Origin: Atribacterota bacterium
Lineage (GTDB): Bacteria; Atribacterota; Phoenicimicrobiia; Phoenicimicrobiales; Stramentimicrobiaceae
Assembly: GCA_028717805.1 (NCBI GenBank)
Contig: JAQUNC010000024.1
Location: forward strand, 1-35,471
Direction of reading: 5' to 3'
Length of the DNA stretch: 35,471 nucleotides
Of the stretch, positions 1 to 35,471 are shown one piece after another. Position 1 is the first letter of the stretch; every line of letters begins with the position of its first letter. The notes below the pieces were generated by a model that saw nothing but the letters and a program-made list of their open reading frames with translations, searched no databases and was not told the DNA's origin. The position numbers and the translations under genes are program-made.

Positions 1-37
1 AAATAGACATAATTGAATTAGTATTTGATTGGGTCAT
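1..37 (-). CDS. 5' end of a divergent gene, product unknown (partial)
   Basis: On the minus strand a strong ribosome site (AAGGAGG, about 48-54) lies some 10 bases before an ATG at 37. Twelve codons stay open to the window edge (MTQSNTNSIMSI). A second ATG closer to the ribosome site (43) gives only eight codons, so 37 is the better start. Too little is visible to name a product. It would be transcribed divergently from the methyltransferase gene at 257. Confidence 0.4.
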   Translation of the reverse strand, partial: MTQSNTNSIMSI

Positions 38-256
38 CTTGCATTATCCTCCTTAATTTTTTTAGAGTATCATCTATTTATTATGGAGGTTCTTGATGGC
101 CCATTTCAAGCTATTATTTTAATTAACCTTTTTCACTTTTACAGAAAATATAGCACACACTCATTAACAATCTTATTAAAAGGTAAAAATAATGTTATTA
201 TATTATTAAGGTAAAATGTTTAACTCAAATCAGAATAATTTTAGGAGGTATCTGAT

Positions 257-1177
257 GTGGTAGATGAAAAGAAAATAGTGGCAAGGAATGACTTTTTGGA
301 ATTACTTAGTCAAAGAATTATGGTTATCGATGGAGCGATGGGTACTATGCTCCAGGAATATGGTTTAACAGCAGGGGAATGTCCAGAAATGTGGAATATT
401 ACTCATCCTGATATAGTAAAAAAAATACATACTTTCTATCTGGAAGCAGGTGCAGATATTATACTCACTAATTCTTTTGGAGGAAATGGGTTAAAATTGC
501 AGAAATTTGGCCATAAAGATAAATTACAAGAATTTAATCAACAGGCTGTGAAAATAGCCAGGAAGGCAATAGATAATTATAGTAAAGTTCATCCTGCACC
601 TCTTTTTATTGCAGGTTCAGTAGGTCCAACTGGTGAAATATTAGAACCATATGGACCAGTAAAAAATGAAGAAGTTTATGCAACTTACCAAGAGCAAATT
701 AAGGTATTGGCATCTTCTGGAGTAGACCTTATAGTACTGGAAACTTTTTATAATCTTGACGAAATTAAAATAGCCCTCAAGGTTGTAAAGGAAAACACTA
801 GTTTACCGGTATTTGCTTCTATGAGTTTTGATGAAAGCTTAAAAACTATATATGGAATAACTCCAGAAAAGTCAATTGAGGTATTATTTCAGGAAGGGAC
901 AGATGGAGTAGGAGCCAATTGTGGCAGCGGACCAGATGTTCTTTACCAGGTGGTATCACGAATGAGAACAATAACTGATGCACCTTTATTGGTTGAACCA
1001 AATGCAGGGGTTCCCTATATGGAAAATAATAAAGTTATTTATCCAGCTACTCCCCATGAGATGTCAGAATATGCTGAAAAATTTATTAAGCTAAGAGTAA
1101 ATATTATTGGAGGTTGTTGTGGGACAACCCCAGAACATATTAGAGCCATAGCTCAAAAGGTTAAAAATTCTTTATAA
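257..1177 (+). CDS. Homocysteine S-methyltransferase domain protein (MetH N-terminal module type)
   Basis: The 306-residue protein is a single homocysteine-binding TIM-barrel (S-methyltransferase family, as in the N-terminal module of cobalamin-dependent methionine synthase and in betaine-homocysteine methyltransferase). The N-terminal DGAMGTMLQ is the family signature. The zinc-binding cysteines are visible in GANCG near residue 223 and in the C-terminal GGCCGTTPEHI. It would bind homocysteine thiolate through zinc and accept a methyl group, probably from a methylcorrinoid protein. No corrinoid-binding, folate-binding or activation domain is fused. The start is GTG at 257, eight bases after AGGAGG (243-248). 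A RACo-like activator and an activation-domain protein follow at 1895-4516, which fits a split methionine-synthase-like system, although the corrinoid protein itself is not in this window. Confidence 0.85.
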   Translation: MVDEKKIVARNDFLELLSQRIMVIDGAMGTMLQEYGLTAGECPEMWNITHPDIVKKIHTFYLEAGADIILTNSFGGNGLKLQKFGHKDKLQEFNQQAVKIARKAIDNYSKVHPAPLFIAGSVGPTGEILEPYGPVKNEEVYATYQEQIKVLASSGVDLIVLETFYNLDEIKIALKVVKENTSLPVFASMSFDESLKTIYGITPEKSIEVLFQEGTDGVGANCGSGPDVLYQVVSRMRTITDAPLLVEPNAGVPYMENNKVIYPATPHEMSEYAEKFIKLRVNIIGGCCGTTPEHIRAIAQKVKNSL

Positions 1178-1330
1178 AAATATTAAAAAATCTTTTCAAG
1201 TGTATAAGAAATTTTAAAAAGTAAGATTAAATAAAGTAGTAAAACGGTAATTTTTATCTTAAATATTATAATTAAAGGTAATATGTAAATATAAATACTT
1301 ACTTTATGAATCAATAAATCAAGATCTAAT

Positions 1331-1832
1331 ATGAATTACAATCATAAGAATAAAGTTAGTATTAAGCAAGTTAATAATATCAGAGCATGGTTAGTTTTAG
1401 TGAGTGTGTATTTGGCGAGCATAACAGTTACCATAAGCATGATGAAAGTACCACCGCTGATGAATCTTCTGATTAAGGATTTGGATACAGATACTACAAC
1501 TGGTGGATTATTCATGTCTTCCTTTATGATAGCAGGAGTCATTTTGGCTATACCAGTAGCCTCACTTTTAAATAGCTGGGGTTCAAAAAAAGTGGATTGA
1601 TTGCATTAGGATTTACTATAGTTGGCTCACTATTTGGTAGCATAGCCCAAGATTCTTCAATGATATTGTTAATAGGACAAATGATTGGACCGCCATTAAT
1701 TGGTATGATTATCAGCAAAGGTAGTTGATTCCTGTTAAATATTTTGTGATTATCCCATTAATTATAGGAGTAGTATTAGCTTTTAATATCAATGAACCGG
1801 GGAAGAAAGTAATAAGTATAAGCCAATCTTAA
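1331..1832 (+). pseudogene. Decayed MFS transporter, frameshifted and internally deleted
   Basis: The first reading frame (1331-1600) encodes two MFS membrane helices and a motif-A-like GSKKV. It then hits a TGA where one base appears to be missing: GTGGATT reads VD-stop, while one extra G would give V-G-L. The shifted frame continues as LIALGFTIVGSLFGSIAQDS (helix 3) and then jumps to IGPPLIGMIISKG, which resembles the start of a late MFS helix. After another stop and frame change, the last helix region is recognisable (VIIPLIIGVVLAFNINEPG), ending at TAA 1830-1832. About 500 bases remain of an expected 1.2 kb, so helices 4 to 10 have been deleted. No ribosome site precedes the ATG. Confidence 0.7.
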
Positions 1833-1881
1833 TGAAGATTAAAAACATAATTATTATTTTCTAAAACAATATATTTTGATA

Positions 1882-1887
1882 TATAAT
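1882..1887 (+). promoter_or_regulatory. Possible -10 box for a leaderless transcript
   Basis: A perfect TATAAT lies seven bases before the ATG at 1895, so transcription would begin at or next to the start codon. No Shine-Dalgarno sequence is visible there. The matching -35 region (about 1859-1864) is weak. In such AT-rich DNA a chance match is possible. Confidence 0.3.
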
Positions 1888-1894
1888 TTAAACT

Positions 1895-3787
1895 ATGATT
1901 AAAATCATCATAAATCCCGCACAAAAGAAATTAAATGTACCAGAAGGCACGCTCTTATTGGATGTTCTGAAACAAGCCGGAATAAATATTACCACTCCCT
2001 GTGGTGGCAAAGGAAGCTGCGGTAAGTGCAAGGTTATAGTATCTTCTGAAGGTCTTGATAGTGATTTGCTTAATTCTAATGAGCAGAAATGGATTTCAGA
2101 AGAAGAAATAAAAAAAGGATTTCGTTTGGCCTGTCAGTGTTACCTGTACCAAAATAGTACCATTATTATTCCACCATCTCTATTAATAAAGGAAGATGAT
2201 TCTAAGATTAAGATTAGAAATAAAGCAAAATCTCGTTTATTCAGCCATGAGATTAAATCCATTGTTTCAATAAAAAAAGTTTTTTTGAGACTTAATAAAC
2301 CTACTTTATCAGATCAGCGTTCCTATTGGAACAGAATAAAAGATGAGCTAAATAAAGTAAATACAACCTATAGTCAAAGTTGGGAAATACCAACTGATAT
2401 TCTAAGCAATATTTCACAGCTACTCAGGGATAATGATTACTGTATCACCCTTGTTCTTTTTAAGAATAAGGTTATCGCTATTGAAGCTGGGGATACCAGT
2501 AAAGAGCTGTATGGAGTGGCTTTTGATATTGGCACCACTACGATTGCCGGATATCTGGTAGATTTAGCTACTTTTAGAGAGATTACTGCTGAAGCATGTG
2601 CCAATCCTCAATTTGAATACGGTGATGATGTTATTTCTCGAATTGATTTTGCCAGGAAAGATACTAAGAATAGAAAGAAAATGCAGCAGGAATTAATTTC
2701 CTCCTTAAACCAAATGATTATATCCTTATCAGAAAAAGCCGGAATTAATCTTTCCCATATTTATTTTGCAGTTCTGGTTGGTAATACTTCTATGCATCAT
2801 TTCTTATGGTCTTTGCCGGTAGAGAATCTGGCCTTATCACCTTATATTACTGTTATGATCGATAGCATTATTCGAGACAGTAAGGATTTACCCGATTTGT
2901 GCCTCATACCTTATGCTAAAGTATATAGTACGCCAAATGTTTCAGCTTACATTGGTGGTGATATCATTGCTGATTTGATAGATATTTTTATATGGCAAAA
3001 AATTGGTAATACCTTAATGGTTGATCTGGGAACCAATGGGGAAATTGTATTGAATAGCGGAGGTAAAACATGGGCTTGTTCAGCGGCTGCTGGACCTGCC
3101 TTTGAAGGAGCTAGAATCAGTTCGGGAATGAGAGCAACCAGTGGAGCAATAGATAGGGTAATAATTACCCGACAAAAAGTAGAATATCATGTGATAGGGC
3201 AAACTCAAGCTGTCGGATTGTGTGGATCAGGAATAATTGACTTAATTGCTGGTTTATTAAGATTACAGTTAATTAAGTTCGATGGTCGCTTAATTAATCA
3301 AAAAGAATGCACTAAAGACATTTCTCAGCAGATTAAAAGAAGAATTAAAAGAGAGGAGAGCGCTAATAAATTCTTGCTTGTTCCAGCTGAAGAATCAGCT
3401 ACCGGTAAACCTATTTATTTAACACAGAAAGACATTAGAGAAGTCCAACTGGCAAAAGGGGCAGTATCAGCGGGTATTCGCATCCTTTTGAAACAAGCTC
3501 AGCTTGAGACAGTCGATATAGATGAAATATTGTTAGCGGGAGCTTTTGGAAATGTTCTTGATACCAATAGTGCACTGTCAATTGGTCTCATACCTAATAT
3601 TCTTTCTGGAAAAATACGTTCCATAGGTAATGCCGCTGGAGAGGGAGCAGTAAAATTATTGTTATCTGAGGAGATGAGAACTATAGCTGAGTATCTTTCT
3701 CAAAAAGTACAATATATTGAGCTTTCTGCTCAAGCTGATTTTTTAAAAATATTTGCCGAGTCAATGTTTTTTAACCACTTTATCTAA
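1895..3787 (+). CDS. RACo-like corrinoid-activation protein (2Fe-2S ferredoxin plus ASKHA ATPase)
   Basis: The 630-residue protein starts with a plant-type 2Fe-2S ferredoxin domain (residues 1-90) whose ligands are Cys36, Cys42, Cys45 and Cys80. A linker follows, then a C-terminal ASKHA domain of the DUF4445 type. DIGTTT (211-216) is the phosphate-1 loop, NPQFEYGDDVISRI (237-250) is the family hallmark, and LVDLGTNGE, CGSGIIDL and LAGAFGN mark the later nucleotide-binding segments. Characterised relatives (RACo, RamA-like proteins) use ATP to reduce inactive Co(II) corrinoid cofactors to Co(I) on methyltransferase partners. The next gene encodes a methionine-synthase activation domain protein 24 bases downstream, so the two probably work together. 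The ATG at 1895 has no visible ribosome site. The exact corrinoid partner is not shown. Confidence 0.85.
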   Translation: MIKIIINPAQKKLNVPEGTLLLDVLKQAGINITTPCGGKGSCGKCKVIVSSEGLDSDLLNSNEQKWISEEEIKKGFRLACQCYLYQNSTIIIPPSLLIKEDDSKIKIRNKAKSRLFSHEIKSIVSIKKVFLRLNKPTLSDQRSYWNRIKDELNKVNTTYSQSWEIPTDILSNISQLLRDNDYCITLVLFKNKVIAIEAGDTSKELYGVAFDIGTTTIAGYLVDLATFREITAEACANPQFEYGDDVISRIDFARKDTKNRKKMQQELISSLNQMIISLSEKAGINLSHIYFAVLVGNTSMHHFLWSLPVENLALSPYITVMIDSIIRDSKDLPDLCLIPYAKVYSTPNVSAYIGGDIIADLIDIFIWQKIGNTLMVDLGTNGEIVLNSGGKTWACSAAAGPAFEGARISSGMRATSGAIDRVIITRQKVEYHVIGQTQAVGLCGSGIIDLIAGLLRLQLIKFDGRLINQKECTKDISQQIKRRIKREESANKFLLVPAEESATGKPIYLTQKDIREVQLAKGAVSAGIRILLKQAQLETVDIDEILLAGAFGNVLDTNSALSIGLIPNILSGKIRSIGNAAGEGAVKLLLSEEMRTIAEYLSQKVQYIELSAQADFLKIFAESMFFNHFI

Positions 3788-3811
3788 AAATATTTTTAGA
3801 AGAAAATTACT

Positions 3812-4516
3812 ATGAAAGAAAAAAAGATTATAAAAAAAATTCCGATAAAGATTGCTAAAGAAGAAGTATATAGATACCTGGGTTATCAGCAAGGTTTAAG
3901 CCATAATATCCATTCGGATATAGAAGAAGTAATCAAGGAAGAAATTGAACGTGCTTATCACTTAATAGAGAGTAAGGCTATTTATCGTTTTCTTGTTATC
4001 ATTTCTATTTCACCAGATGGAATTATATTCACTGAGCAGGATTACCAATTTTCAGTAAATAAAAAGATAATAAATCTCTTTCAAAACGCAGAATATCTTC
4101 TTTTTTCCGTTGCTACCATTGGAATAAAAATTGAACAGTGCGTTAAAGAGAAATTTAAACAAAATCAGCATCTCAGTGCAATGGTACTGGATGCGGTGGG
4201 GACAGTAGCCGTGAAAACAGTAGGCCAATGGTTGAATCACTTTATTGAAGAAAAAAACAAGCAGAAAGGTTTCCAGCTTTCTCGTTATTTTGAACCAGGC
4301 TCCAATGATTGGGACATTCAGGAACAAAAACAAGTTTTTACAATTCTTCAACCGGAAAGAATTGGTGTTACTTTAAATTCTTCCTGCATGATGCAACCAG
4401 CTAAATCTCTTTCCTGGATTCGTGGTATGGGTCATAATCTGGTTCATTCCTACCGAGATGAATTTTCTTGTGAATATTGTCTTCTACTTAATTGTTCTTT
4501 TCGAAAAAAATGCTAG
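3812..4516 (+). CDS. Vitamin B12-dependent methionine synthase activation domain protein
   Basis: The 234-residue protein matches the SAM-binding reactivation domain of methionine synthase. The diagnostic stretch is PGSNDWDIQEQ followed by ERIGVTLNSSCMM and a glycine-rich IRGMG. In MetH this domain binds S-adenosylmethionine for reductive remethylation of cob(II)alamin. Here it is free-standing. It ends in a cysteine cluster (Cys220, Cys223, Cys228, Cys234) that is common in stand-alone anaerobic versions and could hold a metal or Fe-S cluster. It lies 24 bases after the RACo-like gene and probably shares its transcript. The ribosome site is weak (AGAAGAAAA). Confidence 0.8.
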   Translation: MKEKKIIKKIPIKIAKEEVYRYLGYQQGLSHNIHSDIEEVIKEEIERAYHLIESKAIYRFLVIISISPDGIIFTEQDYQFSVNKKIINLFQNAEYLLFSVATIGIKIEQCVKEKFKQNQHLSAMVLDAVGTVAVKTVGQWLNHFIEEKNKQKGFQLSRYFEPGSNDWDIQEQKQVFTILQPERIGVTLNSSCMMQPAKSLSWIRGMGHNLVHSYRDEFSCEYCLLLNCSFRKKC

Positions 4517-5165
4517 CCTGCTTTACTCCATATTATTTGAATTAAACAGATATAATTAACTGATTATTGTTTATTTTACATTACTTTTTATAGTTGATAA
4601 GTCTAACGGATTTATCGTCTGGAAATTCTAATAAATCATTAATGCCTTATTATTTAGCGATTATGTTTCTTATTTTTTAATTTGCCAGATAAATATATTG
4701 CTGATAATCATATCCATTTTAAGCATATCTTGTGTATTTTTGGCGGTTCATTTTTCATATATCCATTATCATAGCAACAATTTTAGCTATTTCCATATCC
4801 TATAAAGAGTATTTTATTCAATATATAACACTTAAGAACAACTTTTCCAAGGTACTCAGAAGACTCCATGGATAGAGACTTACCTAAAATAGGATTTTCT
4901 TTCATAAAAGAAGTAAATTATACTGACTTGTTTAAGCAAATATTTTTCCTCTTTTTTACCAGATAATGCTCGATTAGTAATCTATTCTGATTATAATAAA
5001 TTTTTTATTTACCTAATCACATCACATCACAATTTAAAAATCCTATCTTTAGTTTATAGATTATATTTTTAGTGGTGTCTTTTATAGCTCTAAGCTCATA
5101 AAAAAGCTAATTTTTAATATTTTAATTTTATTACCTGAAATTTATCAATAATACCTAAAGGAGTA
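4517..5165. other. Long AT-rich gap, no convincing gene
   Basis: About 650 bases lie between the corrinoid genes and the GntR promoter. Stops are dense in all frames and I see no coding pattern, ribosome site or clear transporter remnant. The only local structure is a short tandem repeat of ATCAC, three copies at 5016-5030. The gap marks the boundary between the corrinoid block and the sulfur island. Confidence 0.5.
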
Positions 5166-5194
5166 TTGACAAATTATCTTTATCCATTTACTAT
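5166..5194 (+). promoter_or_regulatory. Sigma-70-type promoter for the GntR gene
   Basis: A perfect -35 box TTGACA (5166-5171) is followed after exactly 17 bases by TACTAT (5189-5194), which matches TATAAT at five of six positions. The predicted transcript start is near 5201, inside the operator repeats described next, and leaves a leader of about 60 bases. Confidence 0.7.
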
Positions 5195-5195
5195 G

Positions 5196-5220
5196 GTTAT
5201 AGACGTATAGACGTATAGAC
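5196..5220 (+). promoter_or_regulatory. Tandem GntR/HutC-type operators
   Basis: Two abutting copies of GTATAGAC lie at 5205-5212 and 5213-5220, preceded by a related GTTATAGAC at 5196-5204. GTATAGAC fits the GTNTANAC core known for HutC-subfamily GntR regulators. The repeats start right after the -10 box and cover the predicted transcript start, so bound repressor would block RNA polymerase. Autoregulation by the adjacent regulator is the simplest reading. Confidence 0.6.
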
Positions 5221-5263
5221 AAGTACAACATTTTGAATATTACTATATCTAAGAAGAGTAATA

Positions 5264-5998
5264 ATGAATAATTTAGATAAGAATTCACCAATACCTTTGT
5301 ACTTCCAATTGGCAGAGTTAATTAAAGCTAAAATTAAAAATGGTGAATGGAAAATTAATGATGCCATTCCATCTGAATTAAAGCTATGTATGGATTTTCA
5401 GATAAGCCGTGGCACAGTAAGACAAGCCATTAATTGCTTAATTCAAGAAGGTTATTTGTTTAGAAAGCAAGGACTGGGCACTTTTGTATCTGATTCTAGG
5501 CCAAAATATGTTAATCCGGTAAGTAGTTTTTATTGTGTAGGCTTTAAAGGAAAAAATCATGATATCGGAATAAAGAGAAAAATTATTTCCAAAAATGTTA
5601 TTAGACCTAATTATAAGATAAAAGAAATCATGAATCTAAAGAACGAACAATTAATCTATCACATTAAAGGCATATTGTTTTTAGATGATATTCCAATTTC
5701 TTTAGAAGAATTCTTTTTATTGAAAGGATTATTCCCCAATCTTAAACCAAAGTATCTTGCTACCATGGCTCCTTATGAAGTCTTTATGCGTAAGTATAAT
5801 CTTAGTATTTCAGAAGTTCAGGAGTCTTTTACCATAAAAAAAATCAATCAAAAAATTTCAGACAGATTAAAATTACAGGAGGGAGCCTATGCATTAGTAG
5901 TGAACCGTATTGCCAGAACAGACAATAATGTTGTTTTTGAATATCGTCAGAGTATTATTCGGACTGACAAATGTAGCTATACCGTTATATTACCATAA
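5264..5998 (+). CDS. GntR family transcriptional regulator, HutC subfamily (UTRA domain)
   Basis: The 244-residue protein has an N-terminal GntR winged helix-turn-helix at residues 8-75 (PLYFQLAELIK, PSELKLCMDFQISRGTVRQA, QGLGTFVSDSRP). The remaining part, about 85-240, fits the UTRA ligand-sensing domain, ending in the family-typical EYRQSIIRTDKCSYT. UTRA domains bind small metabolites such as sugar phosphates or amino acid derivatives and release the operator. The promoter upstream carries matching GTNTANAC sites. As the first gene of the sulfur island it is the likely switch for the sulfatase-fold genes, 48 bases downstream. The effector cannot be read from sequence. Confidence 0.85.
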   Translation: MNNLDKNSPIPLYFQLAELIKAKIKNGEWKINDAIPSELKLCMDFQISRGTVRQAINCLIQEGYLFRKQGLGTFVSDSRPKYVNPVSSFYCVGFKGKNHDIGIKRKIISKNVIRPNYKIKEIMNLKNEQLIYHIKGILFLDDIPISLEEFFLLKGLFPNLKPKYLATMAPYEVFMRKYNLSISEVQESFTIKKINQKISDRLKLQEGAYALVVNRIARTDNNVVFEYRQSIIRTDKCSYTVILP

Positions 5999-6051
5999 GT
6001 TATTAGCATTATACCACTCTATAAGAAAGCTTAATAGGAGGCTAGGTGCCT

Positions 6052-7263
6052 ATGAAAAATGTAATCCTGTTCACTATTGATACTTTAAGAAAAGATTCCT
6101 TAGGGGTTTACAATAAAGATAGTAATTTAACTCCATTTCTTGATTCTTTATCCGATCATGCTCTGATTTTTACCAGATTTCATTCTTCAGGTCCTTACAC
6201 TCAATCATCATTCCCTGGAATACTAACCTCTTCTTATTATCTTGAATATGGAAAATCTAAAAAATTATCTCCCCGTAGATTATTAATATCTGAAGCACTA
6301 AAGAAAAGTGACATTGAAACAGCCGCATTTCATTCAAATCCCTATCTAAGTGATTATTTTGGTTGGAATCGAGGATGGGATCTCTTTTATGATTCAATGC
6401 AAGATGAAGTCAGTGATATGATTCCCTATATAACCGGAGATAAGGTTAACCAGAAAGTAAAAGAATGGTTAGAGCGCTATGCATGCTCTACCAATAAAAA
6501 ACCATTTTTCTTGTGGATCCACTATATGGATGTTCATGAGCCTTATATATCTAAAAAACAGTTTTTAGAATTAGTTGATCCTTCCATTGCCTTAACAGAG
6601 CAAGAGATGTTTGAATTATTTACAAATACCCTGTTGAAGCGTGATATCTCTGATTCGAAGAAAGTTAAAATTCTCCATAACCTTTATCGGGCAGGTGTTC
6701 GAGAAACCGATGAATATGCGAAAGAGTTCTTTCATATACTCAAACAAAATCAGATGTTAGAAAATAGTATTATTTTTATTACCACCGATCATGGAGATGA
6801 ATTTGCTGAACATAATGGTCTTTCCCATGATGGGAAAATGTATTCTGAATTAATAGACTCTCCTCTGATAATGATCGATTTTGACAGAAAAGAGAAAGAG
6901 ATATGTCCTAATTTGGTGAGCAATCTTGATATAGCACCTACTATATTACATCTCTTCGGACTTTCACCAGAAGATAAATTTGAAGGAAATTCTTTGTTGC
7001 CTGTTCATAATTATCCTGAACGAGGAGTTTTTGGGGAGGCTATTGCCAAAACAGGTAATCATGAAAAACCTGAAGATCTGCCTGTCTATTATTATAGAGA
7101 AGATGATCTAAAGATTATTTATTATCAGAGAGGTGAAAACTGGGAGTTTTATAATTTAGTGCAAGACCCTGAAGAAAAGAACAATCTAATAAATTCACAT
7201 CCAAGAGTAGAAGAATTAAAAAAGAAGCTATTTCCTCGAATCAATCGATGGGAAAGAATCTAA
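6052..7263 (+). CDS. Sulfatase-fold hydrolase/transferase lacking the formylglycine motif
   Basis: The 403-residue protein belongs to the alkaline phosphatase/sulfatase superfamily. VILFTIDTLRKDS carries the first metal ligand, Asp10. ITTDHGDEFAEH (Asp247, His248) and LSHDGKMY supply later metal and substrate residues. In sulfatases the nucleophile segment reads C-x-P-x-R with TG at positions +9 and +10. The aligned segment here is TQSSFPGILTS, putting Thr50 at the nucleophile and Phe where Arg is expected, so formylglycine cannot form. Thr nucleophiles occur in phosphatase- and LtaS-type relatives, so the true reaction may be phosphoryl or other transfer. No signal peptide is present, so it is cytoplasmic. 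I chose ATG 6052 (ten bases after AGGAGG, starting MKNVILF) over GTG 6046, which is only four bases from it. The PP-loop gene is 24 bases downstream. Confidence 0.75.
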   Translation: MKNVILFTIDTLRKDSLGVYNKDSNLTPFLDSLSDHALIFTRFHSSGPYTQSSFPGILTSSYYLEYGKSKKLSPRRLLISEALKKSDIETAAFHSNPYLSDYFGWNRGWDLFYDSMQDEVSDMIPYITGDKVNQKVKEWLERYACSTNKKPFFLWIHYMDVHEPYISKKQFLELVDPSIALTEQEMFELFTNTLLKRDISDSKKVKILHNLYRAGVRETDEYAKEFFHILKQNQMLENSIIFITTDHGDEFAEHNGLSHDGKMYSELIDSPLIMIDFDRKEKEICPNLVSNLDIAPTILHLFGLSPEDKFEGNSLLPVHNYPERGVFGEAIAKTGNHEKPEDLPVYYYREDDLKIIYYQRGENWEFYNLVQDPEEKNNLINSHPRVEELKKKLFPRINRWERI

Positions 7264-7287
7264 TAAAAAATAAAAAAGGAGTTAGAG

Positions 7288-8115
7288 ATGAATAAAGAAA
7301 AAGTAGAAAGAAACCAGGAATTAATCAAAAAATCCAAACAGGTCATCAAGGAAGCATTTGAGAAATATGATCCACGCAAATGTGCCATTACCTGGACGGG
7401 AGGAAAGGATTCTACCACAAATTTATGGATTGTACGTCAGGTCTGTGTGGAAGAAAATATTCCTCTACCCCAGGTTATTACCATCGATGAAGGAGATGCC
7501 TTTCCGGAAATTACCGATTTCTTGGTCAGTGTTTCTAAGGTATGGCATATTGACTTAAAATGGTTATGCAATTTTGATGTATTATCTGCTTGTTTGAGTC
7601 ATCTGGGAAACACAGTTCAAGTAAAACGTCTTAACAAAAGAAATCAGGAAGAGTTAAAGCGAATAGAGTTTATTGAAGATTCCTTTGTATTTGAAGCAGA
7701 GTCTTATGCTGGGAATCATTTAATGAAAACAGTAGTGCTTAATCAATATATTGAAGAAAGCGGTGCAGAACTTATCTTTATGGCTTTACGACGTGATGAA
7801 CAGGTAGCCCGAAAAGAAGATGAATATTTCACGCACAAAGAAGGAGGTTATCTCATGCCCGAGCATACCCGTGTTTCTCCCATTCTACATTTTACTGAAA
7901 GAGATATCTGGGATAATACCCACCTGCACAATCTTCCCTATTGCTCTCTCTACAAGATAGGCTATCGTTCCTTAGGAGCCAGAAGCAGTTCCAATCCTGG
8001 TGATATTGGCGTTCCTGCTTGGGAACAAGACTTAGAAAATGTTCCTGAGCGAGCAGGGAGAAGACAGGATAAAGAGAAAGCCATGGAAAGGTTGAGAAAG
8101 TTGGGCTATATGTAA
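7288..8115 (+). CDS. PAPS reductase / CysD-family PP-loop protein
   Basis: The 275-residue protein has the PP-loop ATP-pyrophosphatase motif TGGKDST near residue 38, the hallmark of the family that includes 3'-phosphoadenylylsulfate reductase and the CysD subunit of sulfate adenylyltransferase. IGYRSLGARSSSNP near residues 227-240 resembles the CysD segment after the substrate site. The catalytic ECG-type C-terminal Cys of APS/PAPS reductases and the cysteine pairs of Fe-S APS reductases are absent, so reduction is unlikely. Adenylation of sulfate or a sulfur compound is more consistent. No CysN partner is present. It is flanked by two sulfatase-fold genes in the same transcription unit, and its C-terminal RLRKLGY resembles the tail of the downstream sulfatase-fold protein. 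The start is ATG 7288 after AAGGAG. Confidence 0.75.
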   Translation: MNKEKVERNQELIKKSKQVIKEAFEKYDPRKCAITWTGGKDSTTNLWIVRQVCVEENIPLPQVITIDEGDAFPEITDFLVSVSKVWHIDLKWLCNFDVLSACLSHLGNTVQVKRLNKRNQEELKRIEFIEDSFVFEAESYAGNHLMKTVVLNQYIEESGAELIFMALRRDEQVARKEDEYFTHKEGGYLMPEHTRVSPILHFTERDIWDNTHLHNLPYCSLYKIGYRSLGARSSSNPGDIGVPAWEQDLENVPERAGRRQDKEKAMERLRKLGYM

Positions 8116-8194
8116 ATGAGAGGGATATATTCCCTGTATTACAGTTTGGAGTAGTTATATTTCTCTTTGTTAAGAATTCAGAAAGGAATGAATC

Positions 8195-9457
8195 ATGAAA
8201 GAACAAAACATCATTATTATTAGCTTAGATGAAGTTCGCCCGGATCATCTAAGCTGTTATGGTTATCAGAAAATTGTAACCCCGGCCATTGATCAGATGG
8301 CGCGTGAAGGGGTAAGGTTCAACCAATGTTTTTCCTCAGCAGATTTCACACCTATTGCCATGGGCTCGGTGATAACTGGTAAATATCCTAATAAACATGG
8401 TGTAAGAGATGCCTATTCTCATTTATCTGATCCTACAATTGCCACTATCTTAAAGGAAGATGGTTATCAAACTGCTGGTTTGGTGGGGAATGGATTACTA
8501 TCCAGGCAACATGGATTTGCTCAGGGATTTGACTTTTTCAATGAAACTTCCAAAGAAACCAGTTGGCTGGAAATTATATATCCCAATTCTGGAGTAGATG
8601 AGATATTTTATGAAGGCAACTATTGGGTGGAAGAATTTTTTAAATGGCTGAAGAAAAATTTTCAAAAGAAATTTTTCATGTGGGGACATCTTTATGAAAC
8701 ACATGAAGGCTCCGGCGTCTCTTTAGTTAAGAGAGGATTAATAAGCCAGGAGGAATCATCAGAATTTGATTATTATGATGCCAAGATAAAGATGGCTGAT
8801 GAAAAACTGATTCGTCGATTAATCAGCACATTAAAGGAATTAAATATCTATGATGAAACTACCATTGTTGTGATGAGTGATCATGGAACTAATTTAGGGG
8901 AACATCCAGTAAAAGATATTCCCTGGAGGAAGAAGGGGACTCGTTATCCCCAACATACCACAATGTATGACCATGATTTGCATGTTGCTATGATCATCAA
9001 AGGACCTGGTTTTCCTGCCGGTAAGGTTATTAATGGAATGGTTAGGTCTATTGATTTAGTTCCTACTCTATTGGAACATATTGGAATCTCTTCTCAAACC
9101 TATGATTTTGATGGACAATCCTGGTTGCCTTTGCTTCAAAATGACCAGAATCGTGATGAAGTGTACTCTGAAGATCTCTTTGAACCCAGAGGATTAGGTG
9201 CCATCCACTCTCTTCGTACTCCCGAATATAAATTCATGCGGAATCTAACCCTGGGCGAAGAGGCATATTTTGATTTGAAGAATGATCCTGGTGAACTAAA
9301 AAATATTAAAGAGGAAATAGATCAAGAAAAATTGATCAAGATTAGAAAAAGGCTAAATTCCTTTCTATTTACTAAGGTAGTTAGTCAAAAAGGATTTAGC
9401 CAGGAAGAAAAAGAAGCTATTAATCAGCGTTTACGTGGACTGGGGTATATAGAATAG
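8195..9457 (+). CDS. Second sulfatase-fold hydrolase/transferase lacking the formylglycine motif
   Basis: The 420-residue protein has the sulfatase fold. IISLDEVRPDHLSCYGY supplies Asp12 as metal ligand, VVMSDHGTNLGEH gives the second metal set, and TTMYDHDLHVAMIIKGPG is a typical late segment. At the nucleophile position it reads TPIAMGSVITG, with Thr52 replacing Cys/Ser and Met replacing Arg, so it departs from C-x-P-x-R in the same way as the first sulfatase-fold protein. The two are only distantly alike, so this is not a recent duplication. No signal peptide is seen. The ribosome site AAAGGA precedes ATG 8195. It ends in RLRGLGYIE, a tail often found in sulfatases. The gene lies 79 bases after the PP-loop gene, probably in the same operon. 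Confidence 0.75.
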   Translation: MKEQNIIIISLDEVRPDHLSCYGYQKIVTPAIDQMAREGVRFNQCFSSADFTPIAMGSVITGKYPNKHGVRDAYSHLSDPTIATILKEDGYQTAGLVGNGLLSRQHGFAQGFDFFNETSKETSWLEIIYPNSGVDEIFYEGNYWVEEFFKWLKKNFQKKFFMWGHLYETHEGSGVSLVKRGLISQEESSEFDYYDAKIKMADEKLIRRLISTLKELNIYDETTIVVMSDHGTNLGEHPVKDIPWRKKGTRYPQHTTMYDHDLHVAMIIKGPGFPAGKVINGMVRSIDLVPTLLEHIGISSQTYDFDGQSWLPLLQNDQNRDEVYSEDLFEPRGLGAIHSLRTPEYKFMRNLTLGEEAYFDLKNDPGELKNIKEEIDQEKLIKIRKRLNSFLFTKVVSQKGFSQEEKEAINQRLRGLGYIE

Positions 9458-9562
9458 ATTAATAAATTTAAATTAACTGATAAAGAAGGTGATTTTATAG
9501 TAATAAATACTTTTTTGTATTTTGTTTGAAATATTAAAAATTCATTGGAGGTTCAGTTAGTA

Positions 9563-10537
9563 ATGAGAAAATTCTATATTATTTCAATATTATTGATCTT
9601 TTTTTCGTTTTTTTTGATTTTCAGCTCATTAGCACAAGAATATCCCTCTAAACCTATTCAAGGAGTTATTTCTCTCTCAGCAGGAGGCACTATGGATGTA
9701 ATTGTAAGAGGTATGGCTCCATTTATGGAAGATTATTTAGGGCAACCGCTAGTTTTAACAAACGAAGCTGGTGCTAATGGTACAGTTGCTGTTGCACATG
9801 TTGCTGCATCTAAGCCGGATGGATATACCTTTGGATGGTGTAATATGCCTACCATTAACATCCATTATCAAATGAGAGATTTGCCTTACACGCCTGATGA
9901 TTTTGAGTATGTTGGTTCCCCAATGCCTTATGAATATGCTGTTGTTGTTAGACCAGATGAGCCATGGAAAGAAAATTGGGAAAGCTTTATCCAATATGCT
10001 AAAGATCATCCTAATATGGTTACCTATGGTGTTCCGGGAATTGGCTCAACTAATCATTTAACCATGGCATATATTGGTATGAAAGAAAATATAAGTTGGA
10101 ATGCAGTTCCTTTTAAAGGAGATTCAGAGGCAGTTGCTGCAGTTTTAGGAGGACATGTTGATTGTGCTGAAACTGCAACTATTCCAATGCTTTCACCAAC
10201 TCTCGCAGGGCAGTTGAAAGCTTTGGTTGTGGGAAGTAAGCGCAGATTAGATTTTGTACCAGATATCTCTACGCTAGAAGAAAAAGGTTATGGATTTTTC
10301 CAATTTTCTTGTATTGGCATGATACTTCCTAAGAATACTCCGGAAAATATCAGGCAGAAACTTGAAAGTGCTATTGAATTTGCTGTAAATCAAGATGAAG
10401 TACAGGAAATGGCTAAAAATGTTTGGCAGGTAAGATTAGATTTTAAAAACGGTGAAGAGTACAAAGAACTTTTATTAGAATATGGTACATTTTGGGGTGG
10501 AGTATTAAAAGAACTAGGAATGTTAAAGGATCAGTAA
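9563..10537 (+). CDS. Tripartite tricarboxylate transporter substrate-binding protein (TctC family)
   Basis: The 324-residue protein starts with a signal peptide (RKFYIISILLIFFSFFLIFSS, cleavage probably near SSLAQ/EYPSKP, residue 25). The family pattern follows: YPSKPIQGVISLSAGGTMD, then NEAGANGTVAVAHVAASKPDGYTFGW, and later GSTNHLTMAYI and GHVDCAETA. These periplasmic proteins capture carboxylates and related anions for TctA/TctB. I chose ATG 9563, 11 bases after GGAGG. The upstream TTG at 9545 would place extra residues ahead of the signal peptide. A long hairpin follows before tctB, which may raise the amount of this protein relative to the membrane subunits. The substrate is unknown. Confidence 0.85.
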   Translation: MRKFYIISILLIFFSFFLIFSSLAQEYPSKPIQGVISLSAGGTMDVIVRGMAPFMEDYLGQPLVLTNEAGANGTVAVAHVAASKPDGYTFGWCNMPTINIHYQMRDLPYTPDDFEYVGSPMPYEYAVVVRPDEPWKENWESFIQYAKDHPNMVTYGVPGIGSTNHLTMAYIGMKENISWNAVPFKGDSEAVAAVLGGHVDCAETATIPMLSPTLAGQLKALVVGSKRRLDFVPDISTLEEKGYGFFQFSCIGMILPKNTPENIRQKLESAIEFAVNQDEVQEMAKNVWQVRLDFKNGEEYKELLLEYGTFWGGVLKELGMLKDQ

Positions 10538-10584
10538 AACCATAAATTGTTTTCTAAAAGATCATATAATATAAGGTTTTATAT

Positions 10585-10660
10585 TGATAATTCCTAACTC
10601 CTAATCATTTCTTTAATCTAACAAATTACTTGTTATGGTTAAAGGAGTTAGGAATTATCA
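10585..10660 (+). repeat. Long perfect inverted repeat after tctC
   Basis: An 18-base perfect inverted repeat has arms at 10585-10602 and 10643-10660. Inside, further pairing is possible: TTTAA with TTAAA, and TAACAA (10619-10624) with TTGTTA (10630-10635). The whole segment can therefore form one long hairpin of about 75 bases. No T-run follows, so it is not a standard terminator. An RNA element protecting the upstream tctC message, or a small mobile palindrome, are the likely explanations. The rest of the gap (10538-10874) shows nothing else. Confidence 0.75.
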
Positions 10661-10874
10661 TAGAACTATCGGGTATTAATACTTATGGAATTTAATACAA
10701 ATATAATCAATAAAATCAAATATTATATAAATAGTTTGAAGTAGATAGTTAAATTATTAAAAATAATAATAAAGCAGTATTTATATTGAATACATAGATA
10801 TTTACTAATTGATATATCTCTAAAATACATCAAGATGTTAAAGCAATGCTAGGAGTAAATTAAGGAGGTAATGA

Positions 10875-11354
10875 TTGAGAATCAATAAAGATATTTTAAT
10901 TTCAATATTACTAGTGATGTTTTGTTTGGTAAATTATTTTTATCTAATACCTACTCAGGTTATAAGACATGGATCCTCAGCAAACTATCCTTATATGGTT
11001 ATTACTTTTTTGTTTATTTTTGTGTTAGTTTATACTTTTCTTTCTTTTAAAAAAAGGATAAGCCCCGATTCAAATTATATAAATATTTCTTTTTCAAATA
11101 AACAATATATTTTTAAAAATTTTATTATATTATTGATGATGATATTTTATGTATGTTTTATTGAATCGTTTGGGTTTATACTAATTTCATTTTTATTTAT
11201 ATTAATAGCTATGATGGTATATGGTTTAAGAGACTATTTCAGAGTATTAATAATTTCAATTTTATTTCCAACATTTATTTCTTATATTTTTAGAATCTTA
11301 TTAAAATCAAACTTGCCAGGAGGAATAATTGAGCAGATTATTTTTGGATGGTAA
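10875..11354 (+). CDS. Tripartite tricarboxylate transporter small membrane subunit (TctB family)
   Basis: The 159-residue hydrophobic protein has about four membrane helices: near residues 8-25, 40-58, 78-100 and 105-145 (the last a long split stretch). Size, topology and place between tctC and tctA fit the poorly conserved TctB family. The start is TTG 10875, six bases after AAGGAGG. An ATG at 10871 opens only a five-codon frame. The next gene, an alcohol dehydrogenase, starts 56 bases later, which is unusual because tctB is normally followed directly by tctA. Confidence 0.7.
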   Translation: MRINKDILISILLVMFCLVNYFYLIPTQVIRHGSSANYPYMVITFLFIFVLVYTFLSFKKRISPDSNYINISFSNKQYIFKNFIILLMMIFYVCFIESFGFILISFLFILIAMMVYGLRDYFRVLIISILFPTFISYIFRILLKSNLPGGIIEQIIFGW

Positions 11355-11410
11355 GTATATTTTATGCATTGAAAATATAATTAATATTGCTATTAGAGGA
11401 GGATTAACTA

Positions 11411-12577
11411 GTGGATGACATTGAATATTACTTTAATTTCCCACAAAGAATAATTAACAAATGGAGAGTAATTAACAAAATTGGAATTATTTTAAAAAGT
11501 TATGACTTTAATAAGATTATGATAGTAACTGATAAAGGAATAGCAAAATCTGGTTTAATTCCTGATGTTGAACAATCATTAAAAGAAAACAATATTAAAT
11601 ACACTATTTTCAGTGAAGTAAAATCTAATCCTGATATCAACACAGTTAATATCGGGAAAAAATTAGCTCAAAAAGATAACATAGATTGTTTATTAGGTAT
11701 TGGTGGAGGGAGTTGTATAGATGCTGCAAAAGCTATTGCAATTGTTTTAACAAACGATGCTTCTATAGAAAAATATGAAGGTTTAGATAAATATGAAAAT
11801 AATCCTCTTCCCATTATAGCTGTTCCAACAACTGCTGGAACAGGAAGTGAATCAACGCCTTCAGCAGTTATAACGGACAGTATAAGGAAGAATAAAATGT
11901 CGATATTTAGTATTAGAGGATTGCCAATTTTAGCTATTTTAGATCCAAGTGTATTGAAAAGCTTAAGTGCTAACTTAGCAGCCGCTACAGGTTTAGATGC
12001 ATTATGTCATGCTATTGAGTCTTACACTAGTCTAAAATCAACATATTTAACAGATTCCATTTCATTAAAGGCTATTGAGCTAATAGGAAAATATATAAGA
12101 ATTTTTGTTGCCAATAGAAGTAATGAAATTGCAGCCCAAGCAATGTTGACTGCAAGCAATCTAGCTGGTATTTCTTTTTCCCATACCTTTTTAGGAAATG
12201 TTCATGCTTTATCCCATCCAATTGGAGGTTATTACGACGCTCCACATGGAGTTATAAATTCAATTTTACTTCCACATGTTATGAAATTTAACTTAATTAG
12301 TAATCCTGAAAAATTTAAAAATATTGCTGTTTCATTAGGAGAGAATATCAATGATATAACTATTTTGGAAGCAGCGAATAAATCAATAAAAGCTGTTAAT
12401 GATTTAATGATAGATTTGGGTATTCCAAAATATTTAGATGAAGTGGGTCTCAAAAAAGAGCACATTGAAGAAATCAGTGAAATTGCAAAAAGAAGCAGAA
12501 ATGCCTCAGTTAATCCCAGAGATACACAAATCAATGATTTTAAACAAATACTTTTAGATGCAATAAGCTCTGAGTAA
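11411..12577 (+). CDS. Iron-containing alcohol dehydrogenase
   Basis: The 388-residue protein is a group III (iron-dependent) NAD(P)-linked alcohol dehydrogenase. LGIGGGSCIDAAKAIA (GGGS at 98-101) binds the cofactor, and PTTAGTGSE at 140-148 is the family block. The iron ligands are predicted as Asp196, His200, His265 and His279 from the LDALCHAIE and NVHALSHPIGGYYDAPHG blocks, with the family spacing. It would interconvert an alcohol and an aldehyde. Members include 4-hydroxybutyrate dehydrogenase and the sulfoacetaldehyde reductase SarD of taurine degraders, either of which could pair with the downstream aminotransferase. The start is GTG 11411 after AGAGGAGGA. It sits inside the TctCBA operon, suggesting it acts on the imported compound or its product. 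Confidence 0.85.
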   Translation: MDDIEYYFNFPQRIINKWRVINKIGIILKSYDFNKIMIVTDKGIAKSGLIPDVEQSLKENNIKYTIFSEVKSNPDINTVNIGKKLAQKDNIDCLLGIGGGSCIDAAKAIAIVLTNDASIEKYEGLDKYENNPLPIIAVPTTAGTGSESTPSAVITDSIRKNKMSIFSIRGLPILAILDPSVLKSLSANLAAATGLDALCHAIESYTSLKSTYLTDSISLKAIELIGKYIRIFVANRSNEIAAQAMLTASNLAGISFSHTFLGNVHALSHPIGGYYDAPHGVINSILLPHVMKFNLISNPEKFKNIAVSLGENINDITILEAANKSIKAVNDLMIDLGIPKYLDEVGLKKEHIEEISEIAKRSRNASVNPRDTQINDFKQILLDAISSE

Positions 12578-12621
12578 GTATAAAAATTAAATAATATTTA
12601 TTTTTTGTATTTTTATAAAGC

Positions 12622-12673
12622 ATTTTTTATCATTTGTTTTGGTTTATTTAAATATATCAATGTGATAAAAAAT
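12622..12673 (+). repeat. Inverted repeat between the dehydrogenase and tctA
   Basis: Perfect 11-base arms, ATTTTTTATCA (12622-12632) and TGATAAAAAAT (12663-12673), are separated by 30 bases. The arms are AT-rich, so the hairpin is weak. It may modulate expression between the two genes or be a chance palindrome. Confidence 0.4.
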
Positions 12674-12729
12674 ATAGTTTTATATCAATATCAGATCAAT
12701 AATAAGTTAATAAATTTCGGAGGCCATTA

Positions 12730-14253
12730 ATGTTGTCAGAAATTATAAAAGGATTTTTGCTTTCTATACAACCTCTAAATATGTTTGGGATTTTATTTGG
12801 TTATCTTGTTGGAATTTTTGTTGGTGCATTACCTGGACTTACAGGTGTAATGGCCATAGCAATCATGCTTCCTTTAACTTATAAGTTACCAGGGCTTCTT
12901 TCAATAGCCGCTTTAATGGGATGTTATAAAGGCGCAACTTATGGAGGTTCTATTTCTGCAATTTTAATAAACACTCCAGGAACACCAGAAGCTGCTGCTA
13001 CATCGCTTGATGGTCATCCATTAGCAGAGAGAGGAGAAGTGCTTAGAGCGTTAGAAATGGCTTTGATTGCTTCTATTATTGGTGGAACAATAAGCAATAT
13101 TATTACTCTTTTGACAACGATGCCAATAGCCAAGATTGCATTGTCTTTTGGACCAGTCGAAATAGCTAGCTTAATACTTTTCTCCTTAACAATTATTGCA
13201 GCTACTTTAGGAAATAGTTTGATTGAAGTAGTGAAAGGTTTGATATCAGCAGGTTTAGGTTTGTTTTTTGCGATGATTGGCTTAGATATTATGACAACTA
13301 CCAGACGATATTGTTTCGGTATTTTAGACTTAGATAGAGGATTAGGATTGGTTCCAGTCTTAATAGGTTTCTTAGCATTATCTGAGGTTTTAATTCAAAG
13401 TGAGATATTAATTAAAAGATATAGTCTAGTGAGAAAAGATAAATGGGGTTCTATCGATTTAACCTTTTCGTTATATTTAAAAGAAAAAATAAATTGGAAA
13501 ACTAGGTTCAGAGATATTAGATATTGTTTTAAAGATATACTAAAGTCTTCTATTATTGGTACTTTTGTTGGAGCTCTTCCAGGATTAGGGGCACCTACTG
13601 CTGCGTTTCTTTCCTATGGTGAAGCTAAAAGGACTTCTAAACACCCAGAAAATTTTGGTAAAGGTGAAATTATTGGTGTAGCAGCTCCTGAAGCAGGTAA
13701 CAATGCAGTTTGCGCTTCTAGTCTAATACCATTAGTAACTCTGGGTATCCCTGGTAGTGTAACAGCAGCAGTTTTGTTAGGTGCTTTTATGATTCATGGT
13801 ATGATGCCTGGCCCAATGCTAATGATTACTCACCCAAGTACTCTTTATGGATTATTTTTTTTAATGCTTTGGACAGATCCCCTTGGTGGACTAGTAATTG
13901 GTGTTCCATTTATACATGCAGCAAAGTTATTTATAGCAAAAATAAAGAAGAATTTTCTTCTTCCAATTATAATAATTTTGTGTTTTATAGGTTCGTATGG
14001 AATTGCATTTAGTGTATTTGATATGAAAATTGTCATTTTTTTTGGCGTATTAGGATATTTAATGAAGATTTTTAATCTTGATTTATCTGCCTTCTTAATA
14101 GCTTTTATCCTTGGTCCAATTCTAGAAGAAAACGTAAGATTAGCATTAATTATTTCACACAATAATCCAGGGGTATTTATTAGAAGTCCAATTGCTATTT
14201 TTTTCTATTTAATATCTCTTTTTTCTCTACTGTATTCCTTAAAAAAGAAATAA
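12730..14253 (+). CDS. Tripartite tricarboxylate transporter large membrane subunit (TctA family)
   Basis: The 507-residue protein has about 12 membrane helices and the two internal family repeats. GYLVGIFVGALPGLTGVMA comes near residue 24, with YGGSISAILINTPGTPEAAAT after it. The second copy is IGTFVGALPGLGAPTAAFLSY near residue 277, with GVAAPEAGNNA and TLGIPGSVTAAVLLGAF after it. TctA forms the sodium- or proton-coupled channel that takes ligand from TctC. The start is ATG 12730, six bases after CGGAGG. It is separated from tctB by the dehydrogenase gene, but all three parts of the transporter are intact. The substrate class could include carboxylates or sulfonated carboxylates. Confidence 0.9.
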   Translation: MLSEIIKGFLLSIQPLNMFGILFGYLVGIFVGALPGLTGVMAIAIMLPLTYKLPGLLSIAALMGCYKGATYGGSISAILINTPGTPEAAATSLDGHPLAERGEVLRALEMALIASIIGGTISNIITLLTTMPIAKIALSFGPVEIASLILFSLTIIAATLGNSLIEVVKGLISAGLGLFFAMIGLDIMTTTRRYCFGILDLDRGLGLVPVLIGFLALSEVLIQSEILIKRYSLVRKDKWGSIDLTFSLYLKEKINWKTRFRDIRYCFKDILKSSIIGTFVGALPGLGAPTAAFLSYGEAKRTSKHPENFGKGEIIGVAAPEAGNNAVCASSLIPLVTLGIPGSVTAAVLLGAFMIHGMMPGPMLMITHPSTLYGLFFLMLWTDPLGGLVIGVPFIHAAKLFIAKIKKNFLLPIIIILCFIGSYGIAFSVFDMKIVIFFGVLGYLMKIFNLDLSAFLIAFILGPILEENVRLALIISHNNPGVFIRSPIAIFFYLISLFSLLYSLKKK

Positions 14254-14559
14254 GTTTATAGTAAATAAAAATAATTATATTTATCAAAGATAAGGTAAAA
14301 TAGAAGATTTTTAATAATATGAAAAATCAAAATAATTATCAATTTTCAAGGTGATCAAGCAAAAGGTAAAAGTATTTATATAGAAATAGAAAGATATCAC
14401 TGAAAATATTGTATAGATTAATTCGTACCATTTTTTTATAACACTTCTAGGGATTTACATTCTTCTAAGGAGGTGATTGGATTTTTTTATAGGTAGTATA
14501 ATTTATTTTTAAATCTTTACTATGTTTACAAATAACACTTAGGAGGTAATTTTGAAGAT
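14254..14559. other. Intergenic region with an orphan ribosome site
   Basis: This AT-rich gap holds a near-perfect Shine-Dalgarno AAGGAGGTGAT at 14467-14477 with no real gene behind it. The following TTG opens 11 codons and the GTG opens 7. GTATAGAT at 14411-14418 matches seven of eight bases of the GTATAGAC operator near 5205. The second ribosome site AGGAGG (14541-14546) serves the aminotransferase at 14560. Confidence 0.4.
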
Positions 14560-15921
14560 ATGGACAGTATAAGAAATGTTCCGAAACCAATCATTAAAAC
14601 AGGTATTCCCGGTCCAAAATCGCAAAAACTTCTACGGATGGAAGATCTATATGTACCAAAAGGCGTTTTTCATACAGTTCCGACATTTATCAATAGAGGA
14701 GAAGGAGCTGTAATTGAAGATATTGATGGAAATGTATTAATTGATTTTGCTGCTGGCATTAGTGTGTTAAATATAGGATACAGTCATCCTGAAGTTGTAG
14801 AAGCAGTGAAGGAACAATCAGAGAAATATTTTCATACCAGTTTTAGTGTAGTATTTAATGAACCCTACGTGCATTTAGCAAAGAAATTATGTGAGATTAC
14901 GCCAGGTAAATTTCCCAAAAAAACGACATTCTTCAATTGTGGTGCTGAAGCTGTAGAAAACGCCATTAAAATTGCCAGACAATATACGAAAAAGACAGAT
15001 ATTATCTGTTTTGAAGGTGCTTATCATGGAAGGACTCTTCTGACCATGACTCTTACCAGTAAACCAAGGCCTTATACTTTTGGTTTTGGTCCCTTTGCAC
15101 CGGGAGTGCATAAAATACCTTTTGCCAATTGTTATCGATGTGCCTATGGTTTAAGAAGAGAAACATGTAATTTGAGATGTGCTGAAAGGTTAGAAGAGAT
15201 ATTTGCTTCAGTAGTTGATGCAGAAAATGTTGCAGCAGTCATTGCTGAACCAATCCAGGGAGAGGGAGGTTTTACCTTACCCCCTGATGAATTTTTTACC
15301 AAGATCAAGAGAATTTGTGAAAAACACGATATTCTATTTATTGCCGATGAAATTCAAACCGGTTTTTGCAGAACCGGTAAAATGTTTGCCAGCGAATATT
15401 GGGATATAGTTCCTGATATTGTTACCATGTCCAAATCTCTTGCTGGAGGTTTGCCGCTGAGTGCTTTGACAGCCAGGACAGATATTATTGAAGTACCTCA
15501 GGTTGGTCAAATTGGTGGTACATTTTGTGGGAATCCGGTAGCATCAGTAGCAGCTTTGAAGGTAATAGAAGTAATGGAAAGAGATGATTTTGCTGGAAAA
15601 GCAAAAAAAATAGGAGAGATAATGAAACCCCGATTGGAAAGCATGAAGGAAAAATATGAGATAATAGGAGATGTAAGGGGTAGAGGAGCCATGATGGCTT
15701 TTGAATTAGTCAAAGATCGTAAGACTAAGTTGCCTGCAAAAGATGAAACAAAAGCTATTCAAAAATTAGCTTATGAAAATGGGCTTATACTACTTTCTGC
15801 AGGTATTTATAGTAATGTAATCAGAACACTAGTTCCCTTAGTAATTACTGAGGAACAGTTAAATGCGGGACTAGATATTATTGAAAAAGCTGTATCAGAA
15901 GTAAATAAGAGCTTAACATAA
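14560..15921 (+). CDS. Class III PLP-dependent aminotransferase (GabT-like)
   Basis: The 453-residue protein is an ornithine/4-aminobutyrate-type aminotransferase. GAEAVENAIKIAR and FEGAYHGRT bind the PLP phosphate. ADEIQTGFCRTG holds Asp263 for the pyridine nitrogen, and MSKSLAGGLPL holds the PLP lysine, Lys292. A small cysteine-bearing insertion, CYRCAYGLRRETCNLRC (Cys191, 194, 203, 207), occurs in some anaerobe GabT-like enzymes and could bind metal. Possible roles are deamination of 4-aminobutyrate, taurine or a related omega-amino compound. The iron dehydrogenase upstream could reduce the resulting aldehyde. The start is ATG 14560. AGGAGG lies 13 bases upstream, further than usual, but no better in-frame start exists. 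The substrate remains open. Confidence 0.85.
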   Translation: MDSIRNVPKPIIKTGIPGPKSQKLLRMEDLYVPKGVFHTVPTFINRGEGAVIEDIDGNVLIDFAAGISVLNIGYSHPEVVEAVKEQSEKYFHTSFSVVFNEPYVHLAKKLCEITPGKFPKKTTFFNCGAEAVENAIKIARQYTKKTDIICFEGAYHGRTLLTMTLTSKPRPYTFGFGPFAPGVHKIPFANCYRCAYGLRRETCNLRCAERLEEIFASVVDAENVAAVIAEPIQGEGGFTLPPDEFFTKIKRICEKHDILFIADEIQTGFCRTGKMFASEYWDIVPDIVTMSKSLAGGLPLSALTARTDIIEVPQVGQIGGTFCGNPVASVAALKVIEVMERDDFAGKAKKIGEIMKPRLESMKEKYEIIGDVRGRGAMMAFELVKDRKTKLPAKDETKAIQKLAYENGLILLSAGIYSNVIRTLVPLVITEEQLNAGLDIIEKAVSEVNKSLT

Positions 15922-16055
15922 TCCCAAGAGTTCCTTTTCTTAGAGATGAATATACTTAGAATAAAAAAGGGAGAAGGGCAATTTTTAGAATATTTAGCGG
16001 AAAGTTAAGTTGTGTAAATCAGGAGAATTACAAACACTGGCTAATAAATAAATTA

Positions 16056-16076
16056 TTGACAAATCTATTATAGATT
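16056..16076 (+). promoter_or_regulatory. Candidate -35 box with abutting palindromic operator
   Basis: TTGACA (16056-16061) is directly followed by the 15-base perfect palindrome AATCTAT-T-ATAGATT (16062-16076). It would lie in the promoter spacer, a classic repressor position. No good -10 box is present at the correct distance (TAACGA at 16079-16084), so the promoter would be weak or activator-dependent. It precedes the ABC transporter genes. Confidence 0.4.
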
Positions 16077-16128
16077 CTTAACGAAATAATGAAAGGTTTC
16101 TTGATTTTAGATATAAGGGGGTAAAGGA

Positions 16129-16884
16129 TTGTCTGATATTCAAAATAAAACTAAGATTGAGGTAAAAAATTTAACCAAAAAATTTGGTGAACTTTTAGTC
16201 CTGGATAATATCAATTTTACTGTTGGTAATGGAGAATTATTATGTATTGTAGGTCCTACCGGTTGTGGCAAAACCACTTTTCTTAATCTATTATCAAATT
16301 TATTAGAACCAACTGATGGTAATATTTTCATTGACAATGAACATATACAACCAAAAAAGCATAATATTGCATTTGTTTTTCAGGAGTCCTCTTCACTTCC
16401 CTGGCGAACAGTAAAGCAAAACATTACCTACGGGATGGAGATTAAAAAAAGATTTTCCAAAGCAGAGATTGATTCTAAAGCAACAGAACTGATGGAGCTG
16501 GTAGGGCTTAAAGAGCTTACTAACCATTACCCACGTGATATTTCAGCCAGTATGGAACAAAGGGTAGCAATAGCTCGAGCATTTGCTGTTAATCCAGACC
16601 TTCTTTTGATGGATGAGCCCTATGGTCAGTTGGATGTAAAACTTCGTTATTATTTAGAAGATGAGTTAATTAAAATTTGGCAAAAATATAGAAATACAGT
16701 TATTTTTGTAACGCATAATATAGAAGAAGCAGTATATCTAGGTGAACGTACTTTAGTATTGAGCAACAAACCGACTACAGTTAAAACAGAAATTAAGGTG
16801 AACTTACCAAGACCTCGTAATTTTTTAGATCCAGAATTTATTAAAATTGTAAGGGAAATAACTCAATTAATTAAGTGGTGGTAG
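16129..16884 (+). CDS. ABC transporter ATP-binding protein, SsuB/TauB-like, with degenerate signature
   Basis: The 251-residue ATPase resembles nitrate/sulfonate/taurine importer subunits. Walker A is GPTGCGKTT (42-50), the Q-loop is at Gln85, Walker B is LLLMDEP with the catalytic Glu163, and the H-loop is THNIEEA with His196. The ABC signature, normally LSGGM-Q, is ISASMEQ (138-144), losing both glycines. This should weaken ATP hydrolysis at the site it completes on its partner. A second ATPase at 19895 has the opposite defect. The start is TTG 16129 after AAGGGGGT, giving MSDIQNK. It is the first gene of the importer set: ATPase, binding protein, two permeases, ATPase. Confidence 0.85.
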   Translation: MSDIQNKTKIEVKNLTKKFGELLVLDNINFTVGNGELLCIVGPTGCGKTTFLNLLSNLLEPTDGNIFIDNEHIQPKKHNIAFVFQESSSLPWRTVKQNITYGMEIKKRFSKAEIDSKATELMELVGLKELTNHYPRDISASMEQRVAIARAFAVNPDLLLMDEPYGQLDVKLRYYLEDELIKIWQKYRNTVIFVTHNIEEAVYLGERTLVLSNKPTTVKTEIKVNLPRPRNFLDPEFIKIVREITQLIKWW

Positions 16885-17088
16885 ATCTCGGTTTTTAAAG
16901 TCTTTCTATCAGAAACAGAATCAAAAATACTATTAAGGAAAGGAGGTTGGAATAACCTGATATTTGAACTGTATTCTGGATGGAAAGAATAAGTGGTACT
17001 AAATATTATACTAACTATGTTTTGGGGAAAAATTAACGAAGAATATAAATATTAAAATAAGATAAAAAAAATTAAGGAGGAAATTAAA

Positions 17089-18186
17089 ATGAAAACAGAT
17101 TGCAGTAGATATAGTAAATCAAACCTATCATTATTAATGCTTTGTATTATCTTAGTTCTTTTTTCTTTTTGTTTTATTGCTAGTGCTGAAAGCCAGGCAT
17201 TAAGAAAAATTACCGTAAGTCACCAACCCTGCTTTGATTCTTTTAATACATTCTGGGCAATCAAGAACGGTATTATGGAGAAAAATAATCTGGAGATAGA
17301 GATGATGTATTTCGATTCAGGTATGCCCCAGATTGAAGCGATACCTGCCAATGAATGGGTTATTGGACCGGTAGGAATTGTTCCAGCACTTTTTGCAGTC
17401 TTAAGGATGGATGTATATATTATTGCTGTAGCACATGATGAAAGTGGCTCTATGTCTGTCTTAGCTAGACCTGATAGCCCCATTTTTAAAACCAAAGGAT
17501 ATAATCCAGAATATCCAAATCTGTATGGTGATCCGGAAACGGTGAAGGGGATGACTGCTCTAGCTACAACTATTTCCACTTCTCATTATACCCTGGCAAG
17601 ATACCTGGATGATATTGGTTTATCAGAAAGCGACCTTAAGGTATTGAATCTTGAACAACCTCAAGCGGTTGCTGCCTTTGAGAGAGGAGAAGGTGATTTG
17701 GTTGGATTCTTCTCACCTTATAGCTACATAGGGAAAGCAAAAGGATGGAAAGAAGTTGCTAACGGTGCAGATACCGGGGCAAAAAGTTTGCTTGCCATTA
17801 TTTCCCCCAAGAAATGGGCAGATGAGAATGTAGATATCGTTGTTGACTTCTTAGATGCTTACTTTGAAGCACAAGAAGATTTAGTCAGACAGGGACCAGC
17901 ATTAGCAGATGAATATAAAAAATTCCTTATGGATTATAGTGCATTGGAAATAAGCGATGATAATGCCAGAGGTGATTTTGAAGATATTATATTCTATAGC
18001 ATAGAAGAACATATAGAGAATCTTGAGAATGGTAACTTTGAGAAATGGACCAAAGAATCTGCTGATTTCTTTTATGAAAAAGGCAGGTTTACCAAGGAAG
18101 ATAGAGATAAATTAGAAGAACTCCGTTTTGGTTATACCGATAAATTTATGAAATTAGTTGCTAAAAAGAGAGGGATCATTAATTAG
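17089..18186 (+). CDS. ABC transporter substrate-binding protein (NMT1/SsuA-like)
   Basis: The 365-residue exported protein has a signal peptide in residues 1-33 (hydrophobic LSLLMLCIILVLFSFCFIAS, cleavage probably near SAES). The mature part begins LRKITVSHQPCFDSFNTFWAIKNGIMEKNNLEIEM, typical of NMT1/THI5- and SsuA-like binding proteins of nitrate, sulfonate and taurine importers. A further typical block follows near residue 155 (GMTALATTISTSHYTLARYL). It would deliver a small anion to the two permeases downstream. The start is ATG 17089 after AAGGAGG. The preceding gap (16885-17088) contains another AAGGAGG near 16940 followed only by TTG GAA TAA. A strong hairpin follows the gene. Confidence 0.8.
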   Translation: MKTDCSRYSKSNLSLLMLCIILVLFSFCFIASAESQALRKITVSHQPCFDSFNTFWAIKNGIMEKNNLEIEMMYFDSGMPQIEAIPANEWVIGPVGIVPALFAVLRMDVYIIAVAHDESGSMSVLARPDSPIFKTKGYNPEYPNLYGDPETVKGMTALATTISTSHYTLARYLDDIGLSESDLKVLNLEQPQAVAAFERGEGDLVGFFSPYSYIGKAKGWKEVANGADTGAKSLLAIISPKKWADENVDIVVDFLDAYFEAQEDLVRQGPALADEYKKFLMDYSALEISDDNARGDFEDIIFYSIEEHIENLENGNFEKWTKESADFFYEKGRFTKEDRDKLEELRFGYTDKFMKLVAKKRGIIN

Positions 18187-18206
18187 CGGTTTGCATAATT
18201 GAGTGA

Positions 18207-18253
18207 TATGAATGTTTGGCAAAGAATGATTGTATCTTTGCCAAACATTCATA
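18207..18253 (+). repeat. Perfect hairpin after the ABC binding-protein gene
   Basis: A 19-base perfect stem (arms 18207-18225 and 18235-18253) closes a 9-base loop. It begins 21 bases after the stop codon of the binding protein and ends before the ribosome site of the first permease. No T-run follows, so it is not a standard terminator. It would block 3' exonucleases and allow high binding-protein and lower permease expression. Confidence 0.8.
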
Positions 18254-18280
18254 AGTATTAAAAATAAAAGGGTGGTAGAT

Positions 18281-19069
18281 GTGAATAACAGAGAAAAAGC
18301 TAAGGAAGGTAATTTATTCTGGGTATCATTTTTCAGTATTTTAATATTGATTTTAACGTGGCAGTTTATTGTCAGCTCGGGAATTGTACCTCATACCATG
18401 TTGGATTCACCGATATCTGTAATTAAACTATTTTTTGATAAACTAACTAATGTTAATCCAGATGGAGCTACTTTAGGTGCTCATATCTTGGCAAGTCTTC
18501 AGGCAATAATGCTTGGTTATCTTTTAGCACTTCTAATTGGTATTCCTCTTGGACTTTTAATGGGATGGTATGCAGTCATTGATGGTTTGGTTAGACCTAT
18601 TTTTGAATTAGTCAGACCTATTCCTCCAGTTGCCTGGATTCCTTTAGCAATATTTTGGTTTGGTATTGGAATGACTGGCAAAGTGTATATTATTTTTATT
18701 GGAGGACTGGTGCCTGCTGTAATCAATGCCTACACAGGGGTTTTAATGTCTAATCCCACCTTAATACAAATGGCTAAAACATACGGTGCTTCTAAATGGC
18801 AAATATTTAAAACCATATGTATCCCATCAGCATTGCCCATGATATTTGGTGCTTTGCAGGTAGCTTTAGCCATCTGCTGGACATGTCTTGTAGCAGCAGA
18901 GTTGTTAGCATCCGATGTTGGACTGGGATATTTAATTACCATGGGACGAAGGCTTTTATTACCCAAACTTGTCATTTTGGGAATGCTGATGTTAGGAGTA
19001 ACTGGTTTTATTATTGGCTATATTGTAGATAGAATCGAAAAACGTTTGGTATCGGGTTTGAGGAGGTAA
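18281..19069 (+). CDS. ABC transporter permease 1 (SsuC/TauC-like)
   Basis: The 262-residue inner-membrane protein has about six helices. The binding-protein-dependent EAA loop is visible near residue 165 (YGASKWQIFKTICIPSALP). PIFELVRPIPPVAWIPLAIFWFGIG is typical of the nitrate/sulfonate/taurine permease family. I chose GTG 18281, five bases after AGGGTGG. The longer frame back to 18230 would start inside the hairpin. The stop overlaps the ribosome site of the next gene. It probably pairs with permease 2 as a heterodimer, because each appears once. Confidence 0.85.
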   Translation: MNNREKAKEGNLFWVSFFSILILILTWQFIVSSGIVPHTMLDSPISVIKLFFDKLTNVNPDGATLGAHILASLQAIMLGYLLALLIGIPLGLLMGWYAVIDGLVRPIFELVRPIPPVAWIPLAIFWFGIGMTGKVYIIFIGGLVPAVINAYTGVLMSNPTLIQMAKTYGASKWQIFKTICIPSALPMIFGALQVALAICWTCLVAAELLASDVGLGYLITMGRRLLLPKLVILGMLMLGVTGFIIGYIVDRIEKRLVSGLRR

Positions 19070-19073
19070 TTTA

Positions 19074-19895
19074 ATGGATAGGATGAATTCCCAGGCTTTA
19101 AAACCATATCATAATATAATAAGCATTTTTCAAAATAGGAATATACTCAGTATTATCTCAATCATAAGTTTTATATTAATATGGGATTTTATTGTTGTTA
19201 GAGGGATCGCTGGTAGTTATTTGCCAAGACCCATTGAGGTATTTAATAGATTCTTATATATATTAAAAAATCCATTAGCAGGGAAAACTTTAGTAGAACA
19301 TTTATTAGTGAGTTTAAAAAGAGTTTTTGTAGCTTTTACAATATCTGTATTGTTTGGAATCCCCATTGGTGTTTTGATGGGTTTTAATCGCTATGCAAGA
19401 GCTATTATGAAACCTATTTTTGATCTATTTAAACCAATGCCACCTATTGCCTGGATATCTCTGGCTATCCTTTGGTTTGGTATTGGAGAAACTTCAAAAG
19501 TGTTTATTATATTTATTGGCTCTTTTGTTCCGATTGTCGTAAATTCTTATAATGGAATTCGCCTTGTCGAACCAGAATTATATGATGCCATTCGTATACT
19601 TGGTGCTGATTATTGGCAAGAACATCTACAAGTAACTTTTCCGGGATCATTTCCTGCTATATTTGCTGGTATACAGATTTCTCTCAGTATAGGATGGACC
19701 TGTGTATTGGCGGCAGAACTTGTAGGAGCCCGAGAGGGAATTGGATTTATTATTGTCATGGGCATGAATGTTGGGAATGTTGCCCAGATTATCGTAGGAA
19801 TGTTAGTTATTGCGTTAGTCTCATTTTTATTATCTATCGGATTAAAATATTTGGAAAGGTGGGTTTGTCCTTGGATGCAGCAGGAAATAGAATAG
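19074..19895 (+). CDS. ABC transporter permease 2 (SsuC/TauC-like)
   Basis: The 273-residue membrane protein is a paralogue of permease 1, with IFDLFKPMPPIAWISLAILWFGIG matching its family block. Its coupling loop is LGADYWQEHLQVTFPGSFP. ATG 19074 follows AGGAGG (19061-19066) by seven bases, and the ribosome site overlaps the end of permease 1. The stop codon TAG shares its last base with the GTG start of the second ATPase, so translation is probably coupled. Confidence 0.85.
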   Translation: MDRMNSQALKPYHNIISIFQNRNILSIISIISFILIWDFIVVRGIAGSYLPRPIEVFNRFLYILKNPLAGKTLVEHLLVSLKRVFVAFTISVLFGIPIGVLMGFNRYARAIMKPIFDLFKPMPPIAWISLAILWFGIGETSKVFIIFIGSFVPIVVNSYNGIRLVEPELYDAIRILGADYWQEHLQVTFPGSFPAIFAGIQISLSIGWTCVLAAELVGAREGIGFIIVMGMNVGNVAQIIVGMLVIALVSFLLSIGLKYLERWVCPWMQQEIE

Positions 19896-20659
19896 TGGAA
19901 GATTCAAATGTTATAGAGTGTATAAGTGTAAGTAAAAATTACAACATAGGTAAGAAGAATGAAATTAAGGTTTTAGAAAATATAAATATAACAGCTAAAA
20001 GTAATGAATTTGTAGTAATTCTAGGACCAGGTCAATCGGGCAAAACAACTCTTTTTAGATTAATTGCTGGTTTTGAAAGGCCAACTTCGGGTGATGTATA
20101 TGTAAATGGTAAGAAAGTTATTGGACCAAATCCACAAATTGGTTTTATTTTTCAAAAATATATGCTTTTTCCCTGGAAAACCGTGAGGGGTAATATAGAA
20201 ATGGGTCCAAAACTTACGGGTGTATCTAAAAAGAAAAGACAGGAGATTGCAGATTATTATATCAAATTAGTAGGATTGGAAGGTTTTGAAAATTACTATC
20301 CTAATCAGTTAAGCGGAGGAATGAAGCAACGTGTAGGCATAGCTCGTTCTTATGCCAATGGAGCAAATATAATGTTAATGGACGAACCCTTTGGGCAGCT
20401 GGATGCCCAGACTCGTATGTTTATGGAAAAAGAGATCATTCGAATGTGGAATAAAGAAAAAAAGACTGTTTGTTTTGTTACTAATAATGTGGATGAAGCT
20501 GTATTTCTTGCTGATAGGATTATTTGTATCGAGGGTAAACTACCAGGTAGAATGGATAAAATTTATAATATTAATTTACCCAGACCTAGGGAATTTACAG
20601 ATATTTCATTTATTGAATTAAGAGAAAAAATAAAGAATAGTATGGAGCTGGTTCTTTAA
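19895..20659 (+). CDS. ABC transporter ATP-binding protein 2, with Asn in the H-loop
   Basis: The 254-residue ATPase is SsuB/TauB-like. Walker A is GPGQSGKTT (44-52), the signature LSGGMKQ (139-145) is perfect, and Walker B is LMDEP. The H-loop His is replaced by Asn197 (FVTNNVDEA, where FVTHDVDEA is typical). It complements ATPase 1: one composite site would combine the intact Walker/H-loop of ATPase 1 with this perfect signature, and the other would combine Asn197 with the degenerate signature. GTG 19895 overlaps the permease stop by one base, with AGGA nine bases upstream. A TTG at 19871 after GGTGGG is a possible earlier start. The reading frame is open further upstream, but that part lies over the permease gene in another frame. 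Confidence 0.85.
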   Translation: MEDSNVIECISVSKNYNIGKKNEIKVLENINITAKSNEFVVILGPGQSGKTTLFRLIAGFERPTSGDVYVNGKKVIGPNPQIGFIFQKYMLFPWKTVRGNIEMGPKLTGVSKKKRQEIADYYIKLVGLEGFENYYPNQLSGGMKQRVGIARSYANGANIMLMDEPFGQLDAQTRMFMEKEIIRMWNKEKKTVCFVTNNVDEAVFLADRIICIEGKLPGRMDKIYNINLPRPREFTDISFIELREKIKNSMELVL

Positions 20660-20961
20660 GAATCAGTTTTGAAGTATTATATAAGTTTTTTCATTCCAAT
20701 CAGTCCTTCTTTCTGGTCAGCATGTCTGATAAAAAGAGAAAAAAGAAATGTAATACTGATTAAGAAAGGAACATTTTTTACTGAAAAAAGAAATATATTA
20801 TTTCAGTATTAAGGAGATTATATAAGCTACGGTTACTGCCGATATGATGTTAATAAGTAACAGTATAAGAAAATTAGGTCTTAATTGTTTAAATTAGAGA
20901 TGCTTCTATTCATTTAAAGATTTTGATGAGTTATGTTAATCAGAAACAGGGAGGTTATTTT
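20660..20961. other. Intergenic region before sat
   Basis: A gap of 302 bases contains an 8-base inverted repeat TACTGAAA/TTTCAGTA (20779-20786 and 20801-20808) with a 14-base loop and no T-run. No clear promoter consensus was found. The Sat reading frame can be extended to an ATG at 20923, but the strong ribosome site is further in. Confidence 0.4.
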
Positions 20962-22224
20962 ATGAATTTTACCGGACATGGCAACAAGCCTATTAAGGAG
21001 TTAATACTAGAATCTAATACTGCAAAAAAAATAGTAAAGAAGTTAAAACATATTCCAATTTCACAAAGAGTAGCCAGGGAGTGCATTGATTTAGCTTATG
21101 GATTCTTTTCTCCATTAGAAGGTTTTATGAATTCTAACACTCTAAACAGTGTCTGCCAGAAAATGAAGTTAATAGATGGAACTCTCTGGCCGATACCGAT
21201 TTTATTGGATATGGATAGAGATACTATCAATAAAAATAACTTAAAAATAGGAGACCAGATTATTTTAAGTTTTCAAAACCAGCCTTTGGCTTTGTTAGAT
21301 ATTGAAGAGATCTATCAATACGATAAGCAAAAAATTGCCCAAGCAGTATTAGGTACAACCGAAGAGAAACACCCGGGTGTGAAGATGTTTGATGAATGGA
21401 GTGACTATTATCTTGCTGGTCCGATTAAATTAGTTAATGAGCCAATATTTCAACCACCTTTTGATCGGTTTTGGTATACTCCTCTTCAATTACGTAAAAT
21501 CTTTCAAGAGAAGGACTGGGAACGTATTGTTGCTCATCAAACACGGAATGTTCCCCATACCGGTCATGAGTGGCTAATGAAAGGAGCCTGGTTTTCAACA
21601 AATGCTAATCTTGCTGTTGAAAGACTAAAAACCGGCATTTTGGTTAGTTGTATCATTGGACCTAAACGCATGGGTGATTATATTGATGAGGCAATTCTTT
21701 TAGGTCAGCAGCAATTGAATGATTCAAATTATTTTAATCAAGAAATACATATGGTCTCCTTTGTCTTATGGGATATGCGTTATGCCGGACCCAAAGAGGC
21801 ATTATTGCATGCTATTATCAGATCTAATTTAGGATGTACTCACCATATGTTTGGGAGAGACCATGCTGGTGTAGGTTCCTATTATGATCCTTACGATGCA
21901 CACCGCATCTTTGATAAGATACCCGAGGGAAGTTTAAATATCAAACCCATACGCGTACTGGAGTGGTGGTATTGTCCTATTTGCCAGGAAGTGACTTATT
22001 CAGGACTCTGTGGACATACCAGAGAACGACAGAATTTTAGTGGGACAATGATTCGTAGCATTATTCAAGATAAGGTTCAACCTACTAATTTATTGATGAG
22101 ACCAGAAGTATTTCAAGTAATGTTGGAATCTGCTGAGAAATACGGATTTGGTTCCCCCTTCTGTAACGAGAAATATCTAAAGCAGCGCCAACCCGTCTTC
22201 AGACTATTTTCCATAAATTCATAA
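20962..22224 (+). CDS. sat: Sulfate adenylyltransferase (ATP sulfurylase, homo-oligomeric type)
   Basis: The 420-residue enzyme makes APS and pyrophosphate from ATP and sulfate, or runs in reverse. The sulfurylase nucleotide motif is HQTRNVPHTGHEWLM (QxRN and HxxH). GRDHAGVGSYYDPYDAH is the second active-site block. A zinc-binding CPIC plus CGH pattern near residues 330-345 is followed by NFSGTMIRSI, as in bacterial and archaeal dissimilatory-type Sat. No APS kinase domain is fused. The start is ATG 20962, seven bases after GGGAGG. The upstream ATG 20923 lacks one. No aprAB or CysN is nearby, so the fate of APS is unknown. The PP-loop protein at 7288 is the only candidate partner in this window. 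A decayed copy of its C-terminus lies at 25390. Confidence 0.9.
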   Translation: MNFTGHGNKPIKELILESNTAKKIVKKLKHIPISQRVARECIDLAYGFFSPLEGFMNSNTLNSVCQKMKLIDGTLWPIPILLDMDRDTINKNNLKIGDQIILSFQNQPLALLDIEEIYQYDKQKIAQAVLGTTEEKHPGVKMFDEWSDYYLAGPIKLVNEPIFQPPFDRFWYTPLQLRKIFQEKDWERIVAHQTRNVPHTGHEWLMKGAWFSTNANLAVERLKTGILVSCIIGPKRMGDYIDEAILLGQQQLNDSNYFNQEIHMVSFVLWDMRYAGPKEALLHAIIRSNLGCTHHMFGRDHAGVGSYYDPYDAHRIFDKIPEGSLNIKPIRVLEWWYCPICQEVTYSGLCGHTRERQNFSGTMIRSIIQDKVQPTNLLMRPEVFQVMLESAEKYGFGSPFCNEKYLKQRQPVFRLFSINS

Positions 22225-22248
22225 TCTCAGAAAAGAAAGGATATGATG

Positions 22249-22536
22249 ATGAATAAAATACCAATTAACATATGGATTAACGAACAGAGATACCAAAAAC
22301 TATGTCAGGCTGGTTTAGAAAACATGACGGAAGAAGTATTGGCCGGAATGAAAGTATTAAAGGTATATTGTAATGAAGAAGAGAAGGATATCTTGTTAAA
22401 AAAATATCCATCAGCAAAGTATGATCAATCAACAACTAAAAGTATTGAATTACTGCCGGCAGAAATAAAGAATGAAATATTCAATATGGTAGTTAAAGAG
22501 AAAAAACTGGATATTTTTGAGAAATATCTAAAATAA
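22249..22536 (+). CDS. Small protein of unknown function next to sat
   Basis: A 95-residue soluble, charged protein (MNKIPINIWINEQRYQKL and onward) with no signal peptide or membrane helix. One short strand-like start and helical stretches rich in Lys and Glu can be seen, with Cys at about residues 17 and 43 and no metal motif. Three ATG codons stand in a row (22243, 22246, 22249). The third is best spaced from AAAGGA (22236-22241). It starts 24 bases after sat, so it is very likely co-transcribed. I do not recognise the family. A Sat-associated accessory role is only a guess from position. Confidence 0.6.
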   Translation: MNKIPINIWINEQRYQKLCQAGLENMTEEVLAGMKVLKVYCNEEEKDILLKKYPSAKYDQSTTKSIELLPAEIKNEIFNMVVKEKKLDIFEKYLK

Positions 22537-22604
22537 AATAAATTATTTTAATTATTCTTAAGTAAAAGCGGCAATTATTGCCAGAAGAGGTGAATTTTTC
22601 ATAA

Positions 22605-23930
22605 ATGAAAGAAAAAAATATCAATATTTTTAAAAAAGGTATTTCAATAGATAGTAATCTGTTTTGGTTAATTACTGGATTCTTAGTTTTTATATTTATT
22701 GCTTTTGTAATTCCTACACCAGAGAGTTTAATAGAAGTTGTTCACGAATATGGCTTTAGTGACAATATGATTAAAACAGGTGTTGCTGATAGCGTCACTC
22801 AAGCTGCCTGGAAGGCAAAATTAATTCTGGGAATTATTCCTATGGCTACCATCTTTTTTTGTACCGAAGCTATACCAATCGGATTAGTCGGCATTTTGAT
22901 GCCCTTTCTTGCTTATTTCTTTTACCTACTTCCTAAAGCCGAGATAGGTAAAACCTTCTGTGGGGATGCTCCTCTCTTTCTTTTAGGCGTATTGGCTTTA
23001 GGTGTAGTGGTCACTGAAGTTGGTTTGCATAAACGTTTAGCCAGTTGGATTTTAGGGTGGGTAAAAGGATTTATTTTTCCTCTTTTTATTATAGCTATTT
23101 CTATGTCCCTCTTAGGTGCATTTGTGTCTGCTCATGCTATAGCTGCTTTTATGACTCCTATTATGGTGGCAATATATGTAGGTGCTTTAAAAGGAGCAAA
23201 GGATAAAGGTAGCCAGATAGAAGAAGATCCCAATTTGGCTAAGCTGCTCCTTTTTACCCTTTGTTTCAGCTTAAATGTTGGTGGAGTAGGTTCACCGGCG
23301 GCTGGAGGACGAAATGCAATTATGATGGGATTTTTTGATAATTACAATGTTTCCATGAGTTTCACTCAATGGATGGCTTATGGCATGCCTCTAGTTCCAA
23401 TACTAGCTATAGCAGTGGTTCTTTATTTACTTTTCGTCTTTCGTAAAACAAGTATAAAAGATTTAACCCCAGGATTTGAAGATATAAAAAAAGAAAATAT
23501 ACAAATGGGATCGATGAAGATAAGTGAACTATTAATACTATTAATGATGTTTGTTATTCTCTTTTTATGGATAACCAAAAGCGATACCCTTGGATTAGGC
23601 GGCCCGGCACTACTTGCCCTAATGATTCCTGTCATTTTTAGAATTGTGGATTGGAAAAAAATCTTATCCAACATTTCCTGGAACGCCTGGTTTATGTATT
23701 GTGGTGCTTTGACCATGGGAGCATTATTACAAAATAGTGGAGCCGCACTTTGGTTAGCAAGATTCTTTTTAAACAGTGTCCAGTCCTTAGGAATCAATGG
23801 GGAATTGCCTTTGCTAGTTGGAGCAAGCTTTTTTTCAGGAGTCATGACTAATTTTATGAGTGATGCTGCCACAACTTCTCTTCTTGGCCCGATTACTGTT
23901 CCTATGGGATTACACTCTGGTGGTGCATGA
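22605..23930 (+). CDS. DASS/SLC13-type anion transporter, N-terminal part before an in-frame TGA
   Basis: This 441-residue reading frame covers about ten membrane helices of a divalent anion:sodium symporter. It includes the first substrate motif region GGVGSPAAGGRNAI and the second half up to GVMTNFMSDAATTSLLGPITVPMG. It then stops at TGA (23928-23930). The same frame continues immediately with the remaining conserved C-terminal part, listed next. The complete protein would be about 541 residues, normal for the family. The family moves dicarboxylates, sulfate or related anions. The start is ATG 22605, 11 bases after GAGGTGA. A short palindrome GGCAATTATTGCC lies just upstream. Confidence 0.75.
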   Translation: MKEKNINIFKKGISIDSNLFWLITGFLVFIFIAFVIPTPESLIEVVHEYGFSDNMIKTGVADSVTQAAWKAKLILGIIPMATIFFCTEAIPIGLVGILMPFLAYFFYLLPKAEIGKTFCGDAPLFLLGVLALGVVVTEVGLHKRLASWILGWVKGFIFPLFIIAISMSLLGAFVSAHAIAAFMTPIMVAIYVGALKGAKDKGSQIEEDPNLAKLLLFTLCFSLNVGGVGSPAAGGRNAIMMGFFDNYNVSMSFTQWMAYGMPLVPILAIAVVLYLLFVFRKTSIKDLTPGFEDIKKENIQMGSMKISELLILLMMFVILFLWITKSDTLGLGGPALLALMIPVIFRIVDWKKILSNISWNAWFMYCGALTMGALLQNSGAALWLARFFLNSVQSLGINGELPLLVGASFFSGVMTNFMSDAATTSLLGPITVPMGLHSGGA

Positions 23931-24230
23931 ATGCCATGGGCTGTTGGACCTGCTACTGCCTTTGATACTTTTTTTGCTAATTTTCTTATTGTAGGAACTC
24001 CAAATAACGCAATTATTTATGCGCTTAGCGCATACCCTGGCACGGATAGAAGAATAATTCACCCTTTGGATTTCTTAAGATATGGATTTGTGTTATGGAT
24101 TATTTGTATGCTAATATTATGGGTAGTTGGTTTCCTTATTATATTTAGAATTGTTGGTTTTCCCCCTGATATTACTGAATCAGCAAAAGCTGTTCTTGAA
24201 GCAACCAGGAATGGAATAGTCATTCCGTAA
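23931..24230 (+). CDS. DASS/SLC13-type anion transporter, C-terminal part after the TGA
   Basis: These 99 codons continue the preceding frame without any shift: MPWAVGPATAFDTFFANFLI followed by VGTPNNAIIYA, the conserved family motif, and a final helix. An ATG directly follows the TGA, but no good ribosome site precedes it. Either the transporter is inactivated by one nonsense mutation, or it is made by readthrough or as two chains. TGA is the ordinary stop of purE, purQ and the second purL in this window, so general reassignment is unlikely. Confidence 0.6.
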   Translation: MPWAVGPATAFDTFFANFLIVGTPNNAIIYALSAYPGTDRRIIHPLDFLRYGFVLWIICMLILWVVGFLIIFRIVGFPPDITESAKAVLEATRNGIVIP

Positions 24231-24315
24231 TTTTTTATAAACCTTAAAAATTATTGGCATAATCTTCATATAATTAGCAAAGAAATAGACTGTTAAAAAT
24301 AGAAAGATTCTTAAA

Positions 24316-25212
24316 ATGATTCAATGTATCAGTTTTATTGGAATTGGATTTTTTATTGGCGCTTTAGCTGGTTTATTTGGAGTAGGAGGGGGTTTTCTGC
24401 TTGTACCTCTTCTCAATGCAGTATTTAATCTTCCTTACAATGTTGCCATAGGAAGCAGTCTTTTCCAGATGGTGGGCACTTCAATAGCATGTAGTATAAG
24501 GTATAAGGGTTTTGGCCACATCGATTATAAGCTGGCTGGATTTGTTCTCATTGGTTCACTAATTGGAGTAGAATTGGGCAGTCAAATACTCATGTGGCTG
24601 AAAGAATTAGGGAATATGTTAATTCACGGCTCTCTAATTAGCAAAATGGATTTTTGGATAAGTATAGTTTATATGATTCTTCTTTCTATTGTAGGAATAT
24701 CAATGTTTCTTGAAAGCAGAAAAGCAAAAGGAAGAGCACCCCGGGGAGGAATAGTTGATACAATATTTTCACAGAAAATCAAAGAGGTAAGGATTCCACC
24801 CATGATTTCCCTCCCCATTTCAAGTATAGAGCATATCTCAATTTATTTTTTAATATCTTTAGGATTTGGAGTTGGAATACTTACCGGGCTTTTAGGAATA
24901 GGAGGAGCGTTTATTATGAATCCTGCTTTAATTTATTTATTAGGAGTACCTACCAGTATAGCCATAGGTACATGTCTTTTTCAAACCATATTTATAGCAG
25001 GATATGGAAGTTTAAGCCATTTTTTGAAGGGAAATGTAAATTTTGAATTGGTGACTTGTATTTTGATAGGTTCTTTAATTGGGTCTCAAGTAGGAACACA
25101 AATTCATAAACAACTAAGAGGAGCCCATATTAGATATTATTTTTCTCTAGTCATTTTTTTAGCAATAGCTATTGTTCTAGTTAAGTTTCTCTTAAACCTG
25201 GATTATATTTAA
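24316..25212 (+). CDS. TauE/SafE family permease
   Basis: The 298-residue membrane protein has the two-fold TauE/SafE (DUF81) architecture. GFFIGALAGLFGVGGGFLLVPLL is near the N-terminus, and its repeat GVGILTGLLGIGGAFIMNPAL comes near residue 200, separated by a polar stretch around residues 140-160. Members export sulfite, sulfoacetate or other organosulfur anions, or move other anions. The setting among sulfur-related genes supports a sulfur anion. The ATG at 24316 has no clear ribosome site. A terminator hairpin follows 78 bases after the gene. Confidence 0.8.
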   Translation: MIQCISFIGIGFFIGALAGLFGVGGGFLLVPLLNAVFNLPYNVAIGSSLFQMVGTSIACSIRYKGFGHIDYKLAGFVLIGSLIGVELGSQILMWLKELGNMLIHGSLISKMDFWISIVYMILLSIVGISMFLESRKAKGRAPRGGIVDTIFSQKIKEVRIPPMISLPISSIEHISIYFLISLGFGVGILTGLLGIGGAFIMNPALIYLLGVPTSIAIGTCLFQTIFIAGYGSLSHFLKGNVNFELVTCILIGSLIGSQVGTQIHKQLRGAHIRYYFSLVIFLAIAIVLVKFLLNLDYI

Positions 25213-25290
25213 ATCAGTTCGTATCATATATGAAATAAAATAATATAATCATCTACAGATTAGAATTCGATATTGAAGAAAGATACTAAT

Positions 25291-25313
25291 AAAAAGAGCA
25301 AGGTGCTCTTTTT
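25291..25313 (+). terminator. Rho-independent terminator after the TauE/SafE gene
   Basis: Ten-base perfect arms AAAAAGAGCA (25291-25300) and TGCTCTTTTT (25304-25313) close a 3-base loop. The A-run before and T-run after make it usable in either direction. It probably ends the sulfur island transcript. Confidence 0.8.
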
Positions 25314-25389
25314 AAGTAAAGTTCCTGGATATAAGTAGATATTTTCCGGAGGATGAGTATTTTGAGATGGGCATAAGCTCCGATCACAC

Positions 25390-25489
25390 CATGGATATAC
25401 CAGAACGATAGGACTTTAGTGGAACTATGACTGATAATATTATCCAGAAAAAGGTTCTGACTACTTGCTTATTAATGAGACCAGAATAA
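25390..25489 (+). pseudogene. Remnant of a second sat gene (C-terminal fragment)
   Basis: The frame starting near 25400 reads PER-stop-DFSGTMTDNIIQKKV followed by LTTCLLMRPE. This matches the intact Sat segment RERQNFSGTMIRSIIQDKV followed by QPTNLLMRPE. The stop is a TAG at the Gln codon. Two bases are missing just before (CCAGAACGATAG against CCAGAGAACGACAG), and the part before 25390 is no longer alignable by eye. It shows that a duplicate or older sat copy once stood here. Confidence 0.75.
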
Positions 25490-25596
25490 TTTTAATTAGT
25501 TATATTCTACTGAAAATGATTGATTTGATTTGCCCTTTACTATGGCAAATATTTAAAAAGTGAGAGCTTGTTTTAGTCTGTTACCTTTGGATAAAT

Positions 25597-25645
25597 AAAG
25601 TGATAATTCAGAAATTATCAATCTGCAATTATTAAATCACTTTTT
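25597..25645 (+). terminator. Possible terminator upstream of the purine operon
   Basis: AAAGTGAT (25597-25604) pairs with ATCACTTT (25636-25643), extended by inner AATT/AATT pairing with a bulge, and is followed by a short T-run. It would insulate the purine operon from upstream transcription. It is weaker than the hairpin at 25291. Confidence 0.45.
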
Positions 25646-25743
25646 ATGGTTTTTCCAGTAAAGTCAGTAAGATTATTGAATTTTATTAATATGTTATGAG
25701 CTATATTTATAGAAAAAAGTAATATTTTAAATTTTAATATTAT

Positions 25744-25772
25744 TTGACAATATTGGAGAAGAATGCTATATT
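25744..25772 (+). promoter_or_regulatory. Promoter of the purine operon
   Basis: TTGACA (25744-25749), a 17-base spacer and TATATT (25767-25772) with an extended TGC just before it form a strong sigma-70-type promoter. The transcript should start near 25779, about 23 bases before the first aptamer. Confidence 0.8.
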
Positions 25773-25801
25773 TTCATCAGATATTTTAAAATTATCATAA
25801 A

Positions 25802-25872
25802 ACTCGTATAAGCTTTCGAATAGGGCGAAAGCGTTTCTACCAGGTGACCGTAAATCACAATAGGCTACGAGT
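25802..25872 (+). promoter_or_regulatory. Guanine-class purine riboswitch aptamer, variant J3/1
   Basis: The three-way junction is clear. P1 pairs 25802-25808 with 25866-25872. P2 is seven perfect pairs (25812-25818 with 25826-25832) around loop AATAGGG. J2/3 is GTTTCTAC, and loop L3 is CCGTAAA (25848-25854). The GG/CC kissing contact between the loops is kept. The ligand-reading position equivalent to C74 is C25865, predicting guanine rather than adenine. Unusual points: the base before it is G25864 where A73 is expected, and P3 is irregular on its 3' side (TCACAATAG). It is the first half of a tandem arrangement with the PRPP aptamer. Confidence 0.85.
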
Positions 25873-26011
25873 GGAAGTGCATCTTAGGGATTCACCTGCT
25901 GGATTAAAATTTCATACTCATACTTGTCAAGCAGGGTTCGAACCAAGTGGTGCAAAGTGTATATGCTATGCTACACCGTAGGGCTAAAATCCCAGGCGGA
26001 GAGGTTCCACT
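25870..26011 (+). promoter_or_regulatory. PRPP riboswitch aptamer (ykkC subtype 2b)
   Basis: P1 is AGTGGAA (25870-25876) with TTCCACT (26005-26011). The inner conserved segments CTTAGGG (25883-25889), CTACACCGTAGGG (25971-25983) and CCCAGGCGG (25991-25999) match the PRPP-sensing ykkC subclass as I remember it from characterised examples. An arm CCTGCT/AGCAGG (25895-25900 and 25930-25935) is also present. PRPP binding is known to turn on purine genes in this class. Its P1 shares bases 25870-25872 with P1 of the guanine aptamer, and its 3' part overlaps the terminator stem. Confidence 0.85.
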
Positions 26012-26050
26012 CTTATTATGGAATGCTCTTAGTCTGGATTTTTTGTTTTT
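25992..26050 (+). terminator. Riboswitch-controlled terminator
   Basis: The 5' arm (about 25992-26009) is the 3' part of the PRPP aptamer. The 3' arm (26019-26037) pairs through TTCCA/TGGAA, GAGA/TCTT-type and CCAG/CTGG segments, followed by TTTTTTGTTTTT. Aptamer and terminator cannot form together, so PRPP binding should prevent termination. Confidence 0.8.
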
Positions 26051-26164
26051 ATAAGATATTTTAGTAGTATCATAATTTCAGAATAATTTCCGATACTACT
26101 ACAATACTATTTTCAAAATAAGGAATCATATATGCTAAATTAATTTTTCATTAAGGAGGTTCTG

Positions 26165-26650
26165 ATGGATATTAGTATTATTATGGGTAGTGTTTCCGAT
26201 CAACCCATTATGGACAAAGCTTCAGAAATTCTACTGGAATTGGGAATTAGTTATGAATTAAGGGCTATTTCTGCGCACCGTTCGCTTGATTTTCTTTTTC
26301 AATATATTAATCAATTCTCTAAAAGAGGATTTAAGGTGATTATTGCCGGTGCCGGCGGTGCTGCTCATCTACCTGGTGTGATTGCTGGTAAGACCGTACT
26401 GCCAGTTATTGGAGTGCCCATTAAAACACCAACATTGGAAGGATTAGATTCATTATTATCTATAGTGCAGATGCCCATAGGTGTACCTGTGGCAACAGTG
26501 GGCATCAATAATGCTGCTAATGCTGCCTTATTAGCGGCAAGAATTCTAGCTCTGCAGGATAATAGAATTGCTGAAACACTTGCATCTTTTATTAAGAAGA
26601 TGGAACAGAAGATAAAAGCTTTAGATATCAATCAGGGAATTGAACAATGA
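26165..26650 (+). CDS. purE: N5-carboxyaminoimidazole ribonucleotide mutase
   Basis: The 161-residue enzyme carries the class I PurE signatures: GSVSDQPIMDKA, SAHRSLDF, AGAGGAAHLPGVIAGKT, and GLDSLLSIVQMPIGVPVATV with the C-terminal NNAANAALLAARI. It converts N5-CAIR to CAIR in purine synthesis and normally needs PurK, which is not in this window. ATG 26165 follows AAGGAGG. It is the first gene after the tandem riboswitch leader and ends in TGA. Confidence 0.95.
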   Translation: MDISIIMGSVSDQPIMDKASEILLELGISYELRAISAHRSLDFLFQYINQFSKRGFKVIIAGAGGAAHLPGVIAGKTVLPVIGVPIKTPTLEGLDSLLSIVQMPIGVPVATVGINNAANAALLAARILALQDNRIAETLASFIKKMEQKIKALDINQGIEQ

Positions 26651-26675
26651 TTAAAATAGTAGAAGGAGTTTTAAA

Positions 26676-27716
26676 ATGGGGAGCGTAAAAGATTTAGTGG
26701 TCTTAAAAACTCCTACCAGGGAGTGTCCTGGGCTTGGCAGATTTATCTTTTCCGATCGTTACTCTGTTTTTGATTGGGGTGAAATGCCAGACCATATTGA
26801 TCAAAAAGGTGTGGCTTTATGCATTACTGCTGCCTATTTTTTTGAAAAAATTAAAAAAGAAGGAATTATGACCCACTATTTAGGTATGGTTGAAAATGAA
26901 CAGGTGAAATCTCTTGCTGAAATCAAGCAACCAATCAATACTCTGGAGACCAAATTATATAGGATATTAAAACCCCAACTTACTGATGAAAAAGCCTATG
27001 ATTATCAGGTCTATCAACAAGAAAAGGGTAATTTTTTAATTCCCTTGGAAATTATCTATCGTAATACACTTCCTGCTGGTTCCAGTATTTTTAAAAGGTT
27101 AAAAGAAGGGGAATTAAGGTTGGAAGATTTGGGACTGGATAGAATTCCCAAAGAAGGAATTGAATTAAGAAAACCCTATCTTGATATATCTACCAAGTTA
27201 GAAGCAACTGACCGTTATATTAGCTGGCAGGAAGCCCAGGAGATAACTAAGGTTCCACATCGGAAAATAGCGGAGATAAATTCAATAACTCTAAGAATTA
27301 ATAAGATGATTAGTAAAGAAGTACAAAAAATAAGCCTTAAAAATGAAGATGGTAAGTTTGAATTTGCTCTGGATAATGAACAGAATGTTGTTTTGGTTGA
27401 TGTAGTGGGTACTATGGATGAATGCCGTTTTACCTATCGTGGAATGCCAGTTAGCAAGGAGATTATCCGTCTTTATTACCGTCAGAGCGATTGGTATCAA
27501 GATGTTGTTAAAGCCAAAGAAAAAGATCCTGCTAATTGGAAAAAATACGTAAAACAAAAACCACAACCACTACCTTCCAAATTAAAATTGTTTCTATCCA
27601 TTTTGTACTGTGCTTTTGCCAATGAAATAACCGGTAAAAAATGGTTTAAAGATATCCCTCGTTTGCCTGATGCCTTACAGGAAATCTATGATTTTATCAA
27701 AAATTCAATAAATTAA
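26676..27716 (+). CDS. purC: SAICAR synthetase, long form
   Basis: The 346-residue protein makes SAICAR from CAIR, aspartate and ATP. ATP-grasp-like features are visible: FSDRYSVFDWG near residue 28, IIYRNTLPAGSS near 128, and VLVDVVGTMDECRF near 244. The last block normally reads VDE-GTPDS-R, so two usually conserved residues differ. It is about 50 to 100 residues longer than ordinary PurC, mainly in the middle and C-terminal parts, a feature of a subset of bacterial and archaeal forms. Its place between purE and purS supports the assignment. Confidence 0.85.
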   Translation: MGSVKDLVVLKTPTRECPGLGRFIFSDRYSVFDWGEMPDHIDQKGVALCITAAYFFEKIKKEGIMTHYLGMVENEQVKSLAEIKQPINTLETKLYRILKPQLTDEKAYDYQVYQQEKGNFLIPLEIIYRNTLPAGSSIFKRLKEGELRLEDLGLDRIPKEGIELRKPYLDISTKLEATDRYISWQEAQEITKVPHRKIAEINSITLRINKMISKEVQKISLKNEDGKFEFALDNEQNVVLVDVVGTMDECRFTYRGMPVSKEIIRLYYRQSDWYQDVVKAKEKDPANWKKYVKQKPQPLPSKLKLFLSILYCAFANEITGKKWFKDIPRLPDALQEIYDFIKNSIN

Positions 27717-27746
27717 TAATGGTTGTAAATTAAGGATTATATTTAT

Positions 27747-27998
27747 ATGTGTTGGTATGTAAGAATTCATATCAAATTAAAAAAGGATGTTCTTGATGCC
27801 CAGGGTAAGGCAACTTATAAAGCTCTCCTGGCTTTAGGATTTCACAACGTTCAGGATGTCAGGATCGGTAAATTGATTGAATTACAAATAGAAAACAATT
27901 CCAGGACTGAAGTAGAAATACAGGTTAAGGATATGTGCCAGAGGCTATTGGCTAATCCCGTTATTGAAGATTATGTTTATACCATAGAGGAATATTAA
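27747..27998 (+). CDS. purS: FGAM synthase subunit PurS
   Basis: The 83-residue small subunit (YVRIHIKLKKDVLDAQGKA, later VRIGKLIEL) has the PurS pattern. It bridges PurL and PurQ in the multi-subunit FGAM synthase. The stop TAA directly abuts the ATG of purQ, indicating coupled translation. Confidence 0.92.
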   Translation: MCWYVRIHIKLKKDVLDAQGKATYKALLALGFHNVQDVRIGKLIELQIENNSRTEVEIQVKDMCQRLLANPVIEDYVYTIEEY

Positions 27999-28745
27999 AT
28001 GAAATTTGGTGTAGTTCAGTTTCCCGGTTCAAATTGTGATTATGATTGTTATTATTCCTTAAAATATATTTTAAAGGTTCCCACTGGATTGCTTTGGCAT
28101 AAAGAGACAAATATTACTGGTTATGATTGTATTGTCCTGCCAGGGGGATTTTCGTATGGTGATTATTTAAGAGTTGGGGCAATAGCCCGTTATGCTCCTG
28201 TTATGAGATCCATTCTGGATTTTGCCAGAGAAGGTGGTCTGGTGATAGGTATTTGTAATGGCTTTCAAATTTTGACTGAAGCGAGACTATTGCCAGGTTC
28301 TTTAATAAGGAATAATTGTCTTCATTTTACCTGTAAATGGCAGTATATTCGTGTGGAAAACATCAATACACCTGTTACCAACTTGTGCCAAAAAGAACAA
28401 GTATTAAAGATACCTATTGCTCATGGTGAAGGCTGCTATTATGCTGATCAAAATACGATAGATGAAATAGAGGCGAATAATCAGGTTTTGTTTCGTTACT
28501 GTAGCAATCAAGGGAAAATTACTCAAGAAGCGAATCCCAATGGTTCCCTATATAATATTGCTGGAATTTGTAATAAGGGAAGAAATATTTTCGGTCTGAT
28601 GCCACATCCGGAAAGATGTATGGAAGATTGCTTGGGTTCAATAGATGGTCGTCTTATATTTAAGTCTGTGATAAATTATTTAAGAATGGATATCTTTCCT
28701 CTAAATAACTGTGGTAACAGGAGTACTCATCTATGCCAAAGTTGA
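27999..28745 (+). CDS. purQ: FGAM synthase glutaminase subunit PurQ
   Basis: The 248-residue class I glutamine amidotransferase starts [16 protein letters not shown]. The catalytic Cys is in GICNGFQIL, and the His/Glu partners are in [11 protein letters not shown]. It supplies ammonia to PurL. The last 13 bases overlap the start of the first purL. It ends with TGA. Confidence 0.93.
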
Positions 28746-30919
28746 AACAGAATAAAATATGGCAGAAGTGGAGTCTAACCATTGATGAATATCAATTAAT
28801 ATGTCAGGCTCTAGGGCGTGAGCCCAATGAACTGGAAATGGGTATTTTTGCGGTCATGTGGAGTGAGCACTGCAGTTATAAAAGTACCAAAGCTTTGTTG
28901 AAAAAATTACCAAGCAAAGCTCCTTGGGTGATTCAGGGACCGGGAGAGAATGCAGGCATAATTGATATTGGTGAAGAAATTTTAGTAGTCATGAAGATGG
29001 AAAGCCATAATCACCCTTCAGCGGTTGAACCGTTTCAGGGTGCTGCCACCGGAGTAGGTGGTATTCTGCGGGATATTTTTACCATGGGTGCCAGACCTAT
29101 TGCTCTTCTGGATTCCCTTCGTTTTGGTGATTTTCAAAAAGATTTAACACAATATTTATATAATGGTGTAATAGGAGGTATTTCCTTTTATGGAAATTGT
29201 ATTGGAGTACCTACTGTCGGTGGAGAAACTGTCTTTTCAGAAAGTTATCAAGGGAATATCTTAGTAAATGTAATGTGTGTAGGTTTAGTAAAGAAGAAAG
29301 CAGTAATTCTTGCAGTGGCAAGCGGAATAGGTAATTCTATTATCTTAATTGGAGCAAAGACTGGACGTGATGGGATAGGTGGAGCTGCTTTTGCCTCAGT
29401 ACAACTTACCGAACAATCAGATAAGGATCGACCAGCTGTTCAAATAGGAGACCCTTTTGCTGGTAAATTATTACTTGAAGCATGTCTGGAATTAGCACAA
29501 TTCCAAGAAGTTATTGGTTTGCAGGATTGCGGTGCAGCCGGTTTAGCTAGTTCTCTAAGTGAAATGGCTGCCAGAGGAGAAAGTGGAGTTGAGGTTGAGT
29601 TGTCAAATGTTCCGCAAAGAGAAGCTAATATGAGTCCTTCTGAAATCATATTATCTGAATCACAGGAAAGAATGATAGTAGTAGTAAAAAAGGGAAAAGA
29701 AGAAAGGGTTTTATCAACCTTAAAACGATGGGATTTAGATTCAGCTATTATTGGACAAGTCACTGATGATCAGAAATTTACCATTAAAGATAATAAACAA
29801 GTTGTAGCATGTATTCCCATTCACTCACTGGTAGAAGGAGCCCCTACTTTCAGAAGAAAAATAAAAAAACCACAATGGCTGGAAAGAATAAATTACATTA
29901 ATTGGAAAAAAATTAAAGAATTTGATCATTATAATGAAATCTTGCTTGATATGCTAATTTCTCCTAATTTATCAAGCAAGGAAGAAATTTATCAACAGTA
30001 TGACTATCAGGTTCAAACTAATACTATTATCCCACCTGGAGATGATGCTGCAGTTTTAAGGATTAAAGGAAGCAAGAAAGCCCTTGCTTTAACTACTGAA
30101 GGTAATGGCAGATATTGTTTCCTTGATCCATTGCAAGGAGCAAGAATTGCAGTAGCTGAAGCAGCCAGAAATTTATCCTGTAAAGGTGCGTTACCAAGGG
30201 CTATTACTGATTGTCTTAATTTTGGAGCACCGGAGAATAGCGATAGTTACTGGCAACTAGTACAGGCGATAAGAGGTTTGTCGGAAGCCTGTCGATTTTT
30301 TGAAATCCCGATAATCAGTGGTAATGTTAGTCTGTATAATGAAAATGAAGGCAAGCCAATATATCCCACACCTGTTATTGGCATGGTTGGGATAATTGAT
30401 GATTACCGGTGTATTTGTACTTTAGATTTTAAAAAGGAAAATGATTTGATTTTTCTGCTTGGTGAAAATTTAGAGGAATTAGGAGGGAGTGAGTATCTGA
30501 AAATTGCGCATAAACTAATATGCGGTAAGCCTCCTGTTCTTGATTTTAGAAAGGAGAAAAAAATACAATCATTCTGTCGAAAAGTGATTGAAAAAGGAAT
30601 TATTTCTTCAGCACACGATTGTTCCTTGGGAGGGATAGCCATTGCTTTAGCTGAATCATGCCTGAAAAGCAGTCTGGGAGCAGAGGTAGAACTAAAATCT
30701 GATATTCGTTCTGATTGCTGTTTATTTGGGGAAACACAATCCCGCATAATAGTCAGTATTGATCCCTCTAATATTGATAACTTTATTAAGATAGCCCGAA
30801 GTGATAAGATACCATTTCAAAGAATTGGAATGGTCAAGGGAAATCATTTAAAAATTAATCAATGGGTTAATTTACCATTAGAGGAACTGGAAAAATCATG
30901 GCGGTGTAAAGGCAATTAA
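28733..30919 (+). CDS. purL: FGAM synthase subunit PurL, copy 1 (divergent)
   Basis: The 728-residue synthetase subunit of the PurSQL type makes FGAM from FGAR, ATP and ammonia. [12 protein letters not shown] holds the family's active-site His, and [20 protein letters not shown] is the metal/ATP block. The second-half blocks are [24 protein letters not shown] and [11 protein letters not shown]. Two usually acidic positions are altered relative to the neighbour: Glu456 for Asp in T-[DE]-GNGRY, and Leu632 for Asp in HDCS-x-GG. Both halves are complete. It overlaps purQ by 13 bases. It could be a less active or specialised copy, or a partner of copy 2. Confidence 0.9.
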
Positions 30920-30968
30920 ATTGAAGTGATGTTAGGATATAGTATGTAAATCAGGAAAGGAGCCTATA

Positions 30969-33191
30969 ATGAATAAGAGCAGTATTGACCGTCAGGAAAT
31001 GAATTTAAAGAGAATTCTGGAAGAGAATAATCTTACCGAAAGAGAATATCAGGAAATTGTTAAGACTTTAAAGAGAGAACCAAATGATATAGAATTAGGA
31101 CTTTATTCTGCAATGTGGTCTGAACATTGTAGTTATAAAAGCTCCAAACCGGTATTAAGGCATTTCCCTACTCGGGCGGAATGGGTTTTATTTGGACCTG
31201 GAGAAAATGCTGGAGCTATTGATATAGGAGAGGGGATAGCTATGGTAATGAAAATTGAAAGCCATAATCATCCTTCAGCAGTTGAGCCTTTTCATGGAGC
31301 CGCTACCGGTGTAGGAGGAGTGGTTAGGGACATTCTAGCTATGGGAGCCAGGCCTGTTGCCATATTAGGTTCTCTCCGATTTGGTAATTGGGAAGATTCC
31401 CATACAAGATATTTAGTTAAAGAAGTAGCAAAAGGCCTGTCATTTTATGGTAATAACATTACAGTGCCGGTCATTGGCGGGGAGACCTATTTTTCGAATA
31501 GTTATCAGGAAAATCCTCTGGTAAATGCAATGTGTGTGGGTTTAGTAAAAAAAGAAGATATTGTGGTTGCGATAGCCAGGGAGATTGGTAGTATCGTAAT
31601 TTTGGCAGGAGAAAAGACCGGAAGGGATGGGGTAGGTAGTGCCAGTTTTGCTTCACAAGAGCTATCAGAAGTAGACCAGGAGATAAAACACCCACCTATT
31701 CCACAGGGCAATCCCTATTTAGAAAAAAAGATAATTGAAGCCTGTCTGGAAATGGTAAATGAAGACTTGCTATTAGGAATGCAAGACTTGGGAGCTGCTG
31801 GTTTGGTGAGCTCCAGCTGTGAAATGGCCAGTAAAGGAAATTGTGGGATTGAATTAGATCTTTCTTTAGTACCAAAAAAGGAAGATGATATCACTCCCAG
31901 GGAAATATTGCTCTCTGAAACCCAGGAGAGAATGTTATTAATTGCCAAAAGGGATAATCAGGAAGAGATTGGCAAAATATTTGATAAATGGGGTATAGAG
32001 TATACTGTTATTGGAAAAGTAATCCCAGATGGTTTATTGCGTTTAAAAGAGGGAGAAAAGATAGTTGCAGAAGTACCGGCAAAATCTTTAGCGGAGGGAG
32101 TTCCTGTTCGTAATTACCAGGGTAAATTTCCTGTAGAAATAAAAGAGAGACAGAGGTTAGATTTAGAAAAAATTCTACAACCTAAGAATTACAACCAGGC
32201 TTTGTTAAGCCTGTTATCCTCTATAAACATTTGTAGTAAAATCGGAATTTATAATGATTTTAATCAAATAAGCTCTGCTGGTACTGAGGTTATCTTATTT
32301 CCTGGAGATGATGCTGGAGTTATCAAAATTGAAGGAAGCAAAAAAGCAATTGCTTTTACTGCTGATGGTAATGGAAGGTATTGTTATTTAGATCCATTTG
32401 TAGGTGGAGAGATTGCAGTTGCTGAGGCAGCACGCAATCTATCCTGCAAAGGTGCCCGTCCCTTAGCCATAACTGATAATCTTAATTTTGGGAATCCGGA
32501 AAAAGAAGAGATATTCTGGCAGTTAGAAAAATCAGTTAAAGGGATAAGCAAGGCTGCTCAGGAAATGGGAATACCCGTTATCAGTGGCAATGTAAGTTTA
32601 AATAATGAAAGTAATGGCGAGGCTATTTACCCTACTCCTATCATTGGAATGGCTGGAATTATTGATAATTTTGATCAGGTTTGTACCATGTCGTTTAAGA
32701 ATGATGGTGATTTAATTGTCCTGATAGGTGAAAACAAAGAAGAACTGGGAGGAAGCGAATATTTAAAGGTCTTTTATAATATAGAACAAGGTCTGCCTCC
32801 CCAAATTAATTTAAAACTGGAGAAATCAGTTCAAAATACCTGCCGGGAAAGTATTGCTCTGGGAATATTGTCTTCTGCTCATGATTGTTCTGATGGAGGG
32901 CTAATAACGGCATTAGCAGAATGCTGTGTTGCCGGGAAAAAAGGAATAAAAGTTGAGAAAAAGGCTAAAACCAGAAATGATGCGCTACTTTTTGGTGAAT
33001 CTCAATCTTGTATTATTGTTTCCCTTCCACAGAAAAATTTAGCTTTACTAGAGGATATTGCTCTTAAATATCAGGCACCTTTAGAGATATTAGGACAGGT
33101 GGAAGGAGATAGTTTAAGGTTTGGTAATTTAGTTAATTTAAAGATAGAGCAAATTATAAAAGCCTGGGAGAGGAATTTTAATAATGCATGA
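30969..33191 (+). CDS. purL: FGAM synthase subunit PurL, copy 2
   Basis: The 740-residue full-length PurL shares most conserved blocks with copy 1 but keeps consensus residues at Asp466 (TADGNGRY) and Asp642 (HDCSDGG). [32 protein letters not shown] and FPGDDAGVIKI are intact. The ribosome site GGAAAGGAG lies seven bases before ATG 30969, and the last eight bases overlap purF. It is probably the principal synthase. The N-terminal extension of about 15 residues relative to copy 1 is polar. Confidence 0.92.
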   Translation: MNKSSIDRQEMNLKRILEENNLTEREYQEIVKTLKREPNDIELGLYSAMWSEHCSYKSSKPVLRHFPTRAEWVLFGPGENAGAIDIGEGIAMVMKIESHNHPSAVEPFHGAATGVGGVVRDILAMGARPVAILGSLRFGNWEDSHTRYLVKEVAKGLSFYGNNITVPVIGGETYFSNSYQENPLVNAMCVGLVKKEDIVVAIAREIGSIVILAGEKTGRDGVGSASFASQELSEVDQEIKHPPIPQGNPYLEKKIIEACLEMVNEDLLLGMQDLGAAGLVSSSCEMASKGNCGIELDLSLVPKKEDDITPREILLSETQERMLLIAKRDNQEEIGKIFDKWGIEYTVIGKVIPDGLLRLKEGEKIVAEVPAKSLAEGVPVRNYQGKFPVEIKERQRLDLEKILQPKNYNQALLSLLSSINICSKIGIYNDFNQISSAGTEVILFPGDDAGVIKIEGSKKAIAFTADGNGRYCYLDPFVGGEIAVAEAARNLSCKGARPLAITDNLNFGNPEKEEIFWQLEKSVKGISKAAQEMGIPVISGNVSLNNESNGEAIYPTPIIGMAGIIDNFDQVCTMSFKNDGDLIVLIGENKEELGGSEYLKVFYNIEQGLPPQINLKLEKSVQNTCRESIALGILSSAHDCSDGGLITALAECCVAGKKGIKVEKKAKTRNDALLFGESQSCIIVSLPQKNLALLEDIALKYQAPLEILGQVEGDSLRFGNLVNLKIEQIIKAWERNFNNA

Positions 33192-34539
33192 AGAGTGTGG
33201 CGTTTTTGGTATTTACCATAAAAATCTGAAGAGCAATATAGCTCAATTAAGCTATTTAGGACTCTTTGCTCTTCAACATAGAGGACAGGAGAGTGCCGGT
33301 ATCGCTGTCAGTAATGGTAAGAATATATTGATTTATCGAGATCTAGGACTGGTAGCTGAAGTTTTCAAGGAAGGCATATTGAACACCTTACAGGGAATAG
33401 CTTCTATCAGTCATGTACGGTACTCCACTACTGGTTCTAATAGCTGGGAAAATAGTCAACCAATATTGCAACAATTTACTGGTGGTTCTTTTGCTCTGGC
33501 TCATAATGGTCATCTAATTAATCAGAGTGAGTTGAGAGCAATACTGGAATCACATGATAAGAATCCAAGCAATTGTCAAACTGATAGCCAATTGATCTGT
33601 AAGTTAATTGAAGTAACTAAAGAAAAGGATATAGAAAAGGCCTTAGAGAAGATAGTGCTACAATTAAAGGGTGCCTTTTGCCTGGTTCTTTTGACAGAAG
33701 ATAAATTGATAGGTTTAAGAGATGCTCATGGTTTTCACCCTCTTGTTTTAGGAAAGACAAGAGATGGCTTTGTTTTAGCATCAGAAGATAGTGCTTTCTC
33801 CATAATAGAGGCTCAATATTTGAGAGAAATACAACCTGGAGAAATGATAGTAATTGAAAAGAACAATTATAAGGCGAAACAAATACTTCCTTGCACTAAA
33901 AAGAATTTATGTATTTTTGAACATGTTTATTTTGCTCGTCCTGATAGTAATGTTTTTAGAGAAAATGTTGCCGCGATACGGGAAAGGATCGGTCAAAGAT
34001 TAGCTCAAGAACAGCCAGCTAAAGCCGATATAGTTATTTCGGTTCCTGACTCAGGGCGATTTGCCGCATTAGGGTATGCTCATAAAGTTGGTATACCCTA
34101 CCAGGAAGGTTTATTGAAAAACCCTTATATAGGTAGAACTTTTATTCAACCCAATCAGGCGTTGAGAGAATATTCAGTTAAAATAAAACTCTCCGCAATT
34201 GTCAGTATTGTAACAGGGAAAAGAATAGTTATGGTAGATGATTCAATTGTCAGGGGAACTACCAGCCGTAAATTAGTGAAATTATTAAAGAAATCAGGAG
34301 CAAGGGAAGTACATGTTAGAGTTAGTTCTCCTCCTGTAAATTTTCCCTGTCATTATGGTATTGATACACCCAATCAAGAAGAGTTGTGGGCTAATCGTTT
34401 TTCAATTGAGAAGATAAGACAATGGATTGGAGCGGATTCCCTGGGGTATATCAGTCTGGAGGGATTGACTGGAGTTTTTGAGAAGAATAAACCTTCTGAT
34501 TTTTGTACTGCCTGTTTCAGTGGTGAATATCCATTATAG
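33184..34539 (+). CDS. purF: Amidophosphoribosyltransferase, Fe-S type
   Basis: The 451-residue committed enzyme of purine synthesis begins MHEECGVFGIY. Removal of a 4-residue propeptide would expose the N-terminal Cys nucleophile (Cys5). The PRPP loop is VMVDDSIVRGTTS. Cysteines matching the 4Fe-4S ligands of the Bacillus-type enzyme are seen in NLCIFEHVYFARPDS, NFPCHYGIDTP and FCTACFSGEYPL (two there), so it is probably oxygen-sensitive. The ATG overlaps the TGA end of purL copy 2 by eight bases. Confidence 0.95.
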   Translation: MHEECGVFGIYHKNLKSNIAQLSYLGLFALQHRGQESAGIAVSNGKNILIYRDLGLVAEVFKEGILNTLQGIASISHVRYSTTGSNSWENSQPILQQFTGGSFALAHNGHLINQSELRAILESHDKNPSNCQTDSQLICKLIEVTKEKDIEKALEKIVLQLKGAFCLVLLTEDKLIGLRDAHGFHPLVLGKTRDGFVLASEDSAFSIIEAQYLREIQPGEMIVIEKNNYKAKQILPCTKKNLCIFEHVYFARPDSNVFRENVAAIRERIGQRLAQEQPAKADIVISVPDSGRFAALGYAHKVGIPYQEGLLKNPYIGRTFIQPNQALREYSVKIKLSAIVSIVTGKRIVMVDDSIVRGTTSRKLVKLLKKSGAREVHVRVSSPPVNFPCHYGIDTPNQEELWANRFSIEKIRQWIGADSLGYISLEGLTGVFEKNKPSDFCTACFSGEYPL

Positions 34540-34743
34540 TATAGAACAAGTAATGAGTGATCAGTGATTGGTGATAAGTAATTAGCGGTAAGCCAAAATA
34601 ATGCTAAAATATAAGAATGGATAAATTTTTAGTTTAAAGAACTATGTGGTAATCTTGGTATTTTAAACTCGAAATTTGATACACTCAACCTAGAACTTCT
34701 CTGCCCTGTATTTTAACATAAAAGAAAGGATTAATAGTATAAA
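34540..34743. other. Gap between purF and purM with a short degenerate repeat
   Basis: The stretch 34549-34586 is a run of similar units (AGTAATGAGTGATCAGTG, then ATTGGTGATAAGTAATTAG), resembling gene-edge degenerate repeats found in some AT-rich genomes. No terminator or promoter consensus is obvious. AAAGGA lies 12-14 bases before the purM start. Confidence 0.4.
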
Positions 34744-35471
34744 ATGAGTGAGATTTATAAGAAGGCAGGAGTTGATATTGAGTTGGCAAATAATATTATT
34801 AATAAGGTTACTCCAATGATTCATGCTACACACATACCAGGTGTTCTGAGCAAAATTGGTCATTTTGCCGGATTATTCTCTATAGCCCATGAAAAAATTG
34901 AAGATCCAGTTTTAGTTTCTGGTACCGATGGTGTCGGTACTAAACTAATGATAGCAAATTTATTAAACCAACATGATACCATTGGAATTGATTTAGTAGC
35001 AATGTGTGTCAACGATATCATGACTTGTGGTGCCAAGCCGATATTCTTTTTGGATTATCTGGCTACTGGTAAATTAAATGAAGGCAAGATGGTTAGTATT
35101 ATAAAAGGAATTACCGAAGGCTGTAAAATTGCTGGCTGCGCTTTATTAGGAGGGGAAACTGCAGAAATGCCTGGATTTTATAGAGATGGAGAGTACGATT
35201 TATCAGGTTTTGCTGTAGGAATTGTTGATCGGAAAAAGATTATAACTGGATGTGATATTGTTCCAGGAGATCTTGTCATTGGATTAGCCTCCTCTGGACT
35301 GCATAGCAATGGATATTCTCTGGTGAGGAAAATATTTTTAGCAGAAGGAAAATTGAGTTTAACAAAAAAAGTGTCGCTTCTAAATGTGACATTGGGAGAA
35401 GAACTTCTTAGAGCTACCAGAATCTACATATCAACAGTTTTAACTTTGTTAAAAGAATTTCAAATTAAAGG
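34744..35471 (+). CDS. purM: AIR synthetase (partial, cut by window end)
   Basis: The 242 visible codons are open to the edge. MSEIYKKAGVDIELANNIIN is the normal PurM start. SGTDGVGTKLMIA, DLVAMCVNDIMTCGAKPIFFLDY, LLGGETAEMPGFY and GLASSGLHSNGYSLVRK are the family blocks. It closes the imidazole ring (FGAM to AIR). About 100 residues are missing beyond the window. It belongs to the same gene set as purF, with a 204-base gap between them. Confidence 0.93.
   Translation, partial: MSEIYKKAGVDIELANNIINKVTPMIHATHIPGVLSKIGHFAGLFSIAHEKIEDPVLVSGTDGVGTKLMIANLLNQHDTIGIDLVAMCVNDIMTCGAKPIFFLDYLATGKLNEGKMVSIIKGITEGCKIAGCALLGGETAEMPGFYRDGEYDLSGFAVGIVDRKKIITGCDIVPGDLVIGLASSGLHSNGYSLVRKIFLAEGKLSLTKKVSLLNVTLGEELLRATRIYISTVLTLLKEFQIK

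Follow-up and report, generated by a model that had tools for sequence, protein, structure and literature searches.

In ABC transporters, each ATP is sandwiched between two subunits: one supplies the Walker A and Walker B motifs and the H-loop, the other the signature motif. Exporters like TM287/288, BmrCD, TAP, and ABCG5/G8 combine one consensus with one degenerate composite site of this kind, and asymmetric ATP sites have been studied almost solely in exporters; the use of the two ATP sites by type I importers is still debated. Among importers, TauABC and SsuABC belong to the families closest to the locus described here with regard to both permeases and ATPases, and these systems comprise one canonical ATPase and one permease each. 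CmpBCD and NrtBCD, members of the same importer group, resemble the locus in having two different ATPases, carry a single type of permease, and bear an extra regulatory domain on CmpC and NrtC. By fold, CmpC/CmpD and NrtC/NrtD are among the solved structures nearest to both ATPases studied here (AT1 and AT2), and by sequence the CmpBCD/NrtBCD group holds the nearest solved structures to AT2. CmpC and CmpD differ from AT1 and AT2, however, in that our alignments show a canonical signature and an H-loop histidine in both of them.

Gene order and family assignment

The locus lies on the forward strand of the window, as we call the whole stretch of 35,471 nucleotides of Atribacterota DNA that was analyzed. 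Open reading frames and their translations give the gene order AT1 - binding protein - PM1 - PM2 - AT2 across positions 16129-20659, so that ATPases and permeases each come in two distinct kinds where a classical TauABC system has a single one of either. AT1 (16129..16884) begins with a TTG codon at 16129, and the sequence upstream of it reads GGGGTAAAGGA. The substrate-binding protein (17089..18186) has an N-terminus that resembles a signal peptide and matches the SsuA/taurine-binding superfamily weakly (TIGR01728, E 8e-21, but 74.5 bits against a cut-off of 163.5). PM1 (about 18281..19069, start codon inferred) and PM2 (about 19074..19895) match PF00528 with E-values of 1.9e-21 and 1.3e-25 and are BPD_transp_1 permeases closest to TauC/SsuC; the TauC model is the best one for both, yet they score below its equivalog cut-off. 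AT2 (19895..20659) most likely starts with the GTG codon at 19895 that overlaps the PM2 stop codon, and this start numbers its H-loop residue as Asn197, in agreement with the initial sequence-only reading of the locus.

The two ATPases are closest to TauB/NrtD/CmpD, and the best NCBIfam matches of AT1 are SaoA and TauB, in each case under the cut-offs. Membership in the SaoA equivalog (NF040729) was rejected since the scores of 221.3 and 229.8 bits compare with a curated cut-off of 360, and LivG or LivF models are absent from the best 25 family matches of either ATPase. When AT1 is compared with solved structures, the ATPases of sugar importers score equally well. Taken as a whole, the five genes are best read as encoding a type I importer that belongs to the nitrate/sulfonate/taurine group of ABC transporters. 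We note that a perfect 19-bp hairpin with a loop of 9 nt (18207..18253) separates the binding-protein gene from the PM1 gene; this hairpin is likely to be an mRNA processing or stability element.

Motifs of the two ATPases

AT1 has an intact Walker A (GPTGCGKTT, residues 42-50), an intact Walker B (LLLMDEP) with the catalytic Glu163, and an intact H-loop (VTHN) with His196 (16714..16716), but its signature is the deviant ISASMEQ (residues 138-144; 16540..16560). Conversely, AT2 displays the consensus signature LSGGMKQ (residues 139-145; 20309..20329) and keeps the catalytic Glu164 in its Walker B, but Asn197 (20483..20485) replaces the H-loop histidine and its Walker A (GPGQSGKTT; 20024..20050) has a glutamine where glycine is usual. 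These positions follow from the translation together with orthologue alignments. Both proteins retain the catalytic glutamate, the Walker A lysine, the Q-loop glutamine, and the D-loop aspartate, and single-chain AlphaFold2 models with a pLDDT of 89.9 for AT1 and 91.0 for AT2 predict that each is a complete and intact ABC domain. Every residue that the sequence-only reading had named is present where it was placed, and that reading had rightly counted two different permeases. It had also proposed a composite site that joins two defects; both are there, though it had overlooked the altered Walker A of AT2 as a third change.

Conservation of the motif pattern

A scan with the AT1 alignment covered about 85,000 species genomes, and the matches listed from it give a lower bound on the spread of the family. 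Among these matches, orthologues of AT1 with 52-65% identity occur in at least the Desulfobacterota, Bacillota (Lachnospiraceae, Oscillospiraceae, and Peptococcaceae), Spirochaetota, and Planctomycetota, clearly set apart from the next canonical ATPases at 33-41%. Homologues of the binding protein turned up in 46 of 199 genomes from a single family, taken as Desulfovibrionaceae. An apparent in-frame TAG codon in the G072 and G546 binding proteins was dismissed on the view that the alignment had probably overrun the gene's stop, judging by the coordinates for G072.

All 60 distinct AT1 orthologues combine an S-x-S-M signature with the H-loop histidine, and all 58 distinct AT2 orthologues combine an [LI]SGGM signature with an H-loop asparagine and a Walker A of the form G[PA]G[QLE][CS]GK, with glutamine in nearly all of them; the catalytic glutamate is invariant in both groups. 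By contrast, canonical relatives put through the same alignment procedure have SGG, histidine, and a normal Walker A in 72 of 72 cases, with none of the changes in any. The pattern is invariant in Desulfovibrionaceae, Desulfobacterales, Bacillota, Spirochaetota, Planctomycetota, and the lineage of the window, and the lowest pairwise identities among the orthologues that bear it are 47-49%. The sequence-only reading had suggested aligning homologues for co-occurrence of the signature and H-loop changes, and at the 59 loci where both ATPases are present we always found these together, with no homologue that carries a single change or the consensus in both ATPases.

Single-change and double-consensus cases are likewise absent from the divergent pair L197/L198, of which one partner has ISAGMKQ and histidine while the other has SGGM and asparagine. 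The Walker A of this asparagine-bearing partner is without the GPGQ change, suggesting that the signature and H-loop changes travel together even in its absence. For AT2x, a divergent asparagine-bearing relative, a placement test of a single origin of the asparagine with AT2 gave a p-AU of 0.436, a value compatible with one origin as well as with two. An ascertainment bias toward certain signatures was considered and rejected, since the contig scan had used the motifs VGPTGCGK and MDEPYGQ rather than the signature and the family genomes were searched with whole-length profiles; of the two scan motifs, MDEPYGQ could favor D-loops of the AT1 type.

Gene pairing and phylogeny

Profile searches across the 199 genomes of one family returned 51 AT1 and 52 AT2 genes that form 50 AT1-AT2 pairs on the same strand and no more than 5 kb apart, so that 50 of the 51 AT1 genes adjoin an AT2. 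The three unpaired ATPase genes are all found in fragmented assemblies, and two of them are the AT1 and AT2 of one genome that lie on separate contigs. In the phylogeny, AT1 and AT2 form separate sister clades that are jointly split from the canonical ATPases (support 92/87), and their position on one branch fits an old duplication. PM1 and PM2 also form two sister clades that match those of the ATPases (support 98 and 96, joint 91). Pairwise distances of AT1 and AT2 correlate strongly across 33 operons (Mantel r = 0.84; none of 2000 permutations reached this value), a correlation that partly reflects shared descent. The strictly conserved motif pattern, the gene pairing, the separate clades, and their correlated divergence lend support to the putative co-evolved heterodimer that the sequence-only reading had put forward, and they favor this interpretation over drift.

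Proposed mechanism

All three changes map to one composite site and none to the other at the 59 loci, and either homodimer would hold two incomplete sites, which argues for an obligate heterodimer. We consider it highly probable, judging from sequence comparisons, that this five-gene importer would be driven by an obligate AT1/AT2 pair with one complete, hydrolyzing site and one degenerate site, and that it would presumably import organosulfur compounds. AT1 and AT2 would then function solely as a heterodimer. The complete site, composed of the Walker A and B motifs and His196 of AT1 together with the signature of AT2, would perform hydrolysis; the degenerate site, composed of the GPGQ Walker A and Asn197 of AT2 together with the S-x-S-M of AT1, would most likely bind ATP in a structural or timing role with slow or no turnover. 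Some residual turnover at the degenerate site is possible given that AT2 keeps its catalytic glutamate and Walker A lysine. The same is suggested by MRP1, in which a change of the H-loop histidine to asparagine in the catalytic site is tolerated with transport being kept (PMC7756269). From the motifs and the established ABC geometry, we infer heterodimer assembly and ATP turnover at one site.

Substrate and alternative readings

The window has a class III aminotransferase of the GABA transaminase family directly upstream of AT1 (14560..15921, forward strand; TIGR00700, 538.6 bits, cut-off 506.65), an ATP sulfurylase directly downstream of AT2 (20923..22224, forward strand; NF003166, 485 bits, cut-off 387), and, according to family models, two sulfatases near the operon. 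At the 17 loci that share the gene order of the window, genes resembling those for taurine degradation are frequent, with a taurine-pyruvate-aminotransferase-like gene at nine, alanine dehydrogenase (Ald) at eight, and a SarD-like sulfoacetaldehyde reductase at three. Sulfatases occur at 11 of 31 SBP-first loci, some of them with sulfatase maturases and TauE-like exporters, compared to one sulfatase among 69 control loci, and the third gene order has almost none of these sulfur-related genes nearby. While alanine dehydrogenase and the maturase score above their family-model cut-offs, the SarD-like proteins reach 476-485 bits against a cut-off of 700 and the relatives' aminotransferase reaches 474-483 bits against the 488 of a broad aminotransferase model, so that these two names rest on resemblance. 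The GABA-transaminase-like enzyme of the window differs from the taurine-pyruvate type, and it may possibly act on taurine or homotaurine. We favor, with moderate confidence, taurine or a related organosulfur compound as the most likely substrate on this genomic evidence, and the lack of sulfur genes near many loci indicates that the substrate probably varies between them.

Of the competing readings, the one that survives best accepts the asymmetric motor and differs in the substrate, which would be something other than an organosulfur compound, e.g., aminoethylphosphonate or an amino acid. This seems doubtful yet worth taking seriously, as the deltaproteobacterial locus L117 has a PbfA phosphonate lyase upstream (655.6 bits, cut-off 525) and corrinoid methyltransferase-like genes adjoin the L197 variant; it fits poorly with taurine-degradation-like genes at about half of the loci with the window's gene order, with sulfatases at a third of the SBP-first loci, and with the ATP sulfurylase and two sulfatases of the window itself.

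A second reading, which we regard as rather unlikely, holds that both sites are catalytic and merely tolerate the odd residues, with two ATP spent per cycle like in MalK2. The intact glutamate, Walker A lysine, Q-loop glutamine, and D-loop aspartate of both ATPases and the transport-competent MRP1 variant speak in its favor, but neutral tolerance would not segregate in such a way that three changes are fixed at one site and zero at the other across 59 loci while none of 72 canonical relatives is changed. It is very improbable that AT1 and AT2 are no partners at all and form homodimers, each with its own permease, as two half-systems in one cluster. Two permeases and two ATPases would arithmetically allow two homodimeric cores, but operons usually have a single binding protein, the ATPases are strictly paired and diverge in a correlated manner, and each homodimer would carry two incomplete sites. 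That a duplicated ATPase simply drifted or decayed at random in this one genome is hardly credible, and this reading was rejected, for although the tree fits a gene duplication and the original observation came from a single sequence, the identical changes are invariant across several phyla despite the low identities given above.

Comparison with known asymmetric transporters

The deviant signature in AT1 and the deviant Walker A and H-loop in AT2 give the proposed heterodimer the same overall layout as degenerate-site exporters, of which ABCG5/G8 likewise joins signature and Walker A changes (PMC7756269). These exporters differ in that a single polypeptide holds both the transmembrane and the ATPase domain, and many of them lose the catalytic glutamate at the degenerate site, whereas it is invariant in AT1 and AT2. 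Among importers, the fused ATPases RbsA/NupO have one degenerate site (PMC11466899) but belong to another family, with both domains in one chain and a second Walker A without its lysine. The genome of the window itself encodes LivG-like proteins with an LPYG or IAYG signature and an H-loop histidine alongside LivF-like proteins with an LSGGEQQ signature and an H-loop glutamine, i.e., importer pairs with an analogous complementation. They differ from AT1/AT2 in being of another ABC family, in their tyrosine and glutamine substitutions instead of S-x-S and asparagine, and in the normal Walker A of both partners. Importers thus show such asymmetry more often than was assumed in the sequence-only reading, which spoke of few cases among those of the sulfonate/taurine type. 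With the precedents of RbsA/NupO and LivG/LivF, this kind of asymmetry is known and its variant in the taurine-type group is new, namely the distinct residue pattern and the very strict pairing of the ATPases; in the open-access literature, we found nothing on point about either the LivG/LivF asymmetry or the AT1/AT2 family.

Significance

An importer family with a fixed degenerate site and canonical homodimeric cousins would allow the ATP cost per transported molecule to be compared directly. Going further, we tentatively suggest that the locus could represent a phylogenetically wide and previously undescribed family of organosulfur importers in anaerobes, whose one-site motor would have evolved independently of LivG/LivF and the exporters and might perhaps spend one ATP per cycle. 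A taurine-respiring gut isolate has been reported to be without a TauABC cluster and most likely to use TRAP transporters (PMC10507020). If the taurine assignment is true, the AT1/AT2 importer would be an uptake route into the H2S-forming taurine metabolism of gut and sediment anaerobes.

Asymmetric ATPase pairs beyond the importer operon

A divergent relative, found at L197:3107-6519 and also at L198, carries an ISAGMKQ signature in one ATPase and an H-loop Asn in its partner, has a Walker A motif without the GPGQ change, and includes a single recognised permease. At L197, it adjoins genes resembling corrinoid methyltransferase components. An asymmetry analogous to that of the importer's two ATPases, AT1 and AT2, is also seen in LivG-like/LivF-like ATPase pairs of the window's own genome (L247-L253; for example L248:3610-5192), where one partner combines the His with an LPYG or IAYG signature and the other an H-loop Gln with LSGGEQQ.

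Genomic surroundings

Genes like those for a homocysteine methyltransferase, a corrinoid activator and methionine synthase activation (window 257-4516) may constitute a split methionine synthase. A PAPS-reductase-domain protein (7288-8115) lies between two sulfatases (group at 6046-9457), with a GntR regulator upstream. In a set of tripartite tricarboxylate-type transporter genes (9545-14253), an inserted iron alcohol dehydrogenase separates the small membrane subunit from the large one. A single purine cluster contains two full-length, tandem purL-like genes (28733-30919 and 30969-33191) sharing 51% identity.

Binding proteins and the ATPase-permease core

In the importer operon itself, a perfect 19-bp inverted repeat (window 18207-18253) separates the binding-protein and permease genes. 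Elsewhere, operons contain two binding-protein genes in tandem (L091:8231-10538 and L133:3350-5569), and genome G458 encodes nine binding-protein homologues but one AT1/AT2 pair, which together suggests that one core of ATPases and permeases is common to several binding proteins.
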